NCBI GenBank assembly: GCA_963281255.1
Contig: OY725491.1
Coordinates: forward strand, 4,018,857 to 4,082,856
From: Aphrocallistes beatrix
Lineage: Eukaryota; Porifera; Hexactinellida; Sceptrulophora; Aphrocallistidae
Length of the DNA: 64,000 nucleotides
Reading direction: 5' to 3'
Below the pieces are notes generated by a model. The model was not told the origin of the DNA, made no database searches, and worked only from the letters and a program-made list of their open reading frames with translations. Positions 1 to 64,000 of the stretch are shown piece by piece (position 1 is the first letter of the stretch; every line of letters starts with the position of its first letter). The position numbers and the translations under genes were made by a program.

Positions 1-125
1 CTTACAAAAATTAAAAAAAATTCTGTCCAAATAGTGATATCAGATGGTAGACCGATCAGTAATACAAGTAAACTAGCAATAAAAGTTTTTGTTACGCTAG
101 GCAAGGTTTTTCGAGGGCGGTATCC
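1..125. mobile_element. TTAA element family 1, right end
   Basis: The stretch ends with the inverted terminus CGAGGGCGGTATCC followed by TTAA (126-129). The same terminus closes the complete copies at 29854-31053 and 58565-60493. The sequence inside it (near 40-60, with a 'TCAGATGGTAGACCGATCAG' stretch) recurs in inverted orientation just inside the left end of the 29.85 kb copy. The left end of this copy lies before the window. No coding capacity is seen, so it is a non-autonomous DNA transposon. Confidence 0.75.
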
Positions 126-214
126 TTAACTAAAGATATGGGGATATTGACACCATTTAGATATGCTGGAAATAGATTCCTAAGCTCTATTCTGCGTCGT
201 TAGTTATTTTAGGC

Positions 215-650
215 AGATCATGTATTAGTTCATCCATCTTCACCGCATCCCTGGTCCCTTTTTGAGATTTAGATGGCAGTCCTTATATACAGAGGGCTAT
301 GGTACTGCATGTTTTAAGATTCTTATTGTGCCATATTTGACTCGGCAAGAATACCACTATTACTTAATCATTTTACTTGATTGAGTGCTTATCTGAGGTT
401 GAGAAATTCTACCACAATCGAAGGTTAAGCCTAAGACATATATGACATGTTTGATTGCTTCAAATATATTGACATAGTAAGTAGTATCCTTCAGTGAGAC
501 TAGATTTGCGAATTCTAAAGTAATATCAAAATTTGCATTGATTCCTCTTCACAGCAACTTGGGCAGTATCAGTGAAGTCGGTACTCTCATCTAGTGCAAT
601 GGCAAAGAGCACAAATTGCTGTGCACGTTTTTGTAATGATAGCTTAACGC
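215..650 (-). pseudogene. hAT transposase fragment (GTF2IRD2/ZBED-like), decayed
   Basis: The minus strand reads AQQFVLFAIALDESTDFTD followed by TAQVAV, then RGINANFDITLEFANL and VSLKDTT. The pattern 'ALDESTD.(S/T)DTAQ...RGI...F.IT.E.A.L.SL..TT' is the start of the catalytic region of the hAT transposases that also gave rise to GTF2IRD2, SCAND3 and ZBED5-type proteins; the Asp of DESTD is the presumed first catalytic acid. The frame is lost downstream and no dimerisation domain is recognisable. A piece of the N-terminal part of the same family occurs at 10860-11300. The two are too far apart to be one copy. Confidence 0.6.
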
Positions 651-1149
651 TCCCGTATACTACTATTATTTGTATATAAAGAATTTCTTTTCAAATTTTC
701 AAGTTTATTTTCTTTTTACAGGAAGGTTAGAAAAGGAGTCCTTAACGATTTACAAGGGGTTTGGAGTTAAATCTTCATTATATTTATACTAATAATGAAT
801 GAAAAGATCATTCAGATACAGAAGCGGGAAATATAATTTAAGTCATTTATCCATGGTCCAATGACGAATGATGATAAAGTAAAATACTTTCCAAAGCCAA
901 TTGTTCTTATCCATGGTCCAAAATGCTTCACATGTGAGAGATCAATATTATTTCTTACTAATTGATTGTAGATTATTTGGCTTTGAGACGGCAATGATAT
1001 ATGTAGATCATTTATTTATACATCTGATATCTGCATTTTGGATGAATCGGAGCTCCCTGTACTGTTTAGAGGTAAACTGTACTCCAAGCCTGGTCTAGTA
1101 ACGAACATTGATACCATAATTGAAATTTATGTTCCTTTCATTTGGAATT
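651..1149. other. no gene recognised
   Basis: A+T-rich sequence. The only pattern seen is a repeated 'TTATCCATGGTCCAA' motif near 848-862 and 906-920, about 60 bp apart, which could be a worn end of a P-like element because those termini also carry CCATGG blocks. No convincing ORF. Confidence 0.4.
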
Positions 1150-1500
1150 ACAGTGGGAGTGAGAAAATGTGACTGCAGCACGTCCCCCTCTGTCTGCAGG
1201 ACGCACTCCAGCCGTGCGAAACTCTCCGGCCAAACCGGCCAGATACACAACCAGCCACTTGGGGTATTCACAGCCCCCGGTGTCTATAACCCAACACCTT
1301 CAACTCCACAAGGGGATTTCTTCCACCAAAATTATTCGCCTCCCCATGGAGCTTCTCACACCCTCCCAATGGTCAAGTGATTAATTACTTTTGATAGAAG
1401 TTTTTTGACTAATAACAAATGGAGAAACCAGTCCACCGCCTGGAGCAAGTCTTGGAGGAGAGGGGGCGAGGGGGTCGGGGTTGGGGGTATGGGACAGGAA
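1150..1500 (+). other. GC-rich island, candidate host exons
   Basis: Base composition shifts sharply to G+C relative to the neighbours. A strong acceptor-like tract (CCCCCTCTGTCTGCAG, ending about 1199) opens a Pro/Gln/His-rich frame (with VYNPTPSTPQGDFF) that runs to a stop at 1380, or to a possible donor ATG|GTCAAGT just before it. A second GC patch (1430-1490) encodes LEERGRGGRGWGYGTG in one frame. With the RGG-coding exon at 2059-2238 these could be consecutive exons of one plus-strand host gene. No homologue is recognised and the splice sites are guesses. Confidence 0.3.
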
Positions 1501-2058
1501 GTGACACTGGTACTCAGCTCTGATCAGCCGAACCCATTCTGAATCATCTGTGAATATGACGAAGTTGACGAAGGCAGGAGAGACGGGAACTGAGTCGTTC
1601 GGAGAAAATTGAGCTGTGCGTTGTGGCGGTGCAGCTTCTCTAGGTCGGAGAGACGATCTGAAGTTGCAATGAAGGAGGTAGCTAGAGTTACGAGCTTACT
1701 GCTACTGCCATTCAGAAGGCAGTCAGGATGCAGGTAAAAGGTGTTGTAGTTAGATGGTAGGGGATACAGAATTAGGTTCAGAGATCGCTGTGGATCTCTC
1801 TTACCAATGAAAAAACATGTAAATATATAATAAGGCCAGAACAAATATAAAATATTTCAAATATTTTGTTAGCCTCATCACTAATTTTAATTAGTATACT
1901 TCTCTTGGATCAAGACAGTGCATATCCTCGGTTATCCGAACACTTTGGTTCCTTGGAAAGTTACTAATTATTAAAACTATTAGAAACGAGTGTTCAGTAG
2001 ATAGAAATTTATTTGCTTGCTATTCAGTATTAAATATTTATTTTAAATCTAGAAACAG
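1501..2058. other. possible intron or spacer
   Basis: Lies between the GC-rich island and the RGG exon. It holds an unsupported 106-codon open frame on the minus strand (1524-1844) with no recognisable motif. If the island is a gene, this would be an intron ending at the acceptor at 2056-2058. Confidence 0.3.
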
Positions 2059-2238
2059 ATTCTTGAGAGGGAGGGAGGCAGGAGAGGTGGTGGGGGCATT
2101 GGAGGTGGGGGCAGAGGCGGGGGCGTTAGAAGCAGGGGCAGAAGCGGGGGCGTTAGAGGCGGGGGAAGAAGCGGGGGCGTTAGAAGCAGAGGCAGAAGCG
2201 GCGGCGTTAGAGGCGGGGGGAAAAAGCGGGGGCGTTAG
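2059..2238 (+). CDS. candidate terminal exon of an RGG-box protein
   Basis: An acceptor-like AAACAG at 2053-2058 is followed in phase 0 by about 59 codons reading ILEREGGRRGGGGIGGGG, then tandem blocks such as VRSRGRSGGVRGGGRSG, and ending GGGKKRGR before TAG at 2236-2238. This is a glycine-arginine-rich (RGG/GAR) tail as found on fibrillarin, GAR1, LSm/Sm and other RNA-binding proteins. Such tails bind RNA and are targets of arginine methylation. The DNA is a minisatellite of a roughly 24-bp unit (GCAGAAGCGGGGGCGTTAGA). AATAAA lies at 2299-2304, about 60 bp after the stop. An Ala/Glu-rich reading in another frame is less protein-like. The protein family is not identified, and a non-coding minisatellite is the main alternative. 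Confidence 0.4.
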   Translation: MLEREGGRRGGGGIGGGGRGGGVRSRGRSGGVRGGGRSGGVRSRGRSGGVRGGGKKRGR

Positions 2239-2298
2239 AAGCAGGGGCAGAGGGGAGGAGGAGGGGAAGAATGTGAGTTTTAATCTTCTAAATTAAGC

Positions 2299-2304
2299 AA
2301 TAAA
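2299..2304 (+). promoter_or_regulatory. poly(A) signal AATAAA
   Basis: A canonical hexamer about 60 bp downstream of the candidate RGG exon stop. The spacing suits a 3' end, but the hexamer is common in A+T-rich DNA. Confidence 0.35.
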
Positions 2305-2416
2305 TTTTATATTTTACTGCAACTCCTAGTATAGTAGTTGTCATGATCAATATGGAACGTCGTACTTCACTCGTTATTGGAAATGATATTGAACTAATTT
2401 GGACCAATTTGAGCCA

Positions 2417-2525
2417 TATACACTAAGCGGACAAAAGTATTTCAACACTTGATTCTTTCCCATACAAATAATGCTAAAATGTGTCTATTCATGAAGACGG
2501 TTACTTCTAAACGGTATGGGATATA
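2417..2525. mobile_element. Tc1/mariner-type MITE end, worn
   Basis: TA then CACTAAGCGGACAAAAGTAT resembles the ends of Tc1-type elements. The interior (CATACAAATAATGCTAAAAT, then GTCTATTCATGAAG) is matched on the opposite strand at about 61140-61255. The far end of this copy was not found. Confidence 0.5.
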
Positions 2526-3591
2526 GCTAATTGGATTACAGATTCGAATAATACGCATTCAAATTAGTCACTTATTAATTTTTCTAATTAATATATTATA
2601 CAGAAACCTTTGGTAATAAGATCGCATTGAAAGTAACGCACATACGCACATGCGATTTGAGGCTAAAAAGTATATACCAGATCGAGTTTTACCAAGAATC
2701 GGCATTACATTTATACAAGGATCCAATGTCTACTGTATTCATTCGAAATGGGCTTTATTGGGGAGTCTTGTTTCACAACCATGTGTTCCTGGTTCCATGT
2801 TTTTACAAATTTCCGAGTTGAGGTTGAAAATTAGAAAACTTGACAATTGATCCAGAATGAAAATCTCCCATTTGAACTTGGTTTACGCCACTTCAATGCC
2901 TATTTTTAACATATGTGCGTAACTTAAAATTATATATTTTATGTATATACGTACACATAAATAGATCTGTAGATAGTATATAGTTGTAATCTTTCTCTGT
3001 CACCAGGATTCAACAATTAGCTAATTCGCTGTCTCAATTCGCTATGGTCCAGACAACTAAATGAAAGCGATCACTTTATGTCTTGGACACCTGTTACTTG
3101 CCTACTTCACCTACTAGCAAGAACGTAAGTGTAATTTATTAATAAAACTATTGCTATGTGTACTGAAAAAATCCCAAATTCCAATCTTAGAGATAGTCGT
3201 TTCCACAAATACATTCTGATGTTGCTTTCTAAAATGATTGAATTCTGTACAGGAAAATCACAAAAATCACAATATTCCCCTCCCCCCTGCGGCCTCCTGC
3301 TGTTGTGATGCACTTGTATTGTTTTGAGAATTCTCATTTCTAGTGCAGCCCCTATTATAGAAGATTCTTTATTGTATGGACGGTGTTGAACGCACGTCTG
3401 CTTATCATATCATAAAATTTAATCATATTTTCACACCTTTTTGTGTAGACGTGTATTTTCTGCTAGAAAAGAAATCTCAACGGCTAATAAGCCTGTATTG
3501 TAATTTAGTAAAAGTAGATTTCGATATTCGCACTTGTAAAATGTTGATATCAAAATTGAATGGTGTAATAGCATACATATATCAATATGTA
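2526..3591. other. no gene recognised
   Basis: Short open frames occur near 2627-2850 and 3107-3337 but have no motifs, splice context or protein-like composition I can recognise. A C-rich run (CCCCTCCCCCC) lies near 3280. The start of a longer chance frame (3376-3828) runs into the MITE at 3592. Confidence 0.4.
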
Positions 3592-3752
3592 CATTCAGAG
3601 TCGCTTATTATGAACAAATCCTCTGGGTCCCAATTTGACCGGTTCTATAGAATTTCTATTATTTCGATTTCACTTACTATGTATGACTCTCTCTCTATTG
3701 TGAAAATATTTTGGGCCCCCATGGGATTCATAATGATATGCGAACCTGACTG
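3592..3752. mobile_element. Tigger/mariner-type MITE, 161 bp
   Basis: Flanked by TA on both sides. Left end CATTCAGAGTCGCTTATTAT; right end (reverse complement) CAGTCAGGTTCGCATATCAT. A cleaner copy of the same family is at 47989-48168. No coding capacity. It creates part of a misleading open frame spanning 3376-3828. Confidence 0.75.
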
Positions 3753-3877
3753 TATTTTTCCAATTTCGAAACTATTATTGACTGTTTTTGTAGTGCTTTT
3801 CTATCGGTATGTCGACCATTATTTTTAATATTAGTGACGCAGTTTCAAATTCCCTGGGCTAGATTGATGCATAGATA

Positions 3878-3883
3878 TTTATT
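3878..3883 (-). promoter_or_regulatory. poly(A) signal of PHD transposase 1
   Basis: Minus-strand AATAAA about 70 bp after the stop codon at 3952. It is the nearest hexamer and lies at a typical distance. Confidence 0.5.
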
Positions 3884-3951
3884 ATAGTACAAATGAGCAA
3901 ACAAGTATATCATACTATTCTAATGGTGGCATGCTACTACAGAAACAATAG

Positions 3952-6339
3952 TTATACAGCTTCTACACAGGACTCAAATTCCAAGTCACATTTCCTACAG
4001 ATATAAGGATCATCTCCCACTTCCTTTAGACTGGTATTGACGCATCCACAGTGAAACCATCTCAGGCAGAACTCACAACCTAACCAGTCATCATTCGCCC
4101 TCTTTCCCCCGGTTGGGCAGTCGTGTTGTTCACATTCCTCGCAAACTGTTTCAGAGTCATCAGGGTTAACACTCGTGGAAGGTAATTCTTTCATGGCAAC
4201 AGATGAGAGCTCAGTACCAAAACCTCCAGATTTATAGGTCGTAGTATCCTTTTCACGTCTACGCCTGGAGGATTCGGCTGCAATGAATTGGGATTTGAGA
4301 ACTCTCCGACGCCTCTTTTGAGTAGCCATAACGGCTTTAAGTTTACAGCGGTTCCTTTCTTTATCCATCGATGCTAAGTGTTCAAGAGTTATACGGCTAC
4401 ATTGTACATGTTGTTCTGACAGAATAGCTGCGAGCATCATTGAACCTTCATTGAAAGTGCACACAGCAATAGCAGCAGCGGCTTGAAGTGACTTTTGTCC
4501 TACACGTTTTGTCTTTGTAGCATTATGCCATACAACTGAATGTAGCGACTCATTACAGTTCTGTGTTAATCCCATTGTCAGAGCGGAACACATTTCAATG
4601 CTTGCAAATTTCTTGAAAACATCTTCCAGGCGCGAATACTCGTCTTTATTCAGATAGGGTTGTCGGAGTATGGGAGGTGGATGAGAGGTATTCTCAGCTG
4701 AAATTGCGAGGCCCTTTTGAAAGTAACACCAGGATTCTTTTGAGTGTGGGCAACGATCGTGTTCCTCGAACAAATGATTCATCAGTGTGTAAAGGGCGTT
4801 TTGAATGTCTAGTGGTGTTCTGCCTCTGTTCTTGCCAATAACAAGAGCGTATAGATGAGCAATTCTCTCGACTTTTGATGCGGGTATTGGCTTGGAGGGC
4901 ATTGTTTTCGTAGTTGTCTTCTTTTTGAGGTGTTTCTTTAATCGTTTTTGCGTGTGCCCAAGACATTCCTCTTTCCGGATAACTTCCATTCCTTTGTAAG
5001 GATTATTTTGTTCCAACCTTTTGAAAGAGCTTGAGTCCCCATCTCCCACATATGTAGTATAGGCTAGAGAATGCTTGTCAACTGATCTACCCCAGATTTC
5101 TATTGCACCAGAAGATTCCATCGCCTGACTTGTTCCAGAGAAGTTAGCTGGGCATTCGTTCGAATGTTTCTCCCAGTATTCGCTGTATTCCTCTGGGTTT
5201 TCTTTCTTACGTTCTTCCGTCCATCTGATACATTTGTTACACACGCGTTCGTAAAGGACGTAGTCAAGGACTTTCCCCGTTTTGACTTCAATAGCCCCGG
5301 CGAATCCTTGATTACTAAAATGTACGCGCCTGTGCCAAGATCCGTCAAAGCTCACCGCGCATACCTTGCAACCAGGAATGTTAGATGACTCAGCTTTGGT
5401 TCTCACTTCTTTTGCTGTCATGGACATGGATTGCTGGCATATTTTATCTGTAGAAAGGACCAATTGCGCGAGTAGAGACTTGGACATTCTATGCCAGGTA
5501 TTTTGTATATCAAGGAGATTGCAGGTCAGTAGAAAATCACTCCAGCTCATGGAAGTACAGTGTGCTGCTAGTAAAGCTCTAACGTTGACTTCCGACTTTT
5601 TCCGGCAAAGCATTTGAGAATCGTTCACGGCTTCATTAGGTTTCATTCCAACCGGACAGGATGTGGGAAATTCAGCAAGCACAAGATGGCAGCGACTGCA
5701 TTTCAACAAGAGATATGATTGTAACCCATCACGAAAAGCGTATTGATACAGATTCAATTTACCAGTGCAGTGTGCCTCAGTGCATCTGAATAGGGAAAAT
5801 ACCGTACTCAGTATATCGATATCAATTATTTGCGAGCCATGAGGAACGTAGAGATCACGAAATGATTGAGCTCCATCCTTCTGTACCATAATACTGAGGC
5901 GTTTATTGGGCTGAGGAAACTTCACTTGCTGTAATAGTGTTTTAGATTTCGGAGTGCTAGTATGAAAGGGTAATCGCTTCGTGGTAGATGGTGTGAAAGT
6001 AGATTTTCTTTTGACTCCCTCACCCTTCCGAAACCTCCCAGTGTTGAGTTTATGTCCTCGCTGCTTTTTGGTATGCACTGGGGTAGCTGGTGCCGTGTTA
6101 TCCGATTCTTCGGATGTCTGCGAAGAGAGGGCTACTTGAGAGAGAGTAGATCCGAGCTCAGTAGGCGTGGATGTAGCTGGTGTTAAATCAGTTGGGGTTG
6201 TTGGGACTTTGAATATGAAATCACCTTCATTGTCAGACCCACTTGACTCCATGCTAGATTCAAAATCAGCCGGAATGCAAACCTTCGGGAGATCTGCGCT
6301 TCGAAATGTAGAAATAGTTTCTTGTTCTGAAGAAGACAT
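3952..6339 (-). CDS. Mutator/Kolobok-like transposase with C-terminal PHD finger (795 aa)
   Basis: A single uninterrupted 795-codon frame; an in-frame TAA lies 12 bp before the ATG. Residues 1-130 are Ser/Thr/Pro-rich and probably disordered. A CxxH/CxxC zinc-like patch lies near 186-217. The transposase core resembles the 'Mutator-like transposase domain' of many invertebrate genomes: VSFDGSW (D332), VGDGDSSS (D433) and NCNESLHSVVW (E597) fit a DDE triad, with the family's CxxC (367-370) and CLGH (459-462) between. A basic segment (674-697, KRRRRVLK and SRRRREK) may be a nuclear signal. Residues 733-784 form a C4HC3 PHD finger (CEEC, CEFC, WFHCGC, CRKC), which in known proteins reads histone H3 tails. 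DNA cutting and joining is inferred from family. Terminal repeats of this copy were not found. A domesticated host gene is possible. Confidence 0.85.
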   Translation of the reverse strand: MSSSEQETISTFRSADLPKVCIPADFESSMESSGSDNEGDFIFKVPTTPTDLTPATSTPTELGSTLSQVALSSQTSEESDNTAPATPVHTKKQRGHKLNTGRFRKGEGVKRKSTFTPSTTKRLPFHTSTPKSKTLLQQVKFPQPNKRLSIMVQKDGAQSFRDLYVPHGSQIIDIDILSTVFSLFRCTEAHCTGKLNLYQYAFRDGLQSYLLLKCSRCHLVLAEFPTSCPVGMKPNEAVNDSQMLCRKKSEVNVRALLAAHCTSMSWSDFLLTCNLLDIQNTWHRMSKSLLAQLVLSTDKICQQSMSMTAKEVRTKAESSNIPGCKVCAVSFDGSWHRRVHFSNQGFAGAIEVKTGKVLDYVLYERVCNKCIRWTEERKKENPEEYSEYWEKHSNECPANFSGTSQAMESSGAIEIWGRSVDKHSLAYTTYVGDGDSSSFKRLEQNNPYKGMEVIRKEECLGHTQKRLKKHLKKKTTTKTMPSKPIPASKVERIAHLYALVIGKNRGRTPLDIQNALYTLMNHLFEEHDRCPHSKESWCYFQKGLAISAENTSHPPPILRQPYLNKDEYSRLEDVFKKFASIEMCSALTMGLTQNCNESLHSVVWHNATKTKRVGQKSLQAAAAIAVCTFNEGSMMLAAILSEQHVQCSRITLEHLASMDKERNRCKLKAVMATQKRRRRVLKSQFIAAESSRRRREKDTTTYKSGGFGTELSSVAMKELPSTSVNPDDSETVCEECEQHDCPTGGKRANDDWLGCEFCLRWFHCGCVNTSLKEVGDDPYICRKCDLEFESCVEAV

Positions 6340-6767
6340 TTTTTGAATTAGTTATGACATTAATTATTTCCATACTTATATTGATTTGGTGTAACAACGT
6401 TAAAATTAACTACAGTTCTAGTGCGCATAATAGTTCCACCTCACATGCTAATAATAGAACTATGCACGTAGTTTCTTTCTATTGTGGTGACAGAATTCTA
6501 AATATAGCTAGCCATGTACAGTGCACATGCACATGTTGATATTTTTAGAATTTTGCCAATTATGGATGGTGTTTGCATTTCTCAATTTCTTACTAAGCTA
6601 AATTCCAATTGCACTTGGTTGTAACATGCTTACATATCTACTGTTATGTGTGCATTGCTATTGTGACATATTGTTGTCTGGGATGGAAAATGGAGCCTTG
6701 AATGGGGCACCTCCCAATAACGCGCACCCTTATGTGGTCGGTAAAGAACCTTTTTGTTCGCATAAAA
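6340..6767. other. upstream region of PHD transposase 1
   Basis: A+T-rich, no ORF of note. It would contain the promoter and 5' end of the minus-strand transposase gene or the terminal part of its element, but no TATA box, initiator or inverted terminus could be assigned. Confidence 0.35.
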
Positions 6768-6967
6768 CAGTGGTTCCCAACCCCTTTTACCTCGTGCACC
6801 TCCTGACACCTAAAAATTATTTTGTGCACCCCAGGACCTATGCCAAGATCTAGGAGTAATGTGCATATAACTTCAAAAATAATTCTGTTAAAAATGCTCA
6901 ATATTCAGTTCTGATCCTTGTCCCGTGCACCGCTAGGGGATTCATGCACCCAGTTTGGGAACCGCTG
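6768..6967. mobile_element. hAT MITE, 200 bp, with target duplication
   Basis: Begins CAGTGGTTCCCAACC and ends GTTTGGGAACCGCTG, which are inverted repeats. It is flanked by the 8-bp direct repeat GCATAAAA (6760-6767 and 6968-6975). An 8-bp duplication and a CAGTG(G) terminus are hallmarks of hAT elements. The interior has no ORF. The perfect duplication suggests a fairly recent insertion. Confidence 0.92.
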
Positions 6968-6975
6968 GCATAAAA

Positions 6976-7979
6976 TATGTTGAAAGTACTGTTAATCCAA
7001 ACACCATCAAGGATATTTATCTATCTATTTTTGTTGATTATATTTGTAAACGGCTAAATTTGTAGCCATTTGTGGTCTAGTGACTTTTGATCATTGTTTA
7101 GGGAAATGAGCACGGTTAGACATGTTTAGCATGCTTTTTGTGGTGATTATGTAGACCAAAAGGGATGAATTTGAAATAGACGACATTTATTCTGAGAAAG
7201 TCTCTCGACCCTGTGCCTGTGGTTCGAAACAAATTATTGCAATCTTGCAATTTGGACGAAATACCCAATTCACAAATCATTGTCAAATTTAGACCGAGCG
7301 GAAGTCGCAAGAAGGATCGCTCGATAGGGTTCAAACAAGTTTTAATAATGGAATGTTGTTACATTCCTATGCTGCTATGATGTTGCTAGAGGGCTAAGTT
7401 TGCCGAATAAGACGACTTGTATACAAAGTCATTTGTCGCATTTGTGGCTGCAAATATCTGATGGGTCTACTCTAGGTGTCCGAATAAACTGACCCCCGCT
7501 TATTAATTAATGTTTTTTTCTAGCCCCCCTCCCCCATTTATTAAATCTCGTAAATTGACTTTGAAAGTTTAACCCAAAAATGGTTTTTATCGCTTGTAGT
7601 ATTCATCAATTATCTTCTATCTGCAATCAATAGACTATTTTATTTCTTATTCTAGATAATATGTTGAGTATTACTGTGTGATACATCAACTAATTTCAAA
7701 TCAACCCTCCCGTATAACCAACCCCTCGAGTATACTTACAAGCTCCTCTCAAAAATGTTCTAGATTTAAAATGCGAATTCCATGGAAAATCCAGGGAAAT
7801 TAGTGATATCTTTTCTACTCAGGTCTGTGCATGCCACTAGCGCCAGGCCTGGACTCCAGCACTCATTTTAGAACTGTGCTACAATATTACATAGGATCAT
7901 ACGTAGATCCAATATAATAATATAGACAAATGGTGTTATGTACGTCTAGTGATATTATTACTAATTTATCAGCAAGTAC
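6976..7979. other. no gene recognised
   Basis: About 1 kb. A 72-codon minus-strand frame (7116-7334) has no motif. A C-rich tract lies near 7525-7540. No terminal repeats were found. Confidence 0.4.
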
Positions 7980-7985
7980 TTTATT
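7980..7985 (-). promoter_or_regulatory. poly(A) signal for the 169-aa gene
   Basis: Minus-strand AATAAA, about 80 bp downstream of the stop at 8064. Confidence 0.5.
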
Positions 7986-8063
7986 ATAATAATAGTTATA
8001 CTATGTACTAATAGTTGTAAAGTAATAGCAATGAATCACATGATTGTTACATACATACAAAAT

Positions 8064-8573
8064 CTACTCTAAGTAAGTGAGTATCTCTAATTGTGGATAG
8101 TCGAGCATTATATCTGCTGGCAAATACTGTTGCTTGAATTTTTCTTCCCTTTGCTCGAATGTTAGCTTCGGTGGATTCCAACGGAATGCTTTACCATATT
8201 GTTTAACATGCTCTTTGTATGCATGAAACTGGTCACATCCAAATTCTTGCATGAATTGTTCATCAGTGTAGGACGCGAAGATGTCCAGCCAATAATCAGA
8301 ATGATGGCGTCTACGACGGATATGGGTAGTCAATGTATTTCGTTCTGTTCGGAATGTAAGCTGGAGCTGTTTACTCTCGCCTCCACTCCAGATGTGTTCG
8401 ATGACGTCTCTGCACAAGTGAATATTCTTTTGGCCGGCTCTCTTCTCAATTATTATGTTTTGATTGCACTCCCCAATTCGTAACTTTCCTGGCACGAACT
8501 GGATATCTTCACTAGGGAAGATGTTACATGCACGTTGATATGTACTCATTTTCCCCAACATTTTATTAGACAT
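8064..8573 (-). CDS. unrecognised 169-aa protein
   Basis: An ATG-to-stop frame of 169 codons in A+T-rich DNA, much longer than expected by chance, with a poly(A) hexamer 80 bp downstream. The product is hydrophilic and charged with no signal peptide or membrane segment. Notable parts are an arginine/histidine cluster around residue 90 (HIRRRRHHSDYWLDIF) and an acidic-aromatic C-terminal half (ASYTDEQFMQEFGCDQFHAY, then QREEKFKQQYLP). I do not recognise the family. The layout (DNA-binding-like basic patch, isolated among transposons) would suit an accessory protein of a DNA transposon, but that is a guess. It lies 1.7 kb upstream of the start of PHD transposase 1 on the same strand, and may or may not belong to the same element. 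Confidence 0.6.
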   Translation of the reverse strand: MSNKMLGKMSTYQRACNIFPSEDIQFVPGKLRIGECNQNIIIEKRAGQKNIHLCRDVIEHIWSGGESKQLQLTFRTERNTLTTHIRRRRHHSDYWLDIFASYTDEQFMQEFGCDQFHAYKEHVKQYGKAFRWNPPKLTFEQREEKFKQQYLPADIMLDYPQLEILTYLE

Positions 8574-8864
8574 TTTAAGATTTATTTTGTAGAATGACTT
8601 TTATTATTTTACTTCTTCTGGATGCGTAATTTGAGCAAATTTATCGTATTTATCTCTATTTAATAGCTATCCATTTGCAGTTGTAATTGTACGTTGTGTG
8701 TCTGTGTATGAGTGTTGCTAAATTTAGACATGTTCTATAGATGTAATATATCTATTTTTAGACTAAACTAGCGTTTGTTATTAATTTCAATGCGTATAAT
8801 GCCTAAAACGTAGCAACCGGTTTGAAGGTTTAGAACTTGATGGCTTGCATTTTAACTTACAGAA
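8574..8864. other. no gene recognised
   Basis: A+T-rich spacer upstream of the 169-aa gene; nothing assignable. Confidence 0.4.
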
Positions 8865-9060
8865 ACATAAGCACGCTTCGCTTCCTTGCGGACACTTTGT
8901 GTTTGCCAGACGCACCATTTGGGCGCCTGGGCTCACACTGGTTAATTATAAGGTTGATAATCACTCTAAACATGTCTGTCTTACTGTTATAATCTACATC
9001 ACTGGAAAAATCACCAAATTGTCAATTTTATTTGAAATCTGAGTCCCTAATTTGTGGAAC
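8865..9060 (+). repeat. repeat A, copy 1, 5' part
   Basis: Worn version of the repeat best seen at 21838 and 63669: a GC-rich head with CGGACACTTTGTGT, then TTAATTATAAGG and the AAAAATCACCAAATT block. The continuation of the repeat body (GGCTGAG, CTGAAATTTCTAATTATA, TGACGTC) reappears at about 9915-10035, so later insertions, including the hAT MITE at 9134, split the copy. Confidence 0.7.
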
Positions 9061-9133
9061 TTGACGGAAACTTTCCGGAATTCTAATTGTAATTGCCTAA
9101 TTTACGGAATACGCCATTCCAGATTATCTCAGT

Positions 9134-9362
9134 CAGGGCTGTATCAACCCAATTAGCAAAAACAAGTCATTTTTCATGGAAATTCCTTGACCACAGCAAC
9201 CCATTCAACTCTTTCAAAAAATGAGTTGTATACAGCCCACTCATTTTCGGAATGATTCATTTGTACTAAATGAACTTGTTTCAACAATTCATTTTCATAT
9301 GACGGCTATAATCAACTCATTGATATGATTTTGCCAACTCAAAATGGGTTGATACAGTCCTG
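9134..9362. mobile_element. hAT MITE, 229 bp
   Basis: Ends CAGGGCTGTATCAACCCA and TGGGTTGATACAGTCCTG are inverted. Flanks are ATCTCAGT (9126-9133) and ACCTCAGT (9363-9370), an 8-bp duplication with one difference. The interior is also partly symmetrical (several TGAGTTG and CAACTCA blocks). No ORF. Confidence 0.88.
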
Positions 9363-9370
9363 ACCTCAGT

Positions 9371-9914
9371 AACCAAACTTAGTGGAACCGATCAGGAATT
9401 TACAGAGGATTAGTTACATTTCTACTATTAAGTTCCAATTTATCATACATACGGACGAGATACTTCCTCCATTTTATAAGATCATCTCCCTACTATTGCT
9501 GCACTCAAATTGTATTACGTTTATTCATACTTTTTTCAAATGTCAAATTTTAGATATAAAACGATAGTTTTACAATATTGGAATGCTTCTCAGTAATATT
9601 CATGAACTATCTATTGCGTTCTTATATACACTTCACCTTTCTGAGAATTGCTGATGATATTTCCTATATTATCTCATCACCTGGAAGGAAGGGCTAGACC
9701 ACACATGTCGATGCAATTGTAGGCTCAAGCAATGAATATAAATAACAATATCTGCCCTATTATTTATCAGTCCTGACTTGCAAATCGCAACTCATGTGGT
9801 CTTCGCTCATCTGGGGAGGCAGGCCTAACTTGCGGACTGATTTATGGATGGTAGTATATGATTCTGGGCATGTTGATTTACACCTACTATTGTTTTATTC
9901 TCAGCTTTCAATGA
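9371..9914. other. insertion or spacer within repeat A copy 1
   Basis: No recognisable gene. It separates two parts of one repeat A copy, so it probably includes one more unclassified insertion. Confidence 0.35.
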
Positions 9915-10035
9915 CCTAAATTGGCTGAGTGTGCAAAACTGAAATTTCTAATTATATAGACGTGGCAATGACGTCTCAATCTCGTGGTCTTTCAACATTT
10001 TCGTCTTTGGTGTCTGAACTCAATGGAACCATACC
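9915..10035 (+). repeat. repeat A, copy 1, 3' part
   Basis: Matches the second half of the repeat (compare 17545-17675): TTGGCTGAG, CTGAAATTTCTAATTATA, GACAATGACGTC-like block and the GGAACCATA tail. Confidence 0.65.
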
Positions 10036-10859
10036 TTAAACTATGGATAACAATATTCGCATTAGAAGTTTGTATTCACTTTTTACTGATTTTAATTGTA
10101 CCATGGATCAGAATGTAAGAGTCCGAAAATTTTGTGGTAAATGCTTACATGTTTATTTTTCACAATTCTGACTTTTTCGTGCAGAATAATTAGTTGAAAA
10201 GTTTGAAATTTTCAGATATAATAACATATTGGATTGATTATTGAACTGCAATATATATATATATATTTCAATCAATTCCAAAATTGATCATAATGATTTT
10301 AGATTGTGAATATAAATTTAATATTGTTTTGAACCATGGATAAATGACTTAGTGTTGTATGCGGTCTTCACTTATAGTTAAAATGACAATCCTCACAAAC
10401 TTTTATGATTTCGTTCTCAGAATTGGTTCATTCTATAAGCTTTATGTTACCATAATATAAGCTCTAAGCCTAATGCTTTAAATATTACCGTACAGATTTT
10501 CAAATTGATTACCCTCTTCAAAGTTTTAGATGAATACGTCAAAAAAAAGTCAAAAAATATACTAAATTTTGAATAAATTCAGTAAATCAGGTGGCAATGT
10601 AAAAATTTGCACTTTTTAACGAAAAACGCTCGGTCGAAATTAAGGATATATATCAATTAAGAGATATCCGATGTCAAATGAAGTTTCTTAAGATACCAAA
10701 TAGTTGAATTCGAGGAAAGTTGAAGTATTATTACCTATAGCAACGGAGATTTTGAAATTTTAAAAATACATCGGGTTCAAATAGTGGTGTCACTGATGTT
10801 AGACGCTCATTTTAACTATATTGATATACCCGAGTTGACATATATCACAGTTTATGATA
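10036..10859. other. no gene recognised
   Basis: About 0.8 kb of A+T-rich sequence with a short (AT)n run near 10250 flanked by near-inverted 'TGGATTGATT'/'AATCAATTCCA' words. CCATGG blocks near 10100 and 10335 recall P-like termini but no pair could be established. Confidence 0.35.
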
Positions 10860-11300
10860 ATAATTGAGCACAAACCACTTTTCCATTCATACGTAATACA
10901 ATGGATGTATACGGAAGCGTTAATATCTGAAACTAAGCCTTCAATTCACCGAGTAACAGTTCGCGCAGAAAGACTGATGTCAGCAATAAGACCTCTTTTC
11001 TCCGGACATACAATATCTATTACAGTCAATAGACAAGCCTTCATAAATTCACCATCAGTGAACGGCCTCATTCTTTTTCCAATAAGTTCCTCAACAGCGA
11101 AGCTAGCACGGGTATTATTATCAGACTCTGTTCTATGTCTTATGAAAGTGCCTTGTTGCTCAGTCAATGACCTTCCCAGAGATTCTATCTTATTTCTTCC
11201 GTGCATCACCAGAAAGACAATTGAATTTCTCAGAATGTTTCGTCAGGTAGTATCGTTTTAACTTGAACTCTTTGACAACAACAACAAACATTGAACATAA
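10860..11300 (-). pseudogene. hAT transposase, N-terminal part (BED-like finger)
   Basis: Reading the minus strand from 11300: CSMFVVVVKEFKLKRYYLTK and H look like the end of a BED-type finger (F.LKRHYLTKH). Next come LGRSLTEQQGTFIRHRTES, then TRASFAVEELIGKRMRPFT and DGEFMKACLLTVID with SLSARTVTR. This order (finger, 'K..SF.VA.LIAK..KPF.DGE..K.CL', 'ISLSR.TVTRRI') is the N-terminal half of GTF2IRD2/ZBED5-like hAT transposases. The catalytic half is missing and the frame is not continuous. A catalytic-half fragment of the same family lies at 215-650. Confidence 0.7.
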
Positions 11301-11985
11301 TAGGGTAATCATAATGGCATTGTTCCAAGCATGATTAAGAAATATTGATATGTCCAACTTTCCTTAAGGTTGGTGTTTGCTTCCAGAATAAAAGGTTTTC
11401 ATTATTTTCTCCTGAAATTTTCTGTGCAAACTGTTCTTGATGAGCTAAATGGAAGCTCATGAAGCAAAAAAATATTTTTTTTGAAGTCAACTAATTTATA
11501 GAGGACATTCAAGGAAACTTCAATGACTTGCGGCCCTTTTAGTCAATTATTCTTGCACGAAATGGTTGAATAGACAAAATAATAGGGTCGAATTTTCAAT
11601 TTTGACCTAAATGATTTTTTTTCCATTTCTCGGTGGCTACAATATTTAGAAGCAGATTTTAGAATGGAATATTTTTTAGCCTTTTTCAAATGCAAAATAT
11701 CGATAATCTGTCGCTATCAATATGTTCTACTTGACGAGATCTTTCCAAAATCATTGAGGTGTTTACTCTACGACCTTTGGTAACTCGATGCCTCCTTTGT
11801 AAAATTGATTCTTTTATTCCTAGAAAACAGGCTTCAAAATTTTTTTTTGGGAATTGCTAAATATGGTGCTATATTGCTACCTACGGTCATAAATATCTCC
11901 ATTATTGAGGACCTTTCGTCTATTTAAGACTCATCAGGTTAGCTAGTTGCTAACTAGGTACGTTGATATGTGAACACATAGTCCG
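11301..11985. other. no gene recognised
   Basis: A+T-rich, without ORFs or terminal repeats I can assign. Confidence 0.35.
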
Positions 11986-11989
11986 TAGT

Positions 11990-14025
11990 GATCCGTTTAT
12001 TTGTGAACAATTAGTATTTATTTTTTGCTATTGTTCTTTTTGTTTTTTGTTGTATTCTTTTTATTATAATTTTTGTACATTTTCTTTTTTTCAGAATAAT
12101 ACACGTAACAAACAAATGAATACGAAACATTTACCCAGTTACTCTATTTCAACCAGGATATTTATGAAGGTGTTTTTGGTTGAATTCCTAATTCTTCAAA
12201 TATTTTCAGATAACCTAAACAACCATCATTGAATCGAATGATAGCATGTGCTGTGCCTAAATTCATCAATTCGACTTCGACTTAACCAGTTTTAGGAACA
12301 TGTTCACAAATCAACTTATGAAGATTTTCATTTAGATTAGATGTTTTGCCACCTTTGACTTTGACTAAAAAGTTCATATAAGGGGTCAAAATATCAATGC
12401 ATTTTGGATGACTAATACCGGTTGATCGTGACTATTTTTGATTACAAGTCCATATAACGATGTTATATTATCGATCATCCCGTCGCTCAAAAGATTTATT
12501 TCAGATATAGTTTGAGAGGAAGTGTCGCGATAGTGCTTTACGTAGATCTCGTTTTGTTTTTCTTCTATAATTTTCCCTGATCTTTTGCTCTTCGTTCTTA
12601 GTTTTACATTGGGCTAATAGATTGTTCATTTCAGTTTTCATCTTCTCAACAAAGCTTTCTGCTTTTCAATCAAATGGACTCATACGCTTTTGGACATGGG
12701 ATAAGCATTCTTTTCTAGAGATATAGATCAGGTACTCGGAATATATATTTCTCTCATTCAACATTGAAATGTTCTTTTCATCACCATCAGCAATCACAGC
12801 GGAATAAATAAGATTTTGTTCTATACATCTTTTAAAGATTTCCGGTGCTAGTTTCGACTCGAGAACAATAGAATTTATGTCACAATATTCATCAGAATGG
12901 CAAATCTTTTGATGTTTACTGAACCACTCAATATCAACATACTGATCTCGTGTTACTCTGCCATTTTTAGTCCCTGCTGTTTTTCAGTGCATTGTTGACA
13001 TGAATTGCACGCAATCTCAAATATCTAGTACTTTCCCAGATTCTATACTAATGGCACTGGCAAAACAATAACAGGAATGGCCATCTCCTTTAGACCCTAC
13101 CCTCCTTTGATATGTACCATCATATGAAACTTCAATCTCTAACATTGTATTCTCGGGAACATCTATTTTCTGACGCAATTCATTGCATGGTCTTTGCAGC
13201 TATCTCTGGCAACTTTCGTTGCAACTTCACTCACATATGATTGGATCTTATAAAAAGCTCTCTTGCCTAGTGTTTTCGGGATTCCCAAAATAGAATTCAA
13301 AAGATCCAGACCAGATTTACCAATACCAATAATACGTCCCCCCAGCAATTGCAAGATTTTGTTTACGAAATGTTTTCTTACGGACTGAGTTTGAATAGTG
13401 TTGTAAAAGTCGCTCCCAGAATGACACCCTTCACAAATGATTTAAATTTGTTCTGCAATTCCGGCTATAAATGTGAATTTATAGAATCGTAGATTGCTAC
13501 ATTTACAATGTTTGCATTTGAACATTTTACTGATGGCATGACGAAGGATGTCGCATTCAAATATGCTCATTGACAGTTGAGATAAATTCAAGATTTCCTC
13601 GCCTGATTTATCCAAATACATATATTGGACCTCTTCATAATGGGTAGGTACTATTTCAACTTTGGACCTTAGCTTTCTCTGCGCAGTTGTTAGTTCTAAG
13701 TCAACTACGGTACGGGTGGAGCTAGTTGGTATTTCAGGTGGTATTATAGATGGAATATCAAATGAACTCTCACTACTAGCTTGAGTCAATTTGGGTATCT
13801 TATAGAATAACTCAAGGTCCTCAGTTACACTTTATTGACTTGCGGAAATAATATCATCTGATTCACTTGTTTCACAACTAAAACTGGCTCGTGGGAATAT
13901 TTTAGCCGTTTTTCTATCCCCAAACTTTCTACGGCCTCGGAAAGTAGGTTTCGACGTAGTAACGGAAGACGGTAATATAAAAACATCAGAAGTATCAGAT
14001 AAATTCTAATCCTCACGCATTTCCA
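11990..14025 (-). pseudogene. third PHD/Mutator-like transposase copy, decayed
   Basis: Several minus-strand blocks align in order with the 897-aa transposase at 42828-45521. From the N-terminal side: a basic Arg-rich stretch (about 13,990), a zinc-like patch FKCKHCKCSNLRFYKF (about 13,500), LGGRIIGIGKSGLDLLNSIL (about 13,340), the first catalytic block VSYDGTYQ with GKVLDI (about 13,110-13,020), LMNLGTAHAIIRFNDG (about 12,270) and a Lys-rich tail (about 12,050). Frame changes and stops break the gene repeatedly. No PHD finger is recognisable at the C-terminal end. It is clearly nearer the 897-aa copy than the 795-aa copy and much older than either. Confidence 0.8.
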
Positions 14026-14525
14026 TTGTCTCTGTAGCTGTCTCTTCTGTCTGTGAAACTGTCCATATCGAATCGTGGTAATGATATTCGTTTTCCAAAT
14101 TAAATTTCTAGCTTTTTGATGGGTATATTGACCATACTCATAAACAAAATTTTTCGTATCCTAGTAACAGCCAGGTATTTTATCAACATTCCGATCTCCT
14201 TATTTGGGGATAACCATATCGAGTGACACCTTGTTCTTCTCGGCTCTACACTGAAAATGAATATGCTCAAATAAACACATTAAATGTGATTTATCGAAAA
14301 TATAGAAGTCCAGTCATCATATTGGCCAATTTACATCTGGGAAATGATGACTCATCATTTTGAAACCTAAAGATTTCTAAAATAATAAAAACAATGCTTT
14401 TAAATTGGGATAATTATAGTCTGAGGTTAAAAATTCATTATAATATTTAAACAGGGCTCAATATTTTACTACCTAAACCAGCCTATATTACATTTAATAG
14501 GGCAAAGAATCGGAAGCTTATACGT
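14026..14525. other. no gene recognised
   Basis: A+T-rich spacer between the decayed PHD transposase (minus) and the KDZ-like remnant (plus). Confidence 0.35.
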
Positions 14526-15345
14526 TTGGGAAGAAATTGTAAGATTTGCTATCATGTATTCCATCATGCATGGAATCCATACCTCCGGCTCGTCAATATT
14601 AACTATACAATTAGTTTTACATGTTCGATATGCAAGGATAATCCTGATGTGGTCGTATTTGATGGAGTTACTCTTGGTACTATTAAGAACATTCCACCCG
14701 CTATCATACATATTGATACTGATCAAAAATTGAAATGTGTCCCACAGTCAGCTCGTTTGTTCATTCCCTCCCACGTGCAACGGAAGAGATTAACAGAATA
14801 CTTACAGAATGGACTCTCTATTACTGCGTTCCGAGAATTAGTTAATAATATTGTTCCAAACCCTCTCACATAATACATGGAAAGTAGCAGTGTTGAAGTT
14901 GAAAACATTCTAAAATGCAATAATAATCGTGTCAAAGATGTGCTCTACTATTTTACTAGGAATGAACCGATATCCGGAATATTTCAATTCTCAATTTTAG
15001 ATCAGGTCCAACTTGTAACAATTATAAGGCTCTCTAAAGGCAAATTAGTCCGAGAGAGTGAAATTTTGAATATATTCTAGAGATCCAAAAGCATTTGAAA
15101 AAACTTCGTTTCTAATCGATCGATTTCACTCAAGAAACCATAAATGCTCCCCATTATACTCCCTGAACCACATTACGGAAAAGAAGCTAAATCGCATTAA
15201 TACCCATGTATGTGAACAATTCTTCTCAAATATCCGAAGAATATCAACACAGAAAAGTTTTTGTTTCGAAACATTTTTTGAGATGATCCCTCAGCCTCTG
15301 TTCTGGCGCCATCTTACCCGAGTTGGATCATTACCTAAGGCTTAA
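14526..15345 (+). pseudogene. KDZ-like transposase remnant
   Basis: A 115-codon frame contains CSICKDNPDVVVFDGVTLGT, followed by a second block and then, in another frame, DPKAFEKTSFLIDRFHSRNH, KCSPLYSLNHITEKK and INTHVCEQFFSNIRRIS. The combination 'C..C...P.V...DG.......', '(V/I)DRFH..(N/G)H.CS..Y' and 'N...(A/C)EQ.(F/N)S..R(K/R)' matches the Kyakuja-Dileera-Zisupton transposases and their cnidarian relatives, in which a CxC-type zinc region precedes the catalytic part. The piece is fragmentary and broken. No element ends were identified. The family name is from motif memory and should be taken as probable. Confidence 0.6.
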
Positions 15346-15863
15346 GTGAGGCACACTGCTGCGGCGAAAAGTCCACAATCTGCTCTAACATGTTTTTGTT
15401 GGATCGGTGCGTTGTTGATCTTGAGATCATCTGGAAATTCTCGGCGATAGAGTGACTTAGATTCATTTCTCGACACAATCCAATGAAGGGATCCATCGTG
15501 GTGGACTTGTATACTTTCCCTCCCTGCAGGGATAAACTGATGCTTCTATAGATTACAGGATATGAAAGATTGCATAAAATTCAATCATCATATGAACATT
15601 ACTTGTATAATAATACTAATACTATCAAAATACATACTTGACTGAGTATTGTATCCTGTAAACCTCGAACATGTGGGAATTGGGTGAGTAAAAGCACCTA
15701 AAATACATTAGTTTTGTTGAATAATTTTTTTTATAAGAGTGTCAAAATGTATTCGCTGGTAAATCGTTTTAGAGTCTCTTGTGAAGTAACAAAATTCTAA
15801 GGGTAAGAGTAAAACCTGACGTATGATATCATGATATCAATATAAAAGAACTTATAAAAAAGT
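15346..15863. other. no gene recognised
   Basis: The start may carry the last codons of the KDZ-like remnant; the rest is A+T-rich without features. Confidence 0.35.
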
Positions 15864-16965
15864 TCATAGAATAAATCTTACGCAGAAAGCATTCGTTTCA
15901 TCTGATAAGAATGTATTTCGATGGCTGAGCTCATGAGGAGCGATTTTCATATCTCCATCAGATATAATTCTTCTAAATAAAGTGCATTCGGGTAGCTGTA
16001 TAACTACGTCGTGTGTTGTCGCACAGTCAATGATGTGGGTATAGGCGGTGTGTGAATTGGTGGCATAGAGAGAATTTTCTCTGTAAATAATTATAATTTC
16101 CATTATAATTACAAAATCAAATACAAATTGGGAAGAAAAAATAAAATTACCACATATCAAGAGTCTTTGTATCCTCTACAGCAGTATCTGCTACTCATGG
16201 AAAGAAACAAGTAGGTTCATGGGGCGGCTCAGTGAACATGAGTAATCAAGAAACTCGAGATCAATAGACTCCTGAGTCCATATAATTCCATCGTCAGAAC
16301 TAGAGACTATGTCATCTTCTAATAATTGACTATGCCTCTCTGGATTTGAGTGAGGAGACCTGTCTCGATTTCATTAGAAATTATTCGCTGATATCCTTTG
16401 TACGAGTTGATCATTTTTATTAAGAAGGTGGATTTGCTGTTTCGAATATTTATAAGTGTATTCTTTTGGCCACCATACTGGTCGAAGAATAGAATCGCCC
16501 CAGAAGTATCGTTTTGGGCCTTAAAATAGTCACAATTAAAAAAATATATACTATCAAGTAAATATAGGACTGAAAGAAGTAAGCACAAAGAATCTGACAC
16601 CTCGATTGAAAACCCACCAGTAGTTCGCTTTGTGATCCACGCGACCAGACGACGAAGGGTGAATACATTTAGATTGGATGGATCTTCATCAGCAAGCATC
16701 TTAGAATATATAATGTCCTGGTCTGGCTTGGAGAGTGGCCCGCAGTTTTTTCCTGGACGACTTACGGAAGATACTAAAGAATGGTAAATATCTTCCTTAT
16801 GTTGGAGGCAAACTCTCGAAATGGCTCAGCTCCCAAAGTGTTCAATTGGCCTTCCTATGTAAACATTGCGCCCACCCCCTCTCCTGTTACTTTGGCGAAA
16901 CTTCCAATGCATTTTGGAGGTGTTTTTGAGCGTTCGAATTTGTTATTCTTGGCATTGCTAACAAA
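15864..16965 (-). pseudogene. unidentified coding remnant
   Basis: Several minus-strand blocks have protein-like composition in successive frames: FERSKTPPKCIGSFAKVTG and EGVGAMFT (about 16,930-16,860), a 126-codon frame with LRRLVAWITKRTTGGFSIEV (16,319-16,699), EDDIVSSSDDGIIWTQESID (about 16,320-16,260) and LPECTLFRRIISDGDMKIAP with HELSHRNTFLSDETNAF (about 16,000-15,880). Together they suggest one broken gene of more than 300 codons. I do not recognise the family. The position next to a KDZ-like remnant suggests part of a decayed DNA transposon, but a relic host gene is equally possible. Confidence 0.45.
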
Positions 16966-17267
16966 TATTCAATGATAATGTTAGAATATACAACTCAAGA
17001 TGAAAATGTACAATGTAGAATGTCGTTTCGATAAAAACTTCTTAGTAAGCAATATTACCTAAGTACTACTGAATAAAATATATTTCAACTAATAAATACT
17101 CAATATTAGGGCCTATTGGTTCTCATAATTCGGATAAGAAATTTAGACAGAGTTGTGAATTTTGTGCATTACTTGCCTACGTGAAATGAAATAATTTTAT
17201 ACCTGCAGTTTTCTATTGAAATATATTTTTAGTAGAATCCAGGTTTTTGAAATTTTATTCATTTACA
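16966..17267. other. no gene recognised
   Basis: A+T-rich, no ORF and no repeat recognised. Confidence 0.35.
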
Positions 17268-17765
17268 AGCGCAGTTCGCTGCATGCGCTTAGCGGGTGAT
17301 GGACACAAAGTGTCCGCCAGAGGCTCCTTTCGATCGCTTGGGATTACATTTATTAAATATAAGGGAGATTTCATTGCAAAATACATCCGTCCTAATGTTA
17401 TAATCTATGTCGCACGAAAAATCACCAAATTTGTCAATTTTTAAAAATTTGATGCGTAATGATGAAGTCATAACTAGGTGATGAGCCATGATAGTTGCGC
17501 CATATATGAGATATATTAATATACACATTCTATTAAAATTTCAGCCTTCTATCACTTAAAATGGCTGAGTTATGGTCGAAAAACTGAAATTCCTAATTAT
17601 AAAAAAAGGTGACAATGACGTCATAATTCCATGATGTGTCGACATTTTAGTCTGACCTCAGGACTTAGTGGAGCCATAGCCAAAAGACTCCCACATGCCA
17701 AAAATTAGCTTTCTGGGATGACAGTTTCTTCAATCAATTCGTTACATATATATACTACGTATATA
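17268..17765 (+). repeat. repeat A, copy 2 (near complete)
   Basis: GC-rich head (ACAAGCGCAGTTCGCTGCAT; GGACACAAAGTGTCCGCC), then TTAAATATAAGGGAGAT, the ATCACCAAATTTGTCAATTT block, CGTAATGATGAAGTCATAA, TTCAGCCTTCTATC, TGACAATGACGTCATAATTC, GCCATAGCCAAAAGACTCCC, GCTTTCTG and the tail TTCAATCAATTCGTTACA running into (TA)n. No coding capacity is evident. Confidence 0.85.
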
Positions 17766-17833
17766 GTATGTCATGGACCAAAGTGTAAATTGGTCAAGAT
17801 TTGTGAATCTTGGCTAAATGTTGGCTAAAAGCA

Positions 17834-17869
17834 ACTTTGGCTCAGCCAAACATTTGGCTGAGCCAAAGT
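17834..17869. repeat. perfect 36-bp palindrome
   Basis: Two 17-bp arms (ACTTTGGCTCAGCCAAA and its reverse complement) with a 2-base spacer CA. Extra TTGGCT words precede it (17800-17830). Possibly a folded-back element end. Confidence 0.9.
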
Positions 17870-18014
17870 GTTTGGTTAACCTAAATTTGATGCGAGTATC
17901 ATACATCATGGGTTGATAAGAAATTGTAGATTTATTTCTAATTGTTATTAATCAATTAATTACTAACAAAACTAATTTATGACAATAAATATAACAAATA
18001 TTAGCTCTTTATAA

Positions 18015-18131
18015 CCCTTGAATGCACTTGGGATTTTCTATTTATAGTAGTAACCCCAAACTTATATGGCTTCCCCATTGAAAATGGCTTAAACCGGAAA
18101 TGACGCAACACATTCCTGTGGCAAGCGTGGG
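18015..18131. mobile_element. piggyBac-like MITE, worn copy
   Basis: Starts CCCTTGAATGCAC and ends GCGTGGG before TTAA (18132-18135). Its interior (ATGGCTTCCCCATTGAAAATG) matches the clearer copies at 19013-19117 and 24524-24629. The left TTAA is changed to ATAA. Confidence 0.55.
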
Positions 18132-18755
18132 TTAAATCTATTATTAGATAGAAATTGTAGTTTCACATTCACAGAAGGCTACAATGATTCTGAATAAGTA
18201 ATCAGTTAATGAATTTGTCGATTCAGTAACTACAGTCTAGTTAGTGTGGAATTGACAATCAAACAATTACTATCAGTCAAGTGAGTTTGGGATGTCCATG
18301 CTACATTCTAAATATTGAGAACTGTAAGTACTTGGCAACGGATCAAGTAATTGTAGGAATGTAATTTTAGTTTCATTTAAATGCGTAGACTGTATACTCA
18401 AAATCTCCTTTTGTTATCGCATGCATGAATTAGGTATTACGAGATATCCAAATCAGTTACATTAGTGTTCTCTAATGTTGTTTGATAATATATCGCAACA
18501 GTTTGTGATAAGTGTGGGATACAATATACCACAATCAATTTGATGTAATTCTTCCTCACAATGATCCAATCAATAATTATACGAAAACATATTTCATCAT
18601 AATCTTATGAAAACGTGTTGATATTTCTAGACAAGTGATTTAGTGAGCGAAATACAAATTGTAATAATGATTGCATAATTTCCCAGGATTAATCCTAAAT
18701 TACTTTTGCCCACGCTGCAGCGGCCGACCCAAAATCGTGGTGTAACTCCCAAATT
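18132..18755. other. no gene recognised
   Basis: A+T-rich spacer. Near its end (18734-18745) lies the first of two direct copies of ATCGTGGTGTAA-like words that belong to the adjacent hairpin. Confidence 0.35.
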
Positions 18756-18778
18756 CGTGGTGTAATTTTTACACCACG
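18756..18778. repeat. 23-bp hairpin plus direct copy
   Basis: CGTGGTGTAA, spacer TTT, TTACACCACG: perfect 10-bp arms. A further direct copy of the left arm word lies at 18736-18745. Confidence 0.8.
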
Positions 18779-19008
18779 ATCGCTATTAAAAGAAACCCTG
18801 CTCTGATGTATAATTTTACTTTTTCAGGTTAATTATAGAAATAGCTACATGTATTTATTTTACTTTACAGAGTTATATTTATAATACTATACTAATATTA
18901 TATTATTAAGTATACACTTACTAACATCTTCTAGCAGTCAATTACCCTTTAGACTTTTGTTATGCATTTTATTTATTTTATTATTATAATCTCCTGTAAT
19001 TCATGAAT
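18779..19008. other. no gene recognised
   Basis: A+T-rich; a 'GAAACCCTG' word at about 18788 resembles the end of the MITE at 48426-48570 but no partner end was found. Confidence 0.3.
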
Positions 19009-19012
19009 TTAA

Positions 19013-19117
19013 CCCTAGATTATCGAAAACTCGCGATATCGCAGATGTCTCCAGACATTTTCAATAGGAAAGAAGCCATAAAGTTGCACTACTGTGGTAC
19101 ATTTCGGTAGTCTTAGG
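19013..19117. mobile_element. piggyBac-like MITE
   Basis: TTAA (19009-19012) then CCCTAGATTATCGAAAACTC; right end CGGTAGTCTTAGG then TTAA (19118-19121). TTAA duplication plus a CCCTAG-type terminus is the piggyBac pattern. The interior is non-coding and shared with 18015-18131 and 24524-24629. Confidence 0.75.
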
Positions 19118-19634
19118 TTAAAGATGTATTTTTAATATTTATTATTGTATTTATTGAGAATATTTATTAAGAAATATCTTCTTCAAAGCATTGTTTTTTA
19201 ATGAGGTGAACCTTACTATAGAACGGAATCGGTAGTGAGAAGACCCGACAATTGACTATTATGAACTAAGTGTTTTATTTGTCTAGGTAAAATATAGACA
19301 GCAAATCTTTGTACTGGTACTTGCTAAATTGGGAGAATTTTCACAAAAGTGTGAGGATAACAGAGGAGAATAGATGGTTGATGTATCCTTCGCCCATAGA
19401 ACATAATGCATATTTGTATGATAGGTGATCAGAATTCGTAGGTAGTAGGATATCCATGGTCTATATTACTAATTCACATTGAAGGTGGTTAGAATCCGTA
19501 GCTAGTCAAAATCAGTTGAAACAGGTTTATATGATAATGTTTTTGTTTACTTTTGTATACAGTAGATACGTACATAAAGTAAACAAATCTCTTAAAGATG
19601 GTAGAAACTAGCTTTCAATGGTTGACATGAGCTT
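19118..19634. other. no gene recognised
   Basis: A+T-rich spacer before Helitron 1; the 5' end of the Helitron could lie here but no diagnostic TC start was found. Confidence 0.35.
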
Positions 19635-20829
19635 TTGGAGGTGTAGATTTCGAAGGTCACAAATGAAGACGGTTATTCTCGCCTTACTTCACCCCCTGAG
19701 CTACTGATGCATCTGCTGACGGCTACAGACAGTTGAGGCAGACCATTCAGAGAGCACATTCGAGCTTATAACTCGGCTCTAGCGTTCGCTTCACTCTGCG
19801 TTAATCTCGATAAAGAGTTAGCGCTAAGCACAGTTGTGTTTAAAGTACACTATATAAATTTTCTGTTCATTTAATTTTGAATTATTCTTTTTTGAGATTG
19901 AGATTTGCTCTACCATTAGTGCTGTTAAATACCTTTACAAGTATGTGTATAAGGGCCATGATAGCTATCGCCGAATTTCGCATTTCTGATAGTGCTGGAA
20001 GAAGCATTAACAAAGCAGCCTTGGAGGTCGACGAGATAGTAAATTATCTGGAAGCGCTTTATGTTTTTTGCTACTGAATAATGCTATCAACTCTTTGCGT
20101 ATAAACTTCATGCTAACATACCCCATGTCATGAGGTTAGCTCTCCATCTGGAGCATCACCAGCCTGCCGAATTTACCGGAGATTCCGACTTACAGGAGGT
20201 TCTTCGTAAACAGAGGGATAGCACCCTTACAGGATGATGTTTTGCTAACCAATAATATCTTAGTAGTGTTCGCAAGTTCACATACACCTACTTTCGTGAT
20301 GAGTTTGTGTGGAATAAATCCAAACGTGAGTCGACGGAAAGGTTGAAATGACATGGTAACAGGATAGGTCGTGTCTATACTGCCCAACCCGATGAAGGAG
20401 AGCATTACTTCCTCAGAATGCTTCTTAACCTTGTAACATGTTGCGAATGTTACTGGATATCCGCACTTTCCCTGACGGCACCGTCTGTACTACCTTTAAT
20501 TAATTAATTAAGGAACCGTGCAGTAGACGAGGCCTGTTGGAAGATGACTAGGAGTCCGATGATTGTCTCACTTAAGCCGCTACATGTCTATGCTAGCACA
20601 ACTGCGACAGTTATTCGTCACTATTCTTCTGCATAATGAGCCCTATGACCCACTACCACTGTAGAATAAGCAGAAGGCATTTCTAGCAGAGGATTTTCAG
20701 AATGGAAAATCTTTATTCGATTATCCGGAATGCCTATCCCCACTCAAGATAGGAGTTCATTTGATCTACCTCGCATCATTCAAGTTGAACTTACTGATGA
20801 TGCACCTGAACTGGCCATAAATGCAGATA

Positions 20830-21645
20830 CTAATGTATCTTTACAGAACCTTGATCAGATGAGTGCATATAACTGTATTATGAAGTCTATAGACAATCCT
20901 ATCGCTGAAAACAACGCATTTGTGCTAAGGGTCCCGGTGGGACTGGCAAGACATTTTTGGACAATACATTGTTAGCTAAGATTCGCTCCCGTGGTGAAAT
21001 CGCACTAGCAATGGCTTCATCTGGAAAAGCAACTCTCCTCCTCGAAGGCGGAAGAACTGTCCATTCTAGTTTAAAAGTTCCTATCACAATGTATGAACAA
21101 TCTGTGTGTAATATCACTAAACAGAGTGCTTTAGCCAAACTTATGCAGGGTGCTAAGCTTTTAATTTGTGATCAAGCTCCTATGATGCATAATCTTGCTG
21201 AATGTATAGATCGGAAATTGAGAGATCTCTCTTCCAATGTTCTAGCATTTGGTTGTAATGTTATTGCATTTTGGATGTGACTCCCGACAATTCTTACCCA
21301 TCATTAGGCGTGGATCGAGTGTCGAGGTCGTAACAGCAAGCCTTAACAGGTCTTCACCTTGGCACCATGTCAAGCTGATGAAATTGACCATAAATATGCG
21401 TATTCGAATAGATTCATGCCAGGATCAAGAAGAAGTAACTTCTTTGACCTTTTGTTGAGGGCAGGAGAAGGTACTGAACCTCATGATGAGAATAAAATGA
21501 TTCATTTAGGTCACAAATATGTAGTACGTGGTGAGAATATAAATGACTTAGCCACTGCTATACATGATAACAATAAAGAACACTTTAATGATTGTGATTA
21601 CATCACGCCGCGTAATAGATTTCTCTTAAAATGAGACAGTTGAAA
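20830..21645 (+). pseudogene. Helitron 1 helicase, N-terminal half
   Basis: LNLDQMSAYNCIMKSI-like sequence precedes a Walker A motif GPGGTGKTF (about 20,930). Next come RSRGEIALAMASSGKATLLL with GGRTVHSSLKVPI and LAKLMQGAKLLICDQAPM (Walker B, with Gln where DE is usual). The typical helicase motif III/IV region follows (NRSSPWHHVKLMKLTINMRI) and FLLRAGEGTEPHDENKMIHL. The frame changes several times. Confidence 0.85.
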
Positions 21646-21837
21646 CGATAAACAAATATATGACTGATCAATTTCTTAGAGAAGCAAAGGTATTACTGAG
21701 TCCAGGTTTTTAGGGCTGTTATTTTGGTTTTCTGCCGGGCGGTTAACAGGTTAACCGATGGCAATATAAATTAGTAAAAATATGGATTTTTGGACTAATC
21801 ATCAAAAATTTTGTAATTTTCAGTGGTCTCGAAATAT

Positions 21838-22334
21838 ATTATACAAGCGCGCTTCGCTTGCTTGCGCTGCGCGGCTGGAGGACACTTTGTGTCCGCCGGA
21901 GGCTCCCTTCGGTCGCCTGGGATCACATTGGCTAATTATAGGGGAGATAACATCTCTAAATACGTCTGCCCTACTGTTATAATCTATATCGCACGAAAAA
22001 TCACCAAATTTGTCAATTTTTAAAATTTTGATACGTAATGATTACGTCATAATAAAGTGATGAGTCATCATTTTTTGAGGATAGTTGCATCATATGTGAG
22101 ACATGTTAGTATACAGATTCTATTAAAATTTCAGCCTTCTATCTCCTATAATGGCTGAGTTATCCTCGAATAACTGTATTGCTTAACTTATAAAAATGTG
22201 ACAATGACGTCATAATTCCATGATGAGTTGATATTTTGCTCTGAGCTCAGAACTTACTGGAGCTATAGCCAAAAGACTCCCACATGCCAAAAATCAGCTT
22301 TCTGCGCACGGCAGTTTCTTCAATCAATTCATTA

Positions 22335-22366
<32 letters not shown>
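21838..22366 (+). repeat. repeat A, copy 3 (best complete copy)
   Basis: Starts ATACAAGCGCGCTTCGCTTG, has the hairpin GGACACTTTGTGTCC, a GGCTCCCTTCGGTCGCCTGG block, then the A+T-rich body with two CRE-like TGACGTCATAA words, and the tail CTTCAATCAATTCATTACTGA plus a long (TA)n array (22,338-22,366). The microsatellite tail and variable 5' extent would suit a retroposed or HINE-like repeat, class undecided. Confidence 0.85.
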
Positions 22367-22369
<3 letters not shown>

Positions 22370-22837
22370 TGCCTGAACAGATGTATTCGTACACCCCATA
22401 ATTCCCTATACAAATAGTTATAATACTGATTTATTTAGCGAGTCAAGGTATTTAATTGGTAAGAGATACACTTAATTTGACTTCAAATTCGAATTCTCCA
22501 TATTCGAATTACCCACTTTATAACTTAATTACCCTTCTTCAAGATTAAGTATTTTCAGCATTTGCTTTCCTATGCCACATGTCGCGAGTGATCACCATTG
22601 TATATGATGGCATTGGTGGTATGAGGTGGCACAGTTTGAAAAGTTTTAACCTTATGGGAGTGTAAACAAGTTGAAAGATTAAAAAGTGAGTAATTCGAAT
22701 ATGGAGAATTCGAATTTGAAGTTAAATTAAGTATATCTCTTACCAATTAAATACCTTGACTCGCTAAATAAATCAGTATTAGTATAACTATTTGTATAGG
22801 AATTATGGGATGTACGAATACTTTTGTTCAGGCAGTG
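22367..22837. mobile_element. foldback Tc1/mariner-type MITE, 471 bp
   Basis: TA-flanked. Ends CACTGCCTGAACAGATGTAT and (reverse complement) CACTGCCTGAACAAAAGTAT begin inverted arms of about 145 bp that match closely through TTTAGCGAGTCAAGGTATTT and GGAGAATTCGAATTTGAAGT. About 180 bp separate the arms. No ORF. Confidence 0.9.
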
Positions 22838-23084
22838 TATATATATATATAAAATAATCGAGTTTTAATAGTAAGGATTATTATAAAATAGGAAATATAC
22901 TGTATTATCAAATTTTTGAAGTAATAGTCATGAATCTCCGTAGAAAAACGATGAAATTAGTTTAAATATTTATAAAATAAAGCCGATCGGTTAACCGATC
23001 GAGGATTTCCTTAACCGTTAACCGAGATTGACGGCGGTTAGCCGGTTAACCGGTTAACCGAATCCAGCCTTGCTGAGTCCAGAC

Positions 23085-23605
23085 TCAGTAGATACCAGTC
23101 AGGCAGTTATGTATTCTACTGAATATCGTAATTCTATTACACCTACTAGCTTGCCTCTACACCGCCTCTACCTTGTGGCGTATGCGTGAATTATACTTTT
23201 TCTAGATCCCACAAATGGGATTGTGTAATGGATCCGATTGTTAACTAGAACATTTTAAAACAATGCTTTGATGCTGAAATTGACACAGGTATCCATTGTT
23301 CCAATCGAGCGTTTATTCCTCGCATTATAATGACTCCTTCTGAAACAGATTTTCCGTTTGTTCTCATACGGAAGCAGTTTCCAATTCGCCCTGCCTATTG
23401 TATATAACAATTAACAAAGGGCAGGGGCAGAGTCTAGAATCTGTTGGTATTATTCTACCATCTCCTGATGCAATATTCAGTTATGGGAAATTGTACGTTG
23501 CCCTGAGTCGAGTTAAGAACCCTAAGGGCTTGAAAGTCATGGTTTGGATTAGGAATGTGTTCTACCGTGAGGTATTCCAAAACCATAGTATCATCTCTTA
23601 ATGAT
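23085..23605 (+). pseudogene. Helitron 1 helicase, C-terminal half
   Basis: Resumes after the nested insertion with LLSPDSVDTSQAVMYSTEY and continues to the signature end of Helitron helicases: FPIRPAYC-like, [20 protein letters not shown], then [20 protein letters not shown]. The last motif (V-ALSRV) is helicase motif VI. Several breaks. Confidence 0.85.
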
Positions 23606-23919
23606 ACCATGGATCCTTCTCAAATGGATATATCATTGAGTGAAATTTCATTTTCTACTGCATACTTATGGAATCACTCTGACGATGACAGAGATAACAG
23701 GGATCCAGCTCCCAGCCAAATCTCAATTCCTATTAGAGCAGCAGTATGTCTAACAGGTACTGTCAATCGCTTCTCGCTGAAGATGAGGATTCAGTTAGCC
23801 ATAAGTATTGACATGGATTCTGAGTTGATTGTAGCCTATGAGAACACTTTTGTGAAAATTATTGATAGCTGTATAGGACTATATTAGAGGTCCCTATGAA
23901 TACGGCTATCACAAATGTT

Positions 23920-24450
23920 TGGGGACACTTTACATATGTGTCTTGTCATTGGGGACAGTAATTGTCTTTACCGTTCTTTATCTCAAATCATATTTGGTAC
24001 TGAGAAACATTACGACGTTTTGAAATCAAAATTGATTACAAATTTCTGTAATGGTCGAGAACACACCTAAAATGTCATGCATATGTCAAGCATTGCAAGT
24101 GAAGAGGAGTTGGGAGATCATTTTGAGTAATCAACACTCAAAACGAATGGGTACAAATGTAGAATTAGCTATTTTAGGTGCTCTAGCGTATCTAGATATT
24201 TTAGTGATCAATGCAACTAGTAATGATCACCAGCTTTGGAGAGTGGACACCATTTATGCACACAATATTGTGCTCACTATTTCCCTGTGCGACCCTACCC
24301 TTAATGTTCAGAGGTTGGGTGTAGTACTGCATCGACTACACACATACATGCTATGTCATTTCAATCCATTTTATTACAGTAGCTCATATTACAACTCATT
24401 GCATTCGTTGAGAGCATTTGAAAAGCTTATAGGTATGTTTCTTAATTAAT
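23920..24450 (+). pseudogene. OTU-like protease domain of Helitron 1
   Basis: GDSNCLYRSLSQIIFGTEKH with YDVLKSKLITNFCNGREHT resembles the catalytic Cys block of OTU proteases (GD(G/S)NC(L/F)(F/Y)RS(L/I)S). Downstream LAILGALAYLDILVIN and LWRVDTIYAHNIV fit the later 'E....A.LL...I.V......W..Y' part. A clear catalytic His is not seen. OTU domains are known cargo of animal Helitrons. The reading changes frame and would be inactive. A 110-codon frame between helicase and OTU (23,555-23,887) has no motif. Confidence 0.65.
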
Positions 24451-24523
24451 AGATTTATTCATATATATTTTGAAGGTGATAGTATATCAGTGTGAGTTCT
24501 ATTATCATGCACTATTTAGTTAA

Positions 24524-24629
24524 CCTAGGACTACCGAAATGCACCACATTGGTGCAACTTTATGACTTCTTTCCAATTGAAAATGGCTGGATACATCGCG
24601 ATTTCGCAACTTTTCAGTCATCTAGTAGG
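24524..24629. mobile_element. piggyBac-like MITE
   Basis: TTAA (24,520-24,523), CCTAGGACTACCGAAATG on the left, TCATCTAGTAGG and TTAA (24,630-24,633) on the right. Interior matches 19,013-19,117 in inverted orientation. Confidence 0.75.
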
Positions 24630-24633
24630 TTAA

Positions 24634-24979
24634 TAACTTTCATTATAGAAATATTGATAAGCTTAAAAGACACGAATGTGTACTCTCTTTAGATTTAATA
24701 TGTTAGCTGTCATAGATGGTAACAATTGCACATAAAAGGTTTTTCTGGAACATATATGGTGTTGCTAGTGGGACATTTAAGGTGCTAGTAGGACATATAG
24801 ATTGCTAGTGAGACAGTGGAACAAAATTTTGGATAGTACTTTCAGGTACTTAAAAGAAACCAATACGTCCTCATTTTCGAATGACAGGTCTCTGATGGTT
24901 CCTATCCTCCAATCTTCATCGTACGGGGTTCTAAACATCAATCTCGAATTTTAGAAGTTCATGCCAATATTTTGCTGCT
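24634..24979. other. no gene; small tandem repeat
   Basis: Contains about three copies of a roughly 21-bp unit (TTGCTAGTGGGACAT-like) at 24,760-24,830; otherwise featureless. Confidence 0.5.
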
Positions 24980-25561
24980 TACTAGAGCTGTTTTGAGCGT
25001 TTTTAACTCACTAATATTACTGGGGCAGGGATATTCTACTATCGTGTGATTCTAACTCACATGTATTACTGGAAAAGGGATAATTTCTACTGTGTGATTT
25101 TAACTCACTGAATTAGTAGAGACATCTGCTACGGTGTGATTTAAACTCATTGAATCAGCTTAGGATATCTTCTACTGTGATTTTAACTCGCTGAATTAGA
25201 ATATTATAAGACTGAAGATGTGAAATTGTTTCTAAAATATTCAGAATTTTTTCGTCATGTCTCACATAGTAATTCCATTATTGAATTAAACCCCATTTTA
25301 ATAAAGGCTGTGCCATAGCATTCTATATACTAAGGCAATGGCACTGACCCAAAATTGGTACCATGGATTGGTTAAATACTTCAAAACCAATAATTTTGAT
25401 ATTGTAGATTTTTCAATTTTCCATCAATTTAGGCATTCACCCATCCTGACAAACTAACTATTATATCAGAACAATTGAAATGAGATATATTATTTGGTTT
25501 TTAATGCACATAATCGAATTATTTAATACTTAATACATACAAAATATCAAAAGAATAGTTA

Positions 25562-25735
25562 ATTACAATATTGAGACTTGAGGGACAGACTTTACTTAGC
25601 TTGAGAGATAGACTTGACTTAGCTTGAGAGAGACTTGACTTAGCTTGAGAGAGACTTGACTTAGCTTGAGGGACAGACTTGACTTAGCTTGAGAGAGACT
25701 TGACTTAGCTTGAGGGACAGACTTGACCAATCACA
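25562..25735. repeat. 21-bp minisatellite
   Basis: About eight units of GACTTGACTTAGCTTGAGAGA, some with a GGACA variant. A shorter inverted version lies in element B at about 46,545-46,640. Confidence 0.9.
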
Positions 25736-26006
25736 CCCCGGCCTTTCAATAAGATATAGTCACACATTCCGACTTCTACAGTCTGTGAAGTCGACTAAAT
25801 AAACAAAGAATATATTAAATTAGTTCTTGAATTTAGCCAGTTTACTATTCTCTAGTTTCAATACTAGTGCATTATATATAGGTCTTAACTTTATTAGTGT
25901 ACAATGTTCTAGTTCCATAGTAGCACATGTCAAATGAATAATATTAGTGCGGGAAGAGCCAGAATAAATCTTTTGATTTCTGCGGAGGGTGCAGATACAT
26001 CGTCGT

Positions 26007-26525
26007 CATAGGCGTAACTCCATGGGTGGCAGGCAGGGTTGCCGTGGGAATGGGAGTCCCCATACCCATGGGATGGGAATGATTTTTCCCCCGTGGGGAT
26101 CCCCATAGGATTCCTATGGGATCTCCACATATTCCTATGGGGATTCCAACAGGGTCCTATGGGGATTCCCACAGAGTCCTATAGGAATCCTCATGGGGAT
26201 TCCCACAGGGTCCTATGGGAATTCCTACAGCGTTCCTATAGGGATCCATGGGGATTCTCATAGGGTCCTATTGGAATCCTCATGGGGATTCCCACAAGAT
26301 TCCCATAGAATTCCTGTGGGAATCCCCACGGGGATTCCCACAGGAATTCTATGGGAATGGGAATTGAAATTTAACTCCCATGGCAACCCTGGTGGCAGGG
26401 GTAGCGTGCCACCCAGACCTAAATGTTATGTTGACTTGGGGTGGCATGCCACATTAGTTTGATATATGTTTACAAATCTCGCCACTCCAGCTAACCGTGA
26501 AAAAAACAAAATAGTTACGCCTATG
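26007..26525. mobile_element. hAT MITE, 519 bp, with internal minisatellite
   Basis: 13-bp inverted ends CATAGGCGTAACT, flanked by the perfect 8-bp duplication ATCGTCGT (25,999-26,006 and 26,526-26,533). The middle (26,045-26,370) is a minisatellite of about 24 bp built on CCTATGGGGATTCCCACAGG with self-complementary GGGAATCC/GGATTCCC words. No ORF. Related short element: 31,115-31,256. Confidence 0.93.
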
Positions 26526-26694
26526 ATCGTCGTTAAATGACTATTCTTCCCTACCCAATTCACATTGAACATTTTCTAAACACCATTAACGAATTTCAAG
26601 AACTCAACAGTTCTGGTCTACACTGTTCTTATCCATGATATAAGCTAACAGTCCGGCTGAAGTTGACTAATGAAAATCTTAAGGGCCAAAATTA

Positions 26695-26755
26695 CATTTC
26701 ACCTTTCCAACCTGACAACCAGCAGGCTTGTCAGGTTGGAAAGGCGAAGTGAAAT
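26695..26755. repeat. long hairpin in element A
   Basis: CCTTTCCAACCTGACAA and TTGTCAGGTTGGAAAGG are perfect 17-bp arms around CCAGCAGGC, extended by CATTTCA/TGAAATG with a 4-base bulge. The equivalent site in element B (about 41,485) lacks the left arm. Confidence 0.85.
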
Positions 26756-27019
26756 GTCCCGATGTTAATTTGGAGCACGTTTAGATAAATTGCACTTATC
26801 CGAATTTTAAAAAAGGTACTTATGCCCAAGTTTTTGTACAAGTCGTAACGAGGATTGCATTTACTAATTTTGGGGAAGGCAATACTTTTTCTTAGTCTTT
26901 TAAATTCAGTCAATTGTTTCTACCCAACTTGAGTATGTACATATATGCATGATTCTAGAATAATTAACTACATTACTTAAGAAATCACTCTCCCGGGATT
27001 TTGTTGATCTGGTAGTATT

Positions 27020-27120
27020 CACACGTCTTTGGGAAATTGAAAAACTTCATGAAGTGTTCCACTCCTCTGTAATTGGTAAGTCGAGTCAGGCGCGAGACAA
27101 GAAATCTCGTCCAAATAATG
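27020..27120 (-). pseudogene. THAP-domain exon remnant, element A
   Basis: Minus strand reads ISCLAPDSTYQLQ and then LHEVFQFPKDV, a worn form of the THAP start 'MSC.(V/A)PGC...Y......F..FPKD'. The same sequence, differently worn, is at about 41,118-41,270 in element B and, better kept, at 47,322 in element C. THAP domains are C2CH zinc fingers that bind DNA in P-type transposases. Confidence 0.7.
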
Positions 27121-28104
27121 ATTTATGCAATTAGTGTTGTCAAGTGAGGTATTATAAATGAGTAATAGAAATAATATGCAGCAAAACAATACATTATTGT
27201 AATACACTAGTGTTGTATGTGAAGTAAATATAAATATTGTGGTTACATAATATTTTCAAAATGAATATTTAAGCAACCATGAACTCACAATATGAGATAA
27301 TTATATAGTTGATAATAACAGTTATTTAATTAGCGGTTTTAGGATTGAAGTATTTAACCAATCCATGGTACCAATTTTTGGGTCAGTGTCATTGCCTTAG
27401 TATATAGAATGCTATGGCTGTGTGTTTAATGACAAATTATCCCTACTAATCCATACAAACAACTTGTGATGGGATTAAATTGCCATCTTAACGAAATAAC
27501 AAAAGTGTAAATCATTTACTTAATACCTTAAATACCTTATAAATGCAAACTGTTATATCAATAAATGGATGAAATGGAAATACATTTGATTTAATCAGGT
27601 CCGAAAAAATTATCAGTAAAAAAAACAACCTTGAATATCTTGTTATCCTCTCCAATCTAAAATTGCGAATCCTTTACCCGAAAGTTCTTTTTAGCATAAC
27701 AGGCTTCTTCGATTCGAGAACGTACTTTGGATACACATTGTGTCTAAGAAAGTCTAAGATTGCACTGAACTCGTCTGCATTCATCTTCGAGAATGGCAAT
27801 ACTGTTACTTGATACAATGTATTGTGAAAATTCTGTTTCGCAAATTCTGCTTTGAAAGATTCTGTTTTGGGTAGTTGGTATACATTAAAGAATCAACAAT
27901 TTATTTTATCAACTAAAAATTCAATAATTCAGAAAAACCCTATTCCAGTAATACAAGTGAAGAATCACACGGAATTAGTTAAAATCACACGGTTGTAGAA
28001 TATCCCTGGTTCAGCAATACTAGTGAGTTAATCACACAGTGAGTTATAAATGCACGAAACAGAGCCACTTTTAACACCTGGTGTAACTCTAAAAAGTCAG
28101 TTTG

Positions 28105-28452
28105 AAGCGAAATATTCCACATCTATAACTTTTCTTGACCATGCAAGATCATCATTCGTGCTCAGTACTAAATTTCCAGCCATTTGGAATATATATTGGA
28201 CACATTAGGATAATATTTTGAATGCGGGTTCCTAGCAACAGCCAGGAATGTGAAATTCTCCAAATATGGTCAATATAGTATATATACAATATATAAAAAT
28301 AAATTGATAATCTGGCATGGCTGAAAGAAGTGATATGGGATTCCGGCGGATACCATCGGATGTGGCTATTTTTAGGTGGCCAGTCATGAATGACCAATTT
28401 AAGTAAATTGGTTAAGAAAGTCAAAGGTTAGCTGTTATAGGAAAGGCCAACC
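28105..28452. mobile_element. TTAA element family 2, truncated
   Basis: Ends ATAGGAAAGGCCAACC followed by TTAA (28,453-28,456), the right terminus of family 2. Interior words (GTGCTCAGTACTAAATTTCC, ATGGTCAATATA) match the full copies at 35,965 and 55,203. The left part is missing. Confidence 0.75.
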
Positions 28453-28456
28453 TTAA

Positions 28457-29489
28457 TTGTGAGTTCCTTATCGGAATGAGTAATTAAACAATGAAAACTA
28501 TGTATTCTTTGAATCTAGGATGTTTTTATAAATCTTTCAGCCTGATAAATTGAATTCTTCTCAAACTCGACTTTGGGTGTGATGATATTGTTTAGATTGT
28601 CTGCTTCTGAAGTATTCAGAGTTTAAAGATAAGTGTTTACTATTTTTCATTGTGCTACTGAAATGGGTCACAGCAAGCTAACTGCCATCAGGAATACTTT
28701 GAGATAAAAACTTGTTCCTGATAAGACATAGTTAATCAATTTCTGGTATAAATATGTGACCAGCACTCCAAAAGATGTATTACATCATTATCGAGATCAG
28801 CAGCCGTATTCACTAAGATCGATCTTCTGTCTTAAGATCGATCTTAAGATCAAACTTAGAGCTATTCACTAAGAATTAAGATCGAATTTAGAAATAACGT
28901 TAAGGTTAATATGATTAGAATATAGCGTTATACTAATCAAATATAAAACTGAAGTATAATATTAGTAATGGTAAGTAGTCATTTATTATTGATCTAGTAA
29001 AAATAAACTATATTCATTCTTTTTGAGCAAAATTGAGGCCATTAATGTCAATATTATGAGCAAAGAAGATTGATTAACCCACTCCTGTAAGACATAGCTT
29101 CTATCTATGTAGTTGTACCGCCTTGAATGCTGGTGAGTGTCTTAGAATATCTGTGGTTAAATATTGTTTTGACTTGATTGAATTCTATTATGAAAATTAA
29201 TTGTTTTATGTATGCAATCTATAATTATTCTACACTAGTCAATATCAAAGGAAGACAAGGAATCTTTATGGCAACCAACACATATTTTGAATGTGATTAG
29301 GAATGTACATTGCAAAACTTATACTAGTGAAATACCAGTGTGATCTTATTTGCACTCCGATGAAATTTACTCGAGTATAATTAGGTTCATAATGAAAAAA
29401 ATATATGCATCTTTTATTATCATGCACCTTTCTCGGCTTATCTAAATGGCAGGAATGATCCCATTGTTTTTAGCAGAAAATTCGGAAGA
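28457..29489. other. no gene; palindromic patch
   Basis: CTTAAGATCGATCTTAAG (28,831-28,848) is an 18-bp perfect palindrome within a patch bearing two copies of TATTCACTAAGA (28,808 and 28,863). Such patches resemble the ends of Harbinger/ISL2EU-type MITEs but no pair was found. The rest is featureless. Confidence 0.45.
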
Positions 29490-29490
29490 G

Positions 29491-29517
29491 TCACGAGAGA
29501 GAGAGAGAGAGAGAGAG
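29491..29517. repeat. (GA)n microsatellite
   Basis: About 12 GA repeats directly before the Harbinger coding remnant. Confidence 0.9.
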
Positions 29518-29853
29518 CGTGTTCAGAGATCGTAGTGATCCTCTGGAATTCTATGATGATCTAGAATTGATGCAGCGTCTTCGCTTCTCAAGGTCAGCAA
29601 TATTAAGGAATACAGAGATCATAGTTGATCATCTTAATACCTCTGATAGATCTCATGCTGCACATCCACATGTACAAGTTTGTGTTGCTCAACAATTTTT
29701 TGCATCTGGTACTTTTCAGATTATTCGTGGTGATGGAGTTCACGTGAGCCAACCCTCAGCTTGCAGGTACATTAGAGCCGTTGCACTTGGACTACAATCG
29801 GTATATTCAAAGTTTATTAGCATGCCCGGTTCTGCTGACAAGGCTACGATTAA

Positions 29854-31053
29854 GGATACCGCCCTCGAAAAATCTTGACTGGCGTAAAAAAAAACAGCAA
29901 AATGTTTTATTGCTAATTTCATCGTATTACTGATCGGTCTACCATCTGATAGCACTATTTGGATGGCATTTTATTTTATTTTTTGCGAAATAACCCCCTA
30001 AAGTTTAGCGTTAATAAAAATTGAAAAATTTTTAGAGGATTTTAACTCATCTACCAATTAGTTTTTAACATATTTGATATTTTTTTAATGATATGAACCT
30101 TAACATTGTTTTAGCACCTTTGGAGATTATAAAACACAAAGATTTAAAAGAATGGGCAAATAAAATCCAAACAAAATAGCTCTATAAGGGAGTTCATTTA
30201 TATAATCCTCGGGAAATCGCAAGTTTGATCTCAGATATTTAGCGATCCCTGGGTCAGAAATAAAATTCTGATCGTTTCAAATAAAGATTTGTTCAGATCC
30301 GACCATTTGTTCGTGAGATATCGCATATTATAGGTAAAGTTCGGCCATAATATCAATCTAAGGTCCCGAAAGAGGCTGATGTCATATCTTAAAAACTATT
30401 GTAGATATATAATATATTATATCCTTAAATAAAAGGATATATGCGAAAATATATAGGTTCCTCGACCATTCCTTTGTCAAAAAATAAATAATTCTCGACT
30501 TATCATTCGAATAAATGTCTGTGGATGCTTATGTGCATTATTAATAATTCATTTTACATTCTTCTTAACACCTAAACTTAAAATCTCTATATCTCGGGAC
30601 TTTAAAATTTCAAAATTGACCGTCTTTACAGAATTATTTCTCAAATTTGGTTTGAGATAGAAGTTTGAAAATCTCAAGAGTTGTTTCATATCATTAGGCG
30701 ATGAACGTAGGACCACCATTTTTTGGATATATTCTAACTCGGTGATTTTATTCATGATTTCCCAAAAAAAGGTAGACTATCTATGATTCGATTTTGGAAG
30801 CGTTTGATTCCTTGGTATGTTCTAAACAATTCATTGAGTGCCTAAATTTCTACCATTAAGATGTGCTAGCGGAAAATTAAATAAACAGACTTTGAGACAC
30901 TGTATCTCAAAATCTAGAAATGAGAATCAAAAACGGTTTGGAATGTGCCAGTATTTCTTGATGGAGATACCTCCCCACACTTAACATCTCTTATAGCTCT
31001 ACTTTCATCGTATGCTGTAATGCAAATCATATGTTTTTTCGAGGGCGGTATCC
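29854..31053. mobile_element. TTAA element family 1, 1200 bp, complete
   Basis: Inverted ends GGATACCGCCCTCGAAAAA, flanked by TTAA on both sides (29,850-29,853; 31,054-31,057). It interrupts a Harbinger transposase between ADKATIK and SQFYELANLPG; the flanking codons continue exactly once one TTAA copy is counted. No ORF. Shorter than the copy at 58,565 (1,929 bp), with which it shares blocks such as TCTAGTTTTTGA and TTGAGACACTGTATCTCAAA (inverted). Confidence 0.92.
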
Positions 31054-31114
31054 TTAAGTCACAGTTTTATGAGCTCGCGAACCTCCCCGGCGTTCTTGGA
31101 CTTGTAGATGGAAC

Positions 31115-31256
31115 CATAGGCGTAGCCAATGGGCCTGCAGAGCCTGCCCGCAGGCCCACTAAATATTATACAGGCCCAGAAAATGTTTCTGCAGGCCCAG
31201 TAAGACGGACCGTAGCCCCTGGAAGGCCCTAGTAGGCGCCACTGGCTACGCCCCTA
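31115..31256. mobile_element. hAT MITE, 142 bp
   Basis: Ends CATAGGCGTAGCCA and TGGCTACGCCCCTA, flanked by the perfect 8-bp duplication GATGGAAC (31,107-31,114; 31,257-31,264). It sits inside the codons for GLVDGTHV of the Harbinger transposase. The interior is rich in GCAGGCCCA words. Termini resemble those of the 26,007 element. Confidence 0.92.
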
Positions 31257-31745
31257 GATGGAACGCATGTTCGTATTCAAAAACCTTATGAAAATGAGGC
31301 AAATTATATAAACCGACATTTCTACCACTCCATTAATGTCCAAGCTATCTGTCTACTTGATGGTAGATTTTCCGATGTATTGGCAAGATTCCCCGGTTCA
31401 GTTCATGACTCACGTATTTGGAAGTTCTCTCAGGTTGGAACATATGTGGAGAATAACTTCTTGGCTGGTGAGCATATATTAGGTGATAGTGGGTATATGC
31501 TGAAACCCTATTTATTAACTCCATACAGACAACCTGCTTCAAATGCCCAAGAGAAAAAAAGTCTGCACTATTATTCTTGCCTGTGCTGTTCTTCATAATA
31601 TGGCTATTGTTTGGAAGCAGCCCATGTTGGAAGATTCCACTATTGACAATCATACAAGCATTATGGATAAACCGTTTAAATTTGAGGAACCTGGACATAT
31701 TGCTGCAAAACACTACAGGGATCAGTTTGCTATGCATAACTTTAG

Positions 31746-32974
31746 TTTAATTAATCTAAATTTAGGAGCTATCAAAGAGCATAAGTTGTATCTCATTTAT
31801 TATATTAAACAAAATATATCAACAACAAGCGTCTTTGTATATTGTAACATGAAAACCTCTCTAAGACAAAATATAAACACTGGATATGAGAAGGAAAATA
31901 AATTGAACTCTATCGACGTTAAAATTACTGCGTCATTTGGTGTTACGAAAATAAATGGTGTCATTAGTGGTTATCTCCCGTGTATATAAATTGCTGAATT
32001 AACATTTAATCGATTTTTACGAGTAATACAATATATGTGCAATATAATATATTTCAGTAGTTGCGATTTTTTTCCAATTAACTGCAATCAGTGAAAAAGA
32101 ATTACGACCCTGAAGGGTAGAAACTCGAAAGACATCATTGGCCCTTTGGCTCCACGAACGAATTAGCTAGAAAATCAACATTGAATGGCTACCATGCACC
32201 CAGCACCATGTCTACGCCACTGAGATCAACCATTATTGACTTTGAGACTAGAGGAAGAAGAAAAATAATTGATGGAACAATGGGATATTTTGTGAACAAA
32301 TTTAGAATAAGAATCTATATTCAGAAAAAAAAGGAAAAATCAAAATAACGTTAAAATCACGATATACAGAGAAGAAAAAAAATTATAAGAGCACACTTTC
32401 TGGAGCTAAACTTTTTAAAAATAGAAATTTACCATTAAAAAAACAGAAAGCACCCTTCGGACGGTTTTATTAACCAAAAATACCAGTTTAACACAATTAA
32501 TATGAATTAAATTTTTGACAAAATTGTAAACTTGAAACTAGTAGTTCACCTAAATGGTATTTATTATGTTAAAAAAATTATCTCTGCTCAAAAAGAACCC
32601 CTTTTCTAGTTTTGATTTTTGAAAAATATCTTTTAGAGCAGTAATTTCAAAATCAAATGTTACCTCAAACTGGGCTTTTATATTTTGAACCATCATAATT
32701 ATCTTATACATTTTAATGTTTAAATACGTGTATATAAAATTTTTACCACAAATTGAAAACAAATTTCGATATTATACTTGTACTATCCGAATCCAATTAC
32801 TAATGGTTTCCCTTTTTGTACGTCATATATGATTCGCTCTAAAACTATGATTAAATCACAATTTTGAAGACTGTTCATTAAAAAATACAGCAAATTATTT
32901 GTTTCATCAAAAAATATGCACCTACTAAAAAGAATATATGGAAAAAAGTTTACAAATATAATTATAATTGGGTT
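31746..32974. other. no gene recognised
   Basis: A+T-rich, includes the 3' flank of the Harbinger remnant and the 3' flank of the receptor gene. An AATAAA on the minus strand lies near 32,557, about 420 bp after the receptor stop. 'CATGTCTACGCCACTGA' near 32,206 looks like a lone hAT-type end. Confidence 0.35.
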
Positions 32975-33976
32975 TCAATCATAAATTATACAATCAGCAC
33001 TATTATCACTCATCTCTTCTAACTGAAAATTTTCGAATTTGATTTTTCTAAATATCAATCTTTCCCTCAAATTTCTAAATATCATCAATCTTTCCTTCAA
33101 AATAAATTTAATATTTGATAATTTTAGTTGACTCAAGGTATTTCTATTCAAAAAGAATATAAATAATGCTAGAATGCTAAATATTGGAATAGTCAATGTG
33201 TGAAGGATTTCAAGCCAAAATAAGATTAATCCAGGTGCAATGGTTTTCTGTGCGTGTCTTGCAATTGGAATAATACATATTGTTAAGAATATAAAGGGGT
33301 AAAGAATCAAGACACTAATATCACGCTTAATATCTGATTTGTTTTGATACTGAGATATAGGCGAAAACTTCAAATCAAATTTTAGGTAAAGGAATAATTT
33401 AATCAAAATAATTAGGTATGTTATTAACAAAGTAATAACTAAAAAATAAAGAGGACCATAGAAGGTTGAATATAAAACGGATGAAAAAGAAGATAGAATG
33501 GCACAATATATCCCCACTGAACCATAAGCACCAGCCAATAATGGAATTAATGAAAATATTAAAGGAAAAATCATAATAAAACCAATGTAAAAAAATTCAA
33601 AACATCTTGGTGTATGTCTCAACAGAATAATATTCCAAAATAAGTTAAAACCAATAATTGCGGATATTGTTAAAATCATGCAAGTAAAAAGTTGCAAAAA
33701 AAATGCTTCTGTTATACAAGAAATACCAGTTAAATGAATACCCCCAATCAAACCCAATAAATTACGTGCTGATAAAGAAAATATCAAGTACAGAAAAAGT
33801 CGATGTGTGAGAATTTTGTACCTTTGTAAGAACAAAATTATAGAGATAAGAATGATCAAAGAAATTAATGAAAGTGCAGAAAAAATCCGCCTCACAATAA
33901 GAAGCAAATAGCAATTTTCTGGTAAGTCAAAAGAGCAATCGCTGAAATTTGATACATTAATAGAGGATTGATTCAT
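32975..33976 (-). CDS. seven-transmembrane receptor-like protein (333 aa)
   Basis: A long uninterrupted frame. It can be read from 34,045, but that codon is GTG; the first ATG is at 33,976, giving 333 residues, with an intron-like TATATTTTTAG just before it, so an upstream exon is possible. The N-terminus has three N-glycosylation sites (NQS, NVS, NFS) and no signal peptide. Seven hydrophobic segments lie at about 24-50, 57-78, 89-117, 127-149, 173-199, 220-239 and 249-275, then a basic tail. Cys87 at the top of segment 3 and Cys158 in the second outer loop are placed as the usual GPCR disulphide. The short first inner loop (QRYKILTHRLFLYLIF) recalls cAMP-receptor-like, GPR157-like and adhesion-type receptors; no DRY or NPxxY motif is seen. 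The ligand is unknown. It is the only clear host-type gene in the window. Confidence 0.8.
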   Translation of the reverse strand: MNQSSINVSNFSDCSFDLPENCYLLLIVRRIFSALSLISLIILISIILFLQRYKILTHRLFLYLIFSLSARNLLGLIGGIHLTGISCITEAFFLQLFTCMILTISAIIGFNLFWNIILLRHTPRCFEFFYIGFIMIFPLIFSLIPLLAGAYGSVGIYCAILSSFSSVLYSTFYGPLYFLVITLLITYLIILIKLFLYLKFDLKFSPISQYQNKSDIKRDISVLILYPFIFLTICIIPIARHAQKTIAPGLILFWLEILHTLTIPIFSILALFIFFLNRNTLSQLKLSNIKFILKERLMIFRNLRERLIFRKIKFENFQLEEMSDNSADCIIYD

Positions 33977-34331
33977 AGCTAAAAATATAAAATTAAGCTT
34001 TAGGGCTAACAGGAATACTTCAATGTAAAACAGAACCTTATCCACAGTTACATATTTAAGCTACCCATGAGGTTGTAGCAAATTATAAACTGTGGTCAAA
34101 TGGGGGAAATTCTCCTTGGCACAAACTGTTCAAAAATGAATCAGCTTGTATTCGATATACGTATTTGATTAAAGTCAAACATTCACATGCGATTGCATTG
34201 ATTTGGACTTTAAGTATCCAAGTTGGAATCTTGAACAATGCTTATCACATGCCTATAAAATGAAAACTTAGCATTCTATAATATGTAGAACAAAGATCAT
34301 TATTCAATCATAAATATATATATATATATAT
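33977..34331. other. 5' flank of the receptor gene
   Basis: A+T-rich; would hold the promoter or an upstream exon. Nothing assignable beyond the possible acceptor just before 33,976. A (TA)n run adjoins element D. Confidence 0.35.
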
Positions 34332-34539
34332 CACAGCCTACGTTATTATAACCTATTCACGGTATTTAACCATGGATTACTTCAAGTCTTATGTGCAAAA
34401 TACAAACTGTATAGTATATCTATATTTTGCTGAAATTTAATGGGGTGTAATGAATATTAATACAAAAGAGGTGGAAAATTGTAATAGTTCTCTCTTATTA
34501 CAAACTAAAATGTATACGAATAGTACTTTATATTAATCA

Positions 34540-35085
34540 TGACCCAATCTCGCGCTGTTATGTAGGATGTTTTCTTGCCTACAACGAGGCCGGGAACCCT
34601 TTTCTAGGTGTCGTTCGAGCATCAAACATCGTATCACTTGTTTGAGGAAGCCGATATGCCTTTCGGTCATCCCATCGGACCCCGGGTGTTACGGTGTGGT
34701 GTGACGTTTAGTATTCTCTAAGTCGAGGAACCGTTCGTTCACCTAAGCCACATTCTTCCTCTGATCTGTGAGCATAATATTTAGTTCGCCATGTCCACGA
34801 TTGACCCATCTTTCCATGAATGCGTTAATGATGGAATGGCGGTCTGGTCTTTCAATGGGATTGCTTCGACGTAATGTGAAAATAGTTCAACTATGAGTAA
34901 GAAGTACCTGTAGCCGCCATGTAGCCGCCATTGCGCAGTGTCGCATTCAGCAGGTTAATAGTAAATTCACCTACATTATCTGTCTGGAAGATGTGAGTTG
35001 CTCGCATACCTTCAGCTGATTTCTTTCAAGCGCACTCACCACAATAAACTTGCTAAAGCAGTCCTGTTCATCTGTAGTTCTAGAT
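34540..35085 (-). mobile_element. Ty3/gypsy fossil fragment: integrase
   Basis: Minus-strand remnants of the zinc region and catalytic core of a Ty3/gypsy integrase are recognisable, lying inside P-like element D. No LTR, gag or reverse transcriptase is attached here. Broken, with at least several breaks; old. Confidence 0.75.
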
Positions 35086-35284
35086 CCATCTAACCCATCT
35101 TCTCTAACTCCTCCATATCACCAGTTCCATGCTTTCCCATAGCCTCCTCTTCTTCGCCGATTACTCGGATGCTTCTTCAGGATGTATGACAATTGGTAGT
35201 CCCAATTCACACTCATGAAGGACAATTAAGAAGATTGATGGGCTTGGGATATTCCGAAGATCAGAGGTTTTCTGCAAACTTTCT

Positions 35285-35515
35285 TCACTGTACCGTACCC
35301 TGGGGAATATCGAAGTAAAGAAGTATATCCACGTCACAGAAATGTCTCGCACAGATGAAGACACTCGCCAATTTCCACGCATTCTCTCTATGGAGAAACC
35401 TTCGCCATTCATCTTGCATTTCCTTTGACCAATGATTCAACATTTCAAACACTGGAACGTAATCAGTGCCGTCGTATTTGGAGCAGCAGTTGGATACACT
35501 ACACTTATTTGGCAT
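35285..35515 (-). CDS. THAP domain protein, N-terminal exon (element D)
   Basis: ATG-initiated frame of 76 codons: MPNKCSVSNCCSKYDG, then WSKEMQDEWRRFLHRENAWK and VFICARHFCDVDI. This fits the THAP zinc finger (C..C at 5 and 10, W, C and H of ICARHF), the DNA-binding module of P-type transposases. The conserved 'FP' after the second Cys pair is replaced by FEMLNHW. Downstream minus-strand sequence to about 35,090 may continue the protein in another frame before the gypsy piece intrudes. No transposase core is present, so it is a partial gene. Confidence 0.7.
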   Translation of the reverse strand: MPNKCSVSNCCSKYDGTDYVPVFEMLNHWSKEMQDEWRRFLHRENAWKLASVFICARHFCDVDILLYFDIPQGTVQ

Positions 35516-35754
35516 ACTGCTAAGAAAAATGTACGTGTGGATGAAAACATTGGGAATTAGAAAGAAAATGTATGAAATAATGCAGGTAATACAATATTAA
35601 CTACTAACAACGATACTTATCCCATTTTGTACACTGCATTATATCGTAGTCAAATGTATTTCAAACACTATGGTTTGTTTACAAAATAGACTTGAAGTAA
35701 TCCATGGTAAGGTCAAATTCGTACCGTGAATAGGCTATAGTTACGTAGGCTATA

Positions 35755-35960
35755 TATATATATATTATATATATAGTATATATTTCTTTAGCAAGTATAT
35801 TCGAAAGAGAACTAAGAATTTGGGCTTATACTTACACAAAAAGAGAGATATTTCTTTTTGGACCATAAATGGGGTTTTTAACGGAATATGGAAAATGTAA
35901 GTGCAGAACTTCCAAAATGAATATGAAAAGTGTTCGAATTTTCATAAGATTTCAATGGGT
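35755..35960. mobile_element. TTAA family 1 internal fragment
   Basis: Matches 37,985-38,130 (AGAACTAAGAATTTGGGCTT, AAATGGGGTTTTT, AGAACTT.CAAAAT), internal sequence of family 1. It is cut on the right by the family 2 element at the TTAA at 35,961. Confidence 0.7.
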
Positions 35961-35964
35961 TTAA

Positions 35965-37140
35965 GGTTGGACTTTCCTATAATAGCTGACTTTTGAATTT
36001 TTCAACCGATTCATTTAATTTTTGCAGTGCAGATTTGAATCGCAGAGTTATCTGCAAAACTGCATTAATAATTGAAATAATTCAAAAGATGAAAATTCTT
36101 TTGAAAAAATCTGGTGATTATACGAGGAAGAAATCGGATACAATATGCTTACAATCCTTTAGAAACTTTTCAAATTCATTAATAAATCGATGATCTAACT
36201 AATGAACAGAAATTTTGAAAATTGTTAATATTCACACCAAAACACCCGAGGAATTTTATTTTTAATAATTTTGACAATATTTTTTTCATAATTCTCTTTT
36301 TATTTGAATTATCAAAGATCTGTCTATTCATTTTGTTCTATTCTTCGAGATCAATCAAAAACCGTTGAGTTCTCGCCCCTATGATGAATATACAAAAAGT
36401 TATCAGCTTTATAATTGCTGAAAGAAAAGTCTCAGGAAATAGGATTTAGAAAATATTTATACTTGTCCCTCAATTTCCATTAGTTTTAATCACTTTGGAA
36501 TATTAAATAACATGCAAATATCCTTATTCGACAACTTATAGCAATACTTAACTACAAAATATGGTATATCAAAATTTTTCTTCATCAAGTGTAAAAAACG
36601 GGTCAGTGATGACTGGCCACCCAAAAATAACCACATTGGATCCCAGATCAATAATTTCTTTTAACCATGTCAAATCATCATTTGAATTCTGAATTCGTGT
36701 CCCCCATTGAATTTCCAGCAAATTGATATATATATTGACCTTATTTGGAGAATTTTTTGGATGTCCGTGCATGGCAACGGTCAGGAATTTTTTCACGTTC
36801 TTGACCGTTGCTAGGGAACCGCAGCCAAAAGAATTCTCCAAATGTGTCCAATATATATATCAAATTGCTGGAAATTTAGTCTTGAGCACGAATTTAGCGT
36901 TAAAATAATGATCTGACATGATTCAAAGAAGTTATGGATATGAGACATTCCGGTTCAAAAATGTGTCCTTTTTTGGGCGACACCAAATGGTACAAGTGGC
37001 ACTAAGTGACGAAATATTAGCATTGAAATTCTAAAAATCGAAATTAATGTTTAGAACCCATTTAGGGATCTAAAAATGATTAAAAAGGTATTTTGGCCAA
37101 TTTTTGATAGAAAACAAAATGCCCATAGGAAAGGCCAACT
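35965..37140. mobile_element. TTAA element family 2, 1176 bp, complete
   Basis: TTAA (35,961-35,964) and TTAA (37,141-37,144) flank ends GGTTGGACTTTCCTATA and ATAGGAAAGGCCAACT. Internally it has a long imperfect palindrome around 36,700-36,890 (GGTCAGGAATTTTTTCACG and TGACCGTTGC words inverted). No ORF. It lies within family 1 sequence, so family 2 inserted after family 1. Confidence 0.88.
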
Positions 37141-37144
37141 TTAA

Positions 37145-38765
37145 TATCTTTAATAGTTTTTAAGATTGTGCATCGGGGTCTTTCCGGGCCTAGAGAGGTT
37201 TTATGCCTGACCTTTATGCATAAATAGTCATTACTCAAGAACCAATGGTTGAATTTTAACACTACTTTTTTAAATGATTAAAAATGATATTTCTCATGCT
37301 ATAATCGCTAGATCTCTGCAAACATAGCATCATTTTTTTATAAAAGTAATACTTACACATTCCAAACCATTTTTTATTCTTATTTCTAGTTTTTGAGATA
37401 CAGTGTCTCAAACTCTGTTTTTTTCGTTTATCGCTTGCACATCTTAATGGTAGAAATCCGGCCACTCAAGGAATTGTTTAGGACATACCAAGAAAAAAAA
37501 TGCTTCCAAAATCGAATCATAGATAATCTATCATATGACTTAAAATTCTGTAAAGACGGTCAATTTTGAAATTTTAAAGCCCAGAGATATAGAGATTTTA
37601 AGTTTGATGTTAAGAAGAATGTAAAATGAGTTACTAATAATGAACAAAAGCATTCACAGAGATTTGTTCGCATTTATACTTCTGATTTAGTTATATTCGA
37701 ACCAAATATTAGCAATAGCACCCTAAAAATCCACAGATTTCCTTGAGGCCCCTAACCGTGAATATTAATTCATACTCCTAGCACTACGAAGTATAATCCA
37801 TCAGGTTAGAATGAATAAAGACCTTCCCAAACGTATATTAGGAAGTTAGAGCGAAAGTCTACGACTTCTAGATTCCAAGATAGGATTTTCGAAAAATGCA
37901 ACGTCATCATATGACAAAAATCTAAAACTTACATTCCATAGGATATAGTCCAATTATTATCTTTGAATCATATATGTACCCTCATAAAAAGTATATTTTG
38001 AAGTGAGAACTAGGAATTTGGGCTTAAATTTACAGAGAGAGATATCTCTTTCTGGACCTAAATGGGGCTTTTTGACCGAATCTGGGAGATCCAAGGCCAG
38101 AACTTTCAAAATAATTATCAAAAGTTCTCCAATTTTTCTGTACACATTATTAACGACAATTGTATCCACTATTTTGCATAATAGCCACATTTGGATACAT
38201 ATTTATTGATTCGATTCGCCATTTTCTAATATATTCAAAGTTCTCCATAGAATTTGCATTACAATTAAATCACTGATAAGTCGAGAAATATTTATTTTTT
38301 GACAAAAGAATGTTTGAGGAATCTATATATTTTCGCATATATCCTTTTATTTAAGAATATAATAGAATATATATATCTTCAATAGTTTTTAAGATATGAC
38401 ATCGGCCTCTTTCGGGACCCTAGAGGGATATTATGCTCGAACTTTGCCTAAAGTAAGCGATATATCACGAACAAATGGTCGGAACCAAACAGTTTTTTTT
38501 TGAAATGGTCAGAATTTTATTTCTGATCTAGTGATCGCTAAATATCTGTTATCAAACATGCGATTTCCTGAGCATTATATAAATGAACTCCCTTATAGAG
38601 CTATTGTGTTTGGATTTTATTTGGTCATTCTTCTAAATCTTTTTGTTATATAATCTCCAAAGGTGCCAAAACAATGTTAAGGTCCATATCATTAAAAATA
38701 ATCAAAAAGTTAAAAACTAACTGGTGAATGCATCAAAAACCTCCAATAATTTTTCAATTTTTAGT
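37145..38765. mobile_element. TTAA family 1 fragments
   Basis: Long stretches match the complete family 1 copy at 58,565-60,493: GAGATACAGTGTCTCAAACT, CACATCTTAATGGTAGAAAT, AGACGGTCAATTTTGAAATT, ATATCCTTTTATTTAAGAAT, GACATCGGCCTCTTTCGGGA. It appears to be one nearly full-length but end-less copy abutting P-like element B's left target site. No ORF. Confidence 0.75.
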
Positions 38766-38896
38766 AATGCTAAACCATACCATTCTATACATAAGGCAAT
38801 GACCGTCACCAAAAAAATAGTACAATGGATTACTTAGTATATTAAATCCTAAAACCGCTAAATTAATACTGTTATTATCAATAATATAATTATTAC

Positions 38897-40920
38897 CATA
38901 GCCTACTACATACAGGCCATTTCACTACTTTAGACCAGGGATAAGATAAAGTCGAGTTTTTAATACAATGAAATTTAACACAATATCATTTTGATATGTT
39001 TAATATCGTGTAATTATACATCCTCTACCCCACAATAATGATATTATTGACTGCTGGCATAATTTAGTTGACGGACAGGGAATACTACATAAATATATAG
39101 GTGTATATATATACATATATTAATTAGAGGTAAGTTTAAGTATCTTCCTTTGAGTATCTTTGGGACAAGAGGTGGTAGAAGTGATATTCTTGGCCTTGTT
39201 GTTGAGTAAACAGTTACTTGAAGTCATTAAAATACAACGTAGCATATCTTTTCCGTCAATACAGCAATCAGTACACTCAAAAGTCCAATCCTCACATTCT
39301 TCATCCTCAATTTTTAGAATAGCCACTGAGCCTCATCCAAATGCTCCAGGTGCGTATCGAAACTGGGCGAGTGGACACATGTGTCATCAACAAATGCCTG
39401 TACATTCGGACACCCTCGTAGAGCCTGGTCTACCGCTCGCTGATAGGTAGCCTGTGAGTTTGACAATCCAAAAGGCATGCGGTTGAATTCAAACTGGCCG
39501 CGCGTTGAAACAAACGCAGTGAACTCCCTATGCTTTTCCTTCACAGGCACGCTCCAGTATGCGGATGCCCCATCCAGTGTAGAGAATACAGTTGCCCCTC
39601 CTATACGATCGAAAACATCTCGGGGATCCGGCATCGGATAGGCATCTCGCTTCGTCACATCGTTGAGATCCCGGCAATCTACGGTAAATCGATGGGTCAC
39701 TCGACTCGCCCAAGAGGAAGAAGAGGGACGTATGATCCCATTCTCGAGCATTTCATCTATTTGCTTGGATACCTCCGCCTCAATTTCCGGAGAAACACGC
39801 AACGGTCGGCTTTTAGTAGGCCGCTCATCCAGAAGAGTGATAACGTGTTCCGCGGTTCCAATTTCGCGCGGGCTCTTCGGGTTTCCCGCGAAAACGTCTT
39901 TCCATCTCGACAGCACCTTGCGTATTGCGGCCTCTTCTCGCGGTGATAGTTTCGGGTTAATATCGAACCTGGCCTCCAAGCTATCTCCCTCCTTTCCCAT
40001 CTCAGTCTGCATAATTTCTGCTCTAGCCGCGTGCCGCAGCTAGAGGTTTTCCAACAACCACCTAGCCTAACTCTCATGTTTTCCCAATCGAAAGTAGTAT
40101 TCTTGAAGCGCGCGAGGAACCTTCGCCCCAATATAACCACCCTATTGTTAGTATCGAGTACTTCGATTTCGTGTTCTAGTGGTCGACCATCCCCCACATC
40201 TATCGCCACGCAGGCCGTACCACAGACTGCAAGCGCTGTCCGCCCTAGCCCATACACTTGACTGTACTTTGTGCTGTAAGGGATATTCATCTTTTGTACG
40301 GTGCCTCTGTCCACCATCGAAGGATCCGCCCACGTGTCCATCATTACATTGATGGGTTAACCGTTCCATTTAACTGGTACCACAACCGCCGTCTCATGTA
40401 CAACACTATGCTGCGTCGTGACCTGAAATACCCCTCTTCGACTTCGTGTATGTGGGCAATAGCGGACCTCGTGTCCTCTTTCGCCACATTTCGCACAGTG
40501 CCGTTCCGGGCATTGGGCCATAAAGTGCCTGTCCGAGTCGCAAATAAAGCACCGATCCTTCTTAGGGAATTGGCTTCCCGGATACTTCCTTGTAGGTCCA
40601 TCCCGCCTCCCCATTGCCCCTTTGCTGCGTGGCGCATCCTTATATGTATAGAAACAGTTGAGAGCTAACATTCAAGAATAAATACAACGTAAATGTAAAA
40701 AGGAACCATATAGCAGAGAAAGAAAATAGCCAAAACATTGATATATAATGTATTGGAACGTAGACTAGTTCCATATAGTTATGCATCAAACAAATGATGA
40801 ATTAGATTTGGAACAAAAAATATTTATTCATATTATGGGTGCGTAAGAAAATCCACTTTATCTTATCCCTGGTACCATGGAAAATTGTTCAGTGAAAAGG
40901 CCTTATTGTAGTAGGCTATG
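38897..40920. mobile_element. P-like element E, 2.0 kb, with gypsy cargo
   Basis: Inverted ends CATAGCCTACTACA (left) and TGTAGTAGGCTATG (right), continuing for about 60 bp to CCAGGGATAAGATAAAG on both sides. Flanked by the perfect 7-bp duplication TTATTAC (38,890-38,896; 40,921-40,927). It sits within element B. A 68-codon minus-strand frame near its left end (39,120-39,326, with FECTDCCIDGKDMLRC) may be the tail of its own lost transposase. Most of the interior is a Ty3/gypsy piece. Confidence 0.88.
39327..40672 (-). mobile_element. Ty3/gypsy fossil: gag zinc knuckles, protease, reverse transcriptase
   Basis: On the minus strand, in order: two CCHC zinc knuckles at the end of gag, a retropepsin-like region, and the first part of a Ty3/gypsy reverse transcriptase up to the catalytic-core region. 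RNase H, integrase and LTRs are absent from this piece. The copy is broken (at least two or three breaks). It is markedly richer in G+C than its surroundings and is enclosed within P-like element E. Confidence 0.85.
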
Positions 40921-40984
40921 TTATTACATATTTTGTGTTTATGGGTTGATTAAATATTCATTTTGAAAATATTATGTAACCACA
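40672..40984. other. inner flank of element E and element B sequence
   Basis: A+T-rich tail of element E (to 40,920), then element B sequence (ATATTCATTTTGAAAATATTATGTAACC) that matches element A inverted. Confidence 0.6.
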
Positions 40985-41295
40985 ATATTTATATTTACTT
41001 CGCATACAACACTAGTGTATTACACTTACGTATTGTTTTATTGTATATCATTTCTATTACTCATTTATAATGCCTCATTTGACAACACTAATTGCATTAA
41101 TTAATATTTGGACGAGATGTCTTGTGTCGCGCCTGGCTTTACTTCCAATTACAGAGTAGAACACTTATTGTTTTTTTTAATTTACCAAAAAGATGGTGCT
41201 CTTCGTGAAAATGGTATCGAGCCATTCCAAGACCTGTGAAGACTACCAAAACAACAAGATTCCAAAGGTGAGTGGTTTCTTAAGACTTAAGTAAT
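40985..41295 (+). pseudogene. THAP-domain exon remnant, element B
   Basis: About 41,117 onward: DEMSCVAPGFTSNYRVEH, then YQKDGALRENGIEPFQ and a donor-like AAAG|GTGAGTGG at about 41,269. It is the same exon as in elements A and C; THAP exons that end at a GTGAGT donor in both B and C suggest the domain is split by an intron. Frame broken. Confidence 0.7.
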
Positions 41296-42564
41296 GTAAT
41301 TATTCGAGAATCATGCATATACTCAAGTTTGTTAGAAACAATTGACTGAATTTAAAAGATTAAGAAAAAGTGTTTACCTTCCCCCAATTTAGTGAATGCA
41401 ATCCACGTTACTCCAAAAACATGTGCATAAGAACCTTATTTAATTTGGATAAATGCAGTTTATTTAAAAGTGCCCCAAATTAACATCGAAAGCCTGCTGG
41501 CTTGGAAAGGCAAAATATAAATTTGGCCCTTAAGGTGATGAGTCAACTTCTGTCAAACAGTTAGCTTATAACATGGAAAACACATTGTGAGAACCAAACT
41601 GTTGAGTTCTTGAAATTCATCAATGATGTTTGGAAAATATTCGATGTGAATTGGGTAGAGAAGAATAGTCATTTTATAAAGGATCGAATATTATTGAATC
41701 TCAAAAAAATTGATAATCGTTATTATGACTTCTTTTCCAAATATGCGTCGCAAAGATACTGTATTTCAATTTTTGCATCAATCAGAGGCTTATTTTCATT
41801 TTTACACTCAACTGAATGTTCCATTTTCCTATACAAATAACATTGTTCAAATTTTTAAATTTTTTTAGTTTGTGTTCAAGATTTTTTCCTGAGTTTGAGT
41901 GATATTTGCAAGATTATAAGTTCTATCTTTAACCCATTCATTATAGAACATAACTGACTACAATCATTAGATAATATGGAATACTGACAAAGATATGGAT
42001 TTCAAAATTGATTTATCGCTGTATTTTTGGTAATTTTCGGCTTAATTTTGTATATAAATTCGCACAGTTCTTAAAGTATTGGCTTAAACAATAAGATCGT
42101 AGTCAGCTATCTTTATTACTATATATACTTACTTTTATTTATGAATTCATTCAATTCTCACTTGATTTGGCTTTGAGAACTTGTTCAAAATGTAGTTTTA
42201 GAATCAAATTTTCCCTTATTATTCGAATAAAATTAAAATTAAAATTATCTCAAGATGTTATAAAATAATAATAACTTCAATAATTGTTTCAATGTCATAG
42301 GTATTCTATAGACAGATTATATTTCTAGATAGCAGAGCTATTTTAGAACTCAATTCTTTCTTTCATATTGAGTTCCAATTATATTTTAATTTTAGAACAA
42401 TCAAATTCCTATGAATTCGAATTAGGAACTAACAATTGTTGCGAGTTTATTTTGATGAATCCAAATTTAGGTTCACTGCATAGTCGAATTCTAATCCAAC
42501 CACTACTTCTAACTGTTAAATATTGTTTAGTATAAATAGCTAATGTAAAAGTCTCAATTATAGA

Positions 42565-42677
42565 GATAGCCCATATCCTACGCATTGACGAATGCTCTGC
42601 CTGGGTAGGAGTTCATGACAATTCCAGTATGGGACGCCTGAAAGAGTTCTTGTGAACACATGGGCTATCCGTTTTTT
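42565..42677 (+). ncRNA. candidate structured small RNA
   Basis: GATAGCCCAT (42,565-42,574) pairs perfectly with ATGGGCTATC (42,660-42,669), closing an 85-base region that can form TCCTAC/GTAGGA around a GCATT-GACG-AATGC hairpin and a second arm GTTCA/TGAAC. A T6 run (42,672-42,677), the usual RNA polymerase III stop, follows at once. This three-arm layout with a closing stem is 5S- or tRNA-like in plan, but it is not a recognisable 5S rRNA or tRNA. It lies 150 bp past the 3' end of the transposase gene, on the opposite strand. Chance folding is possible. Confidence 0.3.
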
Positions 42678-42765
42678 GCTCTAAATAATAACATTTACTT
42701 TTTAGGCTGTTTATAAAATATATTTATTGTTCCCATTCTATACTCAATTAGTAACAAACTATTGT

Positions 42766-42771
42766 TTTATT
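42766..42771 (-). promoter_or_regulatory. poly(A) signal of PHD transposase 2
   Basis: Minus-strand AATAAA about 57 bp after the stop at 42,828. Confidence 0.5.
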
Positions 42772-42827
42772 CTCAATGACTAAACAAAAAACAAGTACGT
42801 CGCTAGAATGAATAGTATTTTCTAATA

Positions 42828-45521
42828 TTATACAAAAGTTTCAAAAGAATCAACACAATCTGTACAATACCAGTCGGTATCTTCTTCAATTTCATTTTCA
42901 GCGATACCCACGCACTCCATGTGGCTCCACTGATCACATTTATCGCATTGGATCCAATTGATCTGGGTTGATTTGACTTTCAGGCCGATTCCAATGCCGA
43001 CTATGCAGTTTTCTTCAGTGCCTTGACATATTTGGCATATGGCTATTGGAGCTGATTGAGGCTGTGCAATATCCTCTTCGGAAGACGAGCTGTGAAATTT
43101 CTGGTCTGTTGAATATGCTCCAGAAGAATAGCCAGCGCCGTGTTTTCTGATTTGTCTCGCGACTTTGCTATACCGATGCTGCCTCTTAGCAAAACGGCTC
43201 TGTTGCCTGGCTTGGATCTGATAGCTTGCTTTCACCCTTCTGAGGTCTAATTTTTCGAAGTGGTTACGAATTTGTGGGGAAATTGGTATTTCAAGGAGTT
43301 GAAATAGCGTTTCTATTCCTCGGAAGCCATCATTATATCTGATGATTGCAAGGGCGGAACCTAATTGCATCATCTCATAGCTTGCATATTCATCTTTATG
43401 AACCATTCTCCATAATACAGAGTGTATGGCCTCATTATGGTTCGAGGTTCTCCCCTCTTGAACTTTTCGAATGAACTCTGGTGCATTATAGCCGAATTCT
43501 TGGAAAACATCGGTAATAATCTTGCAAGCACCTTCACTTAGGTAATTCGGGTGGTGAGGAGGAGTTCTACGATTGAAAATCGCTTCTTGGTACCGGCACC
43601 AGGTATTACTTGTGATGGGGCAAAATCTATGGTTATCTTTGGCATTGCCATCATTTGCTGAAAGATGCAAAGGAATTGCATCTATAGCACGAATAATTTC
43701 GCGAATATTGCCGCGATTACGATGTATAGCAATCCTATAGTAGCTTGCTACCTGTCCAGCAACGGTATCATTAACAGTTCGAATTGCTTTGGTAGGTCCC
43801 TCCCAGGTTCCTCTTTTGCGGGAGTCCTTTTGTAATGTGCCCCGAAATGCAGGTGATACTTGCTTCAAAGCTTCTGCCTCTGACATCCCCCCGCCTTGGG
43901 TTAATAACTGTTTTTGAAGATTCTTTTGATCTCTATTGAGTTTTAGCGCCTTTTCTTGTTTTCGAATGATGTTAATTTTGATCCTTTTGCAAACGTGAGC
44001 CAAGCATTCAATACGTTCAATTTCATGTATGCCAAGGTGTTGATAGAGACCTGCTGAATGCAATTTATGGTGAGTTTTTGTATCACCATCTGTGACTAAT
44101 CCTGAAAAAATTACACCGCGATCAAGTGCATCTTGTACAACAGATGGTGCCAACGCTGATTCAAGCTGCACAGAGGCGTAGTCTTGATACTTAGCTGTGC
44201 AAACTTTGGAGTGACTTGCGTTCCAAGTCGACAGGTCTTTTTTCGTGATTTGGCCTGTCATTAGAAGATTTTCATACTCGTTGCAAAGTTTGCATGAGTT
44301 TGATGCTATGCCATATGATAAAACCTTTCCCGTGTTTGCAGATATTGCCGCTGCAAAGCAGTACCTGCTAAATCCTCCGCCACTTTTTCCACTACGTTGT
44401 TGGTAAGAACCATCATATGAAGCAATAGCATGGACATATTTTCCATCGAATTGACATTCTGCGTGAGATTTGAGTTCATTCACCGCTCTTTTCATTGATT
44501 TTTCTGCAATATATTCGGCTGCAACTATTAACTCCCTTTCCGCTTCAACGTAAGTATGGCGAGAACAGGGGATGGGTATGCTTAGTGTCGAGTGATATAG
44601 TTCAAGCTTAGAAAGTCCCACACCAATAAGCCTGCCACCCAAAATACTACCATAGAGTAGTTCGTTTCTTTTTCGAATTTGCTGGTCCCCAACTTGAATT
44701 TTTGCTTGGGATTTAGCCCCTACACTCCAAAAGCCTTGCTGGGTGGAACATGCGGAACACTCGAGTTGTAGGTAAGTAGCAGATCCAGCCCTCTGCTTCG
44801 ATTGGAACATCCTCATGGAGCCCTTTTTGCACGATTTGCAGACCGTAAGATCATCTAACATGGTTAGGAGTGTCTGAAGATTCACTATCATGTTGTCGTA
44901 TGTTTGCATCCGCAAGGGGGTATCACATGGTTCGAAATATTCAGGCGTATACATAAGCTTTCGGTGAGCAACCGTTTCCTTATACTGTTTTTCAACAGTC
45001 GCCTTGGATGTTCCTGATATTGATCCAGGAGGTGGAGGTGGTATTGGTTTGGATTGTTGCTTGAAGCGGTCGAACTCGCTTTTCGGGAAATTCACAGGAA
45101 TAGGAGAGATAACACCTTCCCTCTCATATGTTGGCGAAAAGCTTCTTTTTGAGGAAGTGAATCTATTCCCTGGAAATTGTCTCTTGTGCCGGCCAAATTG
45201 GAACTTTTTCTTTCCCTTAGTTCTCAAATCGATGGTGCCATGGTCAACAGGTTCTTGGAATACATCATCATCTGGCTCTTGGGCGCATAGCTCCAACCCT
45301 GGTTCCAATGGAGTAATGACAGCTTGTCGTAAACCCGAAAAGGTTGGGCTATCTTCAGGGGCAAGCGGAGTATTCATGCGCGGAATAGATGTAGTTGGTT
45401 GTTGTTGAGGCGCTGGAGTTGGAGGAAGAGAATAGCTATCGCTCCTCAATATGCGACGACTTCGTGAAAAGGTCTCGTTATCATCGGACGAACTTGATTC
45501 GTTTCTGTATCTGTATGCCAT
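42828..45521 (-). CDS. Mutator/Kolobok-like transposase with C-terminal PHD finger (897 aa)
   Basis: A single open frame of 897 codons; an in-frame TAA lies 15 bp before the ATG. Residues 1-195 are Ser/Pro/Arg-rich. A zinc-like pair CKSC (228-231) and CSAC (255-258) follows. The catalytic core has IASYDGSYQQRSG (D370), LVTDGDTKTHHK (D478) and NHNEAIHSVLWRM (E697), with CKLC (410-413) and CLAHVCKR (506-513). A PHD finger (C4HC3, 829-889: CQIC, CDKC, WSHMEC, CTDC) closes the protein and may guide the complex to histone-marked chromatin, by analogy only. It differs greatly from the 795-aa copy and is closest to the decayed copy at 12-14 kb. The intact frame suggests recent activity or retained function; the insert around it has worn ends. 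Confidence 0.87.
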   Translation of the reverse strand: MAYRYRNESSSSDDNETFSRSRRILRSDSYSLPPTPAPQQQPTTSIPRMNTPLAPEDSPTFSGLRQAVITPLEPGLELCAQEPDDDVFQEPVDHGTIDLRTKGKKKFQFGRHKRQFPGNRFTSSKRSFSPTYEREGVISPIPVNFPKSEFDRFKQQSKPIPPPPPGSISGTSKATVEKQYKETVAHRKLMYTPEYFEPCDTPLRMQTYDNMIVNLQTLLTMLDDLTVCKSCKKGSMRMFQSKQRAGSATYLQLECSACSTQQGFWSVGAKSQAKIQVGDQQIRKRNELLYGSILGGRLIGVGLSKLELYHSTLSIPIPCSRHTYVEAERELIVAAEYIAEKSMKRAVNELKSHAECQFDGKYVHAIASYDGSYQQRSGKSGGGFSRYCFAAAISANTGKVLSYGIASNSCKLCNEYENLLMTGQITKKDLSTWNASHSKVCTAKYQDYASVQLESALAPSVVQDALDRGVIFSGLVTDGDTKTHHKLHSAGLYQHLGIHEIERIECLAHVCKRIKINIIRKQEKALKLNRDQKNLQKQLLTQGGGMSEAEALKQVSPAFRGTLQKDSRKRGTWEGPTKAIRTVNDTVAGQVASYYRIAIHRNRGNIREIIRAIDAIPLHLSANDGNAKDNHRFCPITSNTWCRYQEAIFNRRTPPHHPNYLSEGACKIITDVFQEFGYNAPEFIRKVQEGRTSNHNEAIHSVLWRMVHKDEYASYEMMQLGSALAIIRYNDGFRGIETLFQLLEIPISPQIRNHFEKLDLRRVKASYQIQARQQSRFAKRQHRYSKVARQIRKHGAGYSSGAYSTDQKFHSSSSEEDIAQPQSAPIAICQICQGTEENCIVGIGIGLKVKSTQINWIQCDKCDQWSHMECVGIAENEIEEDTDWYCTDCVDSFETFV

Positions 45522-46114
45522 TGCAATTATACAAGTTTATAGAATAATTTTATGTAAAACTTTGATATGTGCTTGTTTGTATTCTATGGATTAGCTCTTA
45601 TATACTTATATCGCATTCTAAAATTAACTCTTGAAATGAAAACTAAAATTAGAAAATTAAATGTAAGGATATTAGATTATGAATGTATCATATTCCAAAA
45701 GACATTATAAATTCATATAATGAATTCTAAAATTATCTTTAGAATTGAAAACTATAATTAGAAATTTCAAAAAAGTATAAGCTGGATATTTGTCTAATTA
45801 ATTAGACTTAAACTATTGGATTACAACTAATTATAGTTTAAATTCTTTGCTATCTGTAATTGGATATAACATTATATCAGTAACTGGATATCAGATAATT
45901 TTTTAACCTTAATTAATTAATATTAGATTACAACTAATTTTAGTTGAAAATCTTGCAACGGTATATACACTATCAAATTTCAATATACTATAACTCTGCC
46001 AAAAGCATTCAGAATGCAGCCAAATTTCATAATCGATGAATCTGGTGTATTATCTTCATGAAAAAGTCATTAGAAGAAAAATTATTTTTTTGGAAATTTA
46101 GTCACTTTGGACCC
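45522..46114. other. 5' flank of PHD transposase 2
   Basis: Very A+T-rich, with repeated TCTAAAATTA/TAGAATTGAAAACTA words at 45,610-45,770 that recur in loose form at 42,190-42,420 beyond the gene's other end, possibly subterminal repeats. Confidence 0.4.
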
Positions 46115-46923
46115 TAACGACGATGTATCTGCACCATTAGTATAAATTTTAAAACTTTATTTTGGCTCTTCCCATACTAATCTTATTCATTTGGCATGTG
46201 CTACTATGGAATTAGAACATTGTATACTTTGAGGCATTTTGCACATGCAATACGTCACGGTGATACATTCTACCAAAGCTATTTTTACAGTAATCAACTG
46301 TTCATTATCTAATAAAGTTAAGACCTCTATATAATGCACTACCGTAATATTGAAACATGATAATAGTAAACTAAACTTGCTAAATTCAAGAACTAATTTA
46401 ATAATTTTATTTGTTTATTTAGTCAACTTCATCATGCTGTAAAGGTCCGAAATGTGTGACTATACCCAATTGGAAGGCCAGAGTGTGTGCTTGTTCCTTA
46501 TTACTCGTAGAAGTATATTATTCCCTTATGACGTCTCAGGTCAAGTCTGTCTCTCAAGCTAAGCCAAGTCTGTCTCAAGCTAGGACAAGTCTGTCTCTCA
46601 AGCTAAGTCAAGCCTATCTCAAGCTAAGTCAAACCATAGTCTGCCATCAAGAAGTAGAAGTCCGTCTCATTAGTACTTCTCGAAATCCAATTTTTTTATT
46701 TATGAGCTTAATATTTATATTATGTAATATTTGTTTTCTCCAGAAGAAAAATCACAAATATTAAATATGTCTTGACAATTAGTGGTCATATTTGTGAGTG
46801 GGGTCACTTAAAATGCTTAATTAATCATATATAACGTATAAAGGATTAATGTGAATTTGAATATACTAAGCAATCCCTGGTCCAAAAAAGTGACTTCCAT
46901 TGCCTTATGTCTAGAATGCCATG
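46115..46923. mobile_element. element B, right arm
   Basis: Aligns inverted with element A 25,320-25,998 (ACGACGATGTATCTGCACC; CATGTGCTACTATGGAA; minisatellite TCAAGCTAAGCCAAG at 46,545-46,640) and ends with the B terminal repeat. Confidence 0.8.
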
Positions 46924-47321
46924 GCATAGCATTCTAATACACTAAGGCAATGGCGCAGACCTTTTTTTCTGGACCATGGATTGGTTAAACGAGCTAAAAG
47001 AATTTTTCTGAAAATGGTTTAATTATGCTGGTATATAACTTCGTATATCATATAATGATCCTTTTCATTAATTCTGCATCGATTTTCTTCAAATTGGTTC
47101 GAGGATGGCACTTGGTTAAACTTATTTTAAGCAACCATATTGCTTATATATTAACATATTACTTACTTGTTTTGTTTTAAAATCAACCACATGAATTATA
47201 TATTTATTTGCTACCTTGTTGTGAAGTTTTACAAATCACTGTCTTTTCCTATACACGACTCAAAGTTAATCCGAAACACTCCACATAAGCATCAATCTGT
47301 ATTACTCTTCCGGAACGACAT

Positions 47322-47620
47322 GTCCTGTGTTGTTCCAGGCTGCAAGTCCAATTATAATAGTGAAGCAGAATATCCCTCTGCTTTTCATTTCCCAAAGAAT
47401 CGTTTAGGGTAATTCCACGCCCACGGAAAGACTAGGAAGTAAACACGCTAATGTGAGTAAGTTTCTATCATTTATGTGTTATACGTATTAACTGATTGAC
47501 ACATTTACACTTTTACTCACCGTTTAGTATATACATTATTTTAAACCAGATGACATCGAGAGAACCATTACCTACAATGACGGGCTTCGTACTGTTACAG
47601 TTTCCAGGATAGAATAGCTC
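47322..47620 (+). pseudogene. THAP domain in two exons, element C (partial gene)
   Basis: Exon 1 from about 47,322: MSCVVPGCKSNYNSEAEYPS, AFHFPKN, with the Cys pair and FHFPK of a THAP finger, running to a donor AAT|GTGAGTAAG at about 47,453. After a roughly 75-bp intron (acceptor ACCGTTTAG) exon 2 reads IHYFKPDDIERTITYNDGLR, matching the '..HF..DDI' end of THAP. One zinc ligand Cys expected before HY is not visible. Frame lost after about 47,620; a later block LFRAETTLLLTVVIAL (about 48,700) may belong to the same gene. Confidence 0.65.
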
Positions 47621-47988
47621 TAAAGAAACTTGAGTACCCAGTATATTCCCCGACTACCCTTCCTATCTCTCTGAATGGAATTCCAAGCCTGAGAGACTAT
47701 CTTTGGACCACACTGAACGATTGCTGATGGAATCTGCCTACTCTACTAAGAGCATAACTGACAACGAAAAAAGGTAGATAAGTTCTTAGTTAGTTCATTT
47801 TCAGATCTTCTTTCTTAGCTCGACCTACGAAACGCCTGGATAGCTCATGTATCCAATAACTATTTTTTTTTTAATTAAGATAATTATTTCAGAAACATAT
47901 TTACTAACATGCTCGAATACAAAATGATCCATTAAAACTGAATAAAACATCATTTCGGCTTATATTGTCAGATATCTCATTCAAACTA

Positions 47989-48168
47989 CAGTCAGGGTCG
48001 CTTATTATGAATCCGCTTAATATATCCATTCGTTTATTATGAACTAACCTCCTGGTCCCAATTTCATTTTTAGATAGGATTTGTATTGAATCGAGTTCGC
48101 TTGATATGAAGTATATTATGAACAGATTTGTTGGTCCCCTGGTGGTTCACAATAAGCGACCCTGACTG
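47989..48168. mobile_element. Tigger/mariner-type MITE, 180 bp
   Basis: TA-flanked; ends CAGTCAGGGTCGCTTATTAT and AATAAGCGACCCTGACTG. Same family as 3,592-3,752. Confidence 0.9.
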
Positions 48169-48425
48169 TATAATATTTCTTATTGTAAAATTTTGGAACG
48201 TCGACTTGAATTATCCAATCATCTCAATTTTTTTTTCGATTAAACAACAATCCAATAATCCTAGTATTGGACTTTTAATTAGGACCGTGTTTCTCCTCGC
48301 CCGCATCAATATTCAGCTACCGCATATATTGTCATTTGGGATCAATATCCCATTATATTTCAGGTACAAGGGTTTATTGCTAGAGATGTCGATATACCAG
48401 CATTTCAAAATATATTGATGGTTAT

Positions 48426-48570
48426 CAGGGTTTCTTTCAGGATTTTATGTAAGGGGGGCAAATGAAGGTTTGTAGAACTATAGGGGGGCATGGCCATTTT
48501 CAATCATACACTTAAGTAATTTCCAAGGGGGGGGCAAACGCCTCCCCCCGCCCCCCTGAAAGAAACCCTG
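48426..48570. mobile_element. MITE with GTTAT duplication, 145 bp
   Basis: Inverted ends CAGGGTTTCTTTCAGG / CCTGAAAGAAACCCTG, flanked by GTTAT on both sides (48,421-48,425; 48,571-48,575). The interior is G-rich (AGGGGGGC) on one side and C-rich on the other. Superfamily undecided. Confidence 0.8.
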
Positions 48571-49445
48571 GTTATTGAGACTTCAATGCGTGAATTAAAT
48601 GTTTGTAGCCAATTATATATCAAATCATCAGCCTTGATTATATTATAAAGTAATGAGATCATGGTCATGATATAACGTCTGCCCGCATCCCCACTGAAGG
48701 TCTTTTTAGAGCTGAAACAACTTTACTATTAACAGTAGTCATAGCTCTTAAAGAATATTTAAATAGTTTGCAGATATTTTAATGAAATGTATTTAATAAT
48801 TCACAAATTGAGTACCTAAATAACGTGGCTGGGTGTGCAGTTTTCTCTTATACAAAAAATATAACCTATTTAACAACTGATAAGGGATCTCAATAAATTA
48901 TCATAGATTTATTAGACAGGGGTCACTTATGTATCCATATACAGTGGAGATTTGTACCGGTTCAATTCGTACTAAATTACTTAAGTATTAATTTTAATCA
49001 TAGTTGATGACAAATGGATTGATATGTGTGAGAGAATTGTGTTGTTGTGAAGTATACTAATTCTTCTCTTTCTTAGGAATGGTGTGACAAGACCGGATAA
49101 AGGATGAAGAAAGAGAAGTGATGTCTAACGGGATAACAACGTTTTGATCTTCCTTAATCTTAGAATATTATCTTCTCTTCATAACATCCTTCAGTTTACT
49201 AATTTTAATTCGTGTAATTCACCATTTCAATGATGATTATTTCTACTTAGTGTCTATTTGTTAGTCTTGCCGTGCTGTGCTATGAATCTATTTCGAATGT
49301 ATTTGTTGGTTTGCAATTAATATTATGATTATAATCGCTCATTTATTAAGTACTTAACCTTTTGGGCTCAATGATATGACTTTAGTAAGTGTGGTGGACA
49401 AATAGAAAGCGAATATATGTTAAATTGATAATTAGTGATAAATTC
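48571..49445. other. interior of element C, no gene
   Basis: A+T-rich, with the possible LFRAETTLLLTVV coding scrap; otherwise nothing. Confidence 0.4.
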
Positions 49446-49648
49446 ACTTAGCTCGTTTAACCAATCCATGGTCTAGAAAAAAAGGTCTGCGCCATTGCCT
49501 TAGTGTATTAGAATGCTATGGCCATGGCTAAACTTAGAGTTAACTCATAAAAATCAAAAATCAAACTAAATACCGTCCAACTAGTACTATCATATAGTAG
49601 ACAGTTCAGTAATCCTTACTATTAAAACTCGATTAATGTATATATATA

Positions 49649-50835
49649 CAGAGTGGCTCATAAGTTCTGCAACAAAATTTTAGATTGTACAATACTTAAT
49701 CTAATTATAAACATCTCTAGTATGGGTCAATAATTCATGTTTAATGAGTAAACTAATATAATATAACAACCTGGATACTAAGCTGATTCAAATCGTTTTC
49801 CTTTTGCGCTTAGACATTTCCTCAATCAATCTTGGAAAGTTTCACATGCCCGTGCGACTTCATTTGGGTCCAATTCATTCCAAGCTTTTGTTAGAGCACG
49901 TTTTAGAGCTGGAATGTTGTCATATGCTTTAGCATTGACCTTTTCCTCTAATCTTCCCCACAAATAGAAGTCACAGGGGTTGAGGTCTGGACTTGAAGGA
50001 GGCCAGTTGTCCCGTGATATAAAGTTGGGCACATTCTGAGACAACCAATCTAGGTTTGTTTTTGCCGTGTGTGAAGGCACCGTCTTGTTGAAAAGTCCAA
50101 TTCTGTTTTTTCATGAACGTCGAACCAATACGATTATAACATGTTTCTCCAATATTAGATCTCAGTATATTTTAGCGATATTATTAACTTTAACTCCTTC
50201 AGGAATGAAAACTAATGGAGTTTTGCCCAAGGCTGAAATTCCACCCCATACCATTATACTTTTGGGATGTTGGCTCATCTGGATGTTCTGAAATCTTTCT
50301 GAAACATCGGAACCTGCAACTGAATAAAATCGAGAGTTTTGGAAGTTATACTTCTCATCAACACAAAATATTTTTTCATCAGAAAAACGATGGTTTCATG
50401 TTTCACATTTTTGAGTCAGTTCAGGAGTCTTCGGCATCTTTCAATCCTCTTTGCTACTACTTGCACACTAAGGGACTCATTCTTCCTCCGTTTGAAAGAC
50501 ATAATCTTCAGGTCCTTCACTATTATTCTACGAGCGGATTCTTTATCAATTCCCACTTTGGCAGCAGCTTTTCGGAAGGAAGTGGTCGGTTTGCGAAGCA
50601 TTATTTGCCTAATCTTTTTCTTATTGAGAGCAGTTCTAACTGTACGTGGCCGACCAGATCTTCGCCAGTCGATGACCTCTCCAGTATCCTTGAATCGTTT
50701 GATAGCACGAGAAACAAACGATCGGGTGAAATTTTCTGCGCCTAAGCTTTTTATAATTAGAGTCTGTTTTGCACCATTCAAAAATAATTGAATAATTGCT
50801 GATCTCTTTAGTTGCAGAACTTATGAGCCACCCTA
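49649..50835 (-). mobile_element. mariner/maT-type (DD37D-like) transposon, 1.19 kb
   Basis: Ends CAGAGTGGCTCATAAGTTCT and (reverse complement) TAGGGTGGCTCATAAGTTCT, about 25 bp, TA-flanked within (TA)n. The transposase is on the minus strand. A related non-autonomous element is at 52,996-53,585. It is set between inverted copies of CCTTACTATTAAAACTCGAT. Confidence 0.92.
49826..50781 (-). pseudogene. Tc1/mariner transposase (DD37D-like), broken
   Basis: From 50,781: an HTH-containing N-terminus (MNGAKQTLIIKSLGAENF; VSRAIKRFKDTGEVIDWRRS; GRPRTVRTALNKKKIRQIML; FRKAAAKVGIDKESARRI). The middle part (VWGGISALGKTPLVFIPEG-like, WTFQQDGA) is in other frames. The C-terminal part is PSHTAKTNLDWLSQNV, WPPSSPDLNPCDFYLWGRLE, to the stop at 49,826. 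The spacing from the Asp of QQDGA to the Asp of NPCD is 37 residues, the maT-like DD37D arrangement. One Asp block near the middle and the frame are damaged by at least two or three shifts and stops. Confidence 0.88.
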
Positions 50836-50889
50836 TATATATATATATATACATTAATCGAGTTTTAATAGTAAGGAGATAAGGATATA

Positions 50890-51747
50890 CAGTGGAACCT
50901 GTATATAACGGCCACCCAAGGGACTGGACAAAATTGGCCGTTATACACAGGTCAGGGATTTACTTGCTACTCACTACCTTTTTATTTTTTTGGAGAAAAA
51001 TAAAAGGTAGTAAGTAATATTCTGGATGGCGAGCAAAAAAAAGTAGCAAGTAAATTTTTTAAAAATGGACATGGTTAAATTAAGAAAATTATGTTTCTGA
51101 AATACTCAAATATTCCTGCAAATCCCTCGATGCGCCCTCTTTTCTGTCATATATTGTACAATCAATAATTTCTTCTCCTCACGTCAACTAAATGTCGGTC
51201 AAAAGATAAGTAGCAAGTAAAAAAAAAAGTAGTGAGTGAGTAAAACTAAATCTAAAATGGAGGAAAAAATAAAGTAGCAAGTAAACGGTTGGCAAAAAAT
51301 ACGTACAACTTTTTTTTTGCCAGTTCTGGAATCCCTGACACAGGTAACCGTTATATACAGGTAATTGTTTTTATCCCCAAAAGGTATCTAAATAGTGCAA
51401 TAAATATCAAGCTTTTAAAAATCCATTACTTCAAGTAATTACATGAAATTTGTTAATCGTTCGTAACTGGTCATGTAATAAACATTTAAAAAGGTGAAAA
51501 GGGGATGGCCGTTATAGATAGGTAGTGGCCGTTATAGACAGTTGATGGCCGTTATAGACAGTTGATGGCCGTTATACACAGTTTTAGGGTCAGTCAGGGA
51601 CTACAAACGGGTGGCCGCAGGCCGCGTTGAGCAGGTGACCGCTATACACAGGTTCAATATTATGGAATTTCGGACGGGACTGTTCATTGGTGATCGCTAT
51701 AGATAGGTGACCGTTATATAGAGTGGCCGTTATAGCAGGTTCGACTG
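50890..51747. mobile_element. Tigger/pogo-like MITE
   Basis: TA-flanked; ends CAGTGGAACCTGTATATAAC and (reverse complement) CAGTCGAACCTGCTATAACG. Many tandem GGCCGTTATAGACAGTTGAT units fill 51,505-51,580, with more GGCCGTTATA words near both ends. A hAT MITE is nested at 50,953-51,337. Confidence 0.88.
50953..51337. mobile_element. hAT MITE, 385 bp, nested
   Basis: Ends CAGGGATTTACTTGC and GGAATCCCTG, flanked by the perfect 8-bp duplication ACACAGGT (50,945-50,952; 51,338-51,345). The interior repeats AGTAGCAAGTAAA/TTACTTGCTACT words about six times on both strands. Confidence 0.92.
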
Positions 51748-51757
51748 TATATATATA

Positions 51758-52262
51758 TATAGTATATACACACTTTCTGTAACGAATTGATTGAAGAAAC
51801 TGCCTGGCACAGAAAGCTGATTTTTGGCATGTGGGAGTCTTTTGGCTATGGCTCCACCAAGTTCTGAGCTCATGACGAAAATGTCGACTCATCATGGAAT
51901 TATGACGTCACATTATAACTGTATTGGTTAACTTTTAAAAATGTTGCCACATTTTTAAAAGTTAAGCAATACAGTTATTCGAGCATAACTCAGCCTAGAT
52001 AGAAGGCTGAAATTTTAATAGATTATGTATATTAATATATCTCATATATGACCCAACTATAATACAAAATGATGACTTAAAACTCTGTAATGACGTCATC
52101 ATTACGCATCAAAATGTTAAAAATTGACAAATTTGGTGATTTTTCGTGCGAAATTGATTATAACATCATGACAGACGTATTTAGAGATGTTATCCCCCTT
52201 ATGATTAATCAATGGTAAACACAGGCGCCCAAAGGGCGCTTCTGGCGGACACAAAGTGTTGC
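51758..52262 (-). repeat. repeat A, copy 4
   Basis: Full-length in the minus direction: tail TGTAACGAATTGATTGAAG, body with GGCTATGGCTCC, TGACGTCA words and AAATTGACAAATTTGGTGAT, and GC-rich head GCGGACACAAAGTGT. It abuts the start of Helitron 2 coding sequence. Confidence 0.85.
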
Positions 52263-52284
52263 TCGCGAAGTTCGTCTCCTGGAC

Positions 52285-54020
52285 TTGCGGGATCGTCAGA
52301 CTTTCCGCTTAAACTGTGGGACAGAGGAGACCCGCCAAGTTCGTCTCCTAGACAAGCGGAATCGACAAGCCCGGAAAATAGCTTGCGAAACGGAAGAGCA
52401 AGCCAGTTCACGTCAGAAGTACCAGGTTAAGTCGTATGCTAAGAGAGTTAAATCTCGCATTGTCCATAATTTTGCTTGGTCAACTATTGCCACCGAAGTT
52501 CCTGATAGTATTGTCTACGAGCATTCAAGTGGCAGTATGACATACAGCTGCTCAGTGTGTCAGGCAAAATTCTGGGCGTGTGAGAACCTCTCAGGTAGTA
52601 CTAAATCCTGTTATAAGTTCTCCTTATGTTGTGGGGAGGGCAAGGTTGTTCTACTTCCTGTGGCTCCACTCCCTGAACTGTTGATGCACCTGCACCTCCA
52701 GAGTGTTGGGACGAAAGATAGTGCTTCCCTCCTCCTATACTGGCTCTCCTCGGCAGATGTTCGAGATGTACCAGGATGCAATGAGTATACTCCGGAAATA
52801 TGGTAAGCCAGACTATTTCTTTACATTTACATGTAATCTGCAATGGGATGAGATTACGTCCGCTCTCATATTAGATCAGAAAGCGTCTGAACGCTCTGAT
52901 TAAGTGGTTAGAGTCTTTAGATTGAATTTGAGAAAATTGATTTCGGATCTTATGAATAAACACATCTTGGGTAAACCCCTTGTTCATGTTTATACAGGGT
53001 GATCTATAAGTTCTGCAACAAATTTTGCTGGAGTATTATACTTACACAAGTAGATCTAACATCCGACATTTTGTTTACTTGAAAATTCTAAGGATTATTT
53101 TAATTATTTTGCAATCCAATTGCCTCTATTTCTGAATATTTTGGCTAAGGTGGATCATTAATGTTTGTGTGTTTAGAAAAAAGAGAAAAATCAAAAGAAA
53201 AGAATCTCGAGTGCTATATACATTCTATGATCATACTTTAAAAATTGTTGTTCTTATTGGTGATTTCCCGTCTATAAACTAAATGAAATAATCCTAATTT
53301 AGTATTTAGAATTAATAACTGACTGTAGGAACATATAAATATATTTAATCAGGAGAAAAAAGTTATTTTCGAACTTGACATTTTTGAGATCAGAGTATTG
53401 CAGTCCCGGAAATATAATATTTCAAAAATTTGATTTAAAAATATTTTGCGCAATAAATAGTGTTCATTTTTAAACTAGAAGGGTGGTAGATTCCATAGTT
53501 GCAATTTGCAAACTGATTAAACTAAATTATCTTAGTCCAATCAATGAAGCAAAATTTAATGTTGCAGAACTTTCGGATTACCCTATACTATTGAATTCCA
53601 AAAGAGAAGTCTTCCTCACGCGCACATTCTGATTATACTATCGGATCATGATAAGCCCAGGGAACCGTGTGAGAATGATAGAATTGTGTGTGCTGAGCAC
53701 CCTGACCCGATTCTCTAACCTCGACTGCATGCTATTGTTAAACGCTGTATGATGCACGGTGCATGTGGTGTAGCCAATAAGAGTGCTCCCTTTTTATTAG
53801 ACGGGAAATGCTCCAAGAGATTTCCAAACGCATTTTCAGCAGTTACCACAATGTCTGAAGATGGCTACCCATTGTATCGTCGTAGAAACGACGACTGTGC
53901 TGTTAATGTGGGTAGGGTACGCTTGGATAATAGATGGGTTGTACCCTACAATCCATTTTTAATATCTATACAAATACGTGTACAAAGGACACAACCGAGC
54001 TATTATAGAATTTAAGTCAG
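52285..54020 (+). pseudogene. Helitron 2 Rep region
   Basis: A zinc-like YSCSVCQAKFWACENL lies near 52,550. It is followed by APLPELLMHLH, MYQDAMSILRKYGKPDYFFT with FTCNLQWDEIT, and LRKLISDLMNKHILGKPLVH at the MITE insertion. After the MITE come IEFQKRSLPHAHILI (the HUH-type His-x-His block), RCMMHGACGVANKSAP, FLLDGKCSKRFPNAF and GYPLYRRRNDDCAVNVGRV, then the tyrosine block YKYVYKGHNRAIIEF near 53,965. Rep nicks and joins single strands in rolling-circle transposition. Reading frame shifts more than once. Confidence 0.87.
52996..53585. mobile_element. mariner MITE in Helitron 2 Rep, 590 bp
   Basis: Ends CAGGGTGATCTATAAGTTCT and (reverse complement) TAGGGTAATCCGAAAGTTCT, TA-flanked, sharing AAGTTCTGCAAC with the mariner at 49,649. 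The Helitron codons VHVY|TIEFQKRS run on across it. No transposase, so non-autonomous and probably moved by that mariner family. Confidence 0.9.
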
Positions 54021-54109
54021 GTGGTGGGAGGTAGAGGCTGCCGGAAAGAATAGGTGCATCGATGAAATATCGACTTACTTAGATGCCCGGCATGTGTCTG
54101 CCACTGAAG

Positions 54110-55202
54110 CGTGTTCAACACTGGATGAATGCCATTGATGATTCCGCGGGCTATCCTAAGGTGTTTCCGTGGACGTACCTGGCGGTACAGGTAAAATGTT
54201 CGTTTACAATACAGTGTTAGCTAAGGTCCGTTCTAGGAGAGAGATAGCCCCCGCAATGGCTTCTTCGGGAATTGCGGCACTCCTCCTAAATGGTGGCAGG
54301 ACTACATTCTAGAATGGAAGTTCCTCTCTGTGCACATTCTGCGTGTAGCATTACTAAGCAGAGTGTGCTTACCCGTCTCATCCAGTGTGCATATTTATTG
54401 GTCTGGGATGAGGCTGTAATGTCTCATAAGCATGTTGCTGAATGCATGGATCGAACTCTGAGTGACCTGTGCTCTTGCGATCTACCATTTGGAGGCAAGG
54501 TTATGGTATTTGGAAGTGATTTACGAGGAACCAGAGGTGATGTTGTTTCTGCATGTCTCAACAGATCATCTCTCTGGCATTATGTTAAGGTTTTAAATTT
54601 GACTATTAATATGCGCCTACAGATATTATCTTCACAGGAGTTCTCCAAATTCTTATCGAGGGTTGGAGAGGGCACTGAAGTCGAAGATGAGGATTACATG
54701 ATTCACGTCGACGATAAGTTTGTTGTCCCGGGAAATGATATTTCTGATTTGGTTTCTTCTGTCTATGGTGGCATTGTGAATAATTACTTTGATCGGGATT
54801 TCATGAGTCTCCGCATCTTAATGGCTCCCAGGAATGAGACAGTAGATGCCATTAACGAGTACGTTATGCAACAGATACCTGGATATGATCAAACATTTTT
54901 AAGTGCAGATTCAGTTGATGATATGCAGACTGCCATATACCCCACGGAGTTCTTGAACTCTCTAAATCCTAATGGTATGCCCCCTCATCGTCTGAAGCTT
55001 AAAGAGTTTGCATCTATTATTCTCCTGCGGAATCTTGATTCTGCTCAATGTTTGTAAAATGGCACTCGCTCGACTGTAAGATCGTTTATTAAACGTCTTA
55101 TAGACGCGGAGATTGCTACAGGTATCCATGCGGGGACTCGAGTATTCATTCCACGCATTCCACTACTTACTCCCACAGATTCTGGCCTTCTCTTCATCTT
55201 AA
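54110..55202 (+). pseudogene. Helitron 2 helicase, N-terminal two thirds
   Basis: [19 protein letters not shown] carries Walker [16 protein letters not shown] and ITKQSVLTRLIQCAYLLVWD with EAVMSHKHVAECMDRTLSDL (Walker B) follow. A 255-codon open frame (54,290-55,057) continues through GGKVMVFGSDLRGTRGD, SLWHYVKVLNLTINMRL and MAPRNETVDAINEYVMQQIP to FASIILLRNLDSAQCL; after a stop the frame goes on to RVFIPRIPLLTPTDSG, where the TTAA element cuts it. Confidence 0.88.
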
Positions 55203-56403
55203 GGTTGGCCTTTCCTATAATTGCAAACTTTTGACATTTTCAACCGATTCATTTAATTTTTTCAGTGCAGATTTAAATCGTAGAGTTATCCGCAAAACTG
55301 CATTAATAATTGAAATAATTCAACAGATAAAAACTTTTTTTAAAAAATTAGTTGATTTTACAAGGAAGAAATCGGACACGATATGCTTACAATCCCTTAG
55401 AAACTTTTCAAATTCATTCATAAATCGATGATCTAACTAATGAACAGACAGATTTTGGAAATTTTGGAAATTGTTCAAAAATCACACCAAAACACCACAG
55501 GAAGTTTATTTTTAATAATTTTGACACTACTTTTTCATAATTCACTTTATATTTGTATTATCAAAAATCTGTCTGTTCATTATGTTCTACTCTTCGAGAT
55601 CAATCAGAAACCGTTGAGTTTTCGTCCCTATGTTGAATTTACAAAAAGTTATCAATTTTATAATTACTGAAAAAAGTATCAGGAAATAGGATTATAAAAT
55701 ATTTATATATGTACCTCAATTTCCATTAGTTTTAACTGCTTTGGAATATTAAATAACATGCAAATATCCTTATTCAACAACTAATAGCAGTTCTTGACTT
55801 CAAAATATGGTATATCAAAATTTTCTCCGTCGAAAGTGGGGAAAACTGGTCATTGCTGACTGGCCACCCAAAAATAACCACATTCGATAGTGTCCGCCGG
55901 TACCGAGATCAATAACTTCTTTGAACCATGTCAGATCATCATTCTAATGCTAAATTCTAGCTCATCACTAAATTTCCACCAATTTGATATATATATTGAC
56001 CATATTTGGAGAATCTTTTGGATGTCTGTGCATAGCAACGGCCAGGAATTTTTTCACATTCCTGGCCGTTGCTAGGAACCCGCAGCCAAATAATTTATCT
56101 AAATGTGTCCAATATATATATATCAAATTGCTGGCAATTTAGTGCTGAGCACGAATTTAGCACTAAAATGATGATTGGACATGGTTCAAAGAAGTTATGG
56201 ATATGAGACTTTCTGTTTTAAAAATGTGTCCATTTTTGGGCGACACCTGGTGGTACAAGTGGCTCTAAGTGGCGAAATATTAACATTGACATTCTAAAAA
56301 TCAAAATTAATGTTTAGAACCCCTTTAGTGATCCTAAAATGGTTTAAAAGGACTTATGGCATATTTTTGATAAAAAACAAAATGCCCATAGGAAAGGCCA
56401 ACC
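55203..56403. mobile_element. TTAA element family 2, 1201 bp, complete
   Basis: Ends GGTTGGCCTTTCCTATA and ATAGGAAAGGCCAACC, flanked by TTAA (55,199-55,202; 56,404-56,407). It interrupts Helitron helicase codons between LLFIL and KRRQFPAF, which join in register with one TTAA. Contains an inner palindrome at 55,960-56,130. No ORF. Confidence 0.93.
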
Positions 56404-56640
56404 TTAAAGCGAAGACAGTTCCCAGCTTTCTGTATCACAATAAATAAGGGTCAAGGTCAGAGTTTTGAGACTGTTGGTATTTTCCTTCCTTCCCCTGAAG
56501 CCTTACTCAGCCATGGTCAACTCTATGTGGCACTTAGTCGCGTTCAGAATCCTAGAGGTTTGAAGATCATGGTTTGTGGAGGACTACAGTCTACTGGAGG
56601 AGGAGTATAGGTTAAGAATGTCGTATATCGGGTGGTTTTT
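56404..56640 (+). pseudogene. Helitron 2 helicase, C-terminal end
   Basis: [20 protein letters not shown], then [20 protein letters not shown] and [10 protein letters not shown], the standard motif V/VI end of the Helitron helicase. It has one or more shifts. Confidence 0.87.
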
Positions 56641-57418
56641 CTAACTCTCGTTAGAGAACATTCGTCATCTAGCTAGGATTTGATTGATTCATTTTCGCTG
56701 GATGATATATGGTTCGATTCTTCTCTAGAGGCAAAGAAATCTGAAAAATTGTTGTTGAAAGTATTTATATTAATTGAATGAAATATTCATTGGGACTACA
56801 AATCTTTAAAAAAATTCTAGATCCCAGGAGAGAAAAGGGGAGAATGCCGGCCCTCAAGTCCGACCAATCAACCAGTCGGGCAACAAGCCCGGCTGTTAAT
56901 GAGCAAGTTAAAATTATTTCAGTCCCTTCGATAGGTAGCTAGATATTTACCTTTTTTAATTATATAATATCTCAAGGCTTCGCAAGAAGGGAAAAAAAGT
57001 AAGTAATTTCTAAAAGCTTCGGAATATTAGCTTATATCTTTACTTTTTAATGTATGTAATTTGAATTTAGAAATTATTTAAAAAACACCTTTAAAATGCT
57101 AAGTATTATTATTATAAATTCTATATCAATATTTCTTCTTAGCAAAAAAAAAATTTTTTAAAATAAAGAATGAAATTTAAGTTGTAGATCTATTATAGAA
57201 ATTAAGGTTCTATCGAATGTTTGACAGGTGTAATTTGAAATAAAATGTGAGTTGTTGATAGGCAAGCTCTACCCTTTAAAAAAATTTAATTAGTCGACTT
57301 TAATTATTCTTCTCCCTTTCATATTTCTACATATCTTATATATTAAAATGCTAGGATTTTTATTTTTATTTTTTTGTTTATTTGTCCGAATTGATTGAAG
57401 AATTGCCAAGTCGTAGAG
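56641..57418. other. no gene; Helitron 3' flank
   Basis: Contains the GC hairpin at 56,873-56,891 (GTCGGGC, AACAA, GCCCGGC) in A+T-rich DNA, which could be a Helitron terminal hairpin though no CTRR end follows. At 57,385-57,410 a 'GAATTGATTGAAGAA' word marks a distant relative of the repeat A tail. Confidence 0.4.
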
Positions 57419-57761
57419 CAGTGTTTCTCAACCTTTTTCTTCTCGCAGCACCCTTTCTAAACTTACACCTTTCAGCGGCACCCCTTAATTTGACTTAGGG
57501 GCAGGCCAATGAACAAATGATAGTAAAAGTGGAGATTGATTTGAATTATTACGACTTTATTATAGAATAACTAATTAATATACTAGGAAATTATTGTGAA
57601 TATTGAATAATAAATTATTCCAGAGGATTGTCAGAGGACAATCATCAAATTCAACATTGGCAATGGTATCAATAGAAAATAAAATAAAGCAGTATGTAAG
57701 TGTGGTAAGGCCTGCGGCAACCCTAGAGGAAGCAAATGGCACCCCGGTTGAGAATCACTGT
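57419..57761. mobile_element. hAT (Charlie-like) MITE, 343 bp
   Basis: Ends CAGTGTTTCTCAACC and GGTTGAGAATCACTG, flanked by the perfect 8-bp duplication TCGTAGAG (57,411-57,418; 57,762-57,769). The interior has GCAGCACCC/GGCACCCC words typical of hAT MITEs. Non-coding. Confidence 0.93.
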
Positions 57762-57769
57762 CGTAGAGA

Positions 57770-58560
57770 CACGAACATTGGCATATAGGTGTCAAATGAT
57801 AAATCTAGGATTAATTTCGAAGATCTAAGCGAAATGTTCACACCTCGCCGAGATAGGTGACAAAATGTGCTGATCAAACAAATTCGATTATTTTATAATG
57901 CAAGTACATTGGAATAAAATAGTAGTGACTTATGCATACAATCAAAAGAACTATTTGTGATTGAAATTCATTGGTTTATGTGAGAACCAATCAATTATCA
58001 GCCTTTTATAATGCCATTCACACGATTCTATTTCATATAAATGATTGAATACTGCAATTTTGAGTCTATAATTTGATTGTTAACAATAATTAAAATGTGT
58101 TATATGCTAGGATCAATCAATTCGATCATAAAATAACTTTTAACGACATGGACTGGAATTGAATATTTAAGTATAATAATCTATAGCAATGTGAACTTTG
58201 TGTATTCAAATTGAGCTTACATTCAGGATTAGTTGACTTAAGTAAATTATATTTATCACGAAACTTTCTGCTACAGTTCTGATTTCATTAATGTAACCGT
58301 AGACAATTGGCAATCCAGCGTACTTAGTATAAAACAATAAAGCGACGTATTGTTTCTCTCATATCCCCAAGCGCCCACTGGGTAAAAATGCTTACTTCGG
58401 GTTAGCCGGGAAACTAAAGAATGTACAAGCGAAGTATATACACATTTTAATACTGAAGTATTTAACGATTAAATTAAATCAGTTAGAATAAATGAAATAT
58501 TTGTCAATTTGTCCCTCTTATACTGTTTTTTAAGGTTAGATATATCTGATGCTTGATGTA
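57770..58560. other. no gene recognised
   Basis: A+T-rich, nothing assignable. Confidence 0.4.
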
Positions 58561-58564
58561 TTAA

Positions 58565-60493
58565 GGATACCGCCCGTGAAAAATCCATAGGTTTGGCTTA
58601 CAGCATATATCAAGAATAGAGATATATAAGATGTTAAGCGTGGGCAGGTAGTGCAATTAAAAAATATTGAGACATGCCAAACAGTTTTTGGCTCACATTT
58701 CTAGTTTTTGAATTACAGGGTCTCAAAGTCGGTTTTTTTCGTTTTTCCCTAGCACATCTTAATGGTAAGCCCTCCTGCACTCTGTGATTTTTTTAAAGCA
58801 CATGTTTGGATCAAATGCTTCGAAAATTTATTCATAGATAGTCTATCATATTTGCCACTTCATAGGGCCAAAAGAAAGTTAAAATTTAAAAATTGTAAAT
58901 TTTATCGGTGTCCGAATAAAAAGGGCCAAAAAAACGGCGAAAAAAGCCCGATTTTCTTTGCAAATCAGCAATAAAATCACAAATTTATAAAATATCAAAA
59001 ATTGAGTGGTCCTACGCTCATCGCCTAATGATATGGAACAACTCCTGAAATTTTCAAACCTCTATCTCAAAGCAATTTTGAGTTAAAATTTTTGAAAGAC
59101 GGTCAATTTTGGAATTTTAAAGTCCCGAGATATAGGGATTTGAAGTTTTGATGGTAAGAACGATGTAAAATGAGCTATTAACGAAAAATAAAAGCATCCA
59201 TGGACATTTAATCGCGTGTATACTAATGAATTAGATGTATTCCTACAGATTTTGGTGAAAATAGCAAAATTATACTGAAAATTCACAAATTACCTTGAGG
59301 CCCCTAACCCCGAATATTTTGAACCAATTAGGGAATGTAAATCATATTCCTAGCAGTACAATGTATAATTCATCGGTTTAGAATGAGTAAAGAGCTACCA
59401 AAAAGTATATTAGGAAGTTAGAGCGAGAGTCTACGACTTTTAGTTTTCAAGTTAGGATTTTCGAAAAATGCTACGTCATCACGTGATAAAAATTTGAAAC
59501 TTAGCATTCCATTCCATGTAGTACATTTATTATTTAAGTATCAGATATATACCGTCTTGAAAAGTATATTAGGAATTGAGAGCTAAGAATTTTGGAATAT
59601 ATTTCCCGAGATATGGAGGAATCTGTTTTTGGACCATAAATGGGGGGGCTTTGACCGAAATTTGGAGATAAATGCTTTGAACTTCCAAAATAATCATGTT
59701 CAGTGCTTCAAAGTTTCTGTATACATTGCTAGTGACTATTGCATTGTTTTTTGAGTATAATAGCTACTTTTGGGAACTTATTTCATGACAAGATTCACCA
59801 TTTTCTAATATATTCAAAGTTCTCCATAGAATTTGTATTACAACAAAAACGATGATTAGTCAAGAAATATTTACTTTTTGACAAAGAGATGTTTGAGGAA
59901 CCTATATATTATCATATATATCCTTTCATTTAAGATTATAATAGATTATATATCTTCAATAGTTTTTAAGCATTGACATCGAGCACTTTGGGGGCCATAG
60001 AGTGGTTTGATGTCCGAACTTTACCTACAATATACTATAACTTACGAACTAATGGTCCGATCTGGACAAACTTTTTTTTAAAATGTTCAGAATTTTTTCT
60101 ATACACAATAGCTAATATCACAACGGCCATTTCACGAGCATTTTAGAAATGAAGTCCCTCATAAAGATATTTTCGATTGGATTTCAGGTGCCTCTTTTTC
60201 TAAATTCATCTGTTTTATAATATTTAAAGGGGCCAAAACCATTTTGAGGTTCGTATAATTGAAAAAATATCAGATAAGTTAGAAAATAATTGATGAATGC
60301 GCCGCAAAATCACGAATAACTTTCCGATTTTTAGTACGCCTGAGCTTTAGGTGCCCAGTTCTACAATATCAAAATAAATACCGTCCAACAAGTACGATTA
60401 GATGGTAGACTACTCAATAATCCGATGGAATTGACAATAAAAAATTCCACAATTTTTTTTAATGTTTTGCGATGTTTTTCGAGGGCGGTATCC
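58565..60493. mobile_element. TTAA element family 1, 1929 bp, longest copy
   Basis: TTAA (58,561-58,564), left end GGATACCGCCCGTGAAAAA, right end TTTTTCGAGGGCGGTATCC, TTAA (60,494-60,497). No ORF above about 70 codons. It appears to have landed against, or within, a family 2 element whose sequence begins at 60,498. Confidence 0.9.
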
Positions 60494-60497
60494 TTAA

Positions 60498-61112
60498 CTT
60501 CAAAATATGGCATATCAAATATTTTCAAATCATGTTACTTCAAAAGTGTGAAAAAGTTGTCAGTTATGACTGGGGACCCAAAAATGACCTTGTCCGATAG
60601 TATCCACCGAAATCCCACACCTATAACTTTATTTGACTATGCCAGGTCGTTATTTTAATTCTGAATTCGTGCTCAGCACTAGATTTCCAGCAATTTTATA
60701 TATGTATATTGACCATATTTGGAGAATATTTGGTTGCCTTTTCCTAGCAACGGTCAGGAATGTGAAAAAATTCCTGGCCGTTACTAGGCACGGGCAAACA
60801 AAAATGTTTCCAAATATGGTTAATATATATATCAGATTCCTGGAAATCTAGTGCTGAGCATGAATTCAGCATTAAAAAGATGATCTGGCACTGTTAAAAG
60901 AAGTTATAGCTGTGGGACATTTCGCATTTAAAATGTGCCGTTTTTAGAGCGACACCAGGTGATACAAGTGACTCAAAGTAGCGAAATATTGGGGCTGGAG
61001 TTATAAAAATCGGAATTATTGTTTAGATGCCCTATAAGGATCTAAAAATGATAAAAAAGCAATTTGGACACATTTTTAGAAAAAAACAAGTGGCCCATGG
61101 GAAACACCAACC
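60498..61112. mobile_element. TTAA element family 2, left-truncated
   Basis: Begins inside family 2 (CTTCAAAATATGGCATATCAAA, compare 55,798) and ends GGGAAACACCAACC before TTAA (61,113-61,116). Contains the inner palindrome CAACGGTCAGGAATG / TTCCTGGCCGTT. Confidence 0.75.
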
Positions 61113-61139
61113 TTAAAATGTGTAGTTTACGAATTTGAA

Positions 61140-61255
61140 GTAAAAATAGAGTATTCCTTACAGTTTGAGTATATATTCCTTTATGAATAGACCCATTTAA
61201 TACTATTTATATGGCGGTTTCTGTGGTGGTAGAATACTTTTGTACGGGTACTGTA
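61140..61255. mobile_element. Tc1/mariner-type MITE end
   Basis: Reverse complement begins CAGTACCCGTACAAAAGTAT and continues with words shared with 2,417-2,525. Only one end found. Confidence 0.5.
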
Positions 61256-61262
61256 TATATAA

Positions 61263-61329
61263 TAGAATAGAAATATTAATCCAGGGATGCAGTCTTCGAC
61301 TGCATCCCTGGTATAATATTTCTATTCTA
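61263..61329. repeat. 67-bp near-perfect palindrome
   Basis: TAGAATAGAAATATTA, AT, CCAGGGATGCAGTC, loop TTC, GACTGCATCCCTGG, TA, TAATATTTCTATTCTA. All 30 arm positions pair apart from the AT/TA step. TA-flanked on the left. Confidence 0.93.
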
Positions 61330-61344
61330 CTGTGAGGCCTGAGT

Positions 61345-61600
61345 TAAGTAGGCCATGGATACAACTATCATCAAAAAATGATGACTCATCATTCTGTTAT
61401 GACCTCATCATTACATACCAAAAATATTATAAGACACATTTTGTGATTTTGAGTTAAATCTGTTATAACAGTATGACAAAAGTATTTAGGGATGTTATCT
61501 ACCATTATAATTCATCAATGTGAGCCTAGGTGCCCAATGGGCGGGTCCGGTAGACACAGTCTCGCCAGTCGAGCAGGTACTAAAAAATAGTCAGATTATA
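61345..61600 (-). repeat. repeat A, copy 5 (partial)
   Basis: Minus-direction match to the repeat body (CATCAAAAAATGATGACTCA, GGGATGTTATCTACCATTAT) and a worn head (GTGCCCAATGGGCGGGTCC). Confidence 0.75.
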
Positions 61601-61890
61601 ATGTAAAACATGTTTAAAAATATGTAATAAATTTGTATACGAGTTTAATCCTAACTAGGAGTCCTAATTATTTGTTAAACTGTTCTGGTTAGGTTATTAG
61701 GCAACCCGATCTTAGTTAGATATAGAAACTACTCCTAGTGTAGCTCCACTTTAATGTACTAGTATGCATTATTACTTAACTAGAATTCTCTTCCCTTTAT
61801 ACCTGATATTATATCACATTATACTATATTTGCTGTTCCGAGTGATTAATCACTTCTTGAACCGTGATCATAGCGTAATTCTAGTTACTT
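61601..61890. other. 5' flank of gypsy copy
   Basis: Could include LTR or leader sequence of the following element, but no LTR pair or primer-binding site could be recognised. Confidence 0.35.
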
Positions 61891-61896
61891 TCTCAG

Positions 61897-63668
61897 ATGG
61901 CTACTCCATTGACAGTTTCGGTGCTTCCACTGTCCGCGAATCAGAAGATCGCAGACTGGGAGCCGAAATTTCGGGCGAGTGTCGTTTCCCTCGAGCAGGG
62001 ATCGGCCATTCGACTCCTTCCGGCGTACCTAAACCGGGGAAAGATGGAATAACGCGTGGTCTTAGCGGTGATGCAAAAGGAGACATTGGACGACGCTTTT
62101 AAACTATTGAAAGAAAGGTTAGATCCTCCAACAGATATATTCCAGGCGACAAGCAAGTTCCGTCAAATGGTGTGGCCAGTGGTAGAACTGGTTTATGATT
62201 TCTTCAGCCGTTACTTAGAGAAAGGTTTGAGAGCAGGGTTGTCTACAAAAAAGATATGCATTTTTATGACCACACAACTTCCATGCGAGGTAAGCCAGCA
62301 AGCCAAAGATTGGATCAATTCCAAGGAAGCCGACTTCACCGAAGAGGACGGGATGCTGTTAGCGGTCAAGATTAGAGAAACGTTCATATCGAAAGGAGTA
62401 CCGATGAGTCAAGGGCATAGAGATCGAGCAACGGAAAAGGTTGCGAAAAATTAATCGCAAAGTTGTACGCCACCGGAAAGTCAAAGCGAAACTTCGAGTC
62501 CCAGGGGGTGAGAGTCGTTCGAAACAAAACCTACCAGAGAAGGGATACGCCCCGCAACAGAGGCGAGAAATGGAATGCTATGCGTTTCGAGAATCTCGGA
62601 ATTACTCCAATAAATTGTTGGACATGTGGACAGCGGGGTCACAAGTCGTGGGAAGGACAAATAAATTTCAAGGAAATCAGAAGGCTTGGAGATTGCGAGG
62701 TGGGAGTGAGGGGCCAATGCTATTAGTGGGTCCAGGAGAAGACGCGGTCACCATTCAAATTCAGATATGCCACAGGAGGACTAGCGCAATGCTCGATACA
62801 GGAGCTAGGCCGAGTGTAATCGGCCGAAGTACATTGCAATCCCTCAATATACAACTGTACATTGTCCAATCTCCGAGTAGTGTTCGGGTTGTGTGATACC
62901 CCAATTCAAGTGGTGGGGTACATCGATGCAGAGATACGCGTGGGTGCACATACTCCAATCATTCAGCGTTTGCAAGTACTCGATTCAGACAATCCAACGC
63001 ACATCCTCGTTCGAGGTTTTATGGGAAAAGTCAAGGAAGTGGCGATTGATTTCGAGAAGGGCCGTATCAAACTGGGAAAGGACTCGGAACCAAACAAAAG
63101 GCAGTGAGCAGCTCAACACCGCTGGCGAGGGCGGAATAGAACAAGTGGCCAGAGTAGAAATCTCAGAAGCAGAACTCATCGAGTTTATCCAAGAGGGAAT
63201 CAAACGAGATATTAAACTTGTTGGCTGAGTCAGCCACGATCTTCGCGGAGGACCCGAAGTGACCAGCGAGAGCGGAGATGAATCACGCCCATGGCGTCGA
63301 ACTGGAATCAAACACCCCATTGCGATCAAGACCTAGGAGAATTCCCCCATCATGGGAAGAGGAAATTACGAAGCAAGTGGACGAGATGTGCATTAACGGC
63401 ATATGCAGACCTTCAAGATCTTCCTGGGCAAGTGATGTATTCTTAGTCAGGAAGAAGGGACAGATGAGATTCGCAGTGGACTACAGGCAGTTGAACTCAA
63501 TTACCAAAAGAGACGCCTACGGACCACCTAACCCTCAATCGATACTGGATAAGCTCGATGGAAGCGTGTATTTTCATGTCTTGACGTGGCCAGCGCATAC
63601 TGGTGCGTACACATGAAAGAAGAGGACGTAGAGAAGACAGCATTTCATACCCCAAGGGGATTATATGA
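61897..63668 (+). mobile_element. Ty3/gypsy fossil: gag, protease, start of reverse transcriptase
   Basis: In order on the plus strand: a gag-like region starting at about 61,897, a single CCHC-type zinc knuckle (near 62,620), a retropepsin-like region (near 62,790) and the N-terminal part of a Ty3/gypsy reverse transcriptase (63,280-63,660). It is interrupted at 63,669 by repeat A and continues, if at all, beyond the window. No LTR seen. Broken, with several breaks; richer in G+C than its surroundings. A different lineage from the copy at 39-40.7 kb by its sequence. Confidence 0.85.
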
Positions 63669-64000
63669 AACAAGCGCGCTTCGCTTGCTTGCGCTGCGCG
63701 GCTGGCGGACACTTTGTGTCCGCCGGAGGCTCCCTTCGGTCGCCTGGAGGTTACATTGGTTAATTATAAGGGAGATAACATCTCTAAATATGTCCATCTT
63801 AGTGTTAAAACCGATTTCACTCGAAAAATCACCAAATTTGTCAATTTAAAAATTTTTGATGCGTAATGATGACGTCATAACAAAGTGATGAGTCATTATT
63901 TTTAGATGAAAGTCGCATCATATGTGAGACGTGTGTACGTCATAATTCCATGATGAGTCGACATTTTCGTCAGAGCTCAGAACTTACTGGAGCCATAGCC
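63669..64000 (+). repeat. repeat A, copy 6, runs off the window
   Basis: Clean head (ACAAGCGCGCTTCGCTTGCT, GCGGACACTTTGTGTCCGC, GGCTCCCTTCGGTCGCCTGG) and body through GAACTTACTGGAGCCATAGC at the window end. About 30 bp shorter than copy 3 in the middle. It inserted into the gypsy reverse transcriptase. Confidence 0.88.

Follow-up and report, generated by a model that had tools for sequence, protein, structure and literature searches.

The transposable elements B, C, and E, which lie nested in the 64,000-nucleotide stretch of Aphrocallistes beatrix DNA analyzed here (the window), belong to an already known kind of transposon and are relatives of the fruit fly P element. They are very probably internally deleted, non-autonomous P-superfamily transposons that are mobilized in trans by 3.5- to 3.8-kb relatives encoding THAP and RNase H domains and that insert with a 7-bp stagger. 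This explanation is based on the ends of the elements, their target duplications, insert-free sites, relics of the transposase, coding elements that share those ends, and a target preference.

RESULTS

Three 7-bp duplications delimit a nest of insertions

The nest is layered such that repeat A contains B and B contains E, D, and C, with an additional small inverted-repeat element within C (Table 1). Direct reading of the sequence bore out every coordinate that the earlier note had given for the three 7-bp duplications, GCTAAAC for B, TTATTAC for E, and GCCATGG for C. Its count of four nested elements holds if either outer repeat A or inner element D is included, although the note itself documents three. 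B ends at 46923 (...GAATGCCATG), so that the target of C consists of the last six bases of B and the base with which B's duplication starts, and the G at 49527 is common to the right-hand GCCATGG and the right-hand GCTAAAC, as the nest requires. When the whole window was scanned for 20-bp inverted ends flanked by 6- to 8-bp direct repeats, only E and C among the resulting 28 rows combined a 7-bp repeat with CATA ends, both at the positions in Table 1; B was missed because C sits between its end and its second duplication. The inverted ends of B extend over 44 bp at 82%, and those of E extend over 44 bp at 80%.

The locus is best explained by insertion of B into repeat A, with E, C, and the unrelated element D entering B later and C landing exactly over B's right end. 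The nest yields a relative order of insertion without dating assumptions.

TABLE 1 Features of the nest and of repeat A, in window coordinates
Feature	Position	Strand	Evidence or remark
Further copy of repeat A	~29850-31058	-	
Outer repeat A, left part	37344-38775	.	B's insertion site; resumes at 49527-49613
B target duplication, left copy (GCTAAAC)	38769-38775	.	Read directly; single in L023, L028, and window 29947-30062
B left end (starts CATACCATTCTATACATAAGGCAATG)	38776-38896	+	Final 7 bases are the E target TTATTAC
E target duplication, left copy (TTATTAC)	38890-38896	.	Direct reading, end scan
E, non-autonomous P-type element with internal Ty3/gypsy gag-pol piece	38897-40920	.	
C-terminal P-type transposase relic in E	39129-39359	-	L104 protein residues 827-908, tblastn E = 1.7e-11
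Open reverse-transcriptase frame of 232 aa within E	39314-40012	-	PF00078, E = 2.1e-18
E target duplication, right copy (TTATTAC)	40921-40927	.	Read directly
B middle piece	40928-41676	+	Transposase relic from ~41295, broken by D, resumes at 46117
D, unrelated element with Mutator-like transposase	41677-46114	-	TA at 41675-41676 and 46115-46116
D open reading frame	42828-45521	-	PF20700 (E = 4.9e-39) and a PHD finger
B right piece and right end (...CATTGCCTTATGTCTAGAATGCCATG)	46117-46923	+	Direct reading and other B copies
C target duplication, left copy (GCCATGG)	46918-46924	.	Read directly; overlaps last 6 bases of B
C, non-autonomous P-type element	46925-49520	.	Inverted ends of 84 bp that are 95% complementary
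THAP and C-terminal transposase relics in C	~47299-47397, 47531-47602, 47622-47771, 48756-48929		tblastn with P-type proteins
Small inverted-repeat element in C	~48426-48568	.	Missing from those other C copies that align 1-1501 joined to 1645-2017
C target duplication, right copy (GCCATGG)	49521-49527	.	Direct reading
B target duplication, right copy (GCTAAAC)	49527-49533	.	Read directly; shares 49527 with C duplication
Further copy of repeat A	~58561-60497	+	

Insert-free sites and transposase relics

Sites without the insert, whose existence the earlier note had predicted, are present for B and E. The left part of repeat A matches one locus (L023) at 86 to 90% and, from 38356, another (L028) at 89%, both of which are without B; one GCTAAAC is kept in three of the four B-free A copies examined, the fourth having diverged at that place. 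All six B copies that are continuous across E's site have no duplication there. Two other B copies, C14 and C16 (L107 and L108), were considered as also carrying insertions at E's exact site, which was rejected because other sequence adjoins B a few bases to the left, and E_L034 was considered as a case of E within B at the same site, with poor alignment at the junction. In B copies free of D, the middle piece runs straight on into the sequence that here starts at 46115. The claim that C inserted into B's terminus stood up as well, in that none of the 16 B right ends fetched elsewhere has a C terminus after B's end. Both the D-free copies and the right ends were picked from the matches listed as ones that align at these places.

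The interior of each element holds remnants of a P-type transposase. The relic in B matches the L103 protein (tblastn, E = 4e-24), and the best match among the C relics has an E value of 2.5e-10 by tblastn. The reverse-transcriptase frame carried by E finds its best solved match in 4ol8, a reverse transcriptase/RNase H (E = 3e-26), with Ty3 Gag-Pol (7q5b) next.

Duplication length in genome copies

E, B, and C each occur in many copies, and their copy numbers are lower bounds because 40 candidates were scored per search (40 of 142 for E, 40 of 1648 for C, and 40 of 406 for B and D). Both ends were read in 56 copies; 45 of these carry a perfect 7-bp duplication and 2 a perfect 8-bp duplication, while 3 match at 6 of 7 bases and 6 show none. 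By family, with the window copies included, the perfect 7-bp class comprises 20 of 27 E copies, 12 of 14 B copies, and 13 of 15 C copies. The expectation that every intact copy would show 7 bp was therefore too strong in its "every," although 7 bp is the rule, and what establishes the rule for the families is the genome-wide set of copies rather than the three duplications of the nest, on which the earlier note had relied.

The E count excludes 3 of 30 loci (L032, L036, and L037) in which both ends were missing at ≤5 mismatches in 22; L032 still has a matching 7-mer. Sixteen B pairs were fetched, 12 with both ends among the matches listed and 4 with a guessed left end, 3 of which lacked the terminal repeat and were excluded, leaving 13; one of the 3 excluded pairs is explained by the P-type element in L105. 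The C pairs fetched were 14 of the 21 having two ends among the matches listed, excluding the window.

End-to-end E matches (positions 1 to 2024 in one piece) make up 25 of the 40 scored places, including the window copy, at 93 to 100%, and the median pairwise identity of 30 E copies is 97.5% in aligned columns. Two E copies on different contigs, L020 and L021, have flanks that are identical across all 2,393 bases compared.

Target preference

The insertion sites lean to TAN-(7 bp)-NTA. This preference was read from 48 sites with perfect 7-bp duplications only, L020 and L021 being entered once here and twice among the 27 E copies. TA is found at -3/-2 or +2/+3 in 42 of the 48 sites and on both sides in 18, relative to 0.8% of random window positions, and the heptamer begins with G in 22 sites and ends with C in 26. 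Swapping half-sites among insertions did not lower palindromy (1313 of 2000 shuffles reached or exceeded the observed value), so the symmetry of the sites reflects a preference by column rather than pairing within a site. Insertions that recur at identical heptamers within other repeats stand out among these results. One heptamer struck repeatedly shows how far the target preference can steer insertion into other repeats.

Coding relatives with the same ends

THAP domains and RNase H domains of the P type are encoded by elements of 3.5 to 3.8 kb that have ends in common with B, C, and E. Six were read, of which four have a perfect 7-bp duplication and a fifth matches at 6 of 7 bases. The shared ends are seen when CATAGCCTACTATACATAAG in L101 and L106 is compared with E and when CATAACATTCTATACACTAAGGCAATGG in L103 is compared with B and C. 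L103 combines a P-type protein with B/C-type ends, and its left end is damaged, with no duplication; because this element is the closest in its ends, the link between coding elements and 7 bp is indirect for the B/C subgroup.

THAP and the PF21787 RNase H domain share one frame at three of the six loci (L101, L102, and L106) and lie in separate frames in L105, whereas THAP was absent from the frames scanned in L103 and L104. The PF21788 GTP-binding domain scored above cut-off in L104, L105, and L106. In the one protein aligned with 6p5a, that of L102, the residues at D230, D303, and E531 are D, D, and E (numbering of the solved Drosophila P transposase, from the available portion of PMC7776569). 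Given that the frames of some coding elements are interrupted, with one stop in L101 and overlapping frames in L105, these elements are autonomous by structure only. The genome has 131 or more matches to the P-type RNase H, many of them in open frames. Together, the relics in B, C, and E and the coding elements with the same ends uphold the earlier description of these families as THAP-linked members of the P superfamily.

DISCUSSION

In the mechanism that we propose, P-type THAP/RNase H transposases from the 3.5- to 3.8-kb relatives would mobilize B, C, and E in trans. The transposase would excise an element at its CATA ends and join it to a target with what is probably a 7-bp stagger, preferring TAN-(GNNNNNC)-NTA, and repair of the stagger would produce the 7-bp duplication. 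The motif GGACCAKGGAT, ~45 bases from the ends, is a putative transposase-binding site.

The largest intact open reading frame inside the nest is that of D, encoding PF20700 and a PHD finger, and P transposases are represented in B, C, and E by relics only; these observations could suggest that the Mutator-like transposase of D belongs to B and moves all three elements, the THAP pieces being captured fragments. We regard this as extremely unlikely. Among the matches listed, at least nine D copies of ~4.4 kb lie elsewhere at 95 to 100% (seven at 100%), six of which are flanked by sequence other than B. Moreover, the ends of B, C, and E match P-type coding elements. Eight D-free B copies were read, which carry the target once at D's site, and comparison with them gives D a 2-bp TA duplication at this one comparable site rather than 7 bp; D's transposase was rejected as the mover on the strength of the D-free copies and the 2-bp TA. 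Mutator superfamily elements have target duplications of 8 to 11 bp, and the flanks of the six other D copies gave no clear value for D.

It is just as hard to credit that the direct repeats arose by chance or as an assembly artifact, even though only three duplications were cited at first, each of 7 bp and in AT-rich DNA, and even though the identical flanks of L020 and L021 on different contigs imply some duplication, real or artifactual, in the assembly. A perfect 7-mer pair is expected at two random window positions with a chance of 0.00012, yet 45 of the 56 copies, which are spread across many contigs, share the 7-bp length, and insert-free sites occur at independent loci. Chance and simple assembly error were rejected on these grounds, the junctions being known from the assembly alone. 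A further alternative, that the insertions were not independent and that E or C came with B through duplication of a nested unit or through recombination between related ends, seems very unlikely. The similar sequences of the C and B ends make recombination or end exchange conceivable, and long identical copies are present in the genome, but E, C, and B are each bounded by a clean duplication of their own, there are B copies that lack E, C, or D, and E and C are present at many other sites with separate duplications.

Beyond trans-mobilization of deleted P-type elements, we tentatively raise a broader reading, which we consider possible but doubtful, that these families form a P-superfamily radiation apart from Drosophila Galileo and 1360, with a fixed 7-bp stagger, a TAN-(7)-NTA target, repeated strikes on the same heptamer in inverted-repeat arms, and a captured Ty3/gypsy piece spread in E. 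If this reading is true, the ends of elements serve as landing pads. The geometry of the strand-transfer complex determines how long the duplication is. Within the P superfamily, the enzyme with a solved structure makes 8 bp, and Galileo and 1360 make 7 bp; the 131 or more matches to the P-type RNase H in this genome, together with its 7-bp copies, offer many sequences for asking which residues fix the stagger.

Comparison with known P-superfamily elements

The earlier note had likened the 7-bp duplications to those of the P superfamily, which fits some members and not others. Galileo and 1360 also make 7-bp duplications, Galileo occasionally 8, according to the available parts of PMC4168063 and PMC3276498, whereas the P elements of Drosophila, Anopheles, and zebrafish make 8-bp duplications in the accessible text of PMC7776569, PMC1562414, and PMC10983969. 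No 7-bp P-type elements outside Drosophila and no P elements carrying retrotransposon pieces were found in the literature searched, with Repbase and subscription papers outside its scope.

As excerpted in the same two sources, Galileo and 1360 share with the elements described here a palindromic target motif that reaches past the duplication. It starts with G and finishes with C in GTANTAC for Galileo (PMC4168063) and GTTNAAC for 1360 (PMC3276498); in the present sites, G comes first in 22 of 48 and C comes last in 26 of 48. The elements here differ from both in their outer TA pair (TAN...NTA) and weak inner consensus. Their inverted ends, 44 to 84 bp where measured (B, C, and E), also differ from the unusually long ends of Galileo (PMC3688188, in part). 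The canonical, Anopheles, and zebrafish (Pdre2) P elements share with the families described here a THAP domain, a D-D-E RNase H, and a GTP-binding insertion domain, and the ends of Pdre2 likewise start with CATA (CATACCTGTCAAC; available section of PMC10983969). Other close counterparts are the P-MITEs of Anopheles gambiae, which, as far as the accessible text of PMC1562414 describes them, retain P ends around a non-P center and are multicopy; they differ from the elements here in their 8-bp duplications, and the center of E differs from theirs in holding an identifiable Ty3/gypsy piece whose reverse-transcriptase frame is open in the window copy.

Nest junctions and order of insertion

Read directly from the sequence, the three 7-bp repeat pairs lie where the earlier note placed them: GCTAAAC (38,769 and 49,527), TTATTAC (38,890 and 40,921), and GCCATGG (46,918 and 49,521) bound B, E, and C, respectively, which are nonautonomous P-superfamily elements. 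The right-hand duplications of C and B overlap by one base, at 49527, as is required by the proposed history in which C landed across the right end of B. Prior to this event, B ended in ...GAATGCCATG, followed by GCTAAAC, and the target of C took in the last six bases of B and one more, the base with which B's duplication starts. The inverted ends of C span 84 bp (95% complementary), those of E span 44 bp (80%), and those of B, measured across the nest, span 44 bp (82%).

The flanks of B belong to a repeat, A, and B-free copies of A carry a single GCTAAAC at L023, L028, and window 29947-30062; a fourth (window 60287-60398) is more diverged and has another heptamer. Six B copies run uninterrupted across the E site, and all six have it once: L109 keeps TTATTAC unchanged, and the remaining five have variants of it. 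Thus, the predicted insert-free sites exist for both B and E. None of the 16 B right ends fetched was directly followed by a C terminus. In B copies lacking the Mutator-like element D, the D site is present once, as TTTTAACG or close variants (L128 is a shorter variant); relative to these copies, the window junctions (TTTTA...D...TAACG) indicate a 2-bp TA duplication, in contrast with the 8- to 11-bp duplications of Mutator elements. At least seven other ~4.4-kb copies of D are 100% identical among the matches listed, which suggests that D is young. Its right end contains a 143-bp unit that occurs in tandem in several copies. A came first, B inserted into A, and E, D, and C subsequently inserted into B, in a relative order that the nest does not fix.

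At L067 (C16:2914830-2914960), the right end of B adjoins ATGGATTGGTAAAC, which by eye is much like C sequence some 50 bases inside its end; B possibly inserted into a C-type end here, the opposite of the window nesting.

Features of the window associated with the nest and its surroundings
Feature	Position	Strand	Description
D	41677-46114		Mutator-like (PF20700) transposase, C-terminal PHD finger
Second PF20700 open frame	3952-6339	minus	795 aa
Reverse transcriptase frame in E	39314-40012	minus	232 aa
Another B/C-type element	25314-27416		2.1 kb, ends CATAGCATTCTATATACTAAGGCAATG; flanks GCTGTGC and GCTGTGT (6/7)
Inverted-repeat structure	51873-63972		~12 kb
Pif1-like helicase frame	54290-55057		within the ~12-kb structure

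Target duplications across the genome

The 100.5-Mb assembly (28 contigs) contains end-to-end, one-piece matches to E at 25 of 40 scored places, including the window copy, and C and B are likewise multicopy. Both ends were present in 27 of the 30 E loci fetched, and 20 of these had a perfect 7-bp duplication; L013 had a perfect 8-bp duplication within low-complexity DNA, L023 and L024 matched at 6/7 positions, and L011, L017, L019, and L029 had none. Among the 13 B pairs with both ends (16 fetched), 11 were perfect, L053/L054 matched at 6/7, and L049/L050 had no duplication, while 12 of 14 C pairs were perfect, L081/L082 had 8 bp, and L085/L086 had none. In total, 45 of 56 copies carried a perfect 7-bp duplication (the window's own B and C included), with the chance of such a match for one pair being 0.00012. 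The claim that every intact copy has a 7-bp duplication therefore holds as the main rule but not for every copy.

E copies L020 (C11) and L021 (C10) lie on different contigs with flanks identical over the 2,393 bases compared, which contain a long inverted repeat; they represent either a recent large duplication or an assembly duplicate.

Coding relatives and internal relics

The P-type RNase H domain PF21787 matches at least 131 places in the genome, many within long open frames. Of six such loci fetched, L101, L102, L105, and L106 are elements of 3.5 to 3.6 kb whose ends are inverted and flanked by a perfect 7-bp duplication. The ends of L104 are of the E type, and its duplication matches at 6/7 positions (GTGAGAT, GTGAGGT); L103 has B/C-type ends, the left one damaged, and no duplication. 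THAP and PF21787 share one frame in L101, L102, and L106 and occupy separate frames in L105; in the frames scanned, L103 and L104 have PF21787 without THAP. PF21788 scored above the cutoff in L104, L105, and L106. A single stop breaks the reading frame in L101, and that of L105 is also interrupted. In an alignment of L102 with 6p5a, the solved structure of the Drosophila P transposase, the catalytic positions named in PMC7776569 are D, D, and E.

The window elements retain relics of P-type transposases: the middle part in B, split by D; the N-terminal THAP region and C terminus in C; and the C terminus in E. CATA or CATG starts the ends of B, C, E, and the coding elements, except for L105 (CGTGACC) and the damaged L103 end. 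About 45 bases from the ends, most elements have, by eye, GGACCAGGGAT or GGACCATGGAT, with variants, a putative transposase-binding site.

The closest solved structures to E's reverse transcriptase frame are 4ol8 and Ty3 Gag-Pol chain 7q5b, and all 30 fetched E copies match the frame. Over aligned columns, E copies are 96.1 to 100% identical (median, 97.5%), and the copy nearest to the window's E is 98.8% identical to it. Their longest frames are 182 to 524 aa on the reverse transcriptase strand and 96 to 237 aa on the opposite strand; we claim no selection from these lengths. E is thus a P-type element that carries part of a retrotransposon. It resembles the Anopheles P-MITEs, whose centers are unrelated to P (PMC1562414).

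Target choice and repeated hits

In 48 distinct perfect-duplication sites (19 E, 12 B, 13 C, and four coding elements), the strongest columns were TA at -3/-2 (33/48) and +2/+3 (27/48); the next highest offset reached 11. This outer TA occurred on both sides of 18 sites, one side of 24, and neither side of 6, relative to 0.8%, 15.9%, and 83.2%, respectively, of random window positions. The duplication began with G in 22/48 and ended with C in 26/48, and palindromy did not exceed the column-composition expectation.

Some heptamers were hit repeatedly. E copies L027, L031, and L033 occupy the same heptamer of another repeat, as L029, whose end is degraded, probably does; by their flanks, so do C copies L073/L074 and L075/L076. 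This heptamer is insert-free in L013, L014, L018, L020, L028, L030, and L038, and the repeat resembles the arms of the ~12-kb inverted-repeat structure. In another B copy, the L105 coding element sits exactly at E's TTATTAC: its duplication reads GTAATAA, which is TTATTAC in reverse complement, and lies immediately next to B sequence starting at window 40928. Because its ends are unlike those of E, we take this hit as independent. E copy L030 is inserted in a copy resembling B, roughly a dozen bases from the TTATTAC site.

Copies of TTATAGGAAAGGCCAACCTT with 0 to 3 mismatches occur at window 28435, 35982, 37123, 55220, and 56386; its heptamer GAAAGGC is the site of C copy L087/L088 and also lies next to the right end of the L103 coding element.

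Comparison with known P-type elements

The earlier finding was correct and passed its own genome test in the main: the window offers a well-documented example of nested P-superfamily elements. The part worth following is the broader P-type radiation, with its 7-bp duplications and hot heptamers. Our literature search, which covered few subscription papers, found no report of 7-bp P-type elements outside Drosophila. Published 8-bp duplications are described for Drosophila P (PMC7776569; motif GTCCGGAC, PMC3276498), Anopheles P (PMC1562414), and zebrafish Pdre2 (PMC10983969). For Galileo, the length is 7 bp (PMC4168063, PMC2775673), rarely 8 (PMC4168063), and for 1360 it is 7 bp with the motif GTTNAAC (PMC3276498).
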